A stretch of 64,000 nt of DNA from SAR116 cluster bacterium AG-390-L20 (GTDB taxonomy: Bacteria > Pseudomonadota > Alphaproteobacteria > Puniceispirillales > Marisalimonadaceae): the NCBI GenBank assembly GCA_003278095.1, contig QCHB01000003.1:62001-126000 (forward strand). The letters are read 5' to 3'. Under the pieces are notes generated by a model that did no database searches, was not told the origin of the DNA, and saw nothing but the letters and a program-made list of their open reading frames with translations. Every line of letters starts with the position of its first letter. Within the stretch, counting starts at the first letter, position 1. Below are positions 1 to 64,000 of this stretch, one piece after another. Both the position numbers and the translations under genes were made by a program.

Positions 1-432
1 ACCTGCAAAAACTGAAATTATACTGTCTGTTTTAGACATAGCGTCAATGATCTCTTTAATTTGATAAATAGTAAAAATGGCAGTAATATTTAATCTAACA
101 TTTTCTTTTATAAGATCATTTATAATATCAGTTGTATATTGACCATTTGTTAGTGTTATAGGAATTTTAACATACACGTTCTCTCCCATACTTGAAAGTA
201 TGAGAGCCTGTTTAATAATAGTGTGTTTGTCGTCTCCAGTAACTTCTAGTGAGATAGGTTTACCCTTAACAAGTTTAACTAATTTTTTTGAATGTGATAA
301 ATAATCTTGGATACCAAGGTTTTTAAATAAAGTTGGATTGAAAGTATAACCATTAATATTTTCATTATGATTATTTAAAATCTCTTTCTCAGAGGCTCCA
401 TCTAAATATATCTGTGTTTTAACATCATGCAA
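1..432 (-). CDS. Transaldolase-family protein (partial, C-terminus off window)
   Basis: The first about 144 residues of a transaldolase/fructose-6-phosphate aldolase-type TIM barrel; the rest lies beyond base 1. Visible are an N-terminal YLDGA strand (residues 9-13), the family Asn-Pro-Thr motif (FNPTL, 31-35), a VKIP strand whose Lys89 is the expected Schiff-base lysine, and the NITAIF strand followed by SVFAG. No ATG fits: an in-frame stop lies just upstream and the only plausible start is TTG at 432-430, overlapping the 3' end of the SIS gene by 8 bases, which implies coupled translation. Paired with a sedoheptulose-7-phosphate isomerase-like gene, it may supply or rebalance sedoheptulose-7-P for heptose synthesis (inference). 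The family is clear; the substrate is not. Confidence 0.8.
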   Translation of the reverse strand, partial: MHDVKTQIYLDGASEKEILNNHNENINGYTFNPTLFKNLGIQDYLSHSKKLVKLVKGKPISLEVTGDDKHTIIKQALILSSMGENVYVKIPITLTNGQYTTDIINDLIKENVRLNITAIFTIYQIKEIIDAMSKTDSIISVFAG

Positions 433-1027
433 TTTTTTGTCTCTTTTCTTCGTCTAGATAGTCTAAATATAAACATATCAAATGAATGATTGCGATATGT
501 GCTTCTTGAATATTAGACGTAACGTTTGAGTCCACCACTATGCTTAAGTCAGAAAAGTCTTTAAGAATACCTCCACCTTTACCAGATATGGAAAAAATTT
601 TTACTCCCATATTTCTTGCTTTTTCCGCTGCTTTAACTAGGTTCATAGATGCTCCGTTTTCTCTATTTCCACCACCAGTAGTAATAAGGAATAATATATC
701 ACCTGATTTACCCAGAGATTCCACTTGTCGTTCAAAATAAGTTTCAAATCCAAAGTCATTGGCCCAAGCAGTAATAGCAGAAGCATTGTTTGAGAGTGAA
801 ATTCCTGCAATTCCGGATCTTTTAGGGTCTTTAAAGGTACATAAAAGCTCTCCTGCAAAATGCTCTGAATCAGCGCAAGAACCACCATTCCCACCAATCA
901 TTATTTTATTTTCAGTTAACTTAAGATCAAAGATTGTTTTTGCCATTAATTTAATAATGTTTTTATCTTTATTTAAACTCGTAATAACTCGAGAGCTTTC
1001 ATTAAAATAATTGTCAAAAATGTTCAT
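425..1027 (-). CDS. gmhA: SIS-domain phosphosugar isomerase, GmhA-like
   Basis: 200-residue single SIS domain, the usual length of D-sedoheptulose-7-phosphate isomerase (GmhA) and the related DiaA proteins. The phosphate-binding loop GNGGS is at 46-50, followed by ADSEHFAGEL, where GmhA also carries catalytic and substrate residues. A second Ser/Thr-Gly loop (TTGGGNREN) is near 116-124. GmhA converts sedoheptulose-7-P to D-glycero-D-manno-heptose-7-P in the cytoplasm. The transaldolase-like gene directly downstream and overlapping fits this substrate. No heptose kinase (HldE/HddA) or GDP/ADP-heptose synthase is in the window, so another phosphosugar substrate is possible. The gene lies 156 bases downstream of capG and may have its own promoter. 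Confidence 0.78.
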   Translation of the reverse strand: MNIFDNYFNESSRVITSLNKDKNIIKLMAKTIFDLKLTENKIMIGGNGGSCADSEHFAGELLCTFKDPKRSGIAGISLSNNASAITAWANDFGFETYFERQVESLGKSGDILFLITTGGGNRENGASMNLVKAAEKARNMGVKIFSISGKGGGILKDFSDLSIVVDSNVTSNIQEAHIAIIHLICLYLDYLDEEKRQKIA

Positions 1028-1183
1028 GTAATAGATATTGTAGATTGATTAAATAAATTAAATATAAACATTAACTTTTATTTTACAAATTATTTTTTAA
1101 GCCAATATTTCAAATATATATTATATAAATTTAATATTTATATTACTTAATCTTAATTTTAAAAAACTTTTAAAACTCAATTA

Positions 1184-2317
1184 CTAATTATTAAATTTAT
1201 TTTTTTGCCAAGTGTATTTATTAACATAATCAATATGGCTAATAATTATTTTAATAATTTTTTGGCTAACATCATTAGAAAGGTAATCTGTTACATCATT
1301 AGATTGGTTTATAATATCTAAGGCATCTAAGCCGTCAATTATTCTTTCTAAATTAAGTCCTACTAACATTACAGCAGCTTGCTCCATGGCCTCTGGTCTT
1401 TCGTGAGTTTGCCTAATATTAAGGGCTCTAAATTTTAAGATAGAAGATTCTTCACTAATTGTTCCGCTATCAGATAAAACAGTATGAGCATTTTTTTGCA
1501 AACATATATAATCAGAAAAACTAAAAGGCCTCATTAGTTTAACAGTTTCATGTAGACTAATTCCTTTAGTTTCTATTTTTTTTCTTGTTCTTGGGTGGGT
1601 GGTTACAATAATTGGAATATTATATTTTTCTCCTAAAAAATTTAAAACGTTAATTAATGACTTAAAATTCTCGGCATTTTCAATATTTTCTTCCCTATGA
1701 GCGCTAATCACAAAGTATTTAGATTTAATTAAGTTTAACTTTTCTAGAATTTTAGATTGTTCTATCTTCTTTAAATTAAATTCAATGACTTCTCGCATGG
1801 GACTGCCGGTTACAATTATTCTTTCAGGACGAATACCTTCTTGGATCAAATAACTTCTGGCAATTTGACTGTAGCATAGATTTATATCAGAAGTATGGTC
1901 TACAATTTTTCTGTTAATTTCCTCAGGAACATTTTCATCAAAACATCTATTACCAGCCTCCATATGGAAAATTGGTATTTTACGACGCTTAGTAGGTATT
2001 GCTGCTAAACAACTATTTGTATCGCCTAATATTAATACTGCATCAGGTTTTATATCTAATAAGCTTAAATCAACCGCACTGATTATATTTCCTATTTTTT
2101 GTCCCACAGTCATGTGTTCATCAGCACAATTTAGAAATATATCAGGTAAACGAAGATTAAGATCTTTAAAAAAAATATTATTTAATTCATAGTCAAAATT
2201 TTGACCAGTATGCATTAGCACGTGGTCAAAATTTTTATCTAAAGCAGGAATTACTCTGCTTAATCTGATAATTTCGGGTCTAGTACCGACAACAGTTATA
2301 ATTTTAATTTTTTTCAT
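1184..2317 (-). CDS. capG: UDP-N-acetylglucosamine 2-epimerase family, CapG/FnlC-like
   Basis: WecB-type non-hydrolysing UDP-GlcNAc 2-epimerase fold, about 377 residues. Visible are the N-terminal VVGTRPEIIRL motif, HTGQNFD, GDTNS, the EAGNRCFD loop, AHREEN, and the C-terminal SDSGTISEES and RPEAME nucleotide-binding motifs. Downstream of capE and capF in the same order as the Staphylococcus capEFG and E. coli fnlABC operons, the expected reaction is 2-epimerisation of UDP-N-acetyl-L-pneumosamine to UDP-N-acetyl-L-fucosamine. The capF stop (TAG) is followed within a few bases by GTG at 2320 and ATG at 2317. I chose the ATG; three residues at most are in doubt. Specificity rests on the operon context, since WecB itself looks much the same. 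Confidence 0.85.
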   Translation of the reverse strand: MKKIKIITVVGTRPEIIRLSRVIPALDKNFDHVLMHTGQNFDYELNNIFFKDLNLRLPDIFLNCADEHMTVGQKIGNIISAVDLSLLDIKPDAVLILGDTNSCLAAIPTKRRKIPIFHMEAGNRCFDENVPEEINRKIVDHTSDINLCYSQIARSYLIQEGIRPERIIVTGSPMREVIEFNLKKIEQSKILEKLNLIKSKYFVISAHREENIENAENFKSLINVLNFLGEKYNIPIIVTTHPRTRKKIETKGISLHETVKLMRPFSFSDYICLQKNAHTVLSDSGTISEESSILKFRALNIRQTHERPEAMEQAAVMLVGLNLERIIDGLDALDIINQSNDVTDYLSNDVSQKIIKIIISHIDYVNKYTWQKNKFNN

Positions 2318-2319
2318 CA

Positions 2320-3453
2320 CTAAATCTCTGTTGCGAAGGTGTCAGGAATATTATGGTCAAAAACTTCATTGGCCCAAATTATGGCATACAATTCGTTATT
2401 GCCTACATTTGTTATATCATGAGCCCAACCTGGTATGGTCTCTACAATTTCCATTTTCTTGCTGCTAGTTAGGATTTCAAAACTATCGTTATTAATAACA
2501 TTTTTAAATTTAAATAAAGCTTTTCCGCGAATAACTAAAAATTTTTCTGATTTAGTATGATGATAGTGTCCACCTCTAGTAATTCCTGGCTTTGCTGTTA
2601 GAAAGCTAATCTGCCCACTATTTTGTGTTTTCAACATTTCTACAAATGTTCCGCGGTAATCTATATTTTCTTTAATTATATACGAAAACTTTTTTTTAGG
2701 AAGATGGCTGAGGTATGTTGCATAAAGAGCGCGATCTATTCCAGACCCTACCTGAGCAACTTTAAGTTTAAACCTATCATTATGAAAATATTCAATTTTT
2801 TTAGCTAAGGTTTCTATTTTTATTTTGAAAACTTTCTTAACTTTGCCATAAGGAATTATAAAATCTTTTGTATTTGCAGCCTTAATTAATTGATTAATCA
2901 CATCGTCTATGTAAGTAAGAGTAAGTACTTTGTTAGGTTCATTGATGGATAATGGCATTCCTTCAATTACGTTTTGACAAAATGTAGCAACAACAGAGTT
3001 GTAATTGGGCTTGCAAAATTTTCCAAAAACACCTGGAAGTCTGAAAATTTTAACTGAATTTTTCATTTTTTTTTCTAATTCTAATACTATTTTTTCAGCC
3101 TCTAACTTACTTTCTCCATAATTATTTTTTAAGGTTGCTTGGGTTGATGAAACTAAAATTAATTTACATTTGTGATCAGTTAGTTTGTTGTAATTAAAAA
3201 TTTCGTCACATAAAACTTTTGTAAGATCTACGTTAACTTTTTTAAATTCTGTAACATTTTCAGGTCTGTTAACACCAGCTAAATGTATTATAGTATCTGC
3301 TTTTTTAACAAGTGATTGCAGACTATTAATTTTGTCATCTTTATCAAAAGTATCAACTTTATACTTTTTTAATTCGTACAATCTTAGCTTTAAATTTTTT
3401 CCAATGAATCCATTAGATCCAGTTATTAACAGTTGAGGCATTATTTTTTTCAT
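2320..3453 (-). CDS. capF: Bifunctional UDP-sugar epimerase/reductase with C-terminal cupin, CapF/FnlB-like
   Basis: N-terminal SDR with the NAD(P)-binding GSNGFIG loop at 12-18, then a C-terminal cupin of about 110 residues recognisable by GGHYHHTKSEKFLV (near 290-300). In S. aureus CapF the cupin does C3 epimerisation of the CapE product and the SDR domain reduces C4 with NADPH, giving UDP-N-acetyl-L-pneumosamine. Length (377) matches the family (about 370). The start ATG overlaps the capE stop by 4 bases (ATGA), and capG follows with a stop/start junction, so the three are co-translated as one metabolic unit. The SDR-plus-cupin architecture is seen directly; the substrate is inferred from the family and the neighbours. 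Confidence 0.9.
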   Translation of the reverse strand: MKKIMPQLLITGSNGFIGKNLKLRLYELKKYKVDTFDKDDKINSLQSLVKKADTIIHLAGVNRPENVTEFKKVNVDLTKVLCDEIFNYNKLTDHKCKLILVSSTQATLKNNYGESKLEAEKIVLELEKKMKNSVKIFRLPGVFGKFCKPNYNSVVATFCQNVIEGMPLSINEPNKVLTLTYIDDVINQLIKAANTKDFIIPYGKVKKVFKIKIETLAKKIEYFHNDRFKLKVAQVGSGIDRALYATYLSHLPKKKFSYIIKENIDYRGTFVEMLKTQNSGQISFLTAKPGITRGGHYHHTKSEKFLVIRGKALFKFKNVINNDSFEILTSSKKMEIVETIPGWAHDITNVGNNELYAIIWANEVFDHNIPDTFATEI

Positions 3454-4484
3454 AAATTTTCAATTTCAATATTTTCTCCTACTTTTAAAGTCTTTTTTAT
3501 GTAAGTAAGTTTTAAAAGTTTTTTCTTAAGTGCATTACTATCTAGTTGTTCTGTATTATGAGAAGTATATTCATTTGCTTTTGATATCTCTGAACTACCT
3601 TCTTGAAAAAATTTACTATAATTTAAATTTCTTCTATCAGGAATTACTCTATAATAATCTGGAAGATCTTCAATATGCGTAGTTTCTTCTCTACTAAGCA
3701 AAACTTCAAAAAGTTTTTCTCCGTGTCTTGTTCCAATAATATTCTTTTTATAATTAGTAACGCCAAATATATCGAATAATGCTTGTGACAACACTTCAAG
3801 AGTTGCTGCGGGTGATTTTTGAACGAAAATGTCACCAGACTCACCGTTTTTAAATGCAAACATAACCAAATTTACCGCTTCATTTAAATCCATCATAAAA
3901 CGAGTCATCGCTGGGTCTGTGATTGTTAAGGGTTTTTTATTTAAAATCTGCTCTACAAATTTTGGAATAACTGATCCTCTCGAGGCCATTACATTTCCGT
4001 ACCGTGTTACCATTATCTTAGTGTCTTCTGTAATACGAGACTTTGCTAGTGCAACTTTTTCCATCAATGCTTTACTCATACCCATGGCGTTTATAGGATA
4101 AACAGCTTTATCTGTACTCAAACATACTACTCGCTTTACTTTATATTTAATTGCAGCGTCAAGTACATTAGAAGTTCCTATTACGTTTGTATTAACTGCT
4201 TGCATAGGATGAAATTCACATGATGGTACTTGTTTAAGCGCTGCCGCATGAAATAAGTAATCTACATTATTAATAGCATAATCTAATGAATTAGGGTCCT
4301 TAACGTCACCAAGAAAAAATTTCAATTTTTCACTATTATAAAAATTGCGCATATCTTCTTGTTTTTTTTCATCTCTGCTAAAAATACGAATTTCTTTAAT
4401 ATTAGAATTTAAGAAATGTTTTAAAATTTGGTTGCCAAATGATCCAGTGCCACCAGTTATCAATAGTATTTTATCCTTAAACAT
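3450..4484 (-). CDS. capE: UDP-GlcNAc 4,6-dehydratase/5-epimerase, CapE/FnlA-like
   Basis: 344-residue extended SDR of the FlaA1/CapE group, first enzyme of the UDP-L-FucNAc branch, converting UDP-GlcNAc to 2-acetamido-2,6-dideoxy-4-keto-L-sugars. GGTGSFG at 11-17 binds NADP; STDKAVYP at 123-130 is typical of the group. The usual Tyr-x3-Lys pair is Met134-x3-Lys138 (MGMSK), which agrees with the atypical Met-x3-Lys described for S. aureus CapE and helps separate it from PseB. The C-terminal part has the RHGEKLFE motif. It heads the tight capE-capF-capG operon and lies 20 bases downstream of a methyltransferase gene. Confidence 0.9.
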   Translation of the reverse strand: MFKDKILLITGGTGSFGNQILKHFLNSNIKEIRIFSRDEKKQEDMRNFYNSEKLKFFLGDVKDPNSLDYAINNVDYLFHAAALKQVPSCEFHPMQAVNTNVIGTSNVLDAAIKYKVKRVVCLSTDKAVYPINAMGMSKALMEKVALAKSRITEDTKIMVTRYGNVMASRGSVIPKFVEQILNKKPLTITDPAMTRFMMDLNEAVNLVMFAFKNGESGDIFVQKSPAATLEVLSQALFDIFGVTNYKKNIIGTRHGEKLFEVLLSREETTHIEDLPDYYRVIPDRRNLNYSKFFQEGSSEISKANEYTSHNTEQLDSNALKKKLLKLTYIKKTLKVGENIEIENL

Positions 4485-4503
4485 TTTTTCCCCTAAGAAT
4501 TAT

Positions 4504-5385
4504 TTAAGTTTTAGTTGCAATAGCCAAAATTGTGTCTGTTGCGTCTATTTTATTTAAAGCTGACTCATATTCGTAATTAAAAACAGTACTTTCCATTACA
4601 CTAAGTTCAGTTTCGTGACCACCTGGTTTGCCTTTCACTAACCAATGTAGATGGTTTGACAGTGGATATCTTTGAACACCTTTAACAAGATCAACTTTAA
4701 AACCAGCTTTTTTTAAAAACAAAGAAAGAGAATGTCTTGTATGAAGTATCAAATGCTGGCTCCACAATGTAAATTTCTTGTATTCTTCACAAAAAGCATA
4801 ATCTGATAGTAATAATTCTCTAGCATGAGGTACTTCAACAATTATTTTTCCTCCAGTTTTTAAATGTGAATAAATTTCACAAAGAATCTTCATGGGGTCG
4901 GGTAAATGTTCAAGAACATGAAATAAACAAACGATATCAAAAAAGTCTACATGCTCAGGCTGAAACTTATCAAAACATTGTATACCTAAATTTTTTAGTG
5001 ATTGCTTATGTTTCTTTTGCATTTCAATACCTACGGCTGCGTATGAAGTATTCTTTATTGCTTGCAAAATTCTACCTGACCCACAACCAAAGTCACAAAC
5101 CTTTTTTGCAAAAAAAAACTGTTTCATATCATTAAAGCGACGTAAAAAATTATTTTCTTCTTCTAGTGAAACTAAGGGACTTGGTCTTGGATCCCACTTT
5201 AAATATTCACTATTTTGATATTGCTTATCACCTACGTAATGATCTTTTATGTAAATAACTCCTGATAATTTATCTTTCCAAACATTAAGATTTTTAATAT
5301 CACGAGTAGATTTTGAAAATAATATAGCACTTTTGGATGAAGTAAGATCAAAATCTTCAAGTGTCTTAAAAATTTTATTTATCAT
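4504..5385 (-). CDS. Class I SAM-dependent methyltransferase
   Basis: 293 residues with a Rossmann SAM-binding core: motif I CDFGCGSGRIL at 97-107, an acidic end to beta-2 (GIEMQ), and the motif IV/post-I region FDIVCLFHVLEHL, then a VEVPHARE strand. The first about 90 residues form an N-terminal extension ending in a YLKWDPRPSPLVS segment. This pattern is common in methyltransferases of polysaccharide loci (Methyltransf_23-like). Acceptor atom and substrate cannot be read; a sugar hydroxyl or carbon in the surface glycan is likely from the context. It is separated from the GT4 gene upstream by about 120 bases without a gene and from capE downstream by 19 bases. Confidence 0.8.
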   Translation of the reverse strand: MINKIFKTLEDFDLTSSKSAILFSKSTRDIKNLNVWKDKLSGVIYIKDHYVGDKQYQNSEYLKWDPRPSPLVSLEEENNFLRRFNDMKQFFFAKKVCDFGCGSGRILQAIKNTSYAAVGIEMQKKHKQSLKNLGIQCFDKFQPEHVDFFDIVCLFHVLEHLPDPMKILCEIYSHLKTGGKIIVEVPHARELLLSDYAFCEEYKKFTLWSQHLILHTRHSLSLFLKKAGFKVDLVKGVQRYPLSNHLHWLVKGKPGGHETELSVMESTVFNYEYESALNKIDATDTILAIATKT

Positions 5386-5508
5386 TCTATATCCTAATTA
5401 ATGTTTAAAGTTAAAAGTTGATTTATTTTAATATGACAAAATCTTTTAATATTATTATTAAGTAATTATTTCTAAAAATTGTAATCAAGAAGAAGACTTT
5501 TTTCTGTT

Positions 5509-6627
5509 CTAATTTGATTTGTTCTTACTAATTGAATAATTTACAAGATTTAAAAGTTTTTTAATATTTTTTTCTGTTGAAAAATTATTTACAGCAGTGT
5601 TATATGAGGCAGTTGCCAAATTTAAAAAATTATTTTCATTTATAATAAGTTTTATAAGTTTTTCTATAAGTTCATCTAATTGTTTTGGTTTTACAAGAAC
5701 ACCGTTTGATTCATTAATGAAGTCGCTAATATTTCCAACGTTTGTTACTACAGGTACGCAACCAGTTGCCATAGCCTCAATCATAGAGTTAGGCAATCCT
5801 TCTGTCCATGAAGGTAATAAAAAAATGTGACTTTTTTTATATATTTCTCTTAGCTCTAATTCTGACTGCCAAGATGTAAATTCAATTAAAGAAAATAAAT
5901 TATTTTGTTTGGAAAAATTTTCCATTTTTAGCTTCTGTGAACCATCTCCTACTACCCACAATTTGAAATTTATTTTTTTTTCTTTTAAAGCTAAAGCAGA
6001 TAATAAAAGTTCTTCAATACCTTTTGTTTTTTCAAGCCAACCAACAAAAACTATATTTATTTTTTTGAATTGCAAAAAGCTTTTTATTTTTTTATTCCCA
6101 ATCTCTAAAAGGGGTTTTGTAGCAGTCCAATTTCTAATTAGAACAACTTTAGATTTTTTAACCCCATATTCATAAATAATTATATTTGAAATTTTTTCAC
6201 CTTGACAAACTAAATAATCAGCAAAAGAAAAAATAAATTTTACTACTTTTTTCATTATATTATTTTCCATAAGACTTTCACTGGCTCTAGGACATAAAAT
6301 TATAGATGAACCAAAAATTTTACCAATTACACCCATCAAACCCTTTTCTAAAAGTCCCCAATTATTAGTAGAAAATATTATGACGGCATTTGGACGAAAT
6401 AGTAATAAAATATATAAAAAAATTATGGTATTTCTTATTCCAAGAATTAATCGAACAATAAACCTTTTTTTTTCCGAATCAGGGTTAGTAATATTAATAG
6501 TTTTAACATTAAAATATTCAAAAAAGCTTGAATTTTGAAGTATTGAACAATTTTTTTGGATTCCTCCTGTTACATGATTTTTGTCTTTTGGAAAAGATCC
6601 TACTATAAGCACTTTTTTTTTTCTCAT
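5509..6627 (-). CDS. Glycosyltransferase family 4
   Basis: 372-residue GT-B fold retaining glycosyltransferase. The N-terminal domain starts VLIVGSFPKDKNHVTGG, a typical acceptor domain with a Gly-rich loop. The C-terminal donor domain has FVGWLEKTKGIEEL, VVGDGSQ, and the family hallmark PSWTEGLPNSMIEAMATG (about 273-290) with the E-x7-E motif that contacts the nucleotide-sugar. It should act at the cytoplasmic membrane face, adding one sugar to the lipid-linked repeat unit. It abuts the next GT4 gene upstream with a one-base overlap. Donor and linkage cannot be deduced. Confidence 0.85.
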   Translation of the reverse strand: MRKKKVLIVGSFPKDKNHVTGGIQKNCSILQNSSFFEYFNVKTINITNPDSEKKRFIVRLILGIRNTIIFLYILLLFRPNAVIIFSTNNWGLLEKGLMGVIGKIFGSSIILCPRASESLMENNIMKKVVKFIFSFADYLVCQGEKISNIIIYEYGVKKSKVVLIRNWTATKPLLEIGNKKIKSFLQFKKINIVFVGWLEKTKGIEELLLSALALKEKKINFKLWVVGDGSQKLKMENFSKQNNLFSLIEFTSWQSELELREIYKKSHIFLLPSWTEGLPNSMIEAMATGCVPVVTNVGNISDFINESNGVLVKPKQLDELIEKLIKLIINENNFLNLATASYNTAVNNFSTEKNIKKLLNLVNYSISKNKSN

Positions 6628-7745
6628 TATAAACTTTTAACCTTAACATTAGTAACTATCTGCATAAATTTATTTTTTAATTGTTCTTTGTTAAATTCTA
6701 TTTCGGCAAATTGCTTAGCATTTTTAACCATTTTATCAATCTCATCACGAGAAAGTGCAAAAAATTTTTCAAGCCCAGTTGCGATATCTATTGGTGAGAA
6801 ACCGTTTATAATTATTCCTCGTTTATTGTTAAGAATTAAAGGCAAATCAGAAACTTTCGTTGCTATAACAGGACATTCATAGAGCATAGCTTCACCTACT
6901 ACGTTAGGGACACCTTCCCACTTACTTGGCAAAACTAAACAAGTTGCATCATAATAATAAGGTTTTATATCTTTAACTACACCAACCCAGTCCCAATTTT
7001 TTTTAATCAAAGGTGTGTCTAGAATTATTTTATTCATACTATCTTGAATATGCTCGGAGCCTAAATCAATTCGACCTACCCAAGAAACTTTAGGGCACCA
7101 GTTATTATTTTCTAAAAATATTTTAAGGCCTTTTACAAAGTTTAAGCCATTTTTTGGCTTAGACAAACGGGCAACTATTAATATATTTGGGATATCTTTA
7201 ATTTTTTTAATTTTAATTTTTTTAAATGATGAAAATTCAATACCATTTCCAACAAAATGTAATTTAGACTTTAAAAGTGGAAATTTTGAAAGAATTTTTT
7301 TCTGTGTAATTGAGTTGCATATAATTGCAGATGACAATAAATTGGCAAAATAACTAACTGTTATTTCTACAAGATTTGAATGGGTGCCAAAGATGCTCAT
7401 TTCCCAACTAATTTGAGGAATTCTCCAAAAATAAAATAATTTAGTAAGTGCCAAATAAAAATTGCTATTAGGAAGAATTGAAACCACACATTCGAAATGA
7501 TCCTTTGATAAAACTTCATGAATATTCCTGATTACACTTAATCTAAATCCACTTTTTTTTGAATAACGATACAATTTTACGTCAAGTTTTTTGAACTCAT
7601 CTTCAAAAAATTGTTTTTTTCCGTTTGCAGCATACATCATAATCACCACATTATCATTACTACTTTGTAGTGATTTTACTAAGTTAAGAAGCTGGATCTG
7701 AGCTCCACCTGATCCTAAATTATCTATGATAAATAAAAGTTTCAT
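6627..7745 (-). CDS. Glycosyltransferase family 4
   Basis: Second 372-residue GT4 enzyme. It opens with LLFIIDNLGSGGAQIQLLNL, the typical GT4 loop for acceptor binding, and carries IVARLSKPKNGLNFV and the donor-site motif PSKWEGVPNVVGEAMLYE (about 276-293). Length is normal. It overlaps the polymerase gene upstream by 4 bases and the GT4 gene downstream by 1 base, so the polymerase and both transferases are one translational unit, which suggests work on the same repeat unit. Nothing reveals the specific sugar. Confidence 0.86.
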   Translation of the reverse strand: MKLLFIIDNLGSGGAQIQLLNLVKSLQSSNDNVVIMMYAANGKKQFFEDEFKKLDVKLYRYSKKSGFRLSVIRNIHEVLSKDHFECVVSILPNSNFYLALTKLFYFWRIPQISWEMSIFGTHSNLVEITVSYFANLLSSAIICNSITQKKILSKFPLLKSKLHFVGNGIEFSSFKKIKIKKIKDIPNILIVARLSKPKNGLNFVKGLKIFLENNNWCPKVSWVGRIDLGSEHIQDSMNKIILDTPLIKKNWDWVGVVKDIKPYYYDATCLVLPSKWEGVPNVVGEAMLYECPVIATKVSDLPLILNNKRGIIINGFSPIDIATGLEKFFALSRDEIDKMVKNAKQFAEIEFNKEQLKNKFMQIVTNVKVKSL

Positions 7746-8920
7746 TTTTTAAAAAATCCATGGCGAAATACAAATACAAATATTAATAAAACCCAAAATA
7801 ACTTATTAAAAAATACATGGTGTAATACCATTATAGATCCACATATAATAATAAAGCCAATTCTTAATGATTGAACTTCAAAATTTTCTTTGAATGAAAT
7901 AGTTGGCTGCAAAAGCAATAAAATATAAGGTATAGTAAATAAAAATCCAAATATACCGCCGTAAATTAAGAATTCTAAAAAAATATTATGGGGTGTCATC
8001 CAAGAACCAAATAATTTTAAAGATATTTTTGAAAAATCTAATACTCCTATTCCAAATAAATAGTTGCTTTTAACAGCATTTATAGCAACTGACCATAGAT
8101 GTAACCTACTACCATCGCTAATTGAAAATGAAAAAACTTCAAAAAACTCTATAAAACGTAGTACGATAATTGGCTTTGATAATAAAACAAAGCTAAAAAA
8201 AATTCCCCCGGTTAATGTCAAGAAATATAACCATGAATAAGATCGTGTCTTAAAGCAATAAGCTAAAATAAAAATGCCATACCCAAAAATAATTAGTAAA
8301 ACAAATCGAGTGCCATTTTTTCCTAGAGCCACTAAACATAAAAGACTTAATGTCAATACAAAAAGACTTTTTTTATTAAAAGGTGTAGCAATACCTATAT
8401 TAAGTTTAGACATCATCCCAACAAAAGCAGTTGCAATTAGCAAAGCACTTTCATTTGGGTTCAAGTGAAGAACGCTTAACCGACCTATTCCGTGACAACT
8501 TGGTATCCATTTAACAGGATCGCAGTAATCTCCAACTTGTACAAAATTTGTAAAATATAAAATAACTGAAAAAAAAGAACTTAAAATAAGAGTATTCAAT
8601 GCAATATTAAAATTTATTATATTTTTGAAAGTTAGGATAGAAATGAAAATTAATATATTAAAAATCAAAGGTAAATATATTTTCAAACCAATAGGATATT
8701 GATGACGAAAAATTTCAAAAACAATAAATGATAAAGGGGCTATTAAAAGTAAAATAGCGTAAGAAAATACTTTCTTATCAATTTTCATTTCAAAAAGTGT
8801 TCTAATTAAAAAGTAAAGTATAATTAATAATCCAACTACCCTAAGTAATGTTACATTTTCAAATTTTACAAATTGAAATGGTATTAAGAAAACATAAACC
8901 TGAAATAAAATATTTATCAT
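7742..8920 (-). CDS. O-antigen polymerase/ligase (Wzy/WaaL-like) membrane protein
   Basis: 392 residues, almost entirely hydrophobic with about 10-12 membrane segments and Phe/Ile/Leu-rich composition. The C-terminal half has the Wzy_C signature: KNGTRFVLL, then SDGSRLHLWSVAINAVKSN, GIGVLDF, and a large periplasmic loop ending TPHNIFLEFLIYGGIFGF, whose His and Arg/Gly residues are typical of O-antigen ligases and polymerases. It sits between GT genes. The protein would join repeat units (Wzy) or transfer polymer to lipid A core (WaaL) in the periplasm; sequence alone cannot separate these. The 161 bases upstream are gene-free, so a promoter could be there. Confidence 0.82.
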   Translation of the reverse strand: MINILFQVYVFLIPFQFVKFENVTLLRVVGLLIILYFLIRTLFEMKIDKKVFSYAILLLIAPLSFIVFEIFRHQYPIGLKIYLPLIFNILIFISILTFKNIINFNIALNTLILSSFFSVILYFTNFVQVGDYCDPVKWIPSCHGIGRLSVLHLNPNESALLIATAFVGMMSKLNIGIATPFNKKSLFVLTLSLLCLVALGKNGTRFVLLIIFGYGIFILAYCFKTRSYSWLYFLTLTGGIFFSFVLLSKPIIVLRFIEFFEVFSFSISDGSRLHLWSVAINAVKSNYLFGIGVLDFSKISLKLFGSWMTPHNIFLEFLIYGGIFGFLFTIPYILLLLQPTISFKENFEVQSLRIGFIIICGSIMVLHHVFFNKLFWVLLIFVFVFRHGFFKK

Positions 8921-9081
8921 ATGATTACTTTTTTATTTAATATTTAAATCTAATGTAAAATATAGATGATAGTCCTAGTATTTTTACTTTTTTATTATTT
9001 ATAGTGATCATACCATTTTACCTAAATTCCATTGTAAATGTATTAAAAAAATTACAGAACAATTAATTTCAATTAAAATTT

Positions 9082-9792
9082 TTAAACCTCGAAATGAGTA
9101 CATGGTGTAATTTTTGCAACAACTTGAAGCGGATAACGTAAACTATGACTAACTCTACTTTTAAACTCAACCTTTGCTCCTGTTATTTGTATGTAATTGT
9201 ATAGTGCTCGTGTTTCATGCCCAGGGAACTCGTCAAATATTGCGAGGTAAGGAACTTTTAATCGGTCTACTTCCATTAAACAAAATAGAGTAGAACTGTA
9301 GAGATCAGAATCATAATGAACAATTAACGGCCGCTTAATTTTTTTATTAATATTGGTGATAAATGGTGGTAATGTATTTTGGAACCATCCTTTGATGAAT
9401 TTTACTCTTTTATCTTTTATTATAGGCTGTTTGCCATTTACACTAAAACTATTTTTTTTCACAATATTTGTCATAGTATGCCAGTCCTCAGGAAGCCCTA
9501 TAAAACTATCAAAACCAAAAAACTGGTTTCCATCATCATTGAATTTACTGGAAATATATTTTATTGACGCACCTTGCCAGACGCCAAATTCTAGAAAAAC
9601 AAAATTAGAAGGGCAAAATTTACCAATTTCGTCAATCCACATAGTTCTTCTTCTATCATAGCATTTAGTTTCGAAAACTTTTGAAAAGTCTCTACTCAGA
9701 ATATAAAGTGATAGAATTTTTTCTAAAAATTTTATGCTTGGAAACTTGATTTTAGCAATACTAATTGCTATTTCTCTAATAAAATAGTTCAT
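9082..9792 (-). CDS. TylF/MycF-type SAM-dependent methyltransferase
   Basis: 236 residues. Motif I is FLEFGVWQGAS at 66-76 (the GVWxG form typical of macrocin O-methyltransferase relatives), followed by FFGFDSFIGLPEDW (91-104), where the FDSFxGLP pattern marks this family, and HYDSDLYSS (159-167), whose Asp residues correspond to the metal and catalytic aspartates. TylF/MycF enzymes are metal-dependent sugar O-methyltransferases, so O-methylation of a sugar in the surface glycan is likely. It stands alone between two gene-free gaps of 161 and 136 bases. Confidence 0.82.
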   Translation of the reverse strand: MNYFIREIAISIAKIKFPSIKFLEKILSLYILSRDFSKVFETKCYDRRRTMWIDEIGKFCPSNFVFLEFGVWQGASIKYISSKFNDDGNQFFGFDSFIGLPEDWHTMTNIVKKNSFSVNGKQPIIKDKRVKFIKGWFQNTLPPFITNINKKIKRPLIVHYDSDLYSSTLFCLMEVDRLKVPYLAIFDEFPGHETRALYNYIQITGAKVEFKSRVSHSLRYPLQVVAKITPCTHFEV

Positions 9793-9928
9793 CTTTTTTA
9801 TTACCTCTAAATCATGGAGAATTCTTAAACAAATAAAAAATCATGAAAAGTTAACTTAGTTAAAATTCCTTACATTTAATGTTACTTTTAGTGGTTTTAA
9901 TAAATATGTAAATTAAATTAAGTTCTTT

Positions 9929-10888
9929 TTACATAATTTTCTTTAGGTTATAAAGTGTGTCTTGCTCACCTTTAAACTTAAGTTTATAAGGTTTGAAAAT
10001 AAAATTATCATTAAAAAAGATAGTTTCCAAAATTTCATGAATTTTAGAAACTTTGCAATTAAAGTGTCCAAGTGATTTTAATATTTTTGCATTATGTTTC
10101 ATTTCTTTATTTTTATTTTCATAAACAGGAATTATTATACATTCACAGGCCAACAGATCTGACACAGTGCCAAGCCCAGGTCTAACTATTGCTACTCTAA
10201 TTTTTTGGTACATTTTTTTGTCATAAGTGGCCATTTTAAAAGATTTACTTTTAAACTTATAAAAAAATCTTGGTTCTAACCAAATCGTATTTCCAATTCG
10301 ATTAGAAAGTATTTCACAAAAATCCAATAAATCTGACGATATAAGGTTACTTTTCCCTCCTAAACCAGTTGAAATTAAGATATCTTTTTTTAAAGTAAAA
10401 TCTTTTTTAGTATTATTAAAATCTGAGAATAATCCTATCAGTTGTACATTTTTATTGTTTTTTATGTAATCAGGCGCAAAATATTTATTAGCTATTATGA
10501 TTGGTTCATATTTATTCAAAAGATATTCACATTTTTGATAATATTCCAAAGAAACTTTAATTGACCGATGCCAGAAAAAAGAACCAAAAATGATACAGTT
10601 TGGATTAAATTCAAGAACATCAACTAAATTATCAGAAATGAATAAATCATAATTTTTATATAAAATTAGATTGAGCTTTCCTTTAGGTTCATACCCTTCT
10701 AAAATATCATCTAATTTTATTGATAAATTATGCATTTGTATTTTATCTTTAAAATAAAATTTTTTAGCATTATCAATATTACAATAAATAGATACTTCGT
10801 GTCCATTAACTGATAGATGATTTGCTAGAACAGATTGTCTTCTTAAATGTCCTAATCCATTATCAATTACTAAAATACCAATTTTCAT
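9929..10888 (-). CDS. Glycosyltransferase-like protein (GT1/GT28 GT-B fold)
   Basis: 319 residues beginning IGILVIDNGLGHLRRQ with a GLGHL loop at 11-15, as in MurG and MGT-type glycosyltransferases that bind a sugar acceptor near this loop. The C-terminal half has VAIVRPGLGTVSDLLAC followed by IIPVYENKNKEMKHNA, matching the donor-binding region (RPGxGTxSD and P-x5-E) of GT1/GT28-like enzymes. Shorter than MurG (about 355). The start overlaps the stop of the CBS-dehydrogenase gene by 4 bases, so it is likely co-translated with the nonulosonate genes. Donor unknown. Confidence 0.72.
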   Translation of the reverse strand: MKIGILVIDNGLGHLRRQSVLANHLSVNGHEVSIYCNIDNAKKFYFKDKIQMHNLSIKLDDILEGYEPKGKLNLILYKNYDLFISDNLVDVLEFNPNCIIFGSFFWHRSIKVSLEYYQKCEYLLNKYEPIIIANKYFAPDYIKNNKNVQLIGLFSDFNNTKKDFTLKKDILISTGLGGKSNLISSDLLDFCEILSNRIGNTIWLEPRFFYKFKSKSFKMATYDKKMYQKIRVAIVRPGLGTVSDLLACECIIIPVYENKNKEMKHNAKILKSLGHFNCKVSKIHEILETIFFNDNFIFKPYKLKFKGEQDTLYNLKKIM

Positions 10889-12588
10889 TTTCTAAGTGTA
10901 TTATATCCCAATGTAGCGTATGAAATATTATTTTGACTTTTGAATAAAGCTTCGTTGATTTGGTGCCACCCATCAAATAAAATTTTATTTTTTTCATTAG
11001 AAATAAGTGTCTCAATTATAATATTTTTTTTATGATTATTCATAATTAATATAATATCAAAATCATTTATTTGTTGTTCTAATTGGTCAACAACGTTATC
11101 ATTAAGTTTTTTTAGCTCTTTTTTGGAGATAACCCAATCAAAAATCCAAACTTGTTTTACTAACGGCAAAAGATTATTTAACAAATCTACAGAAACAGAC
11201 CCTCTCATATCGTTTGTCTCTGGCTCTCCCTTAAATGCCATACCTACAATTAAAATTTTTAAATATTTCAATTTTAATTTATGTGCCTTACAAAATTCAT
11301 TTATGACTTGTAATGGATATTCTTGGGCTTTCTGGTTTATTTGTCTAGATTGAAAACCAAATGTAGTATCGTTACGATTTTCAGTAAACGAATTATTATA
11401 TAATAATGGATCTTTCGTAAGGCAGTATCCTCCAACGCCTGGACTAGGTTTTGAAATTTTATTTCTAGGATAGCCTTCATTTGCTGCAGTAATTAATTCA
11501 AAAGCATTCACATTAAACTTATCTGCTAAAAAACTTAGTTCATTTGCAAAAGCAAAAGAAAGATCACGAAAAGTATTATTTGATAACTTTACTAATTCTG
11601 CAGCTTCTAGACTTTTCATTGAAACTAAAGAAGGACAAATATTATTCCAAAATTTAATTGCTTTTTCATGACAGGCGTTTGTCAAAGATCCTATAATTTG
11701 TGGCAGAGACTTTAGTTCTTCCAAAGCTGCACCCTCAGCAGTCCTTTCAGGCACAAAAGACACACTAAAATCTGTTCCTCCTGACAATCCACTACTTGTT
11801 TCCAGTATTTTAGTTATAACTGAACGAGTTGTACCAACGGGCACAGTTGAACGTATCATTACATGATCTTCTTTTTTCAACCAATTTCCAATATTTTTAC
11901 AAGCCTCTTCAATGGCTGTGGTATTTACAATGCCTTTACTATCAACAGGTGTGCCCACTGCTATAATATAAATATTTGATTCAGTGTTTGTAATTTTTAA
12001 GTTACACTTTAGTCTACCAGACTCCAAAGCCTTCTTGAGGATAGCTTCAAGTCCTGGTTCAAAAACATGAGAAGCTATTCCATTTTGCAAATCTTTAATT
12101 ATATTGTGATTTTTTTCTATAGCTAATACATTTTGTCCTTCATTTAAAATATGTGCTGCAAGCGTAATTCCCACAAAACCCATGCCTATTAATGTTATAT
12201 GAGATTTTACTTTAGCAAGCATTTCTTGAATAGAAATTACATTCTTGAGTTTATTCTTTTCATCAACAACTACTACAAATTGAATAGTTTTTTTATGTTG
12301 TTGAGACCAATTTTTATAAATCTCGATCCCATCAGATTCTACTTGTTCAATGGTTAAATAGAAAGGATTAGCATTCATAATAGAAACGATTTTATTTGAA
12401 AAACTTATATTTTTATTATAAGCACGCCTAAAGTCTCCATCAGTAATAACGCCCTGAACAACATCGTCATTATTTACAACAACAGCCATTCCTCTGAATA
12501 ACTTATGCAAAGTACTATCGGCCATTTTTCTGTAAACAGTGTCACAAGTATCATCAATATTAGCAATTAGATATTTGCTATCAATCAT
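10885..12588 (-). CDS. CBS-domain pair fused to nucleotide-sugar 6-dehydrogenase
   Basis: 567 residues, about 130 longer than usual UDP-sugar dehydrogenases. Residues 1-128 form a CBS pair (GVITDGDFRRAY at 46-57; VVVVDEKNKLKNVISI at 105-120). The dehydrogenase begins with NAD loop GMGFVG at 135-140. Further motifs: GTPVD, STVPVGTTR, FVPERTAEG, LSNNTFRDL and GVGGYCLTKDP with catalytic nucleophile Cys389. It would oxidise C6 of an NDP-sugar to an acid with 2 NAD. The CBS pair looks like the one found at the N-terminus of PtmE-type nucleotidyltransferases of legionaminic acid loci, here moved onto a dehydrogenase. The gene overlaps neuB by 4 bases. The substrate is not clear; CBS binding of an adenylate or CMP-sugar for control is inference. 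Confidence 0.85.
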   Translation of the reverse strand: MIDSKYLIANIDDTCDTVYRKMADSTLHKLFRGMAVVVNNDDVVQGVITDGDFRRAYNKNISFSNKIVSIMNANPFYLTIEQVESDGIEIYKNWSQQHKKTIQFVVVVDEKNKLKNVISIQEMLAKVKSHITLIGMGFVGITLAAHILNEGQNVLAIEKNHNIIKDLQNGIASHVFEPGLEAILKKALESGRLKCNLKITNTESNIYIIAVGTPVDSKGIVNTTAIEEACKNIGNWLKKEDHVMIRSTVPVGTTRSVITKILETSSGLSGGTDFSVSFVPERTAEGAALEELKSLPQIIGSLTNACHEKAIKFWNNICPSLVSMKSLEAAELVKLSNNTFRDLSFAFANELSFLADKFNVNAFELITAANEGYPRNKISKPSPGVGGYCLTKDPLLYNNSFTENRNDTTFGFQSRQINQKAQEYPLQVINEFCKAHKLKLKYLKILIVGMAFKGEPETNDMRGSVSVDLLNNLLPLVKQVWIFDWVISKKELKKLNDNVVDQLEQQINDFDIILIMNNHKKNIIIETLISNEKNKILFDGWHQINEALFKSQNNISYATLGYNTLRK

Positions 12589-13553
12589 GATAAATCAACT
12601 TCTTCCCAATTATAAATTACCGCTTCTGGAATAGGGTTTTCGTGATTAATTGAAGCAAATCTTCCTCTATAATAATCTCTATTAAGTAATTCTGCATGTG
12701 ATAATTGACGAGTATCAGTACCTAAATAGTCTTTAATATCTTTTAAGTTTGTTTCAATATAATTATCTTTTTCAATTTGATTTAATTTTGCAAACTTTGT
12801 AATTTCTGCAAATTCTTCTGGATTTGTTGAAACTGGACCATCTTTTGTTTTATCAGGCTCAAGAATAGTAAAGTGTCGTTCTATTATTTGGGCACCAAGA
12901 AAAATAGCTGCAATTGAAGCTTTTACGCCATCTTTTTTTATTAGAGTATGATCCGAAAACCCAACATTTTTACATAATTTTTTTAAAAAATTCATACGGT
13001 TTAAATTAAGTTCATATAAAGGAGTAGGATATATTGTTATACAATGAAGAAGTGAAAAATCATGCGTAGAACTTAATATTTTTGATGCCTTCTTTATTTC
13101 AGAATCATAGCTAGATCCAGTTGAGACTATTATTTCCCAGTCATATTTACTTAAATCCCTGAGTAATTGAAAAGATGAGCAATCATAACTTGCTACTTTA
13201 ATTGATCTAAAGCCCAAATCATATAATATTTTAACATGTTGACGAGAGAAACACGTTGTAGTTGGAATAACACCTAAATTATTACATTCAGTTATAAAAT
13301 GTTGAACTGCTTTATTGTCTAGTTCCAACTTTTTTAATCTGTCATACTCTGTTTGGTAGGGTCTTTTAATACAAATTGTTTTACCATCAATCTCAAGACC
13401 ATTTTCAAATTGAGGACGAAAACTTAGATTCTCAGCAAAAATGTGCTGTAATTTTATATGGGTGGCACCTACTTTACTTGCTGCCTGAACCATTTTAATC
13501 ATTGTATCAATATCACCATTATGATTTTGACATAGTTCAGCTATAAACTTCAT
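12585..13553 (-). CDS. neuB: Nonulosonic acid synthase, NeuB family
   Basis: 322-residue NeuB/LegI/PseI-family TIM barrel that condenses a 6-carbon N-acyl sugar with phosphoenolpyruvate. Motifs: AELCQNHNGD (5-14), IKLQ, TTCFSRQ, STGSSYDSE, YPTPLYELNL, GFSDHT, and a substrate region reading IERHFT. The C-terminal antifreeze-like (SAF) domain, usually about 60 residues and part of the active site in the partner subunit, seems shortened: after about residue 285 only TRQLSHAELLNRDYYRGRFA and a short tail remain. It starts immediately after the neuA stop (TAAATG) and overlaps the dehydrogenase downstream. Whether the product is Neu5Ac, legionaminic or pseudaminic acid or another cannot be read; a family member with a non-NulO role is possible. 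Confidence 0.85.
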   Translation of the reverse strand: MKFIAELCQNHNGDIDTMIKMVQAASKVGATHIKLQHIFAENLSFRPQFENGLEIDGKTICIKRPYQTEYDRLKKLELDNKAVQHFITECNNLGVIPTTTCFSRQHVKILYDLGFRSIKVASYDCSSFQLLRDLSKYDWEIIVSTGSSYDSEIKKASKILSSTHDFSLLHCITIYPTPLYELNLNRMNFLKKLCKNVGFSDHTLIKKDGVKASIAAIFLGAQIIERHFTILEPDKTKDGPVSTNPEEFAEITKFAKLNQIEKDNYIETNLKDIKDYLGTDTRQLSHAELLNRDYYRGRFASINHENPIPEAVIYNWEEVDLS

Positions 13554-14261
13554 TTAAATCTCCTTTTTAAATTTTAAGATTTGCTCAGCCAATAAAAAAT
13601 CTACATTAGTATCAATATTTACAGAGTCAATCTTTTCCATTTCATAAGGAAGACACGTTTTACCCTTGAACGAAAAGTTATTAACTATTATATCTCTTTT
13701 AACAATATATAAAGCTCCATTTACAATAAAAACATCAGGTAAGGACTGTCTAGGAGGATTTTCTAAACCAGTCTCTATAAAATCGGTTAGTCTATTTCCG
13801 ACTATTCTTTTCATTTTGAAAGGGTGATTGTTATCTACGTTTACTACGCTTATACAACTATCAAAGTTACTTTTCGCAAACTTTCTTAATGCGTCATCAA
13901 TGTGGTAAGCTTTTCTCAAAGGAGCTGTCGCTTGAAGCATAACTACTATCTCTACAGTTACATTATTAAGTTTTTCATATTCTAATACAGCATGTCTAAC
14001 TGTATCCATTGCTAATGCATTATCTGTAGCTAAATACTTTGGACGTAAAAATGGAACTTTTGCCCCTAAATCTTGAGCAATCCTTTGAATATTTTTAGAG
14101 TCAGTGGAAACTATAAAATCGTCTAAAACTTCACTTTTTTTGGCCTCGACGATGGAATACTCTAAAAGAGGTTTATTTAGTAGTTTTTTAATATTTTTAT
14201 TTTTTACACCTTTAGACCCTCCTCTAGCAGGTATTACGCCTAATACTCTAACTTTATTCAT
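13554..14261 (-). CDS. neuA: CMP-nonulosonate (acylneuraminate) cytidylyltransferase, NeuA-like
   Basis: About 235 residues with a complete CMP-sugar synthetase core: IPARGGSKGVKNKN at the N-terminus (CTP-binding P-loop and Lys), DDFIVSTDS, LRPKYLA, MLQATAPLR, VNGALY and an acidic DSVNIDTNVDF motif for Mg. It activates the NeuB product as a CMP-sugar. A longer reading to 14321 exists but overlaps the previous gene by 59 bases. The ATG at 14261 is preceded by a good Shine-Dalgarno (AGGAAGAG) and brings the homologous region to the usual distance from the start. neuB follows directly. Confidence 0.88.
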   Translation of the reverse strand: MNKVRVLGVIPARGGSKGVKNKNIKKLLNKPLLEYSIVEAKKSEVLDDFIVSTDSKNIQRIAQDLGAKVPFLRPKYLATDNALAMDTVRHAVLEYEKLNNVTVEIVVMLQATAPLRKAYHIDDALRKFAKSNFDSCISVVNVDNNHPFKMKRIVGNRLTDFIETGLENPPRQSLPDVFIVNGALYIVKRDIIVNNFSFKGKTCLPYEMEKIDSVNIDTNVDFLLAEQILKFKKEI

Positions 14262-14262
14262 T

Positions 14263-15219
14263 TCAGACTCTTCCTTTTTGAAGATATGAAAGTTCTTTAA
14301 TTTCAGTATAAGTTCCTCCAAAGTACAAGGAGTATCTTTGTAAAGATGATTTTAAACCAAATAGATGTATTGGATTATGCATTATCTCTGCCTCTAAAAT
14401 GATTTCATTTTCTAATATTTGGAAGTAGTTACTCATTTTTTTATTTAAACAAAAAAGTTTAAATCTTAAATGCGGATAATTATAAAAACTAGGATGAATT
14501 TTAATATAATCGCCCTTACATAAATAATTTTTAAAATATTTACAAATATTTTCTAGGTTAGCTTTGTTCAATCTCATTGCAGTAGGTAAAACACCAACTC
14601 GGTCATCTTTTTTGAGGGAAACATTATAAATCTTGGGAATATAATCAAATTTATTAATTTTAAATTTATCTGATTTTGATATTTTAGGAAAGCATTTATA
14701 ATTTGTAACAATTACGAATTCAAAACTTTTGTTGAAGATATTATTAACTGCAGGGAGGCTAGATCTTCTTTTAATTTCAGTAAGGCTTAGTTTTTTTAGC
14801 TCGTACATCATATTTGAATCATCCCAATAACTGAGATCACCTTCTTCAATATAGACATGACCTACACACAAATTATTATTTTTAAAAGCAAAGAAGTATG
14901 ATGAATCCCATGGTACATACAAAACATACTTTTGCTGTCTTTTAAAAATTTCTTTTTTTATATTCTCTAGTTTTAGGCTCACTCCAAAAATTTTTTTAAA
15001 TATTCTTTCAGTTATTGTTTCGTTAGAATTAAAAATAATACTAGCATTTGAAAAAATCTTTAAATCTCTAATATCAATTATAATAATATTTTTCTTTAAG
15101 ATATCTAACCTATTAACAAACTCATTAATTATTAGTGTTTGAATAGGATTTGTCATAACAAACACATGCAAAATTTTTGAATTGCAATATTTTTCTTTTA
15201 ATAATAATGAATTTATCAA
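14263..15219 (-). CDS. Putative CMP-nonulosonate (sialyl)transferase-like protein
   Basis: 318 residues, not recognised by overall similarity. Three short motifs known from bacterial sialyltransferase and polysialyltransferase families (GT38/GT52/GT80/GT97) are visible in the right order: an acidic pair plus Gly (EEG, 125-127, in VYIEEGDLSY), a Lys-Ile-His-Pro (HP motif, 240-243) and a Ser-Ser pair near the C-terminus (291-292). These families bind CMP-sugars through His-Pro and use the acidic residue as base. Position directly upstream of neuA and neuB supports the role. No membrane segment or signal peptide, so a cytoplasmic transferase. The overlap with the DUF2334 gene is 4 bases. The assignment is an inference from motifs and context. 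Confidence 0.55.
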   Translation of the reverse strand: MINSLLLKEKYCNSKILHVFVMTNPIQTLIINEFVNRLDILKKNIIIIDIRDLKIFSNASIIFNSNETITERIFKKIFGVSLKLENIKKEIFKRQQKYVLYVPWDSSYFFAFKNNNLCVGHVYIEEGDLSYWDDSNMMYELKKLSLTEIKRRSSLPAVNNIFNKSFEFVIVTNYKCFPKISKSDKFKINKFDYIPKIYNVSLKKDDRVGVLPTAMRLNKANLENICKYFKNYLCKGDYIKIHPSFYNYPHLRFKLFCLNKKMSNYFQILENEIILEAEIMHNPIHLFGLKSSLQRYSLYFGGTYTEIKELSYLQKGRV

Positions 15220-15965
15220 TTTAAATTTAACCTTTTTTTTAAACTAAGTTTACAAAGAAAAAAATAATAAAACAAAGAATCATAAAATTTTTTCTTACGA
15301 CTTGTATTTAAATCTAAATCATTGAGTGAAATAAAATTATTCTTGAATTTTTTTAGGTTCTTCTCTAAATTCTCGAAATCAGTAGTTTTCATTGTGTCAG
15401 GATGTAAACAAATGGTCCATATACCAAAAATTTTAAACTTAAACTGCCAGAGTTGTTGGGGTATAAATAAAAAATTTCTTTCAAAAATGGGAAAATAATA
15501 CCATCCATCGCTTATGATTTTTATATTAGTCTCACTTTTTAGAGCCTTAAGTGTATTAAGATCAAAAGTATGTGAAGGGGCTATAAAAACTTGTGGTAAT
15601 ATTTTATTTTTTTTAAAAATAGAATAGGAAGATTTAATTTTTTTTATTTGTGTTCTTAAACTTAATTCTGAAAATTCGCTTCTAGAAGACAAAGGAAATA
15701 ATGACGATTTTCTATCTATTTTGTGATATTTATGATTAAATCCATGAAGTGCAATTGTCCAATCTTTTTTTTTCCATTTTTTTACCTTTATCCAAAATTT
15801 ATTGTCAGGTAAGTTATGATTTAATGTTTTATCTGTATTTTTAGGAATAACAGCTACAATAGGTCGAATATTATTATCTTTTAGAATACTTTCTATTCTA
15901 TTCCATTTTTTACGATCAAGACACGTGTGGGCGTCATCCAATCTAATTAAATATTTAGCGAACAT
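15216..15965 (-). CDS. DUF2334-type polysaccharide deacetylase-like protein
   Basis: 249 residues of a carbohydrate-esterase-4-like barrel. RLDDAH at 8-13 supplies the catalytic/metal Asp pair, IALHGFNHKY at 71-80 the His-x3-His metal site, then FIAPSHTFD and a late CLHPDT motif that resembles the closing His motif. The DUF2334 family is related to NodB-type deacetylases; no signal peptide is visible, so it may act in the cytoplasm on a lipid-linked intermediate or nucleotide sugar rather than on exported polymer. The gene overlaps the KpsC/S-like gene upstream by 11 bases and the putative sialyltransferase downstream by 4. Substrate unknown. Confidence 0.72.
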   Translation of the reverse strand: MFAKYLIRLDDAHTCLDRKKWNRIESILKDNNIRPIVAVIPKNTDKTLNHNLPDNKFWIKVKKWKKKDWTIALHGFNHKYHKIDRKSSLFPLSSRSEFSELSLRTQIKKIKSSYSIFKKNKILPQVFIAPSHTFDLNTLKALKSETNIKIISDGWYYFPIFERNFLFIPQQLWQFKFKIFGIWTICLHPDTMKTTDFENLEKNLKKFKNNFISLNDLDLNTSRKKKFYDSLFYYFFLCKLSLKKRLNLN

Positions 15966-17454
15966 AATTTATAATAAATTGTTTAACTGCATTAAACAAA
16001 TCACTTTTTTGATCCTTGTAATATTCATTATCCAAAAACTTACTAAATCTTTTTTTTGAACTTAAATTTTGAAATCCTACAATTCCAGATTTGATGATTT
16101 CATGTTCAAAAAAACTTTTGATATTATTAATATTATTTGATTTTTTAATCGATTTAAAATTTTTATTTTTAAACCTCTCCCATGTTTCAACATTAGGCAT
16201 ACCCTTAAACCAAGCCTCTCCAAATAGAATTACTTTTTTACCAATTAAAGCAGCTTCAAACCCCACTGTTCCTGAAATGGTTGCTACAAATTGGGCATTT
16301 TTTATTAAATCTTGAGTGTTGCTATCATTTGATACTATAATTAGGTTATTTACATTGTTTAATAAAGAATAGAATAAGGGGCTCCTTCCTTGAGAACCAA
16401 TACGTGCACTCAAAAATTGAGAGGGATGTTCCTTTACAACAATATTGTAATTAGAGGGGAAAAAATCTCGTAATGTACAAATTAATTTAAATTGGTCTTG
16501 AAACTCTCCACCATCAGGCAATGTCGTTCTTTCAGGCTCATAATGTAAAGGAAAAAAAATATAGGGATTGTTAGATTTAAAATCTTCATATATCTGTGAT
16601 TTAAATTCTCTAAATAGAATAGAAGATTTTTTTAATGAAAAATAATAACGAAAAACTGCATTAAAACCAAAAGGGTTAAATGACTCATATTTATTGGCAA
16701 ACATTTTTTTAGGATATTTTAAAAAACGAAACGTATCTTTAAACAACTTTATTTTGTTTACTGCCCAAAACTTTATTGACTTAGATTTTTCACTTAATTC
16801 TTCTAGATGAGGAGCTACCCCATTATTTTTGTCTATTCGTGCATATGTGTCATCAATATAAATATTTAGAGCATTTGTGAGTTTTGATTTACTTGAACTA
16901 TGTTGAGATATTCTAAGTTTATTATATTTACCTTTTGAAAAAATATAAGGGAATAAAGTTGGGATAGGCAAAAGCCCTGAAAAGCTTAAGATTGGAATTT
17001 TTAGGTAATTACATAAACTAAAAACTAAATATTGAGCATGGTTATGTGGTGGTTCGGACATGACAACAAAATGAGGTTGATTTTTGGAAAATCTTTTCAA
17101 TGTCCATATACATACGAAATGAAACCAAGTTTCTTTATCTAATCTTGACATCATGCCGATTTCATCTAATCGATCCATCATTTTAATACAAATATCTTTT
17201 ACAGATATATACTCTTCACTTAAAAAAAAATTATTAAGTGAGCCATCATAATATATTTCTTGATGTGAAGGAGCTTGGTATCTCAGTTCAGAAAGCATTT
17301 TAACTTTATCTCTGCCAAAAAAAGAACAAGCTTCTTTGAAATGAATATCATCAGATAACCATAGTTCTGGTTCAGCAATTTTATTCTCTTTTAAATCTTT
17401 AGCTAATTCAAGCCAATGAGGCGCAGAACTACAAAACATCACGTATTTTTTCAT
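15955..17454 (-). CDS. Capsule-synthesis (KpsC/KpsS)-like glycosyltransferase protein
   Basis: 499 residues. The C-terminal 200 resemble the CMP-Kdo-using capsule proteins KpsC/KpsS: FFPLHYEPERTTLP, NIVVKEHPSQF with a KEHP motif, then FVATISGTVGFEAALIGKKVILFG (about 385-408), where GTVGFEA matches the SSVGFEAL-type donor loop. The N-terminal half is unfamiliar, with EPPHNHAQYLVF near 130. KpsC/KpsS build a Kdo linker on lipid for capsule export; in this locus the CMP-sugar could be the nonulosonate. No membrane segments. The 72-base gap to the ABC gene upstream ends with AGGAAAG near the start. Family-level call only. Confidence 0.65.
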   Translation of the reverse strand: MKKYVMFCSSAPHWLELAKDLKENKIAEPELWLSDDIHFKEACSFFGRDKVKMLSELRYQAPSHQEIYYDGSLNNFFLSEEYISVKDICIKMMDRLDEIGMMSRLDKETWFHFVCIWTLKRFSKNQPHFVVMSEPPHNHAQYLVFSLCNYLKIPILSFSGLLPIPTLFPYIFSKGKYNKLRISQHSSSKSKLTNALNIYIDDTYARIDKNNGVAPHLEELSEKSKSIKFWAVNKIKLFKDTFRFLKYPKKMFANKYESFNPFGFNAVFRYYFSLKKSSILFREFKSQIYEDFKSNNPYIFFPLHYEPERTTLPDGGEFQDQFKLICTLRDFFPSNYNIVVKEHPSQFLSARIGSQGRSPLFYSLLNNVNNLIIVSNDSNTQDLIKNAQFVATISGTVGFEAALIGKKVILFGEAWFKGMPNVETWERFKNKNFKSIKKSNNINNIKSFFEHEIIKSGIVGFQNLSSKKRFSKFLDNEYYKDQKSDLFNAVKQFIINYVR

Positions 17455-17526
17455 ATACTTTCCTTACTAAAAAGAGGATAAAAGTCAAATAAAGCTTGTT
17501 ATTTATTTAGATCACTCAGGTAATAA

Positions 17527-19272
17527 TTAAGAATTTACTAAATGATCATAATTTCCATTTATTTCAACTTTGCCGTCTTTTACAATAATAATCTGATCAG
17601 CGTTTTCAATATTAAAAAATCTATGAGTTACTATTATAATAGTCAATGTCTTACCTAAATTGTGGTTGGTAAATTCATTTCTTAATCTTTGAATACTCAA
17701 GTTAATTTCTTGCTCAGTTTTAGAATCAATTGCGCTTGTAGCTTCGTCTAGAATTAATATTTCTGGTTCTCTATATAACTCTCTTGCTATAAGAAGTCTT
17801 TGTTTTTGACCACCAGAAAGTTTTATTCCCATATCACCAACTTGAGTGTCAACTCCATAATTAAGTTTATTTATAAAATTAGTCAGTGAAGCACCTTTAA
17901 TAACTGAATTAAGCTTGTCTTCATTAATCTCATCTTCGTTGCCTATACCAGAGATATTTTGTTTTATAGAGCCTTCAAAAATGACATTGTCCTGAGAAAC
18001 GTAACCAATTAAATTACGCCACTCTGACTTATCGATTGTTTCTAAATCAATATTATCTATACAAATTTTGCCTTTGGTAGGAGAAATTATTCCCATTAAT
18101 AAATCAAGGATGGTTGTTTTTCCTGACCCAGATTTTCCGATGATTGCAGTTACTTTACCTTTCTCTATTTCTAAATTAATGTTTTTTAGTATAAGTTGTT
18201 CGTCACGAAATAAAGTTACATTATTAATAGAAATTTTTTTTCTAAAATTTGAACCTTTTAAGCCAGAATTTTTTTCTGCTTTATAATTAATGATCTCATC
18301 GTCAATCAACGTCAAAGCACCACTATTTTCCAGAAACTTTTGCCATGATATTTGTATTGTTAATAATGACGACAACGAACGGTAAAATAGCGCAAGCGCA
18401 ACTACTAATGTGGCTATAGGATTTTGATTTAAAATGACCTGCCAGTAAATTAATGACATCATTAGTATAACAGCTAGCGGATCTCTTAAAGATTGAGATA
18501 AGCTGGCTGCATAACCTGTTTTTATAAGTAATGTTTTTTGGTCTAATACTTTGGCTTGGAACTTGTGATATAAATTTTTAGCTTGGTTAGTAGCTCGTAA
18601 ATATTTAAAGTTATTTACAAGTTGAATAATAAACTTAGAAGTTTCACCTGAAATACCTGAACTACTTATTGAGTAATTCCTTACTTTGTTATTCAATTTC
18701 TTAAACATCCAAAAAAAGAATGAGCCAAAAAAAATACAAATAATAGCAAACAGAGGTTCAATATATATTGCAAAGCTAATGTAAACAAATAAATTAAGGC
18801 AAGAAGACAAAAATAATCCTAGAGCATTAAAAGCATTAATGGCTTTTAAGGTTTGTTCATTCACTAGATTTACAAAATGACCAGAGTTTTTGCCCAAAAA
18901 TAGCTCTATTTCCATTCTTTCAATTTTATCATATAGCATAAGCTTGAGCTTAGATAAAAGTTCACCTCTAAAATAAACAATAGCTGCAAGAGCAAAAAAT
19001 AAAAAAACACCTTTGAGAATAAAAAGAAAAATAAAAAAAACAATTGCTGATTTTAAGTTAAGTTTTATATCTATTAAGTCAAAAACAGCTTTTAAAATTG
19101 ACAAGATTCCAAGATCTTGATCATTAAATGAGTTTGTTGAAATTTCAGCTAAAATTGGAATTACTAATATGAGACCAAAAGCTTCCATTAATGCTGCAGT
19201 TATAGAAAATAAAAAAATAAGATATATTTTTTTTCCTAGAAACTTTTCATAGATTTTGATGTAGGTGTACAA
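17527..19272 (-). CDS. ABC transporter, fused permease and ATPase (MsbA/PglK-type)
   Basis: 581 residues: six membrane helices in about the first 320, then an ATPase domain. Walker A GKSGSGKTT (about 375-383), Q-loop YVSQDN, signature LSGGQKQR, Walker B ILILDEATS and switch His in IIVTHR are all intact. Half-transporters of this size homodimerise; in glycan loci the PglK/WlaB type flips lipid-linked oligosaccharides across the inner membrane. No Wzx-type flippase is in the window, so this is the best candidate for export of the repeat unit. Transport of another lipid (MsbA) is possible. It lies 68 bases downstream of a sugar-dehydrogenase gene. Confidence 0.88.
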   Translation of the reverse strand: MYTYIKIYEKFLGKKIYLIFLFSITAALMEAFGLILVIPILAEISTNSFNDQDLGILSILKAVFDLIDIKLNLKSAIVFFIFLFILKGVFLFFALAAIVYFRGELLSKLKLMLYDKIERMEIELFLGKNSGHFVNLVNEQTLKAINAFNALGLFLSSCLNLFVYISFAIYIEPLFAIICIFFGSFFFWMFKKLNNKVRNYSISSSGISGETSKFIIQLVNNFKYLRATNQAKNLYHKFQAKVLDQKTLLIKTGYAASLSQSLRDPLAVILMMSLIYWQVILNQNPIATLVVALALFYRSLSSLLTIQISWQKFLENSGALTLIDDEIINYKAEKNSGLKGSNFRKKISINNVTLFRDEQLILKNINLEIEKGKVTAIIGKSGSGKTTILDLLMGIISPTKGKICIDNIDLETIDKSEWRNLIGYVSQDNVIFEGSIKQNISGIGNEDEINEDKLNSVIKGASLTNFINKLNYGVDTQVGDMGIKLSGGQKQRLLIARELYREPEILILDEATSAIDSKTEQEINLSIQRLRNEFTNHNLGKTLTIIIVTHRFFNIENADQIIIVKDGKVEINGNYDHLVNS

Positions 19273-19340
19273 TTTAATAATCCAATGATATTAATTAATA
19301 AAAAATATATTCTTATTTAATATTAATTTTAAAGCTGATA

Positions 19341-20624
19341 TCATAAACATATATCCACCTCATCATGAGGAAATACATTTTTCAAATCAAAAACTATACA
19401 ACCAACTTTGCCATAAGCTCTAATTTCTTTCATAGTCATCGCTTTTATATAATCATGTTTTACAGCTAGAATGATAGCCTGATATTTGTTTTCATCCAAA
19501 TTTTCAATTTTATTAAATCCATAATTTAATTTGACTGTATCATAATCAGCTAACTTGTCGTATAGATCAACTTCAAGTCCATATTGAATTATTTTGTCCC
19601 TTAATTGGAAAACTTTTGAGTTTCGAATATCTCTACAGTTTTCCTTAAAAGTCATTCCAAGGATTAGTACGGGGCCATTTATAAAAGATTTATTTGATTT
19701 GATCATGTGTCTAATTAGAATTTTTGCGATAAAATCAGGCATGTTATCGTTGGTTCGACGTCCTGCTAAAATTAACTCTGGGTGAAAGCCTATCTCACTT
19801 GCTTTGTGAGTCAGATAATAAGGATCAACCCCTATGCAATGACCACCAACAAGCCCTGGCTCAAAAGGCATGAAATTCCATTTAGAACCAGCTGCTTTGA
19901 GAATTTCGTTGGTATTCAAATCAAGTTCTTTAAATAACATTGATAATTCGTTTATAAGAGCGATATTTAAGTCACGTTGAATATTTTCTATAACTTTTGC
20001 AGCTTCTGCTATTTTTATTGATGGAGCTTTATGAGTCCCTACTTTAATAATTTTTTTATAGAGTTCATCAACAAAATTTGCAGCTTCTCTATTACTACCA
20101 CTTGTTATTTTAACAATATTATCTATTCTATTATAAGTGTCGCCTGGATTAATTCTTTCAGGAGAGTAACCAAGCCAAAAATCTTTATTTACTTTTAATC
20201 CTGAATTTTGTTCCAGTATGGGCAAGCATTCATCTTCTGTCACACCAGGATAAACTGTAGATTCGTAAATTACAAAATCATTTTTTTTGAGCACTCTAGA
20301 TATTGTTTGGCTTGCATTAATTAAAAATCTTAAATCTGGCTTATTAAAATTATTTATTGGAGTTGGGACTGTTATAATAAAAACATTACATCTGGAAATC
20401 AACCCCGCTTCAGAAACAAAAGTAATTCCACAACCATCTAATTTTTGTGAGGCAATTTCTGCAGTTCTGTCATAGTTATTTTTCAATTCTTTAATTCTTA
20501 ATTTATCTGTGTCAAATCCTACCACATTAAAAATTTTTGCAAATTCTATAGCTATAGGTAAACCGACATATCCTAGTCCACAAACACAAATTTCTAACTT
20601 TTTAAATTGATTACAGTTTTTCAT
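19341..20624 (-). CDS. UDP-HexNAc/UDP-sugar 6-dehydrogenase (TviB/WbpA-like)
   Basis: 427 residues, normal length for the WbpA/TviB branch of UDP-sugar dehydrogenases. NAD loop GLGYVG at 16-21; TVPTPI, ESTVYPG, GYSPERINPGD and GLVGGHCIGVDPYYL carrying catalytic Cys263; then AGRRTNDNMP and LGMTFKENCRDIRNSK of the C-terminal domain. The GYSPERINPGD and VDPYYLTHKA motifs favour UDP-GlcNAc or UDP-GalNAc oxidation to the uronic acid over plain UDP-glucose. It precedes the exporter and follows manC, 34 bases apart. Regulation not visible. Confidence 0.88.
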   Translation of the reverse strand: MKNCNQFKKLEICVCGLGYVGLPIAIEFAKIFNVVGFDTDKLRIKELKNNYDRTAEIASQKLDGCGITFVSEAGLISRCNVFIITVPTPINNFNKPDLRFLINASQTISRVLKKNDFVIYESTVYPGVTEDECLPILEQNSGLKVNKDFWLGYSPERINPGDTYNRIDNIVKITSGSNREAANFVDELYKKIIKVGTHKAPSIKIAEAAKVIENIQRDLNIALINELSMLFKELDLNTNEILKAAGSKWNFMPFEPGLVGGHCIGVDPYYLTHKASEIGFHPELILAGRRTNDNMPDFIAKILIRHMIKSNKSFINGPVLILGMTFKENCRDIRNSKVFQLRDKIIQYGLEVDLYDKLADYDTVKLNYGFNKIENLDENKYQAIILAVKHDYIKAMTMKEIRAYGKVGCIVFDLKNVFPHDEVDICL

Positions 20625-20658
20625 TTAACGACCTTTGTCAATATGATGATTATTTTAA

Positions 20659-22086
20659 TTATTTGCGTTCATAACGGTCTTCATATCTTTTAATATCATC
20701 TTCGCCAAAATATTCTCCAGTTTGTACCTCTATAATTACTAAAGGAGTATCAAGATAGTTTTCCATTCTATGAATCATACCTACGGGCACATAAACAGAC
20801 TGACCTGATGAAACTAGCTTTGTATTTTCTCCAATCACAACCTTTGCTGTACCATTTACAACAACCCAATGTTCAGATCTAAGTTTGTGGCTTTGTAAAC
20901 TTAACGCAGCAAAAGGTTTTACATGAATAAGTTTCACTTGAAAGTCTTTTTCAAGGACTAATGATTTAAACCATCCCCAAGGGCGATAATCTTTTGGAAA
21001 AATTTCAGATTGGTTAACTTTCTTTGCGATCAGAGTGGAAACTATTGTTTTTATTTTTGATCCCTCATTTTTATTGGCAACAAGAACGGCATCAGGCATT
21101 GCAACTGCGATAATATCTTTTAAGCCAACACCAACAATCTCTTGATCAGAACTTTCTGATCTAAGAAGAGTATTTAAGCAATTAATTGAATGAGCGTTGT
21201 TTGAAATAGCAACTCCATCTTTATCTTGCTTCATATTCTCCCATACTGCGTCCCAACTACCAAGGTCTGACCAATCAGAAAGCAAAGGAACAGCCATCAA
21301 ATTTTTAACACGTTCCATAATAGAATAATCGATACTAATATCATTACATTTTGCCCATTCAAAAGGGTCAAGACGTAAAAAACCTAAATCTATCTTACTT
21401 TTTAATATAGAATTTTCTACAGGATCTATTAATTCTGGATTGTACTCTCTATTTGCATTTATCAGATCTATTGCACGAAACATAAATATGCCAGCATTCC
21501 ATAAAAAGTTTTTGTTTTTTACGAATTTTTCAGCAAATGCTTGATTAGGTTTTTCTATAAAATTACTCACTTTTAAGGGAAAGGAAGAAGGCTTTTCTGT
21601 AAGTTCAAGATATCCGTAACCAGTTTCTGCTCTAGTGGGAATTACTCCAAAAGTAATTAAATTGCCCCTTAAAACTTCATCTAAACCTTTTTTCACAGAT
21701 TTATGAAAAGCGTTAGTGTCATTTATGACATGATCAGAAGGAGCGACTAATATTATAGCCTCTGAATTTTTATTATAAGCATATATACTGGCAGCTAGGA
21801 TTGCAGGTCCAGTGTTTTTTGGTTCAGGTTCTAGTAAAATTGGACCAGGATCAATACCTAAACTTTGTAATTGTTCACCTACAATAAAACGAAAGTTTGA
21901 GTTTGTAAGAATTATATGTTTATCAAATTGAACTGTTTTTGAAGAACACAAACGTAAAGAACATTGTTGAAAAAGTGTTTTGTTACCAAGTAAATCAGAA
22001 AATTGTTTAGGATATGATTTTCTTGATAATGGCCATAGACGCGTACCAGAACCGCCAGCCAAAATAACAGGAACAATCTTAGTCAT
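20659..22086 (-). CDS. manC: Mannose-1-P guanylyltransferase / mannose-6-P isomerase (ManC)
   Basis: 475-residue bifunctional type II enzyme. N-terminal nucleotidyltransferase: VILAGGSGTRLWPLSRKSYPKQF near 7-29 with GTP loop and Lys, LVAPSDHVI, FIEKPNQ, WNAGIFMF. C-terminal cupin isomerase: RPWGWFKSL, then LQSHKLRSEHWVVVNGTAKV and YVPVGMIHRMEN with metal-binding His. It makes GDP-mannose for polysaccharide synthesis. Start overlaps the upstream SDR gene by 8 bases. No phosphomannomutase or GDP-mannose dehydratase is in the window, so the fate of GDP-mannose here is open. Length and motifs leave little doubt about the function. Confidence 0.94.
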   Translation of the reverse strand: MTKIVPVILAGGSGTRLWPLSRKSYPKQFSDLLGNKTLFQQCSLRLCSSKTVQFDKHIILTNSNFRFIVGEQLQSLGIDPGPILLEPEPKNTGPAILAASIYAYNKNSEAIILVAPSDHVINDTNAFHKSVKKGLDEVLRGNLITFGVIPTRAETGYGYLELTEKPSSFPLKVSNFIEKPNQAFAEKFVKNKNFLWNAGIFMFRAIDLINANREYNPELIDPVENSILKSKIDLGFLRLDPFEWAKCNDISIDYSIMERVKNLMAVPLLSDWSDLGSWDAVWENMKQDKDGVAISNNAHSINCLNTLLRSESSDQEIVGVGLKDIIAVAMPDAVLVANKNEGSKIKTIVSTLIAKKVNQSEIFPKDYRPWGWFKSLVLEKDFQVKLIHVKPFAALSLQSHKLRSEHWVVVNGTAKVVIGENTKLVSSGQSVYVPVGMIHRMENYLDTPLVIIEVQTGEYFGEDDIKRYEDRYERK

Positions 22087-23098
22087 AGTAGTCCTTATAC
22101 CAGTTTATAAATTTTTTTACACCGTAATATAAATCAGTTTGAGGTGAAAAATTGGTTAAATCTCTAAGCAACTGATTTTTAGCTAAAGTGGATGGAACGT
22201 CTCCTGATTGCATAGGCATAAAATTTTTAATTGCAGTTTTACCAGTTATCTGCTCTATAGTTTTTATAAAATCGATCAATTTTATAGACTTAGAATTTCC
22301 AATATTTACTAAACGATAAGGTGCTATAGGCGATAAGCTATCAAATTTACTAACTGTTGAAGCTTCATTGTCTGGAATTTTTTCAATAAGTAATTCAATA
22401 GCAGTCACAAGGTCATCGATGAATGTAAAGTCACGTTTCATATGTCCATTATTATAAACATCTAATGATTCATTATTTAGTATTGCTTCTGTGAACTTGA
22501 AAAGAGCCATATCTGGTCGTCCCCAAGGCCCATAAACTGTAAAAAAACGAAAAACAGTCGTAGGTAAATTAAATAAATGTGAATAACTATGTGCCATACT
22601 TTCTGTAGATTTTTTTGTAGCTGCATAAAATGACATTTGATGATCTGATCTCTGATTTTCTGTGAATGGTAGTGTTTCATTGAATCCATATGCAGAAGAG
22701 GTGGATGCAAAAAGCATATGTTTTGGAGGAAATGATCTACATGCTTCTAAAAGCTCAAAAGTTCCAATTATATTACTATTTAAGTAAGCTCTTGGATTTT
22801 CAATGGAATATCTTACACCTGCCTGCGCGGCTAAATGAATAATTATTTGAGGTTGCTCTTCTTTAAAGATAGACATCAATAAATTGTTTTCTTCAATGTT
22901 AGCATTAATAGAACGATAGTTGGAATATTTTTTTAGGATTGACTCACGCTTAATTTTTAAGTTTACGTCATAATAATTAGATAAGCAATCTACACCAATT
23001 ACCCGGCAATTATTTTTCAACAATTTTTTTGCCACATGAAATCCAATAAATCCAGCTGAGCCAGTAATAAGAGCTATTTCATTTTTGTTAGTAACCAT
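22079..23098 (-). CDS. NAD-dependent epimerase, UDP-glucuronate 4-epimerase-like
   Basis: 339-residue extended SDR. GSAGFIG near 13-19, a GVDCLSNYYDVNLK segment that is characteristic of bacterial UDP-glucuronate 4-epimerases (LspL/Cap1J/GAE family), HLAAQAGVRYSIENP, TSSAYGFN, and catalytic FYAATKK (Tyr-x3-Lys). Late motifs RFFTVYGPWGRPDMALFKF and YNNGHMKRDFTFIDD are also typical of that group. Expected product is UDP-galacturonate or the corresponding uronate. It overlaps manC by 8 bases and is the first gene of that run, 172 bases downstream of the MBL-fold gene. Substrate inferred from the motif set. Confidence 0.87.
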   Translation of the reverse strand: MVTNKNEIALITGSAGFIGFHVAKKLLKNNCRVIGVDCLSNYYDVNLKIKRESILKKYSNYRSINANIEENNLLMSIFKEEQPQIIIHLAAQAGVRYSIENPRAYLNSNIIGTFELLEACRSFPPKHMLFASTSSAYGFNETLPFTENQRSDHQMSFYAATKKSTESMAHSYSHLFNLPTTVFRFFTVYGPWGRPDMALFKFTEAILNNESLDVYNNGHMKRDFTFIDDLVTAIELLIEKIPDNEASTVSKFDSLSPIAPYRLVNIGNSKSIKLIDFIKTIEQITGKTAIKNFMPMQSGDVPSTLAKNQLLRDLTNFSPQTDLYYGVKKFINWYKDYYD

Positions 23099-23269
23099 GT
23101 AATTAAACTATTCTTATATGAAACCACTTAATTTAAATTTTGTCATTAAAGTTACGATTATAGTTTTATTTAAAAAAACACAACCAAAAGTTTGTTTAAG
23201 TTCTCAATAATTTTTTATAATTAGTTAATTCTAAAACAGACTTAAACTATGCTTAAATAATTTACCATT

Positions 23270-24640
23270 TTAATTAAAAAAACGATAAAATTGTTGTTTT
23301 ATCTGTGAAAAGAGCCCTTCACGTCTTAGCCATATCCATTTAAGTAAATCAACACTGAGCAAACCCTTTATTGAAATAAAAATATTAGCATTATACAAGC
23401 TTGATAAAATTCTTATCAGTTTCCAAGTTTTAGGAATTTTGGTTATCATTGGATGGAATTTGTATCTTCCTGAAACTCCTAAAGTTTGTACTCCAAAAGG
23501 TGTTGAGAAAGCATAAGCTAAAGGTTGAGATCTAATTAATATGTCATAATCAAAACCATTACTTTCTTTTTTAAATGATAAGTCCTTGAAGTTAATGACC
23601 CAGATATCGTTGTCCCAATCTTTAACACAAAACTTGAAAGGCTCTAGATGTTTCCAATAAAGATAAGAAGTGTTTTTTTTCCAATCTCTTAATTTCTTTT
23701 CAATAATAATAGTTATTTCTTTTGGAGAAATTTTTTGATAATGAAATTCGTCTTCATGTTTTATACTATGATGTGAATAATAATCCTTAAATACTTTTCT
23801 TGAATGATCATAAACTTCCTTTAAATTAATAGGAGGTTCTTTGACGTTATCCCAAATCAACTCTCTACTTTCATATGAAGTTAAACATATTTCACAATTA
23901 TTTTTTTCAAATTTTCTTTTAACATCAAAAGGAGTATTTATGTAATTATTCATAAATGAATTATCTTTACGAGCAAAACGAACAAATGATGCAAAAGGGA
24001 CAGTCAAATTTGTATTTAACTTTTTGTGGTGCTCTATCATTTTGTCCAATACTGAGGAAGCATCAACAGATAATTCGTTTTCAATACCTTCGAAACCTGC
24101 AATAGAAAATTGATTGTAAATAACAGACGGATTCCCCCAATCTTTTTTAATGATTGATATGTCCTTACTATCTAATTCAGTATCATTTATGTTGAGAAGC
24201 CAAAAATTATTATTAACTAAAACTGCTAATGAAGAATCTAAATGTCTATGAGCATAACAACCTAGTTCAACATTAGGTGTGATTTTAATTTTCTTTCTAT
24301 GTGGCATCATTACAAAATTTTTAAAACCTATCTTTTTAAGGGCATCAAAAACTTTCAAGCTATTTGTATGTTGGAAAAAAATTTCAACATCATCTTTGCA
24401 ATTTGAAAATATCCACTTTAACGTCGGAAAATGAAAATGATCAGGATGCTCGTGGGATATCCAAATTATATCAATATCATTTATAAAATCTGAAATATTA
24501 TCGATTTTAGGCTTAGGGTATAATTCCCAACCATCATTAAAGGCAGTACCAAAAAACCACGGATCTGTAATGATTTTTTTATTATCTATTTCAATTAATA
24601 TACTTGCGTGCGATATTAAGCGTACTGTTTTCTTACTCAT
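23270..24640 (-). CDS. MBL-fold protein related to CMP-Neu5Ac hydroxylase (CMAH) catalytic part, no Rieske domain
   Basis: 456 residues with metallo-beta-lactamase fold: HxHxDH-type site His63-Glu-His65-Pro-Asp67-His68. The surrounding text (LISHASILIE, TDPWFFGTAFNDGWEL at 25-40, WISHEHPDHFHFPTLKW at 60-76) recalls vertebrate and bacterial CMAH, where the same order DPW-GxAFxxGW-ISHxHxDH-PTLK occurs. CMAH has an N-terminal Rieske [2Fe-2S] domain of about 100 residues; here the MBL domain starts at residue 5 and no CxH/CxxH Rieske pair is present. The C-terminal 150 residues (KHLEPFKFCVKDWDND, SQPLAYAFSTPFGVQTLGVSG) are unfamiliar and may be a lipid-carrier-like module. Near the nonulosonate genes, a role in modifying or hydrolysing a CMP-sugar or N-acyl group is plausible but inferred. 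Confidence 0.65.
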   Translation of the reverse strand: MSKKTVRLISHASILIEIDNKKIITDPWFFGTAFNDGWELYPKPKIDNISDFINDIDIIWISHEHPDHFHFPTLKWIFSNCKDDVEIFFQHTNSLKVFDALKKIGFKNFVMMPHRKKIKITPNVELGCYAHRHLDSSLAVLVNNNFWLLNINDTELDSKDISIIKKDWGNPSVIYNQFSIAGFEGIENELSVDASSVLDKMIEHHKKLNTNLTVPFASFVRFARKDNSFMNNYINTPFDVKRKFEKNNCEICLTSYESRELIWDNVKEPPINLKEVYDHSRKVFKDYYSHHSIKHEDEFHYQKISPKEITIIIEKKLRDWKKNTSYLYWKHLEPFKFCVKDWDNDIWVINFKDLSFKKESNGFDYDILIRSQPLAYAFSTPFGVQTLGVSGRYKFHPMITKIPKTWKLIRILSSLYNANIFISIKGLLSVDLLKWIWLRREGLFSQIKQQFYRFFN

Positions 24641-24969
24641 ATGTATTTTAAAACTTAAGACTACGTTCTTTATTATTTCATAATACTGACTTGATTTGAT
24701 AAAGTAAAAGGATTTTTAAAAAATAGTTACATCTATTATTTATATTTTGTTATTTTAGTAAATTATTATTAAGTATCATTAATTTTTATATGGAGTAAGT
24801 ATAATATTTTAAGTTTTTATTCTACAGTTTTATTACTATGTAAATTTTACTAAAAAAAAATCATGAAACAAGATAAATTAAAACTTAAAAAAACAAATAA
24901 TTATATGCTAGATAACCTTATTCAATTTATAAAGATTATTTACATTTATAAATTAAGACATGGAGAAAA
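24641..24969. other. Gene-free divergent intergenic region
   Basis: 329 very A+T-rich bases between the divergently transcribed MBL-fold gene and the SDR gene. This is where the long minus-strand locus starts and the plus-strand run begins, so promoters in both directions are expected. I see no convincing -35/-10 pair because the base composition gives many TATAAT-like words, no strong hairpin and no tRNA. A 37-codon reading frame at 24863-24976 is listed separately. A GGAG ribosome site at 24962-24965 serves the SDR gene. Confidence 0.6.
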
Positions 24970-24976
24970 ATGTTGA
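24863..24976 (+). CDS. Possible small leader ORF (37 aa), uncertain
   Basis: An ATG-started frame encoding a Lys-rich peptide of 37 residues that ends in a TGA overlapping the ATG of the following SDR gene by 7 bases (ATGTTGA arrangement). The overlap would allow coupled translation. Against it: no Shine-Dalgarno before its ATG, A+T-driven codon content (Lys, Asn, Ile), and no family known to me. Recorded as a possibility only. Confidence 0.15.
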   Translation: MKQDKLKLKKTNNYMLDNLIQFIKIIYIYKLRHGEKC

Positions 24977-25980
24977 AGATTTTAATTACAGGTGGATTAG
25001 GTACTATTGGAAGTTGTCTCGTTTCTAAACTTTTTCTATCTGGAAACGAAGTTGTGATTTATGATAATATGGAAATTGGTAACTTAAATAATTTACAGAT
25101 TTATTTAAATGAAGAACAAATAAAAAAAATAAAAATTATTAGAAAAGATATTTTAGATAAAGAATATATAGCAATAGCTATTTCAGATTGTGACATGGTT
25201 TATCATTTAGCTGCAACTTTAGGAACACTAAATGTAGTCTCACAACCATCTCGAATGCTAAATGTAAACTCATTGGGAACTCATATTGTTGCAGACTTAT
25301 GTAATTCAGCAGGTAAACCTCTAGTCACAATGTCTAGTTCAATGGTTTATGGAAAGAATATTAAGAAAACAGTTGCCGAAACAGATGATATTTTTGTAGG
25401 CGGAAATGTTAATGCGGGTTTGTGGTGGTATGCAATTTCTAAAATTGCAGATGAGGCATACGTTAACAGCCTAATGCTTGAAAATCCAGAAGCTAAAATA
25501 ATGATTGTTAGACCTTTTAATGTAATAGCACCTGTTCAGAGTCATATTGTGGGCTTTGTTTTTCCAAGATTTTTTAGAGCAGCATATTTGGGTGAGCCTC
25601 TTAAAGTTTATGGGGATGGGACCCAAAGAAGAACATTCACATGGGCCCCAGACTTTGTTGATTGCCTTTTGTTACTTGTAAAAAAACAATTTTGGAGAAA
25701 TACTTTCAATATAGGTGGGACGGAAGAAATTTCAATCTTAGATTTAGCAAAAAAAATCATTAAGATTTCAGATAGCAAATCCGCTGTAACCTTTACTGAT
25801 CCTCAAGATTTATTTAAAGGACAATTTGTAGAGATACCTCAGCGTGTACCTAATGTAGATTTTTTAGAGAAAAGTATTGGTATGGTACCTAAAACGCCTT
25901 TAAATAGTATGATAGATAATTTTGATAAATTTTATAAAACTAAAATATACGAAAAGGATTTTGATCTTTCAAGATTTTAA
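24970..25980 (+). CDS. NAD-dependent sugar epimerase/dehydratase (extended SDR)
   Basis: 336 residues. GGLGTIG at 8-14 binds NAD; HLAATLGTLNVV, MSSSMVYG, and catalytic Tyr154-x3-Lys158 (YAISK) are intact, followed by RPFNVIAP, YGDGTQRRTFTWAPD and NIGGTEEISI. The last two resemble UDP-glucose 4-epimerase and UDP-glucuronate decarboxylase relatives, but the DTRD-like substrate loops are not distinctive enough to choose. ATG at 24970 has a GGAG site 5 bases upstream. It is the first plus-strand gene after the minus-strand locus and converges with the Wzz-like gene (7-base gap), with no terminator visible between. Confidence 0.82.
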   Translation: MLKILITGGLGTIGSCLVSKLFLSGNEVVIYDNMEIGNLNNLQIYLNEEQIKKIKIIRKDILDKEYIAIAISDCDMVYHLAATLGTLNVVSQPSRMLNVNSLGTHIVADLCNSAGKPLVTMSSSMVYGKNIKKTVAETDDIFVGGNVNAGLWWYAISKIADEAYVNSLMLENPEAKIMIVRPFNVIAPVQSHIVGFVFPRFFRAAYLGEPLKVYGDGTQRRTFTWAPDFVDCLLLLVKKQFWRNTFNIGGTEEISILDLAKKIIKISDSKSAVTFTDPQDLFKGQFVEIPQRVPNVDFLEKSIGMVPKTPLNSMIDNFDKFYKTKIYEKDFDLSRF

Positions 25981-25987
25981 TCTACGA

Positions 25988-26944
25988 TTACCTCAACTTA
26001 AAGTTTTTTAGATTGTAAATTATAAAAACATATATTGAACTTAAGACAAAACCTATTAATAAAAAGATTAAATAAAAACCAGCCGATTTTTTGCCTTTTG
26101 AATACGAAGACAATGGTTCATGATTTATCCACTTATTGTAGTCATCTTTTATAACAACATCTATTTTTGTTTTTAATATATTATTTTTAATATCGTGACG
26201 CAGATTTGATAATCCTTTATTCATTTCGATCAAATTTTGTGTTTTTAAATCATACATTATTCTTCGTTCTAAATTAGGATCTTTCGAGAAAATCTCCATA
26301 TTTTTACTATTTTTGTCTGTTATAGTTAATTTATCTATTACATCAATTGAGGCTTCAACTTTTTTTATAAGTTTTAAATTCTCTTGTTCAATGTCTGAAA
26401 TAACGATTTTTATAAGTTTAATATAAGATTTTTTAGTTTGACTTTTTGTTTCATCAATAAGTAGGTCCAGAATATCATTTGTTTGTTTATTATCGTACCC
26501 TTCAAGCTCTAATCTGTAGTCATATTGACCTGTATGTTTATAAAACTTAATGTTTCCCAAAACTTCATTAATTTTAGATTTTTTATTTTCGTTTGAAAAC
26601 GTATCGTTTATATATTTACTATTATTTAATACCTCAAATAAAAAATCACGGTCCTTAAAAAAGCTAACAAACATTTCGAAGGTTTTGTGGCTATTTATTA
26701 CGTCGACAGTATTGTGATTTAGTAAAAATTGATTCATCAAGTTATATTTTGTAAAATTTGAAGTATAAGATGGTGTAATTTTTGTATGAGAAACATAAGT
26801 AATTTTATCTTTTGAAGAAAAGACAAAACCAATTATAGTTGTCAGAATTATAATGATTAAAACCATCCATTTATTATTCCAAAAAATCTTAAGCAGCATT
26901 ATTAAATCAATTTCATCTTTTTTAATTAGATTTACATCACTCAT
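25988..26944 (-). CDS. Wzz-like polysaccharide chain-length determinant
   Basis: About 318 residues with the Wzz topology: short cytoplasmic N-terminus containing DEIDLIMLLKIFWNNKW, membrane helix about 26-43, a long mostly charged periplasmic part with coiled-coil-like Lys/Glu/Asn segments, and a second helix near the C-terminus (SAGFYLIFLLIGFVLSSIYV). Chain-length regulators set the modal length of Wzy-made polymers, consistent with the polymerase-like gene at 7742-8920. A longer reading to 26983 adds 13 residues, but ATG at 26944 starts MSDVNLIKKDEIDL, as in the family, with a GGGGAA site upstream. No Tyr-kinase domain, so it is the simple Wzz type. Confidence 0.82.
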   Translation of the reverse strand: MSDVNLIKKDEIDLIMLLKIFWNNKWMVLIIIILTTIIGFVFSSKDKITYVSHTKITPSYTSNFTKYNLMNQFLLNHNTVDVINSHKTFEMFVSFFKDRDFLFEVLNNSKYINDTFSNENKKSKINEVLGNIKFYKHTGQYDYRLELEGYDNKQTNDILDLLIDETKSQTKKSYIKLIKIVISDIEQENLKLIKKVEASIDVIDKLTITDKNSKNMEIFSKDPNLERRIMYDLKTQNLIEMNKGLSNLRHDIKNNILKTKIDVVIKDDYNKWINHEPLSSYSKGKKSAGFYLIFLLIGFVLSSIYVFIIYNLKNFKLR

Positions 26945-27217
26945 AGGTTTTTCCCCAAAACAAAAAATTAATATATTCGTCACATTTATATTAATTAAAT
27001 TATTTTTCTGTTTTAAACAAACAATTAAGTCAAATCCTTGTTAAAAAATGATATATAATTTTATAATCAATCATTATACTGCAAATTAACGTCACAAATA
27101 ATTAATCAGAAAAGATCTAAATATAAGTACAACCTAATATTATCGAGAAATTTATTGGCATAATATTTTAAAAAATGTAAATTAACTTAATAAATTTTCA
27201 GTTTCTGAGTATTTTCT

Positions 27218-28570
27218 ATGTTTAAAAAGATTGAATTATGGGTTTTTTTACTGTTATTACCCCTTTTTATTTTTATTATAATTGGATTTGGTGCAATTTT
27301 AAAAGAACACTACAATGGTGGTCTTAGATATCCATACTTAAGAACTACTGCCGTATTTCTTGCTGAAATACCAAGTATGATAAAAAAGACACTTTTAACT
27401 AGAGGCGAGTTTTTAGAAGAGTACAATATTTCACTTACAAAAGCTAAAGATCAAAGATTTGGAAACAAAAAGGGTTTTGTTTTTAACAATAAGAAGCCAA
27501 TTGATTTACTTCTTGTATTAAGTAGAACAGACTTTAAAACTAAAAGTATGATAGTTGAACTAATTGATCTTCTTAGTTACAAGGTTATAAAAACATATAA
27601 ACTACATAAAAACATTATAGAAATTTCACAAAATTCCAATCTTGATAATTACGTTTTAAAAGAGAATGCAGTAGTAAGATCTCCTTATATTTCAGATGAC
27701 CTGAGTATAACATTCTTAACAAATAACTATGTAATTATGAAAGTTGATAAAGATCAAAATACGATTTGGCATAATGATGAATATATTTTTCATCACACAT
27801 TTAATTATACTAAAAATCAAAAATACATTTGGACTTTGGCCTGTGATAACATTAATAGATCGGGAATCGATGTACAATTTGTTACTAATAATTATTGTGA
27901 TGAAACTGCTATTAAACTTGACTCTAGTAACGGTCAAATATTAGAAAAAATTTCATTAACAAAACTATTTATTAATCAAAACATGCATAATTTGTTATTT
28001 TCTGGACGAATTAACAAGCCAGCACCTGACACAATGCATGCAAATGATATTGAAGTGATTGAAAAAGACACTTCATATTTTTCTAAAGGTGATCTTTTTA
28101 TATCACTTGCAGGACAAAATATGGTTTTACTTATTGATACTAAAAAAAGAAATATTAAGTGGTTTACAAACAAAGGCCTATTTAAGCAGCATGATGTTGA
28201 TATCATAAGTGAATCTGAAATAGCTATTTTTAATAATAATTCGATATCTATAAGAGAAGATGGTGGGCATACTCAAAAGAACAATGAAATAACTGTATAT
28301 GATTTTAAAAATAATACATTCTCATCACCTTTTGATAAGATTTTGCATAAATATGATGTGCGCACTATTAGCCAAGGTCTTCAGGAGATAACATCTTTTG
28401 GAACTTTGGTGGAAGAACAAAATTATGGCCGACTGTTATTTTTAAATCAGGAAGAATTATTTTTTGAATACATCAACAGAGGTGATGATGGAAACGTATA
28501 TCAAGTTCATTGGAGTAGGTTAATTAAAGAAGAAAGAAAAAAAAATAAATTAAGGAGATTTTTAGAGTGA
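27218..28570 (+). CDS. Membrane-anchored arylsulfotransferase-like (ASST-fold) protein
   Basis: 450 residues. A hydrophobic helix at 7-29 anchors the N-terminus; the rest looks like a beta-propeller with repeated W/F-x-D strands. HANDIEV (His274) and the KQHDVDIISESEIAIFNNN block (His325) match the paired histidine motifs of bacterial arylsulfotransferases, where His receives the sulfuryl group; an ARG/His after GGHTQ (about 350) may complete the site. ASST enzymes move sulfate between phenolic donors and acceptors without PAPS in the periplasm. Here the gene starts a tight operon with a PAPS sulfotransferase and the PAPS-making genes, so involvement in glycan sulfation or handling of a sulfated glycan is inferred. 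The next gene overlaps by 4 bases. Confidence 0.62.
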   Translation: MFKKIELWVFLLLLPLFIFIIIGFGAILKEHYNGGLRYPYLRTTAVFLAEIPSMIKKTLLTRGEFLEEYNISLTKAKDQRFGNKKGFVFNNKKPIDLLLVLSRTDFKTKSMIVELIDLLSYKVIKTYKLHKNIIEISQNSNLDNYVLKENAVVRSPYISDDLSITFLTNNYVIMKVDKDQNTIWHNDEYIFHHTFNYTKNQKYIWTLACDNINRSGIDVQFVTNNYCDETAIKLDSSNGQILEKISLTKLFINQNMHNLLFSGRINKPAPDTMHANDIEVIEKDTSYFSKGDLFISLAGQNMVLLIDTKKRNIKWFTNKGLFKQHDVDIISESEIAIFNNNSISIREDGGHTQKNNEITVYDFKNNTFSSPFDKILHKYDVRTISQGLQEITSFGTLVEEQNYGRLLFLNQEELFFEYINRGDDGNVYQVHWSRLIKEERKKNKLRRFLE

Positions 28571-28788
28571 ACATTATCTATTTAATAGTTTTATTAGTTC
28601 TTCCATCGTCCGCAATAGCTTACATTGGTCCTGGAATGGCGGGTGGTGTTGTTGCGGCGTCATTTGCTATAATTACTGCAATATTTATATGTATATTTGG
28701 AGTGATTTGGTTTCCAATTAGGCGTATGTTAAAAAAAAAGAAAGATAAATTAAATTTAAAAGATAGTTCCTCAGCAAATGATAAATGA
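28567..28788 (+). CDS. Small secreted/membrane protein with AYIGPG motif
   Basis: 73 residues. Residues 1-18 look like a signal peptide with an Ala-Ile-Ala cleavage site, then YIGPGMAGGVV, a membrane segment (about 27-50) and a Lys-rich cytoplasmic tail. Start is GTG overlapping the preceding stop as GTGA. Similar tiny Tyr-Ile-Gly-Pro-Gly proteins are, to my recollection, common in glycan and membrane loci of marine bacteria, but no function is established. Its place between the ASST-like gene and the next membrane gene suggests it is a partner or assembly factor of that protein. Confidence 0.7.
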   Translation: MNIIYLIVLLVLPSSAIAYIGPGMAGGVVAASFAIITAIFICIFGVIWFPIRRMLKKKKDKLNLKDSSSANDK

Positions 28789-29144
28789 TGTCCTACCTCC
28801 TAATATTTATTTTTTCATTAATAAGTTGTGAGATATTTATTAGATTTAGGCTATTATTTGAGTTTAAATCATTATTTATTAGACAAAAAGACTTATTTTC
28901 AGTTCTATTTTCAAAAATTTTGTCAGATGAAGAAAAAGAAGCAAAAATATACAAATTATCAATTTCCCTTTTCTTGAGTGGATTAAAATGTTTTTTACAT
29001 TTATTTTTATTTATTTCTATCTTTTACGCTTTGTCTATCGTATCTGATACATTTATCTCAAGTATTTTACATCCCTTAGGTTTGATTTTGTCAATTTTAA
29101 CTTTTTTCTTATATATAAAAATCAGAAAATTTTTTAATGATTAG
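28785..29144 (+). CDS. Small multi-pass membrane protein of unknown function
   Basis: 119 residues, Leu/Ile/Phe-rich, with three predicted membrane segments (about 1-16, 65-85, 93-110) and a charged loop (FSKILSDEEKEAKIYKL) between. No family recognised. It overlaps the genes on both sides (ATGATG-type junction upstream; 8 bases with the sulfotransferase downstream), so it belongs to the same transcription unit. It may form the membrane part of the sulfation system, but nothing in the sequence itself tells its role. Confidence 0.7.
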   Translation: MMSYLLIFIFSLISCEIFIRFRLLFEFKSLFIRQKDLFSVLFSKILSDEEKEAKIYKLSISLFLSGLKCFLHLFLFISIFYALSIVSDTFISSILHPLGLILSILTFFLYIKIRKFFND

Positions 29145-30144
29145 TTATAACTTTATCGATAGACTATTACACGACATATTTCTTAACTATAGCTTTGTTA
29201 AAAAATCTACATTTGAATTAGAAAAATTCTTATTTAATTATATTTTTACGGAAGATTTTTTAAGTTTATCAAAAAAAGAAAATCATATTTTTATTTCTAG
29301 TTTGCCCCGTTCAGGTACTACTTCACTTTTAAATTATATATATTCGGGAAATGAATTTGCATCACTTACGTATCGTGATATGCCATTTATACTCGCTCCA
29401 AATTTATCAACCAAATTTAATAGTCAAAAAAAATTTTTTTTACCTAAATTACGCTTCCATAATGATGGCATATATATAGATTTAGACAGCCCAGAAGCCT
29501 TTGATAACGTATTTTTCGATGTATTTAGTAATTCTGAAATAATAGAAGAACTACCAAATTATGTCGCTTTAATATTAAATAGATATAATAAAAAACGGTA
29601 TTTGAGTAAAAATAACAACCTTTTAAATAAAATAGAGATAATTACAAAATCTTTAAAAAACACAATTTTTTTGACACCTTTTAGGGATCCAAAAACTCAG
29701 TGTACATCACTATTTAGACAACATAAACATTTTAAAAAAATTCATAAAGATAATAAATTTTCTAAGAGATATATGACTTTTTTGGGGCATGAAGAATTTG
29801 GTTTTTTACACAAGCCTTGGAATAAAAGTATTAAATATAAAAATACAAGTGACATAAATTATTGGTTAGAGCAATGGGTTCTTTATTATGAGATAGCATT
29901 AGAGATTTCAAAAAATTACGCTAATCATTATCTAGTCTGTTATGAAAAACTTATTGATATTAATTATTTAAAAAAACTTAATTATATTACTCGAACATTA
30001 AATACTGAAACTGATTTTTTTAAAATTTCACAAAATGTATCAGAAGGTGATTATGATACTTACTTATTGGATAGATCTAACAAACTATATATAGAATTAA
30101 TGGAAGCAAGTTTTATGGCATTTACGAATAAAAATGATGAGTAG
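29137..30144 (+). CDS. PAPS-dependent carbohydrate sulfotransferase
   Basis: 335 residues of the Sulfotransfer fold. 5'-PSB loop SSLPRSGTTSLLN at 54-66 binds the 5'-phosphosulfate of PAPS; the 3'-phosphate motif is LTPFRDPKTQCTSLF (about 185-199) with Arg-Asp and Ser. A YEKLID-like segment follows near 267. The protein would transfer sulfate from PAPS to a sugar acceptor in the cytoplasm. The sugar and carbon are not deducible. PAPS is made by the CysD and CysNC genes 111 bases downstream. Overlap of 8 bases with the preceding membrane gene puts it in the same operon. Confidence 0.85.
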   Translation: MISYNFIDRLLHDIFLNYSFVKKSTFELEKFLFNYIFTEDFLSLSKKENHIFISSLPRSGTTSLLNYIYSGNEFASLTYRDMPFILAPNLSTKFNSQKKFFLPKLRFHNDGIYIDLDSPEAFDNVFFDVFSNSEIIEELPNYVALILNRYNKKRYLSKNNNLLNKIEIITKSLKNTIFLTPFRDPKTQCTSLFRQHKHFKKIHKDNKFSKRYMTFLGHEEFGFLHKPWNKSIKYKNTSDINYWLEQWVLYYEIALEISKNYANHYLVCYEKLIDINYLKKLNYITRTLNTETDFFKISQNVSEGDYDTYLLDRSNKLYIELMEASFMAFTNKNDE

Positions 30145-30255
30145 AAGATATATTAAATAATTCATATTATTAATAAGATTTAATATCGATAATAAGAGCG
30201 GATAAAATAAACAACTTTAAATTTGAGCTTTATAAATATAAAAATAGGTTTGCAA

Positions 30256-31146
30256 ATGAATCATCTTGAAAAGTTAGAATCTGAATCAATTCATATTTTT
30301 AGAGAAGTTGTTTCAGAAACAAAAAATCCAGTAATGCTTTATTCTATCGGCAAGGATAGTGCTGTTATGCTTCACATTGCAATAAAAGCATTTTTTCCAG
30401 CGCCTCTACCATTTAAACTTTTGCATGTAGATACTGGTTGGAAGTTTCAGGAGATGTATAAATTCAGAGACTATATAAAAAAAAAACATACATTAGAACT
30501 GATAGTTCATCAAAATGAAAATGGATTAAAAGAAAATATAAATCCTTTTGATCATGGATCTTCTAATTATACTCATATAATGAAAACTGAAGCGTTAATT
30601 CAGGCGATTAATAAATATAAATATGAAGTTGCATTTGCAGGAGCAAGGAGAGATGAAGAAAAAAGTAGGTCAAAAGAACGAATTTTTTCATTTAGATCTG
30701 CCAATCATCAATGGGACCCTAAAAATCAAAGAGCAGAATTATGGAATATCTATAATACAAAATTAAATTATAATGAAACATTCAGAGTGTTTCCACTTTC
30801 AAATTGGACTGAGCTAGATATATGGCAATATATTTATCAAGAAAATATAGAGATTGTTCCTCTATATTTTTCAAAACCAAGAATGTGTGTTGAGAGAAAA
30901 GGCTCTATTTTTATGGTTGATGATGATAGAATGAAGCTTCATGAAAATGAAACTGTGAAATTAATGAAGATTCGATTTAGAACACTTGGTTGCTATCCTT
31001 TAACATCGGCTATTATTTCAAGTGCGAATAATGTCGAAGAGATTATAAGTGAATTATTAATAACACAATTTTCAGAAAGACAAGGTAGGATAATTGATCA
31101 TGAAAACTCTTCGATGGAAGAGAAGAAAATAAATGGCTATTTTTAA
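30256..31146 (+). CDS. cysD: Sulfate adenylyltransferase small subunit CysD
   Basis: About 296 residues, normal for CysD. PP-loop pyrophosphatase motif [11 protein letters not shown] near 28-38; [53 protein letters not shown]; and [16 protein letters not shown] are all characteristic. With CysN it makes APS from ATP and sulfate. The longer frame from TTG at 30223 is rejected for ATG at 30256, which has an AGG site 8 bases upstream and the standard [16 protein letters not shown] start. CysNC follows with zero spacing. It is within the sulfation operon rather than among cysH/cysI assimilation genes, of which none are present here. Confidence 0.95.
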
Positions 31147-33009
31147 ATGGCAAATGCAAGTATCAATTCTCTTTTAGAAAAAAAAAATAACTTAACTTTA
31201 TTAAGAATAGTTAGTTGTGGAAGCGTTGACGATGGTAAAAGTACTTTAATCGGTAGATTGCTATATGATACTAAGATGATTTTTTCTGACCAAATTGATA
31301 CACTTAAGTTAGATTCTAAAAAGAGCGGAACGCAAGGTAACCAAATTGATTTTGCTTTATTAGTTGATGGGTTAAGTTCTGAAAAAGAACAAGGTATTAC
31401 AATAGATGTAGCTTATAGATATTTTACAACAGAAAAAAGAAAATTTATTATTGCTGATACCCCTGGCCATGAAGAATACACTCGTAATATGGTGACTGGA
31501 AGCTCTCTTGCAGATGTTGCTATTATTTTAGTAGATGTAAATTCTGGAATTTTGGAACAAACTTTGAGGCATATAAATATTTGTAATTTCATGGGGATAA
31601 AAAAATTAATTCTCGTAGTTAATAAAATGGATACAGTGAACTATAATCAGAAGAAATTTGATAATGTAAAAACTAGATTTTTAGATATTTGTATAAACTT
31701 TGATTTTAACCAAATTGTATCAATACCTGCATCTGCTCTTAAAGGAGAAAATATAATTTTAAAAAGTATTTTGATGCCATGGTACAAGGGAGATCCACTA
31801 CTACATATTTTGGAGAACTTAAATATTGAAGAAACAGGTCTTAGCAAATCATTTATAATGCCTGTACAATATGTAAATAGACCAAACTCTAACTTTAGAG
31901 GATATTGTGGACTTGTCAGTAATGGGCAAATTAAAAAGGGAGACTCAATATATATACTTCCTAATAAGACAAAGGCTAACATTAAAGACATTTTTTGTGG
32001 AGATGAGAGTTTGCACTATGCAAAGGAGTCTAAAAGTATAACTTTGTTGCTTAACAAAAATGTAAGTGTTTCAAGAGGTGATTGTATAGTATCTAACCTC
32101 AATGATTTAAAAATGTCGGACCAATTTGAGGTTAATTTATTTTGGTTGTCAAACAAACTTGGTCATGTAGGAAGAGAGTATTACCTAAAATTAAACACGC
32201 AAACCGTCAGGGTAACGATTTCAAATATTAAATTTAAAATTAATATTAATGATAACAGTAAAACAACAGCAAAAACTTTAAAAACAAACAATTTCTATGT
32301 TTGTAATATTAGATCCAATAAAAGTATATGGTACAAGAGTTTTATAAAAAATAAGAAATGTGGGTCATTTATACTGATAGATAAATATTCAAATTCAACA
32401 ATTGCTGCTGGAACTATTAATCATGGTCTAAGAAGGTCTGATAATTTATCTTATCAGACATTTACCGTTGATAAAAAGGCTAGACGTTTACTTAATAATC
32501 ATTCGAGTAAAGTTTTTTGGTTTACAGGTTTAAGCGGATCTGGAAAATCAACTATTGCGAATAGCTTCGAAAAATATTTGTATCAGCTTGGAATTCGTAC
32601 TTATATATTGGATGGAGATAACATAAGAAAAGGGTTAAATCATGATCTTGGTTTTACTGAAACTGATAGAATTGAAAACATAAGAAGAGTAGCAGAAATT
32701 GCAAAACTTTTTGTGGATGCTGGTATAGTAGTTCTTACGTCATTTATATCTCCTTTCGAACAAGACAGGCAAATGGCTAGAAGCTTATTTTCGTCAGATG
32801 ATTTTGTAGAAGTTTATCTAAATACATCCATAGAAATTTGTGAAAAAAGAGATGTCAAAGGATTATATAAAGCAGCACGAGAAAAAAAATTATTAAATTT
32901 TACGGGGATAGATTCACCATACGAAGTGCCTAAAAATCCTGATTTTGTAATTGATACAGAAAAGATGACCCTAAACGACATAAATGTGTTATTAATGTCT
33001 AAATTATGA
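31147..33009 (+). CDS. cysNC: Bifunctional sulfate adenylyltransferase GTPase subunit and adenylylsulfate kinase (CysN-CysC)
   Basis: 620-residue fusion. N-terminal GTPase: P-loop GSVDDGKST 25-33, DTPGHEEYTRNM, NKMD, and the EF-Tu-like beta-barrel domains. C-terminal APS kinase begins near residue 453 with SSKVFWFTGLSGSGKST (P-loop about 461-469), LDGDNIRKGLN, and DAGIVVLTSFISPF. The product PAPS is the donor for the sulfotransferase. Fusion of CysN and CysC is a known arrangement in several bacteria making sulfated compounds such as the rhizobial NodQ. Ends at TGA/pyrC 3' overlap of 6 bases on the other strand. Confidence 0.95.
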   Translation: MANASINSLLEKKNNLTLLRIVSCGSVDDGKSTLIGRLLYDTKMIFSDQIDTLKLDSKKSGTQGNQIDFALLVDGLSSEKEQGITIDVAYRYFTTEKRKFIIADTPGHEEYTRNMVTGSSLADVAIILVDVNSGILEQTLRHINICNFMGIKKLILVVNKMDTVNYNQKKFDNVKTRFLDICINFDFNQIVSIPASALKGENIILKSILMPWYKGDPLLHILENLNIEETGLSKSFIMPVQYVNRPNSNFRGYCGLVSNGQIKKGDSIYILPNKTKANIKDIFCGDESLHYAKESKSITLLLNKNVSVSRGDCIVSNLNDLKMSDQFEVNLFWLSNKLGHVGREYYLKLNTQTVRVTISNIKFKININDNSKTTAKTLKTNNFYVCNIRSNKSIWYKSFIKNKKCGSFILIDKYSNSTIAAGTINHGLRRSDNLSYQTFTVDKKARRLLNNHSSKVFWFTGLSGSGKSTIANSFEKYLYQLGIRTYILDGDNIRKGLNHDLGFTETDRIENIRRVAEIAKLFVDAGIVVLTSFISPFEQDRQMARSLFSSDDFVEVYLNTSIEICEKRDVKGLYKAAREKKLLNFTGIDSPYEVPKNPDFVIDTEKMTLNDINVLLMSKL

Positions 33010-34047
33010 GGTTGAAACTTTCCAATAAACATCAAAATTTGGATTAAAAATGTTTATATGATCCTTATTAACTTTTAATGTTTTTTCAAAAGTAATAGGG
33101 GTTTCTGACTTAGTTAATTTGATCTTTTCTTTATTTAACTTTAAATTATAGTGTTTAGCGCCATTAATACTTGTAAAATTCTCTAATTGAGAAAGTGAAT
33201 TTTCATTATCAAATAACTGGGCTAAAATTGACATACAATACGTTGCATTAAAAATGCCAGCACATCCGCACTCACTTTCTTTATCAGATTTTAAATGAGG
33301 AGCTGTATCTGTTCCTAAAAAAAACTTTGGATTTCCGCTAGTCGCGGCTCTAACAAGAGCTTTTCTATGTACCTCTCGTTTTAATATTGGGAGACAATAG
33401 TAATGTGGACTTATTCCTCCATTAAAAATAGCATTTCTGTTTAATGCCAAATGATGAGGAGTTATAGTTGCGGACACGTTTATACTACTGTCTTGCAAAT
33501 ACGTTGTGGCTTCTTTTGTTGTGATATGTTCAAGGGTGATTTTAAGATTAGGTAATTCCGAACATATAAAATCTAAGACTGTATCAATAAATTTTTTTTC
33601 TCTGTCAAAAACATCTATTTCTTTATCAATAACTTCACCATGAATTAGTAAAGGCATTCCAATATCAGACATTTTTTCTAGTACAGGCATTATTTTAGAA
33701 ATATCACCTACTCCAAATTCTGAATTTGTTGTAGCTCCTGCTGGGTATAGTTTTGCAGCAAAAATCATTTCTTGTTGATAAGCTTCTTCTAATTCGTCTG
33801 TTCTTGTGTTTTCTGTCAAATAAAGAGTCATTAAAGGTTTAAATTTATTCGACTTAGGAATAACATCTAAAATCTCATCTTTGTATCTTTTAGCGTCGAA
33901 GCCATTTAGGATTGGTGGAATTAAGTTTGGCATAACAATAGCCCTACCAAAATGTCTAATAGTTTCAGGAACAACTGCCATCAAAATATTTCCGTCTCTA
34001 AAATGAACGTGAAAATCATCTGGTTTTATAATTTCAATTATTTTCAT
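33004..34047 (-). CDS. pyrC: Dihydroorotase
   Basis: 347 residues, the size of class II dihydroorotase. Metal-binding HVHFRD at 13-18, the carboxylated lysine in AKLYPAGATTNSEFG, LIHGE, LEHITTKEA, SATITPHHL and LGTDTAPHLKSDKE with catalytic Asp. It interconverts carbamoyl aspartate and dihydroorotate for UMP synthesis. Converges with cysNC (6-base 3' overlap). It is a housekeeping gene placed between sugar genes; a second UMP gene, pyrF, lies 10 kb further on, and it could help UTP supply for UDP-sugars, though there is no regulatory evidence. Confidence 0.95.
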   Translation of the reverse strand: MKIIEIIKPDDFHVHFRDGNILMAVVPETIRHFGRAIVMPNLIPPILNGFDAKRYKDEILDVIPKSNKFKPLMTLYLTENTRTDELEEAYQQEMIFAAKLYPAGATTNSEFGVGDISKIMPVLEKMSDIGMPLLIHGEVIDKEIDVFDREKKFIDTVLDFICSELPNLKITLEHITTKEATTYLQDSSINVSATITPHHLALNRNAIFNGGISPHYYCLPILKREVHRKALVRAATSGNPKFFLGTDTAPHLKSDKESECGCAGIFNATYCMSILAQLFDNENSLSQLENFTSINGAKHYNLKLNKEKIKLTKSETPITFEKTLKVNKDHINIFNPNFDVYWKVSTS

Positions 34048-34187
34048 AGTTTAGCACAGGATTATTTTAAAATATTTATATTTTAATAAATACAATATAT
34101 ATAAAATTTTACTAAACAATTTTTTATAAATATACAAAACTTTTTAAATAAAGTTAATCTTATAAATTTAATAGTGTATAAAGCAAT

Positions 34188-35411
34188 ATGAAATCAAACA
34201 AAAAATTTAATAATGTGGTTATAATAAGCGACAGTTATGTACCTCAGAAAATATCATCTGCTGGCATGATATATAATCTCTCAAAGTCGTTAGAAAAAAA
34301 TAGAATTGAAGTAACGTGTGTCTTTGTAGGTAAAATTGACGAAAATATTAAAAAAAATTATGGTCTAGAAAGTATGAATTTAATTTATACAGAACTATTT
34401 ACTAATTTTAGAAATAAATCATTGATCTTTCGTTTTATATTTGAAATTTCAACATCAATAGTTTTAGCTGCTAAATGTTTTTTAAATAGAAAAAAAAAAT
34501 TCGATTTAATAATTTGGTATGGTCCCTCTGTTTTCTTATGGATTGTAGTTAAAGCCTTAAATTCATACCGAAAAGTTCCTGTTTATTATATACTTAGAGA
34601 TATATTTCCAGATTGGTTAATTAACTTAAAAATAGTAAAACAACCGGTTTTAATCTGGTTTTTAAAAAAAATTTCAAACCATCAATATTTTGTTTCAGAT
34701 AAAGTAGGAGTAGAAACGTTTGAAAACATTGTTTATTTAAAAAAAACAAAAAAAAATATTAAAAAAATAGAAGTGCTGCCTAATTGGCCTAGCATTGTAT
34801 TACCAGAGAATAATTTAGCTAAACCTGCATTAAAATCAAAATTTTTAAGTGTTGCTAATCGTTCGAGAGAAGAAAAAATTCTTACTGCTGTTTATACAGG
34901 AAACTTGAGTGTAGCTCATGATTATAATTCATTAATAAATTTTTTTAACATTGACTATATTTTTCCTAAGTTACAAATCAACATTTTTTGTAAGAAAACA
35001 GTGCTGAAGATAATAACAAACAAATCAATTGAACAAAAACAATGGGGTTTAGTTGAAAGTCATAATTTACCTTTTATATTTTCTTTTATAGATTGCGGGA
35101 TTGTAACCCTAAATAGGTACGCGGAAACCACTAATATTCCTGGTAAATTTGTAAGTTATACTCAGTATAAGTTACCAATTATTTGTTTTGCAAAAATAAA
35201 TTCACCTTTAGCTACATTAATACACCAATATAATTGCGGAGTTGTAATAGATTTAGATTTAAATAATAATGAAAATTGTGAGAAGTTGTCTAAATTTTTG
35301 GTTGATATAAAAATTAACTATACATTTTTTTCACAAAATTCATATAAATTATTTATTGAAAATTTTGATACAAATAAACGATGTTATCAAATTTTAAATG
35401 CGTTTAATTAA
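34188..35411 (+). CDS. Glycosyltransferase family 4-like
   Basis: 407 residues. The start VVIISDSYVPQKISSAGMIYNLSKSLE has the N-terminal GT4 acceptor domain with the DxYxPxxxSAGM loop common to these enzymes; LPNWP, the domain hinge TAVYTGNLSVAH and the donor region IPGKFVSYTQYKLPIIC (with the Lys-Phe-x-Tyr E-x7-E-like pattern) follow. The usual E-x7-E is not obvious; the donor site has PGKF and an acidic pair instead, common in WbuB-like transferases. Isolated on the plus strand between pyrC and a LegB-like gene on the minus strand. Sugar unknown. Confidence 0.72.
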   Translation: MKSNKKFNNVVIISDSYVPQKISSAGMIYNLSKSLEKNRIEVTCVFVGKIDENIKKNYGLESMNLIYTELFTNFRNKSLIFRFIFEISTSIVLAAKCFLNRKKKFDLIIWYGPSVFLWIVVKALNSYRKVPVYYILRDIFPDWLINLKIVKQPVLIWFLKKISNHQYFVSDKVGVETFENIVYLKKTKKNIKKIEVLPNWPSIVLPENNLAKPALKSKFLSVANRSREEKILTAVYTGNLSVAHDYNSLINFFNIDYIFPKLQINIFCKKTVLKIITNKSIEQKQWGLVESHNLPFIFSFIDCGIVTLNRYAETTNIPGKFVSYTQYKLPIICFAKINSPLATLIHQYNCGVVIDLDLNNNENCEKLSKFLVDIKINYTFFSQNSYKLFIENFDTNKRCYQILNAFN

Positions 35412-35423
35412 AATATTATATAA

Positions 35424-36404
35424 CTAAAAATTATATACGTCTGATTTGTAATTTGCCAAATTTTTAGGATTAGAAAACCAGTCTATTGTTTTTTTGAGAC
35501 CCTCGATTAAATTATTTTGAGGTTGAAAATTTGTTAGAGATTTCATCAACTGATTATCACATTGTAAGTTTTGTACTTCTGAATTTTCAGGCCTTAATCT
35601 GTTTTCTTTAACAGTTAACACTTTTTTAATATCCATCAAATTCATTATAGTTTTAGACAAATCCTCCATGCTAATTTTTTTATTAGAGCCAATATTTATA
35701 ATTTTTCCAATTGCATCTTTGGAATTTGCAAGACTTATTAATCCATTGCAAGTGTCAGTTACATAATTTAAGTCTCTACTGGGACTTAAAGATCCAATAT
35801 TTATGAATTTACTATTAGATAAAAGTTGAACAATAACATTTGGTATTATTGCTCTGGCAGATTGTCTTGGACCATAAGTGTTAAAAACTCTCGCAATTTT
35901 TGTATTTAGATCAAAACTTTTATTAAAACTTGTTACTATTGCTTCTGCTGCAATTTTACTTGCACTATATGGGCTTTGTGCAACTATTGGATGTAATTCG
36001 TCAATTGGTAAATATTGAGCAGAACCATACACTTCACTTGTAGACATTTGCAATAGTTCTTCAACATTATTATACAAAGCTGCCTCACAAAGGTTTAATG
36101 TACCTATAGAGTTGGTTTCTATATAACTACTCGGCGCTTGATATGAATATGGTATTGCAATTAAAGCTGCTAAATTAAAAACCTTTTCAACGTTTTTTGT
36201 CATTGATATACAAAAGCTTTTATCTCTTATATCGCCTGATATTATTTCCATTTCTGATATAAACTTACTTTTTTCTAACCATCCCCAACTATTAAATGAA
36301 TTATATTGAACTAGAGCCTTTACTGTATAATTTTTTAATATAAGACATTCAGCTAAATGAGAACCTATAAAACCGTCTGCACCAGTTACAAGAATTTTTT
36401 TCAT
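35424..36404 (-). CDS. legB: NAD-dependent 4,6-dehydratase, LegB-like
   Basis: About 326 residues of extended SDR. GADGFIG loop near 8-14, then LVQYNSFNSWGWLE (31-44), a signature I recognise from LegB-type NDP-GlcNAc 4,6-dehydratases of legionaminic acid pathways. Catalytic STSEVYG (121-127) and Tyr146-x3-Lys150 (YSASK) are intact; RVFNTYGPRQSARAIIPN fits too. LegB forms the 4-keto-6-deoxy intermediate from GDP- or UDP-GlcNAc. The ATG at 36404 is preferred to the ATG at 36416 because GAGGG lies 6 bases upstream of it. No LegC/LegH/LegG genes are adjacent. It may also be a general dehydratase. Confidence 0.78.
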   Translation of the reverse strand: MKKILVTGADGFIGSHLAECLILKNYTVKALVQYNSFNSWGWLEKSKFISEMEIISGDIRDKSFCISMTKNVEKVFNLAALIAIPYSYQAPSSYIETNSIGTLNLCEAALYNNVEELLQMSTSEVYGSAQYLPIDELHPIVAQSPYSASKIAAEAIVTSFNKSFDLNTKIARVFNTYGPRQSARAIIPNVIVQLLSNSKFINIGSLSPSRDLNYVTDTCNGLISLANSKDAIGKIINIGSNKKISMEDLSKTIMNLMDIKKVLTVKENRLRPENSEVQNLQCDNQLMKSLTNFQPQNNLIEGLKKTIDWFSNPKNLANYKSDVYNF

Positions 36405-36450
36405 TTTAACCCTCATTTATTTAGCAACATCAGTAAGTTATAACTAAGAT

Positions 36451-36488
36451 ATTATTACTACTATTCAAATGAAAAAAGTAGTAATAAT
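36451..36488. promoter_or_regulatory. Perfect 11-bp inverted repeat, possible operator or attenuator
   Basis: ATTATTACTAC at 36451-36461 and its exact complement GTAGTAATAAT at 36478-36488, separated by 16 bases. It lies in the 220-base gap between the divergent legB-like gene and the nucleotidyltransferase. On the plus strand the right arm is followed by a short T run (TTTT, 36489-36492), so an attenuator hairpin is possible. AT-only composition is broken by Cs and Gs in the arms, which makes chance less likely. Confidence 0.4.
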
Positions 36489-36624
36489 TTTTCAAAAATA
36501 TATAGATTAAATCATAACGTCGTTGATTTAATAAGAGAAATAAAATATTTTTTTATAAATGATAAAATCCCATCTATTTATATTTTGATATAAATAATTA
36601 TTTGAAGTCAAATGGAGAAATATT

Positions 36625-37341
36625 ATGCAAGCTGTTATTTTAGCTGGTGGTGTGGGGACTAGACTTAAGCCCCTGACAAATATTTTGCCTAAGCCTCTAA
36701 TGCCGTTGGGGGAATATTCTATCTTGGAGGTTATACTAAGGCAATTAAAATTAGCTGGTGTTGAAGAGGTTTTTTTAACCTGTGGATATCTCAGTCACAT
36801 TATTAAAGCATTTTTTGAAGATGGTAAAAGGCTTGGTTTAAACATAAAGTATTCAGTTGAATCAAAACCACTTGGAACAGCAGGACCTTTATCTTTAATT
36901 ATAGACGATTTAGAAGAAGATTTTCTAGTAATGAATGGAGACATCCTAACGAACTTAGATTTTAAAAGAATGTTTAATTTTCATATGAATGAGGGTGCAT
37001 CAGCAACTATTGGTATAAAAGCAAGGGAAGTAAAGGTTGATTTTGGTGTTATAAAAAATGACAAAAAAAATTTTTTAGAATATGTTGAAAAGCCTATTTA
37101 TAACTTTGATGTCAGTATGGGTATCAATATTTTTAATAAAAATGCAATTAAAAATATAATTAAAAACAATATCTATATTGATATACCAGTATTGATTACA
37201 AAACTTCATAAAATGAAGTTTAATATAAAATGTTATTCTGAAAATTGTGAGTGGTTAGATATTGGAAGATTGGATGATTATGAATTAGCTATAGATATAT
37301 TTGAAAAACAAAGACAAATATTTTTCAAAGATTATTTATGA
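36625..37341 (+). CDS. Sugar-1-phosphate nucleotidyltransferase
   Basis: 238 residues of the NTP_transferase fold without any CBS or C-terminal hexapeptide domain. LAGGVGTRLKPLTN near 6-19, LPKPLMPLG, LGTAGPL, VMNGDILTN with metal Asp, FVEKP-like LEYVEKPI and a closing WLDIGRLDDY. This matches the RmlA/RfbF/PtmE catalytic core. In legionaminic acid loci a GlcN-1-P guanylyltransferase of this fold carries an N-terminal CBS pair; here the CBS pair sits on a separate dehydrogenase (10885-12588), so the two may be related parts. Downstream SDR overlaps by 4 bases. Nucleotide and sugar unknown. Confidence 0.82.
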   Translation: MQAVILAGGVGTRLKPLTNILPKPLMPLGEYSILEVILRQLKLAGVEEVFLTCGYLSHIIKAFFEDGKRLGLNIKYSVESKPLGTAGPLSLIIDDLEEDFLVMNGDILTNLDFKRMFNFHMNEGASATIGIKAREVKVDFGVIKNDKKNFLEYVEKPIYNFDVSMGINIFNKNAIKNIIKNNIYIDIPVLITKLHKMKFNIKCYSENCEWLDIGRLDDYELAIDIFEKQRQIFFKDYL

Positions 37342-38237
37342 ATATATTAATTACAGGTGCCAATGGTTTTGTTGGCAAACATTTGACAATATATTTGTTA
37401 TCTTTAGGTTTAAATATTTATACAATAGGAAGATCTCCCTATACAGGTTTAGAAAAAAATTTTTATTTTATTTCAGCTATAAATAATAATAGTTTTAAGA
37501 TGTTTCTCCTTAATGCTAATATTGATTACTTCATTCATTTAACTGGTAATCCTAACTTAATTGATCAAACACAGAATAATTTTATAAATTGTGATTTAGG
37601 ATTACAAATTTTAAAAGAAATTGAGGAACTGTATAGACATAAGAGTGTTAAATGTATTTTTTTTGGTTCTGCAGCTGAGTATGGGTTATATAAGTCACAT
37701 TTAAATCCAATAAATGAAACTCAGAAAACCAATCCAATTAGTAACTATGGAATTGCTAAAAACAAACAAACAATTAATGCTATTGCATGGGCAAAAAAAA
37801 ACCATAAAATGCTTGTCATAAGACCTTTTTCTATATTAGGAGAAGAGATGCCAAAGCAATCAGCTTTTGGTTCTTTTATAAAACAAATTAAAAATAAAAA
37901 TTCAAAATATGTTAAAACATCTAACTTAGATGTTCATAGAGATTTTATTGATATTAATGATTTGATAAAAATTATTTGGAAACTAGTTTTAAACCACAAC
38001 TCTTATGGAAAAATAGTGAATGTTTGCTCAGGAAAACCTATTCACTTAAAAGAAATGCTTGAATATATGATCAAGTATACCCAAACGTCAAAAAGTTTAA
38101 AACAAATGTCTAATGAAAAATTTAATTTAATACCTAATATTGTTTATGGAGACAATTCATTATTATTTTCATTAATTGGTAAATACAAACTGTTAAGTTG
38201 GAAACGTAGTCTAAAGAGGATTTTAGATAAATGCTAA
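37338..38237 (+). CDS. NAD(P)-dependent sugar epimerase/reductase (SDR)
   Basis: 299 residues. ANGFVGKH near 9-15 (GANGFVG loop), HLTGNPN, FGSAAEYGLYK, and catalytic Tyr-x3-Lys in NYGIAKNKQ; RPFSILGE and RDFIDINDLI are typical of the RmlD/GalE-like extended SDRs. Start overlaps the nucleotidyltransferase stop by 4 bases (ATGA), pointing to one NDP-deoxysugar pathway. Likely acts on the NDP-sugar made by its partner after a dehydratase step. Substrate not deducible. Confidence 0.82.
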   Translation: MNILITGANGFVGKHLTIYLLSLGLNIYTIGRSPYTGLEKNFYFISAINNNSFKMFLLNANIDYFIHLTGNPNLIDQTQNNFINCDLGLQILKEIEELYRHKSVKCIFFGSAAEYGLYKSHLNPINETQKTNPISNYGIAKNKQTINAIAWAKKNHKMLVIRPFSILGEEMPKQSAFGSFIKQIKNKNSKYVKTSNLDVHRDFIDINDLIKIIWKLVLNHNSYGKIVNVCSGKPIHLKEMLEYMIKYTQTSKSLKQMSNEKFNLIPNIVYGDNSLLFSLIGKYKLLSWKRSLKRILDKC

Positions 38238-38347
38238 TTGAATGAAGTGTGTACATAGTTAAATCTATTTGTAGAACTTTTAAATAATATTTTAATATGT
38301 TATTAAAAAAATATTTAATATTTTACTAAGTTTAGGTAGTTATATAT

Positions 38348-38947
38348 ATGAAAATTTCAATTATTTCTGCAAGTCATAGGTCTAATTCTCAATCAAAAAG
38401 AGTTTCTGAATTGCTTTATAGCAACTTTATAAATTTTAATTCACAGTTGGATATTTTTTCACTTGATTTAGCTGAGGCTTCATTACCACTTTGGACGTCT
38501 GAAAAAAAAAATGGAAATGGTATTTGGGGAAAACCTTGGGATTTAATATCTAATAATTTCAAAAGTTCTGATGGATTTATACTAGTTGTGCCTGAGTATG
38601 GTGGAATGGCAACACCTGCTGCTAAAAATATTTTCTTATTATGTGGTAATGGTGAATTTGCTCATAAACCTGGTTTAATAGTGTCAGTTAGTAGTGGAAA
38701 TGGTGGAGCTTACCCAATAGCTGAGTTGAGAATGTCTTCATACAAGAACACTCACATAATGTGGATACCAGAGAACATTATTATCAGAAACGTAGAAGAA
38801 TTTAATCCAGGAGATCACGGCGATAATATTCCTAAATGGCTAGATAATAGAATTGACTATGTTTTGAAACTACTTTTAGCTTATGCTTCAAATATGAAAG
38901 CGTTGAGAGAGATAATTAACAGGAAGGATTTTGGAAATGGAATGTAA
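38348..38947 (+). CDS. NADPH-dependent FMN reductase-family flavoprotein
   Basis: 199 residues of flavodoxin-like fold. The phosphate loop [15 protein letters not shown] near 6-20 and [15 protein letters not shown] near 80-95 fit the FMN_red family (SsuE/ArsH/YieF type). Shares its last 11 bases with the following PhhB start region. Which electron acceptor it uses is not visible; flavin reductase or quinone reductase are the usual roles. No signal peptide. The 110 bases upstream include a mixed A+T stretch with no clear promoter. Confidence 0.78.
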
Positions 38948-39227
38948 TAATTTAATCAAAAAATTTGAAGAAATTAGGGGATGGGAAAAAACTAATGATG
39001 GAAGAGAGGCATTTGTCAAACTTTTCAAATTTTCTGATTTTAAACAAGCTTTTTCATTTATGACTTCTGTTGCCATGAAAGCAGAACAAATAAATCATCA
39101 CCCAGAATGGAAAAATGTTTATAACAAAGTTACGATCACGCTTACAACTCATGATGTTGGAGGTATTTCTGAATTAGACTACGATATGGCAATTTTTACT
39201 GAAAAATGTTTCAAAAACTATAGTTGA
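38937..39227 (+). CDS. phhB: Pterin-4a-carbinolamine dehydratase
   Basis: 96-residue PCD/DCoH fold. [13 protein letters not shown] with catalytic His pair, [15 protein letters not shown] and the [12 protein letters not shown] strand are diagnostic. It dehydrates 4a-hydroxytetrahydrobiopterin and helps recycle pterin cofactors; no phenylalanine hydroxylase is in the window, as is often the case. ATG at 38937 with AGGAAGG 9 bases upstream is favoured over a TTG at 38931. It overlaps the FMN reductase by 11 bases and is closely followed (18 bases) by acetoacetyl-CoA synthetase. Confidence 0.92.
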
Positions 39228-39245
39228 TATTTGAGCAAATAGATA

Positions 39246-41213
39246 ATGGAAAAAGATATAATTTCAAATCCAGTAATGTGGACGCCATCAAATGAATCAT
39301 TAAAATCTTCGCAGATGTTCAAATTCGTTAAAGCTATCAATGACAGATATAATCTAGATTTAATAAGTTTTGCTGATTTACATAGTTGGTCAGTAAATAA
39401 CAAAAGTGATTTTTGGTCATCCATCTGGGATTTTTTTGAAATCATTGGTTCTAAGGGAAACACCCCGTATATTGAGCCTGAAAATCAGATGCCAGGCAGT
39501 AAATTTTTTCCTAATGGGAGTGTTAATTATTCTGAAAATATTCTCTCAGGCCATATTTCTGGTGCTGCAATTATTTTTAAATCTGAGGATAGAATTAGAA
39601 AAGAGATTTCTTGGAAGGACATTAAGATTCAAACTGCTACTTTAGCAAACTTTTTAAGAAAACAGGGTGTTGTTAAAGGAGACAGGGTAGCTGCATATAT
39701 GCCTAATATGCCTGAAACTGTAATAATGATGTTAGCGACTTCATCTATAGGTGCAGTATTTTCTTCAGCTTCACCAGATTTTGGTGTAGATGGCGTTATT
39801 GACAGATTTGGTCAAATTGAACCCAAAATTTTACTTACTACAGATGGTTATTGGTACAATGGTAAAGAAGTTAATATAACTACTAAAGTCTTAGATATTA
39901 TTAAATTATTACCTTCTCTTGAAAAAGTTATTTTTGCACCACTGTTAGATATTGAAACGGAGTATGTTGTTGATAAATTTGTAAATTACAACGCCATCCA
40001 AGAAAAACACTTTACACAAGAGATATTTTTTGAACCTTTGGCTTTGGATGATCCTCTATATATCATGTTTTCTAGCGGCACTACTGGTAAGCCTAAATGC
40101 ATTGTTCACTCCAATGGTGGTGTTCTTTTGAAACACCTAGTCGAAGTGGGGCTTCATTCTAATTCTAGAAAAAATAGCAAAGTTTTCTATTTTACAACTT
40201 GTGGGTGGATGATGTGGAATTGGTTAGTATCAGGACTTTTACTAAAGTCTACTATATATTTATATGATGGATCACCATTTTTCCCAAATTCAGAAATTTT
40301 ATGGAATTATGTAGATAGTGAAAAAATTAATTTTATGGGAGTTTCAGCAAAATATATTGACGCTTTAAGTAAAGAAAATATTATAATTATTGATAAATTT
40401 AAGTTAACTGATTTAGAAACAATAGGATCAACAGGATCTCCGCTAGTACATGAAAGTTTCGATTATATATATAAGAATGTTAAAAAAGATGTTTCGGTTG
40501 CAAGCCTGTCTGGAGGCACTGATATAGTAGGCTGCTTTATAGGCGGAAACCCAATGTCAGCTGTTCGAAGAGGAGAAATACAAGGTCCAATTTTAGGCAT
40601 GGATGTTCATGTTTATAACGAAAATGGTCAATCCATAAAAAATGAGAAAGGAGAGTTGGTATGCAAACAGAGCTTTCCTACTATGCCGTTATTTTTTTGG
40701 AAAGATAAAAAAAACAAAAAATATCATGAGGCTTATTTTAATAAATATCCAAATGTCTGGTGTCATGGTGATTATATTGTTAAGACTGAAAATAATGGCT
40801 TTATAATTTTTGGTAGATCAGATGCCACATTAAACCCTGGTGGAGTTCGTATTGGAACATCAGAAATATATAGGCAAGTTGAACAAATAGAAGAAGTTCT
40901 TGAAGGCCTAGTTGTAGGACAAATTTGGAAGGCTGATACAAGGGTGGTTTTATTTGTAAGATTGAAGCCAAACTATGATTTGACAGAAGAATTAATTAGC
41001 AAAGTAAAAACTAAAATCAAAACAGGAGCATCTCCTAGGCATGTTCCTTCAAAAATTATTGTTGTTAATGACATACCTAGAACAAAATCAGGGAAAATAG
41101 CAGAATTAGCAGTACGGGATTTAATTCATGATAAAAAGATTAATAATGAAACAGCTTTATCTAATCCTGAGTGTTTAGAAGAATATAAAAACATTGAAGA
41201 ATTAAGAGACTAA
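39246..41213 (+). CDS. Acetoacetyl-CoA synthetase (acetoacetate--CoA ligase)
   Basis: 655 residues, typical length of the AACS branch of ANL adenylate-forming enzymes. Motifs: ATP loop SSGTTGKPK, CGWMMWNWLVSGLL, SGGTDIVGCFIGGNP (an AACS hallmark), FPTMPLFFW, WCHGDYI, and the late ASPRHVPSK and RTKSGKIAE with the catalytic Lys. It activates acetoacetate, linking ketone-body/PHB and leucine-degradation products to acetoacetyl-CoA. Converges with an MFS transporter (4-base overlap of stops). Adjacent to phhB, with which it may share a transcript. Substrate is inferred from the AACS-specific motifs. Confidence 0.9.
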   Translation: MEKDIISNPVMWTPSNESLKSSQMFKFVKAINDRYNLDLISFADLHSWSVNNKSDFWSSIWDFFEIIGSKGNTPYIEPENQMPGSKFFPNGSVNYSENILSGHISGAAIIFKSEDRIRKEISWKDIKIQTATLANFLRKQGVVKGDRVAAYMPNMPETVIMMLATSSIGAVFSSASPDFGVDGVIDRFGQIEPKILLTTDGYWYNGKEVNITTKVLDIIKLLPSLEKVIFAPLLDIETEYVVDKFVNYNAIQEKHFTQEIFFEPLALDDPLYIMFSSGTTGKPKCIVHSNGGVLLKHLVEVGLHSNSRKNSKVFYFTTCGWMMWNWLVSGLLLKSTIYLYDGSPFFPNSEILWNYVDSEKINFMGVSAKYIDALSKENIIIIDKFKLTDLETIGSTGSPLVHESFDYIYKNVKKDVSVASLSGGTDIVGCFIGGNPMSAVRRGEIQGPILGMDVHVYNENGQSIKNEKGELVCKQSFPTMPLFFWKDKKNKKYHEAYFNKYPNVWCHGDYIVKTENNGFIIFGRSDATLNPGGVRIGTSEIYRQVEQIEEVLEGLVVGQIWKADTRVVLFVRLKPNYDLTEELISKVKTKIKTGASPRHVPSKIIVVNDIPRTKSGKIAELAVRDLIHDKKINNETALSNPECLEEYKNIEELRD

Positions 41214-42424
41214 CCCACTACTTTTACTTCTGAATTCACTGAAAAAGGCTCTTCTTTAACTGTGATTGTTAGAATAAATGCCACAAAACCCAAAGCAACA
41301 CTTAACCACCACATATTTTCATAGTTACCATAAATATCAAAAAATCTACCACCTAACCAAGCTCCTAAAACAGCTCCTAATTGATGACAAATAAAACAGA
41401 TACCAGATAAGGTCGCTAAATACTTTGGGCCTATGAAAGAAAGTATAATAGCATTTGTCATTGGAACTGTTGCTAACCAAAAGATACCAATTAGAGCACC
41501 AAATAAAATAGCGGTTATTGGTGAGGGAGGGGACAAAACAAATATAGTGATCGCTAATGATCTAAATAAATAAATTATTGACAAGGGCATTGGTTTTTTA
41601 ATTTTTCCTCCTAGCCACCCAAAGCCTATTGTTCCTAAAATATTAGTTACACCTATGATTGCTAAAGACCAGCCGGCAACTTCGACAGAAATACCTTTTG
41701 ATATTAGGTCAGTTGGAAGATGTAACGCTATAAAAGTTACATGAAAGCCACAAACAAAAAAGCCAAGAATTAATAGTAAATAATTTCTTTCTTTCAAAGA
41801 AAATTTAACAGTGTTTTTTAAATCTTCCTTAAAAGATTGACTTTTTGCAGTAACACTATTTGGATCATTTAAAAGCGGTAAAAGAAATAATAGACAAATA
41901 GATATTACAGCTAAAACAAGCAAGCTTGTTTGCCATCCAAACTCTTTATTCATCCACATGGTCGGCAATACCACAGCAAATTGACCGAATGAGCCTGCAG
42001 CTGCGACCAATCCCATAGCAATCGAACGTTTACTTACTGGAGCCACCTTGCCTGCTATACTAACAATAGTAGCCATTCCTGCACCACCAAGACCAAATCC
42101 CATTAGGGTTGTAGCTGAAAATAATTTAATTTCTGAGGTGGGGTTGCTCATGAAAAAAATTCCAGATGCAAAACAAATTATTCCAAATGCTAATACTTTT
42201 TGAGGGCCAAATTTATCAATTAAAATACCAAGAACAAATGTTACTAAACCCCAGACAATCGCCTGAACACCAATAGCGAACGAAAAAAACTCCTTTCCGT
42301 CATTCATGAACATGGAGATTGGCTCTAAAAACAATCCAAGTGCTTGTCTTACACCCATAATCATTGCAATTATAATAGAACATACGAGTATGATAACTTG
42401 CCAATCTACTTTTTTTATTTCCAT
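41210..42424 (-). CDS. MFS transporter (oxalate/monocarboxylate-type)
   Basis: 404 residues with 12 hydrophobic helices, in two six-helix halves joined by a charged loop near 195-215 (LNDPNSVTAKSQSFKED). The MFS motif between helices 2 and 3 is GILIDKFGPQKVL; a similar GGKIKKPMP motif occurs between helices 8 and 9. GxxxGxG signatures and overall pattern recall the oxalate/formate antiporter and MCT-like families. Gene lies 22 bases downstream of a MarR regulator on the same strand and is probably regulated with it. Substrate unknown; an aromatic or organic acid is typical for MarR-MFS pairs. Confidence 0.85.
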   Translation of the reverse strand: MEIKKVDWQVIILVCSIIIAMIMGVRQALGLFLEPISMFMNDGKEFFSFAIGVQAIVWGLVTFVLGILIDKFGPQKVLAFGIICFASGIFFMSNPTSEIKLFSATTLMGFGLGGAGMATIVSIAGKVAPVSKRSIAMGLVAAAGSFGQFAVVLPTMWMNKEFGWQTSLLVLAVISICLLFLLPLLNDPNSVTAKSQSFKEDLKNTVKFSLKERNYLLLILGFFVCGFHVTFIALHLPTDLISKGISVEVAGWSLAIIGVTNILGTIGFGWLGGKIKKPMPLSIIYLFRSLAITIFVLSPPSPITAILFGALIGIFWLATVPMTNAIILSFIGPKYLATLSGICFICHQLGAVLGAWLGGRFFDIYGNYENMWWLSVALGFVAFILTITVKEEPFSVNSEVKVVG

Positions 42425-42446
42425 TGTTATCCCCTCATTTCAAAAA

Positions 42447-42866
42447 TTAAATATCAATTTTACATATCTTAGTTATTAAAGTGTCAATCTCTTTATAATT
42501 TTTTATACCTAATGTTTTTATATATTTTTGGTCAGTTTCTTCCCAAATAATAATCGCTTTTCTAAGTTTATTTTTACCAGCAGTTGTTAATTGAATTATT
42601 TTATTTTTATTATCTTGTTCATATTTATAAGTAACAAGGTTCATTTTTATTAATTTTTCAATGCTGCGTAAAACAGTGGTTCTATCTAGCTCTAGCAGAT
42701 ATGATAAATCGGAAATATTTGTTTTGCTCAATTTTTGAATATTTCTTAAAGTACTAAACTGAGTAATTTTAATTCCAACTTTAGCTAGAGCTGAATCATA
42801 TACTTTAGTTAGATTGTTACTCGCTTTTCGAAGACTTATGCAATTACAAGATGTATTATATCCCAT
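42447..42866 (-). CDS. MarR family transcriptional regulator
   Basis: 139 residues. An N-terminal CNCISLRKASNNLTKVYDSAL dimerisation helix, the winged-helix core TNISDLSYLLELDRTTVLRSIEKLIKMNLV, and a short charged C-terminal helix. The pattern CxC-x-xLRxAxxxxTxxYD is common in MarR-type regulators of transporter genes. No Shine-Dalgarno precedes the ATG; instead a 16-base perfect palindrome lies 4-19 bases upstream (see that entry). It is followed by an MFS transporter gene. Ligand unknown. Confidence 0.88.
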   Translation of the reverse strand: MGYNTSCNCISLRKASNNLTKVYDSALAKVGIKITQFSTLRNIQKLSKTNISDLSYLLELDRTTVLRSIEKLIKMNLVTYKYEQDNKNKIIQLTTAGKNKLRKAIIIWEETDQKYIKTLGIKNYKEIDTLITKICKIDI

Positions 42867-42869
42867 TTT

Positions 42870-42885
42870 ATGTGTATATACACAT
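42870..42885. promoter_or_regulatory. 16-bp perfect palindrome, candidate MarR operator
   Basis: ATGTGTATATACACAT at 42870-42885, a perfect palindrome beginning 4 bases upstream of the MarR start codon. MarR proteins commonly bind palindromes of 16-20 bases next to their own gene. Its place in the leader would let binding block transcription of the MarR-MFS pair. It also covers the usual ribosome-binding region. Confidence 0.55.
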
Positions 42886-42913
42886 TTCTTAATTGAGTCT
42901 AATTAATAATAGA

Positions 42914-43375
42914 TTAACCTCTGCCTCTATAATTTTCAACAGAATGATCTGGAATAAATAAATTTTTAGGCTGCTCACATGTTTGCCAAAATATATCAAT
43001 TGGAATTCCACCTCTTGGGTACCAATAACCCCCAATTCTTAGCCATTTAGGTGACAGTAAGTTAGCAATATCTTGAGCAATTGAAATTGTACAATCTTCA
43101 TGAAATGCACCATGGTTTCTGTAACCTAAAAGGTATAATTTACAAGATTTACTCTCTACTATAAATTTATTAGGGACATAATCGATTACAATATGAGCAA
43201 AATCAGGTTGAGATGTAACGGGACATATTGAAGTGAATTCAGGACATGTAAATCTTATATTATAATCTAAACCAATTTTAGGGTTCTTTACTTTTTCAAG
43301 AATATTTTTATCAGGGAATCCTGGAATCTTACTTTTATAGCCAAGAGCATTTAAATCTTTATTTGATTTACTCAT
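42914..43375 (-). CDS. queF: 7-cyano-7-deazaguanine (preQ0) reductase QueF
   Basis: 153 residues, the short unimodular QueF type. Catalytic Cys51 and Asp58 in the block [18 protein letters not shown], and the family motif [21 protein letters not shown] (Glu-Ser-Lys-Ser and His-Glu), are intact. It reduces preQ0 to preQ1 with NADPH for tRNA queuosine. A longer frame from GTG at 43387 is rejected for ATG at 43375. It sits 13 bases downstream of pyrF on the same strand, so probably the last gene of a run DUF1244-gapR-pyrF-queF. Confidence 0.95.
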
Positions 43376-43387
43376 AAAAAATCTCAC

Positions 43388-44299
43388 TTAATAATTTATA
43401 TCTTTTAGTTCGTTATTTGTAGTATTTATTTTGGTCAATATTATTTCTTGCCACTCTTCGATACTATCAGCAAAATTGCCTTCTTCTGGAAACAAAATGC
43501 TCCTAGATGCATTAACTAAGCCGAAATTTTTAAGACCTGACTCAGTTGCGTCTGGAATTAATGCTGCACACGCATCTTGAACTGAGGCACCTTGAGCACC
43601 ATAACCAGGAACTAAAAATGGAGCGCTTGGTAAAGTTTGCCTTAATGATATAGCATCCCCTTTAAAGGTTGCACCGGCTACTACACCTATTGAAGACAAA
43701 CCCAGCTTACCTTTATATTTTTCAACAATAGGTTTTAAAATATTAGCAAGATACTCATAGCATTTAATGCCTGTTGAAAGGGGCAATTCTTGAATATCTT
43801 TAGATCCTTTATTACTTGTATGCGCCAAGATGAATAGTCCACCACCTGTCGTAGAAGATTTTTTAAAGAAAGGTTCTAAACTATCAATCCCCAACCACGG
43901 GTTAACAGTTAAAGCGTCGCTTGGAAAAGGAGCATCTTTTCCTAAATAAGCATTTGCATAAGCTTGACTGGTGCTTCCTATGTCCCCTCTTTTTGCATCC
44001 ATAATTACTAAAATTTTTTTAGACTGAGCATACTTACATAAGGATGAAAGTAGCTTCATACCATCTGGACCAAGTTGTTCAAATAATGCAATTTGGGGTT
44101 TTATTGCGGGTACTAATTCATTAGCAACGTCTAAAAGTGAAAAACAAAATTTTTCAACTTGTCCAACAATATTCGAAGAGTTAGTTGTTATATCAAAAAT
44201 TTTAGGTATTAAGTCTAGATGTGGATCAACACCTAAACACAAGAAAGACTTGGAGTCTCTAATTTTTGTAACAAGCCTGTCTCCAAAATGATTATTCAT
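43388..44299 (-). CDS. pyrF: Orotidine 5'-phosphate decarboxylase, type 2
   Basis: 303 residues, the longer type-2 PyrF. FLCLGVDPHLDL near 19-30, the catalytic DAKRGDIGSTS block near 103-113, TVNPWLGIDSLEPF, and SIGVVAGATFKGD and VPGYGAQGASVQD, corresponding to phosphate-binding loops. It forms UMP from OMP. Spacing to gapR is 3 bases and to queF 12 bases. Distinct subtype from the about 230-residue enteric enzymes; the type-2 form occurs in many taxa. Confidence 0.94.
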   Translation of the reverse strand: MNNHFGDRLVTKIRDSKSFLCLGVDPHLDLIPKIFDITTNSSNIVGQVEKFCFSLLDVANELVPAIKPQIALFEQLGPDGMKLLSSLCKYAQSKKILVIMDAKRGDIGSTSQAYANAYLGKDAPFPSDALTVNPWLGIDSLEPFFKKSSTTGGGLFILAHTSNKGSKDIQELPLSTGIKCYEYLANILKPIVEKYKGKLGLSSIGVVAGATFKGDAISLRQTLPSAPFLVPGYGAQGASVQDACAALIPDATESGLKNFGLVNASRSILFPEEGNFADSIEEWQEIILTKINTTNNELKDINY

Positions 44300-44302
44300 A
44301 TT

Positions 44303-44569
44303 TTAAAATATACCTAAAGCATTTTTATAAGTATCTAATAAGGCTTCTTGTTCTAATCTTTCACCAGTATCTATCTTTCGAATTATAAGAACTTTACGCA
44401 TAATTTTTGGGTCATAGCCTGTACTTTTAGCCTCAGAATAAACTTCCTTAATATCTGAAAGAATATTATATTTTTCTTCTTCTAACCTTTCAATTCTTTC
44501 TATAAAACTTTTAAGCTGATTATCTTTTGATTTAAATTCACCAATTTCATTGTTTTGTTCTTCATTCAT
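44303..44569 (-). CDS. gapR: GapR family (DUF2312) nucleoid-associated protein
   Basis: 88 residues: [45 protein letters not shown] and a short C-terminal helix. This is the two-helix-plus-core GapR fold of alphaproteobacteria, where GapR clamps overtwisted, AT-rich DNA ahead of forks and polymerases. Size matches Caulobacter GapR (89). A longer reading to 44668 overlaps the DUF1244 gene; ATG at 44569 is chosen because it begins one base after that gene's stop. GapR prefers AT-rich DNA, and the genome is AT-rich. Confidence 0.93.
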
Positions 44570-44570
44570 T

Positions 44571-44870
44571 TTAATGTGCTTTTGTTTCTTTATTTTTAAA
44601 GTCGTTTCTTTGTTTTTCACTTGCTTCTGTTTGGTATTTTTCTTTCCAAATAGAGTGAGGCATTCCATAAACTATTTCTTTAGCATCGTTTTTATTAAGT
44701 ACAACTCCGTTTTCCTGAGCTGCCTCAGTATACCATCTGGAAAGACAGTTTCTACAAAACCCACTAAGGTTCATTAAATCAATATTTTGTACATCAGTTC
44801 TATTTTGAAGATGGGTTAAAAGTTTTTTTAAAACTTCTGACTCTATTTTCAATTTATTTTTATCATCCAT
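44571..44870 (-). CDS. DUF1244 family small protein
   Basis: 99 residues. [36 protein letters not shown] carries the conserved Cys-x2-Cys and Asn-Leu-x-Gly-Phe-Cys block of DUF1244, followed by the [11 protein letters not shown] motif. The structure known for this family is a small helical protein; no function is established. It is the first gene of the gapR-pyrF-queF run. Widespread in Alphaproteobacteria and Gammaproteobacteria. Confidence 0.92.
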
Positions 44871-45003
44871 AATATAACCTCATCATTATATACAATTTTT
44901 AGCACAACTATCTCATCAAAACAATTTAGAAAGAGGAATAACAAAAGAATTTGTAAAAAGGTAAAATAAATAATAATATAAGCTAATTATAGAAATTTTA
45001 GTT

Positions 45004-45417
45004 ATGAATAATGAAATCGAAATTAATTCTGACAGGTTTGCTCAAGTAAGAAGTGCAAGGAATACCGAAACTGCAGAAGATTATACAGAAATGATAGCTG
45101 ATCTAATTAAAGAAACTGGAGAAGCTAGGGCAGTTGATTTAGCAAAGAATTTTGGAGTAACTGGACCAACTGTTAATAGCGTTATAAGAAGGTTAGTAAG
45201 AGAAGGTTTAGTTGAAAGTAAACCCTATAGATCTATATTTCTAACTGATAAAGGTCAATTATTAGCTGATTACTGTAAAAAACGACATGAAATTGTATAT
45301 AACTTTTTATTAAAGATTGGTGTTAATAAAGATAGTGCAAAAAATGACGCTGAAGGTCTTGAGCACCATGTAAGTGCCGAGACATTGAGTGTGTTTGAAA
45401 AATTTAACAGAAAATGA
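45004..45417 (+). CDS. mntR: Manganese-responsive DtxR-family repressor MntR
   Basis: 137 residues. Winged-helix N-terminus: ARAVDLAKNFGVTGPTVNSVIRRLVREGLV, with recognition helix TVNSVIRRL, then the dimerisation domain containing the metal ligands in RHEIV and EGLEHHVSAET. It lacks the SH3-like third domain of DtxR, as MntR does. With Mn it would repress manganese uptake genes, but no mntH/sitABCD lies here. ATG is about 130 bases upstream-separated from the divergent DUF1244 gene, where its own operator may lie. Confidence 0.88.
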   Translation: MNNEIEINSDRFAQVRSARNTETAEDYTEMIADLIKETGEARAVDLAKNFGVTGPTVNSVIRRLVREGLVESKPYRSIFLTDKGQLLADYCKKRHEIVYNFLLKIGVNKDSAKNDAEGLEHHVSAETLSVFEKFNRK

Positions 45418-45420
45418 TTT

Positions 45421-46908
45421 TTATTTAACTTTACCTTCAAAGAGATAATAAGTTTTTCTAAGTTCTTTAATTGTATTTGTAGAAATTTTTCGAATAAATT
45501 TAGTCTCTGTAAGATTGGAAAAGTTATTTCTAAAATTTAAATCACGCTTTACGATCATGATTTTTTCATCTTTTTTATGATTTGTTTTGTTATAATTATA
45601 ATTTTGTTCGTAGAAGTTTCCTGGAGAGATGCTTTTTGTTTTTAAAAATATTTTATTTTTGAATTTATTATCAATTTTATTTAAATAGTAATTAAATCGT
45701 GTTATTTCGCCTCTGTTCATAAAAACTAATTTAGAGAATTCATTATTATCAAAAGTTTTTTTAATTTCAGTTGACAGTATTTCAAAGCCTAAGTTTTTTC
45801 TTAAAGGATCTGATTTTAAGTTTATAGGATAAAAATTTCCAGTTAGAGTAATTTTTAAAATTAACAAAGATAGTGCAAAATTTATAAACAAAGCAAATTT
45901 GGTTAGTAGTCTTAATACCTTATGTTTTTGTATGATTGCATAAGCGCTAATCATTAATGTTGCACTAATATATGCAGTTACTGCCCAGTTAGGGTTAGCA
46001 ACTTTTAAAAAGCTTTGAATAATTATTAGAGTAATAATTGGTAAAGAAAGCATTCCTAAAAGAGAGAGTTTTGGGTCTTTAAAAAAACTATTAATAATTA
46101 TAAATAAATATAATAAAAAAATTATAGGTCCGAATACTAATAATTGTGATGATAAAAAATCAATTACATTTGCGTAATTAATAATAATTTCTGAAAGGTT
46201 AGCATTTGATATAGTGTGGCTCGCAGTAACAAAGTCGTTAGAGTAATTCCAATATAAATTTGGAGTGGCTACAATGAAGCTTGAAATTAAACAAACTAGT
46301 AATTTTTTTAATGCTAATTCTTTACCTTTGTCATAAATTACCCACCAAAAAATTAGTAAAACAAAGAAGTATAAAGCAGCATATTTAGATAAGAATGCCA
46401 GCCCTAGACTAGTTCCTGCCAATGATGCCGATATGTATGAGTCGTCTTTAAATGTCTTAAAAATAAATAATAAAGCTAATGACCAAAATAACAACAAAGG
46501 TGTGTCAGTCGAAATAATAAAACTTCCTAATGAGGCCGCAGGGGTAAATATCCATAATAAAGCTGCGATACGGCCTGCTTTTAATCCAAAAGCAAACTGA
46601 GTTGTTATCCATAAAATTATTGAGATAAAGAAATGAATTATTGGGGAAAAAAGTCTTACAGCCCATTCCTCGTTTCCAAACAATTTTGTTGATAATCCAA
46701 TTGTCCATGCAATGAATGGTGGCTTTGTAAAATATCCAAAATCTAGATTTTGTGACCAATGCCAGTATTGAGCTTCATCCACAGATAATTCTATGGGTGA
46801 AACAAATAAACAATATATCCTAATTAAGGTAATAAAAACTAGCGTAAGAACAACTACAGGAGTGCTTATTATTATAGAATTTTTATTATTATTACTGAGT
46901 AATAGCAT
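45421..46908 (-). CDS. GT39/ArnT-like membrane glycosyltransferase
   Basis: 495 residues with about 11-13 membrane helices and the PMT_2 signature in the first periplasmic loop: SVDEAQYWHWSQNLDFGYFTKPP (Asp-Glu catalytic pair near residue 39-40). This fold takes a polyprenyl-phosphate sugar and transfers it to lipid A, a protein or a glycan in the periplasm. Donor unknown; no ArnC/ArnB-type gene is adjacent. Converges with mntR (gap 3 bases) and has 145 gene-free bases upstream before sufE. Probably an orphan lipid/glycan-modifying enzyme. Confidence 0.85.
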   Translation of the reverse strand: MLLLSNNNKNSIIISTPVVVLTLVFITLIRIYCLFVSPIELSVDEAQYWHWSQNLDFGYFTKPPFIAWTIGLSTKLFGNEEWAVRLFSPIIHFFISIILWITTQFAFGLKAGRIAALLWIFTPAASLGSFIISTDTPLLLFWSLALLFIFKTFKDDSYISASLAGTSLGLAFLSKYAALYFFVLLIFWWVIYDKGKELALKKLLVCLISSFIVATPNLYWNYSNDFVTASHTISNANLSEIIINYANVIDFLSSQLLVFGPIIFLLYLFIIINSFFKDPKLSLLGMLSLPIITLIIIQSFLKVANPNWAVTAYISATLMISAYAIIQKHKVLRLLTKFALFINFALSLLILKITLTGNFYPINLKSDPLRKNLGFEILSTEIKKTFDNNEFSKLVFMNRGEITRFNYYLNKIDNKFKNKIFLKTKSISPGNFYEQNYNYNKTNHKKDEKIMIVKRDLNFRNNFSNLTETKFIRKISTNTIKELRKTYYLFEGKVK

Positions 46909-47053
46909 ATAACAACCCCAGTTTAAAAATTATTCTAAATTGTATTAAATTACAATATCATAATTGATTTTAAAATGAGTCATTGATAAATAACCTACTT
47001 GATTTGTTTATAATATAAGTTTAATTAACTTAACAAATATTAGTGAGTTTTGA

Positions 47054-47470
47054 ATGAGTTTTAATAAAGAAGTAAATGAATTAATAGACGATTTCTCTTA
47101 TTTTGAATCTTGGGAGGACAAATATCAGTATTTGATTGATCTAGGTAGAAGTGTTCCCAAAATGGATGAAAGTTTAAAAATAGACCAGAATAAGCTTAAG
47201 GGTTGTCAGTCTGTTGTTTATTTTAGTAATTTTTTTAATGATAATGGAACAATTACATTCATTGCAAATAGCGATGCTGCTATTGTTCAGGGGTTAATAG
47301 CATTAATGCTCAAAGTTTTTTCAGAAAAAAAACCACAGGAAATAATAGATACTGATATAAACTTTCTAGAAAAAATTGGATTAGATGAGCATTTATCTCC
47401 AACAAGAAAAAATGGTTTATCTTCTCTTATCACATCCATAAAAAGTACCGCCAAGTCAAAATTAGTATAA
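47054..47470 (+). CDS. sufE: SufE-type cysteine desulfuration protein
   Basis: 138 residues. Cys51 in LKGCQSVVYF accepts persulfide from SufS; DDFSYFESWEDKYQYLIDLG and DAAIVQGLIALMLKVFSEKKPQEI are typical. Length and motifs match SufE. No sufS/BCD genes are adjacent. A TATAAT-like word at 47009-47014 could be the -10 box of its promoter; the best -35 candidate, TTGATA at 46983-46988, is 20 bases away and not convincing. Confidence 0.95.
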   Translation: MSFNKEVNELIDDFSYFESWEDKYQYLIDLGRSVPKMDESLKIDQNKLKGCQSVVYFSNFFNDNGTITFIANSDAAIVQGLIALMLKVFSEKKPQEIIDTDINFLEKIGLDEHLSPTRKNGLSSLITSIKSTAKSKLV

Positions 47471-47479
47471 GGATTAAAT

Positions 47480-48289
47480 TTGACAAATATTGCTAATAGA
47501 TACGAAATTTCCAGTTTAACAAATGACAAAGTTAAATTAATCAATAGTTTGCATCATCGTAAATATAGAAGAGAACATAATTTATTTGTCGCAGAAGGTA
47601 TTAGAATCTGTAGAGAAGCTGCAGAGAATGGTTGGGAAATAAGATATCTTTTATATGATAACTTTAATGCAGACATTAAAATAATTGAAAACTTAATTAG
47701 TGATGTATCGAGTTTAGGCGCAGATGTTATAGGAGTGACTTCTGAAATACTTTCCAAAATATCTCATAAAGAAAATCCTCAAAATGTTTTATGTGTTATA
47801 AGTCAAAAATGGAATGAATTACCCAGCATAATAAAAGAGAAAACCTTTGTTGCTTTAGAAGCTGTAAGAGATCCAGGGAATTTAGGTACTATTTTAAGAA
47901 CAATGGATGGAGTTGGGGCTACTGATTGTATTTTATTAAATGAGTGTACAGATCCATTCTCCTATGAGTCGGTTAGGGCAAGCATGGGGGCAATTTTTAA
48001 TGTTAATATAATAGCATCCAGTAACGAAAATTTTCTCAAATGGAAATCAAGACATAAAATAAGTCTAATCGGAACTTCTTTAATTAATGCAGATGATTAT
48101 ACTAAAACAAATTGGCAATTACCGTTTATTTTAGCTATGGGCAACGAACAACAAGGTTTATCACACAACATTTTGAAAGCATGTGATCAAATAATAAAAT
48201 TGCCAATGCTAGGTCGTTCGGACAGTTTGAATTTAGCTGTTTCAACGGGGGTGGCTCTATATGAATCAATTAGGAAAAAACCTAATTAA
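47480..48289 (+). CDS. SpoU/TrmH-family RNA 2'-O-methyltransferase
   Basis: 269 residues. N-terminal RNA-binding domain with HHRKYRREHNLFVAEGIRICREAA, and the SPOUT knot: ALEAVRDPGNLGTILRTMDGVGA (motif 1), GNEQQGLS (motif 2) and RSDSLNLAVSTGVALYE (motif 3). Target rRNA or tRNA site unknown; the domain order resembles RlmB/TsnR-like enzymes. TTG at 47480 is the start, supported by AAGGA about 7 bases upstream; the first in-frame ATG would remove the knot strands. Gene follows sufE by 9 bases. Confidence 0.9.
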   Translation: MTNIANRYEISSLTNDKVKLINSLHHRKYRREHNLFVAEGIRICREAAENGWEIRYLLYDNFNADIKIIENLISDVSSLGADVIGVTSEILSKISHKENPQNVLCVISQKWNELPSIIKEKTFVALEAVRDPGNLGTILRTMDGVGATDCILLNECTDPFSYESVRASMGAIFNVNIIASSNENFLKWKSRHKISLIGTSLINADDYTKTNWQLPFILAMGNEQQGLSHNILKACDQIIKLPMLGRSDSLNLAVSTGVALYESIRKKPN

Positions 48290-49202
48290 TACATCCTTTT
48301 TCCCATCTGGCAAAAATAGCCGTGCTAATTTGACGAGGATTAACTTGATCTTCAACAATAGCTATTTCACCCGACTCCACTTTGCCAGAATAGTTCTTCA
48401 TCACTTCACTTAGGCCATAATGTAAAGAAATGTGGCTAGATCTAATTGCATAACTATTTAAAATGATAAAGATAGGACTATCAGATAATATTTGCGGAAG
48501 ACATTTTAATAATAAAGGAAGATCGTAAAATAAATCCCATTTTTCTCCTTTTGGCCCTCTTCCATATTTAGGCGGATCTAAAATAATACCATCATATTTG
48601 TTACCTCTTCTAATTTCTTTATTTACAAATTTAAGGGCATCATCAATAATGAATTTAATAGGTAATTTTTGGAATGATGAAAGGTTTCGGTTTTCAAAAG
48701 CATAATTAATGGCTTTTTTGCTTGCGTCAACATGAGTTACAGTTGCACCATTTGATGCTGCATGCAGGGATGCCAGACCTGAATAACCGAAAAGATTAAG
48801 CACTTTTGGGTAGTTAGCATGATTTGAAATAGATATAAATTGATTAATTTTTTGAGCTGCCCATACCCAATGAGGTGACTGATCTGGAAAAAATCCTAAA
48901 TGCCTAAATGAAGTAGGGGTAGCAAAAAACTTTATCTTATCGAAGGCCATTTCCCATTTATTTGGAACGTTATTTTTAATCAACCACTTTCCTTTAGTAT
49001 CTTTATTATCCAATGATGATGAACTAAGAAATGATCCAGACGAGTTTTCCCACACTTCTGCTTTTAATCTTGGTGGCCATATAGCTTGTGGCTCAGGTCT
49101 AGAAAAGGTATATGGACCAAATTTCTCAAGTTTATTTCCATTACCACTATCTACAAGTGAATAATAAGTCCAATTATTAGGATGAAGTAGTAAAGGCCTC
49201 AT
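48282..49202 (-). CDS. Class I SAM-dependent (rRNA-type) methyltransferase
   Basis: 306 residues. The core reads VLNLFGYSGLASLHAASNGATVTHVDASKKAINYA (motif I) and ILDPPKYGRGPKGE (motif IV, an N/D-PP-[KY] style seen in RlmI/RlmK relatives). This Methyltrans_SAM group modifies cytosine C5 or guanine in rRNA in known members, so an RNA target is plausible. N-terminal 110 residues are weak. Its 3' end overlaps the SpoU gene's by 8 bases. ATG at 49202 has no clear ribosome site. Precise target unknown. Confidence 0.75.
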   Translation of the reverse strand: MRPLLLHPNNWTYYSLVDSGNGNKLEKFGPYTFSRPEPQAIWPPRLKAEVWENSSGSFLSSSSLDNKDTKGKWLIKNNVPNKWEMAFDKIKFFATPTSFRHLGFFPDQSPHWVWAAQKINQFISISNHANYPKVLNLFGYSGLASLHAASNGATVTHVDASKKAINYAFENRNLSSFQKLPIKFIIDDALKFVNKEIRRGNKYDGIILDPPKYGRGPKGEKWDLFYDLPLLLKCLPQILSDSPIFIILNSYAIRSSHISLHYGLSEVMKNYSGKVESGEIAIVEDQVNPRQISTAIFARWEKGCIN

Positions 49203-49278
49203 TAGGAAAAATCCTATTAAAAAAGTTTTGCGTTGTTAATAATTAAAGTTAATAATAACAAAAATTGTAAGAAATCAA

Positions 49279-50088
49279 ATGAAAATAAAACTATCCATAA
49301 TAATTCCTGTCTATAATGCAAAAGATACTCTTCCAAGAGCCATAAACTCTATAAACAATCAAAATATAAAATTTGAAAATTTGAAAGTAGAAATAATAAT
49401 AATCGTAGATGATGGAAAAAATTATAAAGAAATAATCCCAAAATTAAAAAATGGAATAACAATAAAAATAATAAAAACAAATGGGATTAAAACTGGTCCA
49501 GGCAATGCTAGAAATTGTGGTATTGTTGAAGCAAAAGGGGAATTTGTTGGTTACTTAGATGCTGACGATGAATGGTCTAAAGATTATTTAAGAAAAATGT
49601 ATGAATTAGTAAAAAAACATGGTGTAGCGTTTGCTCCTACCAGAGTATATGACCAAAATAATTTTTTAATAAAACATTTTGAAGGTAAAAGGCAAGGATA
49701 TCTTAATCTATACGATATTGGAAATATACCATGCAGCTTTCATCCATTCATAAAAAGAAATATGCAGAAAAAATTTGAGAATATACAAAGCCAGGATGTA
49801 TATAATGCTGCATATATACTGAATAAAAATAACACTAAGATCAGAATGATAAATGGAGAATATTATAAGCTTAATTTACAAAAAAGTTCAGTAACAAAAG
49901 AGGATGGTTTTGGTCATAAAATTAAGTTAGCATATATTAAATACCAAATAAAATCACTGAAGAATAAAAACTTAAAAATAGCAAGAATATTTGCGATGAG
50001 GAGAATTAATAATACCAAATACATTCAATGGAAAATCAGTAATAATAATAGAAGCTTTTATGAATATTTAAATGAGAAAGAATATTAA
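49279..50088 (+). CDS. Glycosyltransferase family 2
   Basis: 269 residues of the GT-A fold. LSIIIPVYNAKDTLPRAINSINNQ start, IIIVDDGKN with Asp-Asp, TGPGNARNCGI and the metal-binding DADDEWS (about residues 94-100) are intact. Roughly 100 residues follow with no recognised motif. The C-terminal portion is positively charged (KKNTKYIQWKIS-like), no membrane helices, so probably membrane-peripheral. It abuts the haloacid dehalogenase gene. It is isolated from the main glycan loci by 30 kb; its acceptor is unknown. Confidence 0.82.
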   Translation: MKIKLSIIIPVYNAKDTLPRAINSINNQNIKFENLKVEIIIIVDDGKNYKEIIPKLKNGITIKIIKTNGIKTGPGNARNCGIVEAKGEFVGYLDADDEWSKDYLRKMYELVKKHGVAFAPTRVYDQNNFLIKHFEGKRQGYLNLYDIGNIPCSFHPFIKRNMQKKFENIQSQDVYNAAYILNKNNTKIRMINGEYYKLNLQKSSVTKEDGFGHKIKLAYIKYQIKSLKNKNLKIARIFAMRRINNTKYIQWKISNNNRSFYEYLNEKEY

Positions 50089-50754
50089 ATGAATAATACA
50101 AAAGCATGCATATTTGATGCATATGGAACACTATTTGACGTTAATGCTGCATGTCGCGAACTAGCTCAGAATGTAGGTGATAAATGGCAAGAATTGTCAA
50201 ACTTGTGGAGATTAAGACAAGTAGAATATACTTGGTTAAGAAATTCTATGGAAGAGTATGTAGATTTTTGGGAAATTACATCTGGTGCATTAGATTATGC
50301 AATGGAGGTACTTAATATTGAAAATAAAAAATTAAGGAATCAATTATTGGAATTATATCTAAAGTTAGAAGTATATCCAGAAGTAAAGAAAGTATTAGGG
50401 AAACTAAAAGATAAAAAATATAAAACTGGTATACTTTCAAATGGAAGTAGGAAAATGCTCGATAGTGCCATTAAAAATGCAAATATAGAAAATTTGTTAG
50501 ATGTAGTAATATCAGTAGAAGAATGTAAAATTTATAAACCGTCAAGCAAGGTTTATGACCTTGTAGAAATAAAAACTGATATACATAAAGACAAAGTAAC
50601 TTTTTTTTCTAGCAATGCATGGGATATGCATGCCGCAGCAAATTACGGTTTTAAAACAATTTGGGTTAATAGATTTGACGGTAAATTAGAAAGACTACCA
50701 GGGAAACCGAATGCAATTGTAAAATCATTAGATAATATAGACCAAGAAATATAA
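50089..50754 (+). CDS. L-2-haloacid dehalogenase (HAD type II)
   Basis: 221 residues with the full catalytic set of L-2-haloacid dehalogenases at the expected spacing: nucleophile Asp10 (FDAYGTLFD), Thr14, Arg41, Ser117 (LSNGS), Lys150, Tyr156, Ser174, Asn176 and Asp179 (SSNAWDMHAAANYG). It hydrolyses 2-haloalkanoates to D-2-hydroxy acids. Follows the GT2 gene with no gap and its stop is 2 bases from the acyl-CoA dehydrogenase on the other strand. Haloacetate removal would suit a marine organism. Confidence 0.86.
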   Translation: MNNTKACIFDAYGTLFDVNAACRELAQNVGDKWQELSNLWRLRQVEYTWLRNSMEEYVDFWEITSGALDYAMEVLNIENKKLRNQLLELYLKLEVYPEVKKVLGKLKDKKYKTGILSNGSRKMLDSAIKNANIENLLDVVISVEECKIYKPSSKVYDLVEIKTDIHKDKVTFFSSNAWDMHAAANYGFKTIWVNRFDGKLERLPGKPNAIVKSLDNIDQEI

Positions 50755-50756
50755 TA

Positions 50757-51956
50757 CTAAATGTCGTGTCCTATACCCCAATGCCAAAAATTTGATTTTT
50801 GACTATTAAAAAAACGATTTATAATCATTTGATGAACCTCTGACGCACCGTCTACTAATTTAGCTTGTCTTGCATATCTATATATCCACTCAAGAATTAT
50901 ATCTTTGCTATAACCCTTAGCGCCACAAAGTTGGATAGCCGTATCGGATACATTATTCAGAGTATCAGCAACATGAATTTTCGCCATAGAAACATCCTGT
51001 CTTGCTTTACTTCCATTTTCAATTTTCCACGCCGCTCTCATTACAAGTAAGCGAGCAATATCGATATCCATAGCAGCCTTACCAAGTTTAACTTGCACTG
51101 ACTCTCTATCTGAAAGTGTAATCCCAAATCCCTTTCGATGAGAAACATAATCTAGAGCAATTTCCAAGCTACGTCTAGAAAGACCAATCCATCTCATACA
51201 ATGTGTCAAACGAGCTAAGCCTAATCTTATTTGTACAATTTTAAGTCCCTTACCAACTTCTCCTAACCTATTTTTATCAGGGATTTGAAGGCCACTAAAC
51301 TCAATTTCACAATGACCTCCATGTTCTTCAGGGCCCATTATGGGTATTCGTCTTTTAATATTCCAACCTGGTTGATCTTTATGATATAAAAAAGCTGTTA
51401 AACCATCTTTAGTTTTAGCTAACAAAATAAAATGAGATGCAACACCGGCACCAGTGATATACCATTTAAGGCCATTAACAATCCATTTTCCATTTTGATA
51501 AATAGCTTCGGTTTTAATCATTGTTGGATCAGACCCACCTCCTGGAGCTGGCTCAGTCATCGCTAAAGATGATCTAACATCACCATTTATTATGGGGTCA
51601 AGCCACTCAACTTTCTGTTCTTCGGTTGCAATCTTATTTAATATATACATATTTCCGTCATCTGGGGCAGCGCAATTAAAACATACTGGTCCAAAAATAG
51701 ATCTATTCATTTCCTCATATAAAGCAGACATACCTATAGGGCCTAAACCAAGACCTAATCGAGAAATTGGCATTTGAGGTGACCAAAGACCCGCAGCTTT
51801 GACTTCTTGACGAATTTCCAATAACAGTTCTTCATTTATATTTTCATGTTTGTCATATGATGAACTATCTGTCTCTAAAGGAATAATCTTATGATTAATC
51901 AAATCTACTGTTTTTAATCTTAGAGCTTCTATATGTTCTGGTAGTGTAAAATCCAT
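50757..51956 (-). CDS. Acyl-CoA dehydrogenase family, ACAD10/11- or LvaC-like
   Basis: 399 residues with full ACAD fold: N-terminal helices, LAMTEPAPGGGSDPTMIKT FAD/substrate strand, WYITGAGVA, and the late block GAKGYSKDIILEWIYRYARQAKLVDGASEVH near 357-387, which matches the ADGPDEVH-style ending of the ACAD10/11 and LvaC-like group. In those enzymes a phospho-4-hydroxyacyl-CoA is the substrate after a kinase acts. SDR 17 bases upstream and an APH-like kinase divergent from it make the same three-gene set. Straight dehydrogenation of a fatty acyl-CoA is the alternative. Confidence 0.8.
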   Translation of the reverse strand: MDFTLPEHIEALRLKTVDLINHKIIPLETDSSSYDKHENINEELLLEIRQEVKAAGLWSPQMPISRLGLGLGPIGMSALYEEMNRSIFGPVCFNCAAPDDGNMYILNKIATEEQKVEWLDPIINGDVRSSLAMTEPAPGGGSDPTMIKTEAIYQNGKWIVNGLKWYITGAGVASHFILLAKTKDGLTAFLYHKDQPGWNIKRRIPIMGPEEHGGHCEIEFSGLQIPDKNRLGEVGKGLKIVQIRLGLARLTHCMRWIGLSRRSLEIALDYVSHRKGFGITLSDRESVQVKLGKAAMDIDIARLLVMRAAWKIENGSKARQDVSMAKIHVADTLNNVSDTAIQLCGAKGYSKDIILEWIYRYARQAKLVDGASEVHQMIINRFFNSQKSNFWHWGIGHDI

Positions 51957-51973
51957 AAAAAATACTCCTATAT

Positions 51974-52708
51974 TTAAAGACCTGAACTAAGCCCACCATC
52001 AACAGCTACAACAGCACCTGTCATATAAGTATTACGCCGATTTAGTAACATAGAAATGATTACATTGAGCTCATCAACCGTTGCAAATCTTTTAAGAGGT
52101 ATTTTCTTTTTTAATAAAATACCTGCATCTCCTTCTAGTTGCTTTTTGTTTATATCAGTTAGAATGTAACCTGGTGCAAGCGCATTAACACATATATTAT
52201 GTTTTGCTAATTCTATTGATTGTGATTTTGTTATATGAATTAAAGCTGCTTTAGTCGCAGAGTATGCTCCCACAAATGTCAAAGGTCGATAACCAAGGGT
52301 TGAGGCTATATTTATAATTTTGCCGTTTTTATTTTTAATCATATTTGGGATTAAAGCATTTGATACATTAATAGAACCTAATAAATTAGTATCAATTATT
52401 TTTGTTAGGTCTGAATGAGTTTCTTCATGTAACAATTTGGTATTTGCAATACCTGCATTATTAATTAAGGCATAAATATTTAAGTCTTTTAATGATTTTT
52501 TGACTTCTGCCTCATTTGTAATGTCTAGTTTTAAAAATGAATGATTTAGACTTGGGTTAGGAAGAGATGAAATAACTGATTTAAGGTTTTTTAAATTACG
52601 TCCAACGCCAATAATTTTAAAACCATCATGTGCCAATACTTTCGAAAAGTTTGCTCCTAACCCTCGACTTGCACCTGTTATTAAAACAGTGTTAGATTGA
52701 ATATTCAT
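51974..52708 (-). CDS. Short-chain dehydrogenase/reductase, LvaD-like
   Basis: 244-residue classical SDR. Cofactor loop VLITGASRGLGANF at 8-21, NNAGIAN, catalytic Ser-Tyr-Lys in IASTLGYRP and YSATKAALIHIT, then the PGYILTDI loop and the C-terminal TGAVVAVDGGLSSGL. In the Lva-like set it would interconvert a 4-keto and 4-hydroxy acyl-CoA. Located 17 bases upstream of the acyl-CoA dehydrogenase with both on the minus strand; the divergent kinase gene begins 64 bases further. Substrate is inferred from neighbours only. Confidence 0.85.
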   Translation of the reverse strand: MNIQSNTVLITGASRGLGANFSKVLAHDGFKIIGVGRNLKNLKSVISSLPNPSLNHSFLKLDITNEAEVKKSLKDLNIYALINNAGIANTKLLHEETHSDLTKIIDTNLLGSINVSNALIPNMIKNKNGKIINIASTLGYRPLTFVGAYSATKAALIHITKSQSIELAKHNICVNALAPGYILTDINKKQLEGDAGILLKKKIPLKRFATVDELNVIISMLLNRRNTYMTGAVVAVDGGLSSGL

Positions 52709-52772
52709 TAATAATATACCTAATGAGATAAAATTAATTGTGACACTATAATAATAAATTAGTCATCTAAAT

Positions 52773-53822
52773 ATGTCAGTAAAAAATAAAATAAATAACA
52801 TAAATCTTTGGATAAAAAAAAATACGTCAATTAAAGAACAAATTTTACGGGTTAAAAAGTTTGAAGTAGGTCAATCTAATCCGACGTTTCTTTTGAAATC
52901 TGAAAATATAAGCTATGTACTAAGGTCTAAGCCATTAGGTAATCTCTTAAGAGGCGCACATCGTATTGATAGAGAATACAAAGTCATAAATGCTTTATCA
53001 AATTCAAATATCCCAGTTCCGCAAATTTATGGGTATTGTAGTGATATAGATATAATCGGAAATGAATTTTATATTATGGAGTTTTTACAAGGCTTACATG
53101 AGTTTGACCCTGATCTTCCAAGTTACACACATGAACAGAGAGATAAAATTTACAATCATAAAATTACAATTTTAGCAGAATTAGTGAAAATAGATGTAAA
53201 TAAAATTGGTTTAAAGAATTTTGGTAAACCTTATAGTTATATTGAGAGACAAATCAATTTATGGATAAAACAATACAGACACTCTCAAACAAAACACATA
53301 GAAAGTATGGAATACTTAATTGAAAATATCCCAAAATATATTCCATCGGAAATAAATAATTTAGAACCATGTCTTTTACACGGCGATTTTCGATTAGATA
53401 ATATGATATTAGAAAAAAATAAAGATAACTCAAAAATCATTGGTTTGTTAGATTGGGAATTATCAACATTATCCCCCCCTTTTATCGATTTGTCTTATTG
53501 GGCATTAATGCTTAGGTTTGAAAATAAGTGGCCAATAGGTGGATTGAGTATTTATAAAAATCATAAGTTAAACCCTGGAATACCGAACGAAGAAAAAATT
53601 CTAGAAAGGTATTTAAATCTTACTGGTTTTGATAAACCCAAATATTGGAATTTTTTATTAGCATTTAATAGTTTTAGGTTTGCTGGAATACTTCAAGGTA
53701 TAGCTAAACGCGTAATTGACGGTAACAATTCAGGAGATAATTCTTATGAGGTAGGAAAGCAAGCCGAACCAGTTGCAAATATGGGTTCAAAAATTCTCCA
53801 AGAATATTTGCATACTTTGTAA
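52773..53822 (+). CDS. APH-fold phosphotransferase, LvaA/ACAD11-kinase-like
   Basis: 349 residues. N-lobe FEVGQSNPTFLLKSENISYVLRSKP (nucleotide site lysine/arginine), LLRGAHRIDREYKV, and the C-lobe catalytic loop CLLHGDFRLDNMILE (about residues 205-219, His-Gly-Asp, Asn) followed by LLDWELSTLSPPFIDLSYW, which carries the metal-binding Asp. GAHRIDREY and GQSNPT are typical of the ACAD10/11-associated kinases that phosphorylate the 4-hydroxyl of hydroxyacyl-CoA. Plus-strand, divergent from the SDR/ACAD pair with only 64 bases between. No Shine-Dalgarno evident. Confidence 0.84.
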   Translation: MSVKNKINNINLWIKKNTSIKEQILRVKKFEVGQSNPTFLLKSENISYVLRSKPLGNLLRGAHRIDREYKVINALSNSNIPVPQIYGYCSDIDIIGNEFYIMEFLQGLHEFDPDLPSYTHEQRDKIYNHKITILAELVKIDVNKIGLKNFGKPYSYIERQINLWIKQYRHSQTKHIESMEYLIENIPKYIPSEINNLEPCLLHGDFRLDNMILEKNKDNSKIIGLLDWELSTLSPPFIDLSYWALMLRFENKWPIGGLSIYKNHKLNPGIPNEEKILERYLNLTGFDKPKYWNFLLAFNSFRFAGILQGIAKRVIDGNNSGDNSYEVGKQAEPVANMGSKILQEYLHTL

Positions 53823-53994
53823 TTCTTTTTAAAATACATTTTTTTGCATTTAGAAACCTTTAAAGTTGATCTTAAATATTAATAAAAGAATAATTGTAAA
53901 TTTAAAAATTTAATTTATAAACAATTTGAAAATTAAAAAGACTATCAAATTAAATATTTATATACGAATTTAAGTTTTCTAAAAGGATGATCCT

Positions 53995-55017
53995 ATGAAT
54001 AATATATTAATCACTGGAGGACTTGGTTATATTGGTAGTTCGCTAATAAAACAATTAAACTTTAAAATCGTGAATAAAATTGTAATAGTTGATTTAGATT
54101 TATTCCATACTAAAGAACAAATAAATTCTTTCATTAAGAAAAATAATATTGAAAGCAAAGTAATTATAAAAAAAATTAATTTTGCAAATATTATAGTTTT
54201 AGATGAAATATTTAAATTATATAAAATAGATATGGTAATTCATCTTGGAGGATTAGTAGGTGATCCAGCTTGTGCATTTAATATAGAGTTAACAAAAAAA
54301 ATTAATACTGATGCTACAAACAAATTAGTTGATCTTTCAGTTAAGCATCGTGTTGCAAAATTTATTTATGCATCTACATGTTCTGTTTATGGTATTAACG
54401 AACAATTATGCTCGGAACATACCGAACCTAAACCAATATCAGAATATGCAAGATCAAAACTAGAAGGAGAAATAAAACTTCATTCAGTTAAAGACAAATT
54501 TGATGAAATTATAATTTTACGATTTTCTACCCTTTACGGAGTTAGTCAAAGAATTAGATTTGATTTAGTTGGTAATTTGTTCTACGCAAAAGCAAAATGG
54601 GAAAAATCAATTTCTGTCTTTGGTGGTTGGCAATGGAGACCATTTATAAATGTTAAAGATGCTGGGTTAGTTCTTTCAATTTTACTTAATATGAATATTC
54701 CTGGTATAAACACTTACAATGTTGGTTTAGATACAGGAAATAGTACATTGGAAAATCTTGCAACATTGATTAAATCAAGATTTAAAGATTGTGAAATTGT
54801 TGATACTGGTGCAAAAGAAGATGCAAGGAATTATAAAGTTAATTTTGACAAATTTCATAATAAATTTGGGAATATTTTAAAGTTTGATCTCAACAATGGA
54901 GTTGAAGATTTGTGTAATGATTTAGATAACTTCGAAAATAATTGGAAATCAACTCTATACTCAAATTTACTAACAACTAAAAATAATTTTAAAATATTAA
55001 TGACAGATGATAATTAA
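53995..55017 (+). CDS. NAD-dependent sugar epimerase/dehydratase (SDR)
   Basis: 340 residues. GGLGYIGSS at 8-16, HLGGLVGDPACAFN (near 82-95), ASTCSVYG (about 123-130), and catalytic Tyr-x3-Lys in EYARSKLEGE; then LRFSTLYGVSQRIRFD and RPFINVKDAG. GGLVGDP recalls the CDP/GDP-sugar epimerase group. First gene of a compact plus-strand glycan operon; ATG at 53995 has AAAAGGA about 7 bases upstream. Overlaps the next gene by 11 bases. Confidence 0.84.
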   Translation: MNNILITGGLGYIGSSLIKQLNFKIVNKIVIVDLDLFHTKEQINSFIKKNNIESKVIIKKINFANIIVLDEIFKLYKIDMVIHLGGLVGDPACAFNIELTKKINTDATNKLVDLSVKHRVAKFIYASTCSVYGINEQLCSEHTEPKPISEYARSKLEGEIKLHSVKDKFDEIIILRFSTLYGVSQRIRFDLVGNLFYAKAKWEKSISVFGGWQWRPFINVKDAGLVLSILLNMNIPGINTYNVGLDTGNSTLENLATLIKSRFKDCEIVDTGAKEDARNYKVNFDKFHNKFGNILKFDLNNGVEDLCNDLDNFENNWKSTLYSNLLTTKNNFKILMTDDN

Positions 55018-56002
55018 CGATTTCAATTTTGTTGAAGGCTTTGTAATAAATTGTTTAATTTTCACTATTCTTACATTTGTTTCTTTAAAATATCTTAAAT
55101 CAATATTTCCTGTTTCAACATCCTCAGTAAGGTCCGCCCTATCACATGAGCCTATCCCAAGAGGGTTTGGTATAATTTTTCCAATTTCATTTATTTTGTC
55201 TTATTTAATTTTGTATGATTCAATTGAAATAGACATATCATACTTTTCGCTTATTTTATGTTGCGCGGCGATAGGTTTTTACGATGACTTAAAAAATATC
55301 AATTACATCAAAAAACTTATAAGTTTAATTGTTCTTTTTACTTTAATTGTATTTTTTAATAAAGAGATATTATTATTTAATAATATAAATTTTATCTTAT
55401 CTTTTTGTATATCTATATTTTTTTTTATATTTTATGTTTTATTCTTTAATCAAATTGATGGTATTAATGGTCTTTCGTCTGGTACATTTTGTGTGTTTTT
55501 GTCTTTATTAATAATTCTAAATCCTTTTAAATTTTCATTTATAGGCATGTATATAAATATTATTGGCATAGTTTTTATATATTTTCTCGCGAATATATTA
55601 CTTACTAAATTTTTTCAAGGAGACTCCGGTGCGTATTTTTTAGGGGCAGTTTCTTATTTAGTTTTTCAAGAAAATGAAAACTTTTTCCTCATTTCTTTGA
55701 TACTTTTATTTCCTATACTCGGAGACATAATATGGACTACCTTAATGAGAATTTATTTTGGTTACAATCTTGCTCAACCTCATAGGGAACATTTTTATCA
55801 AAAAAGTGTAACGTTTTTTAATTTTCATTTTCCAGTAACAATTTGTCACATCCTATTACAGTTACTAATTTTTCTAATAATTTACTTTTTTAAACTTCAC
55901 AAACTAGACTTTGTAAATCAATTTCTTTGTTTAATATTTTTTGGAGCGTTTATTTCCTTATTTTATGCATTTACCGCATATTCTTTTAACAAAATTAAAT
56001 AG
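55007..56002 (+). CDS. Undecaprenyl-phosphate sugar-1-phosphate transferase (WecA/MraY family)
   Basis: 331 residues with 10-11 membrane helices. Family motifs in order: HEPIPRGFGI (cytoplasmic loop), GFYDDLKN (Asp-Asp, about 95-102), FNQIDGINGLS (Asn-x2-Asp-Gly), FQGDSGAYFLG, and the C-terminal PHREHFYQK (His-Arg-Glu-His). It starts a lipid-linked glycan by transferring a sugar-1-P onto undecaprenyl phosphate. Good candidate for the initiator of the second glycan system, and perhaps of the big locus, where none was found. The start overlaps the SDR gene by 11 bases. Donor not deducible. Confidence 0.92.
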   Translation: MIINDFNFVEGFVINCLIFTILTFVSLKYLKSIFPVSTSSVRSALSHEPIPRGFGIIFPISFILSYLILYDSIEIDISYFSLILCCAAIGFYDDLKNINYIKKLISLIVLFTLIVFFNKEILLFNNINFILSFCISIFFFIFYVLFFNQIDGINGLSSGTFCVFLSLLIILNPFKFSFIGMYINIIGIVFIYFLANILLTKFFQGDSGAYFLGAVSYLVFQENENFFLISLILLFPILGDIIWTTLMRIYFGYNLAQPHREHFYQKSVTFFNFHFPVTICHILLQLLIFLIIYFFKLHKLDFVNQFLCLIFFGAFISLFYAFTAYSFNKIK

Positions 56003-56015
56003 ATTGATCTAATTT

Positions 56016-56972
56016 ATGGAGTATCAAACAGGTATATTAATTGTTGGTTATGGATCGCATGTTGAAAATAAAATTTTGCCTGCCATACGCTCATTAGATA
56101 TACCTCTAATCGGGATAGTTTCTGCAAACAAAAGTGTTCCTAAAGATATAACTCATTATAAAAGTCTTAAAGAAATTATTAAATTACTCAGACCTTCGCA
56201 TGTTTTTATTGCAACAAATCCAATCAAGCATTTTAATCTAATTAAGGAAGCCACACTGGTTTCTAAAAATTTATTAGTGGAAAAACCTATCACAATTCAA
56301 AACCCTAACTTCTTACTAAGTAAAAAGTTTAAAAACTTAAATATAATTGTAAAAGAAGCTATGATGTATAAGTATAATTATTTAAATAATTTTCTAGACA
56401 AAAAGAAAAAAATTTTAGAAGGCTTTAAAAATATAGAAGTTGAGTTTGTTCTACCCTTTAAAAGTCTAAAAGAAAAAATAAGTTTTAGGCACTCACCAGA
56501 TTTTGAAAATAGTATGCTTTTTGACATAGGATGCTATGTATATGATTTTATTTGGACCTTTAAATTATTCTCATACGAACTATTTATTCACAAAAAATAT
56601 AGTTTTGATGATGGTCAAGCCAAATTTGTCTTTTTAAAATCAAATAAAACTGAAGACAAAACCCTGAGCTTTAAGTTTGGTTATGGAAAAAATTATAGTA
56701 ATGTTGTAAAATTTACCTCTAAATACGATATTTCTTATGAGTTAAAACCATTTTTCTATGGAAGAAGTTCGCAGATAAATATATGTATTGCTAAAAACAA
56801 TAAAAAATATGAAAAGGTTTATGATAACGAAAATTGCTTTGAAAAAATGATTAGTGAATGGTATGAAAATAAAAATACTTTAATTCAAGATCAACTTTCC
56901 AATTTTAACAGGATTGCATTCATTCATAATTCTTTATATCAACTCTCTCAAGACTGGACATCTAATGTATAA
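56016..56972 (+). CDS. Gfo/Idh/MocA-family oxidoreductase-like protein
   Basis: 318 residues with an N-terminal Rossmann domain: ILIVGYGSHVENKILPAIR and VFIATNPIKHF, then the family LLVEKPIT block with Glu-Lys-Pro (about 92-99). The C-terminal domain is only weakly like the GFO_IDH_MocA fold, with VKEAMMYKYNY and DIGCYVYDFIW (Asp and Tyr). It may carry out a redox step on a nucleotide sugar, such as C3 oxidation before amination or methylation. No aminotransferase is present here. Followed by a cupin gene with 8 bases overlap. Confidence 0.78.
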   Translation: MEYQTGILIVGYGSHVENKILPAIRSLDIPLIGIVSANKSVPKDITHYKSLKEIIKLLRPSHVFIATNPIKHFNLIKEATLVSKNLLVEKPITIQNPNFLLSKKFKNLNIIVKEAMMYKYNYLNNFLDKKKKILEGFKNIEVEFVLPFKSLKEKISFRHSPDFENSMLFDIGCYVYDFIWTFKLFSYELFIHKKYSFDDGQAKFVFLKSNKTEDKTLSFKFGYGKNYSNVVKFTSKYDISYELKPFFYGRSSQINICIAKNNKKYEKVYDNENCFEKMISEWYENKNTLIQDQLSNFNRIAFIHNSLYQLSQDWTSNV

Positions 56973-57408
56973 TAAGAGTGTTATATTACCTTTCGAACAA
57001 TCAAAAGAAGATGATAGAGGTTATATAAAATCTATCATAAATCAACCAAGCACTAATACTTCAATCATAATGTGTAACCCTGGTTCTGTTAGAGCTAATC
57101 ATTATCATATCAGAGATTGGCATTATATGTATGTCTTAGAAGGAAGTATGGACTATTTTTTCTTTGATAACTTTTCAAAAAAAATATGTTTTTTACCTCT
57201 TAAAAAAGATCAAATAGTTTATACACCTCCAAAAGAAGTTCATGCTACATTTTTTAGAGAACAAACCAAGTTGATTGTGATTAGCTATTTAGCAAGAGAC
57301 GAAGCAAGTTATGAGGCTGATACACGAAGAGTTAAGTTTATAAATTTAGAGAATATGAAACTAGCTAAACAAGGAAAACTTTCATGTCAGTTTCCGGAAC
57401 TCATTTAA
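56965..57408 (+). CDS. Cupin-fold sugar epimerase/isomerase-like protein (RmlC/FdtA-like)
   Basis: 147 residues from the preferred ATG at 56965. Cupin motif NHYHIRDWHYMYVLEGSMDYFF and IVYTPPKEVHATFF with metal- or base-type histidines. It resembles WxcM/FdtA/RmlC-like proteins acting on NDP-keto-sugars. Longer reading from 56914 sits almost completely inside the Gfo gene and is rejected. Overlaps the next methyltransferase gene by 25 bases, the deepest overlap here. Confidence 0.8.
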   Translation: MYNKSVILPFEQSKEDDRGYIKSIINQPSTNTSIIMCNPGSVRANHYHIRDWHYMYVLEGSMDYFFFDNFSKKICFLPLKKDQIVYTPPKEVHATFFREQTKLIVISYLARDEASYEADTRRVKFINLENMKLAKQGKLSCQFPELI

Positions 57409-58640
57409 CTAATTGTCGTTTGTGTGATTCTAGTGATTTAAATTCAATAATTGATTTTGGTTATATTCCTTTAGGTAACAATCTGAATTTTTCTATTAAG
57501 GATTCTATAAGATCAGAAAAATTTCCTTTGGTTGTTGATAGATGTAATTCATGTGGTCATTTCCAGCTATCTTTTTCAGTAAATAAAGAAATTTTATACC
57601 AAAGAGATTACTCATACTTGTCATCAATTGGTAAAAAATTTGTTGATCATTTAGAATGGTCAGCCAATGATATTTTTTCACTTAAAAAACTTGATATCAA
57701 AAAAACACAAGGCGTATTTGTGATAGACATAGGTTCAAATGATGGGACAGCTTTATCTTTTTTTAAAAGAAAAGGCTGTAAAGTTTTAGGAATAGATCCA
57801 TCAGATTTACCTGTAAAAGAGGCATCAAAAAAAAATATTGAGACAATTAACGAATTTTTTGATTCATCACTTGCTGAAAAATTAATTATAAATAAAGGTC
57901 AGGCAGATATAATAATTTCTCACAATGTTTTAGCTCATGTTGAAGATTTGAAAGATATCTTTCTGGGTGTTTTTAAATTACTAAAAGATGAAGGAATATT
58001 TATTTTTGAGATTGGCTATTTTGCGAATATGATTAAATACGGTATTTATGATACAATTTATCATGAACATTTAGATTATCATACATTAAAACCTATTATA
58101 AATTTTTTAAATTCAATTGGATTTAGTGTATTTAGCACAAAAATTGTTGAATCCCAGGGTGGATCCTTGAGAATTTATTGTAATAAATTACAATTCATTA
58201 AAAATAACAATCAAAAAATTCAAGATTTATTGATTTCGGAGGGGAAGTTAATTGAAAAATTAAAAATTGAAACTTGGAAAAACAACATATTCAATAATGC
58301 CAAACAAATAAAACAAAAAATTAACCAGGTAATTACTAACAAAGGTGAAATATTTGGATATGGAGCTCCTACAAAATCTACTTTAGCTTGTAAAATTATT
58401 GAAATAGAAAGAAATAATATTAAAGAAATTTTAGATGATAATAAAATAAAGGTAGGAAGATATCTTCCGGCATTAGGAATTCCTATTGTTTCCAAATTTA
58501 GTTCTCAAATTACTCCTTCAGATTTAATTATATGTTTTGCTTGGAATTTTATAGAAGCCATTGTTGATAATATTCGAAACCAATATGGAAGTAATATAAG
58601 TATAATCTCAACTCAAAATGGAAAGGTTTATAAAACATGA
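57384..58640 (+). CDS. NDP-sugar C-methyltransferase-like (Zn-ribbon + SAM + Methyltransf_14)
   Basis: 418 residues with three parts: an N-terminal zinc-ribbon (CRLC near 13-16 and CNSC near 52-55), a SAM core (DIGSNDGTALSFFKRKG, SHNVLAHVED) and a C-terminal Rossmann domain (FGYGAPTKSTLACKIIE, near 315-331). This is the TylC3/NovU/MtmC-type C-methyltransferase that adds a branch methyl to a 3-keto NDP-sugar. The upstream AAGGAAA supports the ATG. Together with the Gfo-like oxidoreductase and the cupin it forms a branched-sugar pathway (inference). Confidence 0.87.
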   Translation: MSVSGTHLTNCRLCDSSDLNSIIDFGYIPLGNNLNFSIKDSIRSEKFPLVVDRCNSCGHFQLSFSVNKEILYQRDYSYLSSIGKKFVDHLEWSANDIFSLKKLDIKKTQGVFVIDIGSNDGTALSFFKRKGCKVLGIDPSDLPVKEASKKNIETINEFFDSSLAEKLIINKGQADIIISHNVLAHVEDLKDIFLGVFKLLKDEGIFIFEIGYFANMIKYGIYDTIYHEHLDYHTLKPIINFLNSIGFSVFSTKIVESQGGSLRIYCNKLQFIKNNNQKIQDLLISEGKLIEKLKIETWKNNIFNNAKQIKQKINQVITNKGEIFGYGAPTKSTLACKIIEIERNNIKEILDDNKIKVGRYLPALGIPIVSKFSSQITPSDLIICFAWNFIEAIVDNIRNQYGSNISIISTQNGKVYKT

Positions 58641-59311
58641 AAAAATTATATGGTGACAATATATGTATTATAGCTCCTCATCCAGATGACGAGGTATTAG
58701 GCTTAGGTGGGTCAATAAGTAAATTCTCCAGAAATGATATTAAAGTTAACCTATTAGTTATAAGTGGGCATTTGCCTCCCCTATATCCGCAAAGTTCTTT
58801 TGAAACAACAAAAAAAGAATGTTTGAAATCTGCAAAAATTTTAGGTTTGAATCACGTCCAATTCGCAGAAATACCAGCAACTTATATCCATAACGAACCA
58901 ATCTCCAAACTAAATGGGATAATTCAATCATTCATTTTACAGCATTTACCACACACTGTTTTTATACCTTTTCCAGATAGACATATAGATCATAAAATTA
59001 TATTTGATTCATGTATGGTCTGTACAAGACCTACTGGAAAATTTTGGCCAAAATTAGTTCTTAGTTATGAAACTTTGTCTGAAACTGATTGGAACGCTCC
59101 ATATATTGAACCTTTTTTTATTCCTGAATGGTTTATTAATATTGATGATTGTATAGGCACAAAATTAAAAGCATTAAATTGTTATGAATCTCAAATTAAA
59201 AATAATCATAGTAGAAATGAAGATGCGGTAAAAGCACTTGCTAGATATAGAGGATCTCAGAATGGATTTAAAAATGCGGAAGGGTTTAAATTAATTAGGT
59301 GTTTAAGTTAA
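58637..59311 (+). CDS. PIG-L (LmbE)-family N-deacetylase
   Basis: 224 residues. Zn-binding APHPDDEVLGLGG at 11-23 and PDRHIDHK near 112-119 (His-x2-His), plus ISGHLPP. Typical of LmbE/PIG-L proteins deacetylating N-acetyl sugars, such as GlcNAc-lipid or a NDP-sugar precursor. ATG overlaps the methyltransferase stop by 4 bases and is the last gene of the operon. No signal peptide, so cytoplasmic. A free amino sugar in the glycan would follow. Confidence 0.9.
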   Translation: MKKLYGDNICIIAPHPDDEVLGLGGSISKFSRNDIKVNLLVISGHLPPLYPQSSFETTKKECLKSAKILGLNHVQFAEIPATYIHNEPISKLNGIIQSFILQHLPHTVFIPFPDRHIDHKIIFDSCMVCTRPTGKFWPKLVLSYETLSETDWNAPYIEPFFIPEWFINIDDCIGTKLKALNCYESQIKNNHSRNEDAVKALARYRGSQNGFKNAEGFKLIRCLS

Positions 59312-59330
59312 GTCTAGACAATAAAATCCA

Positions 59331-60506
59331 TTATGATTTTCTTAGATTAAAAACATATCTGTTGGGATTAATCATTAAAAATGCAGCTATTAAAAGAGAT
59401 AATGAAGAAATAGATAAAGCTATTTTATAAGAAAAAAATAAATCTATAATTACACCTCCAAAATAAGGCCCAATCATTTGACCTACCCCAAAAGATGATG
59501 TGAGTATGGCTGTTGAAACTCTAATTGACCCAATATATCTAGTCTGCCCCTCCAACAAAGTTAAAGCAGTTATTGGAATAAAAGTCGAACCTAATAGAAT
59601 AGAAGCTAAAATAATACCAAGCTTGTTTTCTATTATTACAGGCATAAATATACCAATACCCATAATTGTACAGGCCAAGAAAAGGGCTATGTCGTTTCCA
59701 ATTTTTTTACCAAACCATGGCCACAAGATTACCATTGGAATACCAGCCAGACCCACTAAAAGCCAAACATATGTTTCAGTAGTTTCTAAACCTACAGTTT
59801 CTCTTGCCATAGTTGATATAAAAGTACCTAAAATAACATATCCAAAACCGTAAAGGCAGTAGGATAAAGTAATTAAACTAAAACTTACATTATTACTTGT
59901 TTCAGATTTGATTATTGTTGTATCCACAACAGTCTCATTAGGGGTATAAAGAAAAATAGGTATCGCTAATACCATTGATAAAATAGTAACTCCAATCCAT
60001 AAATCATTCCAAGAAAATCCAAAATTTCCTAAAAGAGACACTAAAATTGAAGATAAGACAATTCCAAAACCAACACCCATAAAATGGGAAGTACTTAGCG
60101 ATTTCTTACCAAGTGATTGCATAGAAGGAAGAATTAAAGCTGTAGCAAAAATTAAAACAAAAGCACTAGACACGCCGGCAAAAAATCGAATAACAATAAA
60201 AATTATTATATCATTACTTAAACTCATTAATAAAGTGGTTAGTAAGGAAATAACAATAGATGTAAAAAAAACAGATTTAATTTTTTTCTTAAATACTGGT
60301 AGAATAGATAATAATGATCCGCATAAATAACCAAAAAAATTCCATGAGGCTATTAAACCTCCATTAGTCTTACTAATATTCAATTCTTCCAACATATAAG
60401 GCAAAATTGGTGTATAACTAAACCTTCCAATACCAACGGCTAATGCAAGAGCGGCTGTGCCGGTCAAAATTAATATTAAAACTTCAAGGTTTAGTTTATT
60501 TTCCAA
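59331..60506 (-). CDS. MFS transporter, YbfB/YjiJ-like
   Basis: 391 residues with 12 hydrophobic helices. First helix AVGIGRFSYTPILPYM is the signature of the YbfB/YjiJ group, followed by FVIRFFAGVSSAFV and PWFGKKIGNDIAL near the middle loop. Substrate unknown. Start at 60506 is TTG; no ATG in frame lies upstream. It converges with the PIG-L gene (19-base gap) and is divergent from the enoyl-CoA hydratase relative at 60647, with 140 gene-free bases between them. Confidence 0.82.
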   Translation of the reverse strand: MENKLNLEVLILILTGTAALALAVGIGRFSYTPILPYMLEELNISKTNGGLIASWNFFGYLCGSLLSILPVFKKKIKSVFFTSIVISLLTTLLMSLSNDIIIFIVIRFFAGVSSAFVLIFATALILPSMQSLGKKSLSTSHFMGVGFGIVLSSILVSLLGNFGFSWNDLWIGVTILSMVLAIPIFLYTPNETVVDTTIIKSETSNNVSFSLITLSYCLYGFGYVILGTFISTMARETVGLETTETYVWLLVGLAGIPMVILWPWFGKKIGNDIALFLACTIMGIGIFMPVIIENKLGIILASILLGSTFIPITALTLLEGQTRYIGSIRVSTAILTSSFGVGQMIGPYFGGVIIDLFFSYKIALSISSLSLLIAAFLMINPNRYVFNLRKS

Positions 60507-60646
60507 AATATAATTCTTTTGTAATTTCTTTCGTAGTATTTAGATATTAAGTAAAACAATCAACATAAATAAGATTATTAATTGACCAGAAATATAAATT
60601 TGTTTCATATATACATAAAAAAATTATATTAAGATGGAAAAAGTAA

Positions 60647-61426
60647 ATGCTGAAACTTTTCAATATAACTAATGAGACTGACCACATCGTCAAAATTGAG
60701 TTGAGTAATGGAAAAAAACACAATCCATTATCTTTAGAATTAATCAAAGAACTAACAAACTCTTTAATACAGATTTCATCACAAAAGAAAGTAAAGGTCT
60801 TAATTATATCTTCTGAAGGACCAGGATTTTCTGCAGGTCACGATCTAGATGAATTAAGAAAAAATCAAAACAATAAGAAGTTTTTTAACGAATTATTCAA
60901 TGAATGTTCAAATTTAATGCAAACAATCATGAACTTGCCCCAACCAGTTATAGCTGAAGTTTGTGGTGTTGCAGCTGCAGCAGGATGCCAATTAGTGGCG
61001 AGCTGTGATTTAGCAGTTGCATCTGAACAGGCTAGTTTTATGACGCCTGGAGTAAATATTGGTTTATTTTGTTCAACACCGATGGTAGCAGTTTCCAGAA
61101 ACCTTAGCAGAAAAAAAATTATGGAAATGCTTCTGACTGGAGAAAAACTTAGTGCAAAAGACGCAGTTGATTATGGTTTAATAAATCATTGTGTTCCTCT
61201 TGATCAACTTCATCAGAAAACACTAAATATTGCAAATATAATAGCTTCAAAACCTCTATCTACTGTGAAAATTGGTAAAGAGGCTTTTTACAAGCAAGTG
61301 GAGATGCCAATTGATGAGGCTTATAAATATACTTCTGAGGTTATGGCTATGAATATGATGGAAAAAGACGCTTATGAAGGCATTAGTGCTTTTTTAGATA
61401 AAAGATCACCTTCATGGAATGAGTAA
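60647..61426 (+). CDS. Enoyl-CoA hydratase/isomerase-family protein, ECHDC3-like
   Basis: 259-residue crotonase fold. Oxyanion-hole motif FSAGHDLDEL and AEVCGVAAAAGCQLVASCDLA are present, as is the LFCSTPMVAVSR loop typical of ECHDC3. The two catalytic glutamates of true hydratases (the Glu of GGCELA and of the following QPE) are replaced by Gln (GCQLV) and Gly (TPGVNIG). So it is probably a different reaction or a binding protein. The ATG has a GGAAA ribosome site. GMC oxidoreductase and an acyl-CoA dehydrogenase follow. Confidence 0.86.
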   Translation: MLKLFNITNETDHIVKIELSNGKKHNPLSLELIKELTNSLIQISSQKKVKVLIISSEGPGFSAGHDLDELRKNQNNKKFFNELFNECSNLMQTIMNLPQPVIAEVCGVAAAAGCQLVASCDLAVASEQASFMTPGVNIGLFCSTPMVAVSRNLSRKKIMEMLLTGEKLSAKDAVDYGLINHCVPLDQLHQKTLNIANIIASKPLSTVKIGKEAFYKQVEMPIDEAYKYTSEVMAMNMMEKDAYEGISAFLDKRSPSWNE

Positions 61427-61470
61427 AAAATTGATAATATATATATTTTGAATTTCAAAAAGGTAAATTT

Positions 61471-63066
61471 ATGTCTAAAGTATTCGATTTTATCGTAGTA
61501 GGTGCAGGCACAGCTGGATGCCTTCTTGCTAATCGATTGTCTGCTAATGGTAGGTTTTCTGTAGCTTTGTTGGAAGCAGGAGGAAGTGACAATTACCATT
61601 GGGTTCATATTCCTGTAGGTTATTTATATTGTATGGGAAACAAAAGAACAGATTGGTTATACAAAACAACTTCACAAAAAGGTTTAAATGGTAGAGCTTT
61701 AAATTATCCAAGAGGTAAGGTCATGGGTGGTTGTTCATCAATAAATGGTATGATTTATATGAGAGGACAGGCAAATGATTATGATCAGTGGAGGCAAATG
61801 GGTAATGATGGTTGGAGTTGGGATGATGTTCTCCCTTACTTCAAAAATATGGAAGATAGCTATGAAGGAGAAAATAAATTTCATGGTGCAGGTGGAGAAT
61901 GGAAGGTAAATCAACAAAGACTATCTTGGAATATTTTAGATAGTTTTCAAGAAGCTACTGTAGAAGCTGGAATACCTAAAGTAGACGATTTCAACGAAGG
62001 CAACAATTTTGGAGTTTCATATTTTAAAGTTAATCAAAATTCTGGGTTTAGATGGAATACAGTTAAGGCATTTATAAAACCAATAAAAAATAGAAAAAAT
62101 TTGCATGTAATTAGTCAATGTGAAGTGAATAAATTAATTTTAGAAAATAATAAAATTAAAGGGGTAGAAGTTACACGAAATGGGAAAATTGAAGATATTT
62201 TTGTAAATAAAGAAATAATATTATCTGCTGGCTCAATTGGTTCACCTAAAATCTTAGAGTTGTCTGGTATAGGAAATCCTAACTTGCTCTCTGATTTAGG
62301 TATTGAAACCAAAGTAAAAAGCCCAAATGTTGGTCAAAATCTTCAAGATCATCTTCAATTAAGAGTAATATATCAATTAGAAAATGCACAAACTCTAAAT
62401 CAAAAAGCTAATTCTTTATTAGGTAAAATTGCTATAGGTTTAGAATACGCTCTTAAAAGAACTGGTCCTATGTCTATGGCTCCTAGTCAATTAGGTATAT
62501 TCGCAATGTCAGACAAATCTTATGAAACGCCTAATCTTCAATTTCACGTGCAACCATTATCTTTAGACAAATTTGGAGACCCACTGCATGACTTTCCAGG
62601 TCTTACAGCAAGTGTATGTAATCTAAATCCGCAGAGTAGAGGAAGTGTCCATATTACATCAAAAGATCCTAAAATTGCACCGTCCATTGATCCAAATTAC
62701 TTGTCTGAAGAACAAGATAAACTTGTAGCGGCCCAATCTATAGAATTAGCAAGAAAAATTATCACTCAACCAGCAATGAAAAAATATAATCCAAAAGAAT
62801 ATGCGCCAGGAATTCAGTTTCAGTCGGAAGATGAATTAAAAAAAGTTGCTGGTGATATTGGTACTACTATTTTTCATCCAGTAGGAACATGTGGTATGGG
62901 CCCAGGCACTTCTTCAGTAACAGATAGTAATTTAAAAGTTAGGGGTGTAGAGGGGTTAAGAATTGCAGATGCGTCTATTATGCCTACTATTACTTCTGGC
63001 AACACAAATGCTCCAACACTGATGATTGCTGAAAAAGCATCAGAAATAATCTTGAACTCAAATTAA
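61471..63066 (+). CDS. GMC-family FAD oxidoreductase (choline dehydrogenase-like)
   Basis: 531 residues. FIVVGAGTAGCLLANRL (FAD loop, about 7-23), LLEAGGSD, NYPRGKVMGGCSSINGMIYMRG, SAGSIGSPKILELSGIG, and HPVGTCGMGP with His near 470 plus ADASIMPTITSGNTNAPTLMIAEK at the C-terminus. These are GMC signatures 1 and 2 and the catalytic His-Asn region. Choline dehydrogenase (BetA) is about 550, so the length fits. Alcohol, choline or polyol as substrate cannot be chosen; no betB is adjacent. Good AAAAGG ribosome site before ATG. Confidence 0.9.
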   Translation: MSKVFDFIVVGAGTAGCLLANRLSANGRFSVALLEAGGSDNYHWVHIPVGYLYCMGNKRTDWLYKTTSQKGLNGRALNYPRGKVMGGCSSINGMIYMRGQANDYDQWRQMGNDGWSWDDVLPYFKNMEDSYEGENKFHGAGGEWKVNQQRLSWNILDSFQEATVEAGIPKVDDFNEGNNFGVSYFKVNQNSGFRWNTVKAFIKPIKNRKNLHVISQCEVNKLILENNKIKGVEVTRNGKIEDIFVNKEIILSAGSIGSPKILELSGIGNPNLLSDLGIETKVKSPNVGQNLQDHLQLRVIYQLENAQTLNQKANSLLGKIAIGLEYALKRTGPMSMAPSQLGIFAMSDKSYETPNLQFHVQPLSLDKFGDPLHDFPGLTASVCNLNPQSRGSVHITSKDPKIAPSIDPNYLSEEQDKLVAAQSIELARKIITQPAMKKYNPKEYAPGIQFQSEDELKKVAGDIGTTIFHPVGTCGMGPGTSSVTDSNLKVRGVEGLRIADASIMPTITSGNTNAPTLMIAEKASEIILNSN

Positions 63067-63106
63067 ATATAATATCTATTTGATATGGAAGTTAAGAGGT
63101 AGAAAA

Positions 63107-64000
63107 ATGAATTTTGAATACAACGAAGACCAATTAGCTATAAAAGATATGGCAAAGGGTTTTTCTGAAACTGAGCTTATGCCTTATGCTGCTGATTGGG
63201 ATCAAAACGAGATATTTCCAGTAGAGACATTAAAAAAAGCTGCTGAACTAGGTTTGGCAGCAATATATGTGAATGAATCACATGGAGGTTCGGGTCTAAG
63301 TAGATTAGATGCTGCGATTATATTTGAAGAACTATCAAGAGGATGCGTCTCTACTGCTGCATATATATCGATACACAATATGGTAACATGGATGATAGAT
63401 GCGCATGGATCAGATGCTATAAAAGAAAGATTTATAAATAAATTATCTACAATGGAAATTATGTCTAGTTACTGTTTAACTGAACCAGGTTCTGGATCAG
63501 ATGCTGTGGCTTTAAAAACGAGTGCCTCGAAAAAAGGGAACAGTCACTATATATTAAAAGGGTCCAAAAGTTTTATATCGGGTGGTCCTACTAGTGATAT
63601 TTTTGCTGTCATGTGCCGTACAGGTGAAGAAGGAGCAAATGGGGTTTCTTGTCTGCTAGTAGAAAAAGGAACAAAAGGTTTATCATTTGGAAAACAAGAA
63701 AAAAAAATGGGATGGAATAGTCAGCATACATCCATGGTTAATTTTGATAATTGTGAAATTCCAATTGATAACTTAGTTGGGAATGAGGGAGATGGATTTA
63801 AAATAGCAATGAAAGGTCTTGATGGAGGTAGAGTGAATATTGCAGCTTGTTCATTGGGTGGAGCCAGAGCAGCTTTAGAAGCATCAATTAGCTACTCGGC
63901 AGAAAGGAAACAATTTGGAAAATCTATTGATCAATTTCAAGTTACTCAATTCAAGCTAGCTGATATGGCAACCGAATTAGAAGCAGCTAGATTAATGGTT
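63107..64000 (+). CDS. Acyl-CoA dehydrogenase (partial, runs off window)
   Basis: The frame from ATG 63107 (with AAGAGGT upstream) is open to base 64000 for 298 residues with no stop. NEDQLAIKDMAKGFSE start, YCLTEPGSGSDAVALKTSA FAD-binding strand, FISGGPTSDIFAVM, and MGWNSQHTSMVNFDNCEIP give a standard ACAD. These motifs and AYISIHNMVTW resemble isobutyryl-CoA/short branched-chain dehydrogenases (valine degradation). C-terminal catalytic region is outside. 40 bases after the GMC gene, probably one operon with the ECHDC3-like gene. Confidence 0.9.
   Translation, partial: MNFEYNEDQLAIKDMAKGFSETELMPYAADWDQNEIFPVETLKKAAELGLAAIYVNESHGGSGLSRLDAAIIFEELSRGCVSTAAYISIHNMVTWMIDAHGSDAIKERFINKLSTMEIMSSYCLTEPGSGSDAVALKTSASKKGNSHYILKGSKSFISGGPTSDIFAVMCRTGEEGANGVSCLLVEKGTKGLSFGKQEKKMGWNSQHTSMVNFDNCEIPIDNLVGNEGDGFKIAMKGLDGGRVNIAACSLGGARAALEASISYSAERKQFGKSIDQFQVTQFKLADMATELEAARLMV

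Follow-up and report, generated by a model that had tools for sequence, protein, structure and literature searches.

A conserved four-gene cassette of marine planktonic bacteria, with an ASST-like propeller and a PAPS-type sulfotransferase, next to cysD-cysNC in a SAR116 genome

In the window, that is, the whole stretch of 64,000 nucleotides from SAR116 cluster bacterium AG-390-L20 that was analysed, positions 27218–33009 carry six real and correctly placed ORFs, all on the + strand, which are read here as two units. The first unit is a cassette of four genes in the order ASST-like propeller, AYxGPG protein, SDHWKE protein and PAPS-type sulfotransferase, with successive overlaps of 4, 4 and 8 bases; the second is cysD-cysNC. 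The ORF of cysD was listed from a TTG at 30223 (30223–31146), and homologues favour the ATG at 30256. With this start the gap of about 111 bases ahead of cysD is obtained as described in an earlier, sequence-only reading, whose six same-strand genes, the first four overlapping by 4–8 bases, are likewise confirmed by the ORF coordinates. Promoter-like matches at the locus are fewer than in shuffled sequence, the three terminator-like matches all lie inside genes, and no RNA family was found in the window with Rfam.

The first gene (27218..28570, +) codes for a membrane-anchored protein of 450 aa, with a single N-terminal TM helix (7–32) and a propeller domain predicted to be periplasmic. It matches Arylsulfotran_2 (PF14269) with 5.5e-23 and 82.2 bits, against a curated cut-off of 27, and when its AlphaFold model (pLDDT 89.7) was used for Foldseek, E. 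coli ASST and Cpz4 were matched with modest TM-scores of 0.51–0.53 (4p05 and 9kf6, TMq 0.52–0.53). His193, His274, Asn276 (H274-x-N276) and His325 are invariant in 84/84 propeller sequences, the window copy included; according to motif and profile alignment, they would correspond to His252, His356, Asn358 and His436 of E. coli ASST (PMC13426309), and in the alignment of profile A1 to Cpz4 the H, H-x-N, R and QHD positions line up. That is to say, the profile, the fold, the His/His/Asn group and the nucleophile His of ASST are all found in this protein, and the proposal that the propeller is ASST-like and has histidines aligned at an active site, for which His274 and His325 had been named, is borne out by the PF14269 match, the fold matches and the invariant columns. 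The supporting Arg (Arg374 in ASST) is kept by the propeller family, with Arg at position 298 in 80 of the 84 sequences, and is replaced by Ala (A298) in the window copy, a loss absent from the sequence-only reading. The window propeller also sits on a long branch (2.05), and given both features it may be a weak or altered member of its family. When the propeller or the sulfotransferase was used as a single-sequence query, PDB searches gave nothing useful, so that profiles were required; the larger profile A7 matched designed propellers through repeat similarity, and A1 and the fold search were used instead.

The fourth gene (29137..30144, +; 335 aa) matches Sulfotransfer_3 (PF13469, 1.6e-5) and Sulfotransfer_1 (PF00685, 8.2e-5), in both cases around the cut-offs. 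Its R58-x-G60-x-T62 (5′-PSB-like; PRSGTT) and R183...S191 (3′-PB-like) are invariant, the AlphaFold model has a pLDDT of 92 and the protein is predicted to be cytosolic; both the 5′-PSB and 3′-PB motifs and the fold of a PAPS-dependent sulfotransferase are present. The best profile and Foldseek matches are tyrosylprotein sulfotransferases (TPSTs), a PAP-bound one among the fold matches, and the mycobacterial Stf1 and Stf9 of the Sulfotransfer_3 fold, which are alike in fold and PAPS-site motifs. However, identity to these is 11–16% and the TM-score about 0.4, and the gene 4 product belongs to a subfamily of its own, in which RxHxD and GHxEFG motifs are invariant. Judged from the alignments, both cassette enzymes keep their putative active-site or cofactor motifs, except for the supporting Arg of the window propeller.

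Between the two enzymes lie two genes for small membrane proteins, for which no Pfam or NCBIfam family scored above its cut-off. The AYxGPG protein (28567..28788, +; 73 aa) has a signal-peptide-like start, a cleavage site predicted at A|YIGPG, a single TM helix and a basic cytosolic tail, its K/R residues being found only after the TM helix (mean 0 before, 8.6 after); A-Y-x-G-P-G is invariant in 34 aligned sequences and present in 53/56 of another set. The SDHWKE protein (28785..29144, +; 119 aa) has three TMs, with K/R confined to loop 1 and the C-terminus, and alignment A6 places an SDxxKE (SDHWKE) motif in the basic loop. In several lineages genes 3 and 4 are fused, with the SDHWKE protein at the N-terminus of the sulfotransferase, and it is predicted to be an inner-face scaffold of that enzyme. 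The topologies given for the cassette proteins are predictions from hydropathy and charge only.

The four cassette genes are one evolutionary unit. The complete cassette, with short overlaps, was found in 40 of 81 loci, including those of Prochlorococcus, SAR11, SAR86, SUP05 and SAR116, and it is also present in Roseobacter-group genomes; tens of other genomes have the identical gene order with comparably short overlaps, far above chance. Among 372 alphaproteobacterial genomes the AYxGPG gene occurs in 12, and all 12 also have the propeller and the sulfotransferase (Fisher p about 1e-20). Moreover, the pairwise distances of the four proteins correlate (Mantel r 0.79–0.92), and in two loci where the propeller lies apart (L206 and L207) the AYxGPG gene still adjoins the sulfotransferase. 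The propeller gene stands without the other three nearby in 25/81 loci. The complete sets, the co-occurrence and the conserved order and overlaps thus uphold the earlier view of the first four genes as one module, and the neighbourhood check on the ASST-like gene with the 73-aa AYIGPG and 119-aa genes returned the same grouping in the 40 loci above. In the papers searched, also with Prochlorococcus, SAR11 or SAR116 in view, no account of this gene set was found; it is widespread and apparently so far undescribed. None of the four proteins matched a PADLOC model, that is, the cassette is not a listed anti-phage defence system, and the propeller had no match in phage records.

The second unit consists of cysD (30256..31146, +), the ATP sulfurylase small subunit, with 476 bits against a cut-off of 413 (NF009214/TIGR02039), and cysNC (31147..33009, +), the ATP sulfurylase large subunit fused to APS kinase, with 838 bits against 715 (NF004035, 5e-252). 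Both score above the NCBIfam cut-offs, like the CysDNC of sulfate assimilation, but the cysH and cysI that accompany assimilatory sulfate reduction were not found in the 93%-complete source genome, where the sole PAPS_reduct (PF01507) match is CysD and NIR_SIR has no match; nor was there a CysH-grade match among 40 genomes of the genus. Therefore, PAPS is here very probably used for sulfation and not for assimilation, as the sequence-only reading had suggested. Its grouping of all six genes into a single module did not hold, because cysDNC and the cassette lie side by side in just two cases, the window and an unrelated MAG (L162), and relatives in the genus have cysDNC without the propeller. 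'CysNC' matches near the cassette in four further loci (L124, L163, L169 and L154) resemble translation GTPases (TypA/EF-Tu-like and similar) and were discarded.

The closest known arrangement is that of caprazamycin in Streptomyces, in which the PAPS-dependent Cpz8 sulfates a triketide pyrone and Cpz4, an ASST, transfers the sulfate to the aminoribose (PMC6731281, PMC4257720). As in the cassette, a PAPS sulfotransferase and an ASST-type propeller are encoded together, and Cpz4 (9kf4/9kf6) is both the best profile match of A1, with aligned catalytic motifs, and a top fold match. In contrast to caprazamycin, the propeller of the cassette has a membrane anchor and a predicted outward orientation, two conserved small membrane proteins are added, and the cassette occurs widely among planktonic bacteria instead of lying in an antibiotic cluster; the pyrone carrier of caprazamycin is made by a type III PKS, whereas neither this nor any other carrier-making enzyme was found among the window's cassette genes or the flanks inspected. 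The ASST of E. coli CFT073 has DsbL/DsbI as partners, while here the partners are the PAPS sulfotransferase and the small AYxGPG and SDHWKE membrane proteins. The two enzymes share the propeller fold and a His nucleophile with His/His/Asn support (PMC13426309), but the window propeller matches PF14269, carries a membrane anchor and has Ala in place of Arg.

By analogy with the passage from Cpz8 to Cpz4, it is tentatively proposed, as the preferred reading, with a real but still limited chance of being right, that the cassette is a membrane-bound two-enzyme, two-step sulfation system, with the adjacent cysD-cysNC supplying PAPS. CysD and CysNC would make PAPS in the cytosol, the three-TM SDHWKE protein would tether the sulfotransferase to the cytosolic side of the cytoplasmic membrane, and the latter would transfer the sulfuryl group from PAPS to a putative aryl (phenolic) carrier. 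The propeller at the outer face would then take the sulfuryl group from the carrier onto His325 in a ping-pong reaction, as His436 does in E. coli ASST, and pass it on to an acceptor outside the cytoplasm, for which a hydroxyl group on an exported surface glycan is most likely, with the AYxGPG protein as an obligate membrane partner of the carrier or the enzymes. A relay of sulfate across the membrane, raised as a possibility in the sequence-only reading, is an inference here too, as are its passage from one enzyme to the other, the carrier and the acceptor. Counted against the relay are the lack of any aryl-carrier-making enzyme in the cassette, the A298 and long branch of the window propeller, the solitary propellers and the rarity of cysDNC adjacency, the modest TM-scores (about 0.5 and 0.4) and the scarcity of the PAPS pathway in SAR11, whose cassette genomes mostly have none that is recognisable (Sat in 1/15, few convincing APS kinases, and no CysD in the complete genome G306). 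The AYxGPG protein itself might be the aryl carrier, its invariant Tyr, predicted to be N-terminal after signal-peptide cleavage, being transiently O-sulfated as donor for the ASST-like enzyme; this is very improbable, and an obstacle is that the Tyr is predicted to be periplasmic and the PAPS enzyme cytosolic.

It is also conceivable, though somewhat unlikely, that two sulfations run in parallel: the cytosolic enzyme would use PAPS on a lipid- or nucleotide-linked precursor, the propeller would independently sulfate the exported product with environmental aryl sulfates, and the small proteins would serve as anchors only. Characterised ASSTs do take their sulfuryl group from externally supplied aromatic donors (PMC13426309), and both the solitary propeller genes and the missing carrier-making gene would fit; but independent reactions would need neither the near-perfect genome-level co-occurrence of AYxGPG protein, sulfotransferase and propeller nor the correlated distances of the cassette proteins. 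If, on the other hand, the propeller had no catalytic role and served, in the manner of BamB, as a scaffold or to bind the sulfated product, the cytosolic PAPS reaction would be the sole sulfation. BamB (3q7o) is indeed rank 1 in Foldseek and the window propeller lacks the Arg, but the TM-score to BamB is 0.34, lower than that to ASST and Cpz4, and a scaffold would not need a His/Asn site that is invariant throughout the family, window copy included; this was dropped as the main reading for these two reasons and is quite unlikely.

As for the acceptor, in other genomes the cassette is often found away from glycan loci, for example between alr and psaA in Prochlorococcus or near groEL/typA in SAR11, so that the earlier claim of a PAPS supply reserved for this locus's glycan could not be sustained. 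These positions far from glycan genes, together with the tyrosylprotein sulfotransferases as best sequence and fold matches, would suit a lipid, quinone or protein target, its placement in a glycan locus being incidental. Such a target is nevertheless improbable, since the cassette is found amid glycan genes in the window, in SAR86 (L111), in Tateyamaria (L053) and in some SAR11 loci, Cpz4 prefers sugar hydroxyls as acceptors (PMC13426309), and the resemblance to TPST is low.

Since PAPS is made in the cytosol, it is a question how bacteria sulfate the molecules that they export, and a PAPS enzyme inside, an ASST outside and two obligate small membrane proteins make this question testable. Because the cassette is shared so broadly among marine groups, the most abundant bacteria of the ocean among them (Prochlorococcus, SAR11, SAR86, SUP05 and the Roseobacter group), it bears on cell-surface chemistry in the ocean, on contact with phages and grazers, and on sulfated organic matter. 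Its presence in SAR11 is surprising, as these bacteria are without assimilatory sulfate reduction (PMC5069961).

The six genes that a sequence-only reading had taken for one sulfation module (27218-33009) are correctly positioned and all lie on the same strand. The first four, here called the cassette, overlap successively by 4, 4 and 8 bases, and the start of cysD judged by homology is the ATG at 30256, 111 bases past the sulfotransferase stop. In family profile searches, the propeller gene is assigned to Arylsulfotran_2 (PF14269), the fourth gene is a sulfotransferase by Pfam with a borderline match, the last two are clear CysD and CysNC, and the second and third (the AYxGPG protein and the SDHWKE protein) match no family above the cut-off. 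The environment is a surface-polysaccharide region, with genes for an O-antigen ligase/polymerase (Wzy_C), NeuB, a UDP-sugar dehydrogenase, an ABC transporter, capsule synthesis, Wzz and many sugar epimerases. The observation was confirmed, and its interpretation was borne out in part only. The finding generalises to a widespread and apparently undescribed sulfation cassette, which is a variant of the two-step PAPS-sulfotransferase/ASST system.

In a first draw, the propeller was present in 14 of 385 alphaproteobacterial genomes, and its repeated neighbours in class genomes were the small AYxGPG protein, a membrane protein of about 120 aa and the sulfotransferase. Among 84,980 species genomes scanned there were 246 relatives, the best 80 of which (L105-L184) were analysed as loci; these include Prochlorococcus, one marine Synechococcus, many Pelagibacteraceae, SAR116, SAR86, SUP05, Candidatus Marinamargulisbacteria, Rhodobacteraceae/Roseobacteraceae and two Betaproteobacteria. 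Since the 80 were chosen by similarity to the window propeller, the fractions describe that family neighbourhood, not all PF14269: with the window included (81 loci), all four genes occur in 40, propeller, AYxGPG and sulfotransferase in 11 (in 8 of these the sulfotransferase is long and has the third protein, or a look-alike, as its N-terminal part), propeller and AYxGPG in 5 (three stop at a contig edge), and the propeller alone in 25. Overlaps within the cassette are typically 4-17 bases across loci, and plasmid copies exist in Novosphingobium capsulatum, Sagittula, Tateyamaria and Paracoccus. A DUF3137 gene is inserted between the propeller and AYxGPG genes at L036:7205-8185. Solo propellers are frequent in Rhodobacteraceae/Paracoccaceae, and L117, L131, L132 and L148 carry tandem propeller genes with no AYxGPG or sulfotransferase nearby.

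The four genes also behave as a unit in evolution. Strong AYxGPG matches (E < 1e-10) were found in 12 of 372 class genomes and cassette-type sulfotransferase matches (E < 1e-30) in 14; all 12 AYxGPG genomes have both sulfotransferase and propeller, and only two propeller genomes, both fragmented assemblies, are without the other cassette genes. The Fisher p values over the 372 genomes, about 1e-20 and 1e-18, ignore kinship, with the propeller searched in a slightly larger draw and some tested genomes having also fed the profiles. Among 40 complete cassettes, the four proteins are also correlated in their pairwise distances (Mantel r 0.79-0.92, shared host history still included), values reached in 0 of 2000 permutations. 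In genomes G331 and G301 the propeller is located elsewhere, yet AYxGPG adjoins the sulfotransferase. The cassette of G198 (L234) looks to be decaying, because the sulfotransferase is intact, with a frame resembling the three-TM gene next to it, AYxGPG is truncated, and no propeller was found in this genome.

The AlphaFold model of the window propeller is confident (pLDDT 89.7) and shows a propeller preceded by a single TM helix at the N-terminus. In the Foldseek list BamB ranks first, followed by E. coli ASST structures and Cpz4, the ASST of caprazamycin biosynthesis, with TM-scores of 0.51-0.53 for E. coli ASST/Cpz4 versus 0.34 for BamB. All 84 sequences compared keep H193, H274, N276, Q324, H325 and N340, and the H-x-N, S-x-R and QHD motifs are aligned in the profile match to Cpz4; the E. 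coli ASST active site comprises His252, His356, Asn358, Arg374 and Thr501, with His436 as nucleophile (PMC13426309). Position 298, the one aligned with the ASST-type Arg, is Arg in 80 of the 84 sequences and Ala in the window copy, whose sequence also lies on a long branch. Therefore, the family looks enzymatic, while the window copy may be altered.

The PAPS motifs of the sulfotransferase (PRSGTT-type; R183/S191) are invariant in 50 sequences, and its model is confident, with TPST-2, Stf1 and Stf9 as nearest folds. The AYxGPG protein is predicted to have an AxA-like signal-peptidase site immediately before the invariant Tyr, then one TM segment and a basic tail. For the third protein, three TM segments and a basic loop bearing SDHWKE are predicted; in several lineages it forms the N-terminal part of a fusion with the sulfotransferase. 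At L193:11927-12130, within a glycan locus, a small membrane protein of 67 aa resembles the AYxGPG protein in layout but has a different motif, AYLDPG. By positive-inside reasoning from hydropathy and charge only, the sulfotransferase is predicted to face the inside and the propeller the outside. Of the systems worked out so far, caprazamycin biosynthesis comes closest, with the same two enzyme types: Cpz8 sulfates a triketide pyrone with PAPS, and Cpz4 then transfers the sulfate to the aminoribose (PMC6731281, PMC4257720). In the cassette, however, the enzymes are predicted on opposite membrane sides, joined by two small membrane proteins, and no carrier-making enzyme is visible. By this analogy, the most economical reading is that the two enzymes would relay sulfate from inside to outside, through a putative carrier to a putative acceptor.

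As for the supply of PAPS, the earlier suggestion that it is non-assimilatory stood up to a genome-wide search (completeness 93%), in which the sole PF01507 match is CysD and NIR_SIR has no match. Among 40 genus genomes, many of them incomplete, CysD occurs in 13 and a CysH-grade match in none; in the genus, cysDNC sits in glycan loci, next to flagellin genes or at other sites, and searches for the propeller in the genus relatives found none. In the relatives L194 and L196, without cysH, cysD-cysNC is flanked by flagellin-like genes, which suggests sulfation linked to flagella. The window pair itself seems, by sequence identity, to have been separately acquired, because genes shared with the right flank in the genus relative G013 are 71-94% identical, whereas its cysD/cysNC, at a different nearby site, are only 63%/51% identical. 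The pyrC region (33004-42866, compared with L195 of G013) is a hot spot: flanking genes are kept, and glycan and cysDNC content differs. The association of cysDNC with the cassette is sensible but uncommon, since outside the window the two adjoin in L162 only. There, CysD (12879-14354) is N-terminally extended, with no other Pfam match, beside CysNC and an inositol-monophosphatase-family (CysQ-like) gene. Extended CysD is also encoded at L192:7040-8527, adjacent to CysNC and a CysQ-like gene, and at L193:7769-9268, adjacent to CysNC; the three proteins are 491-499 aa, with an extension of about 190 residues.

SAR11 bacteria are without assimilatory sulfate reduction (PMC5069961), and a recognisable PAPS pathway is mostly missing from those bearing the cassette (G306; loci L047, L051, L158, L184). 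The near-complete SAR11-like G306 has the cassette and only weak APS-kinase-like genes, with neither CysD nor Sat found; Sat occurs in 1 of 15 cassette-bearing SAR11 genomes, and an APS-kinase-like gene of about 137 aa in many. Either the SAR11 cassette draws on an unrecognised PAPS source, or its enzyme uses a different donor. This kinase-like gene lies directly beside the sulfotransferase gene of the cassette in L158 and L184, and in L051 it is followed by a 124-aa cytidylyltransferase-like gene.
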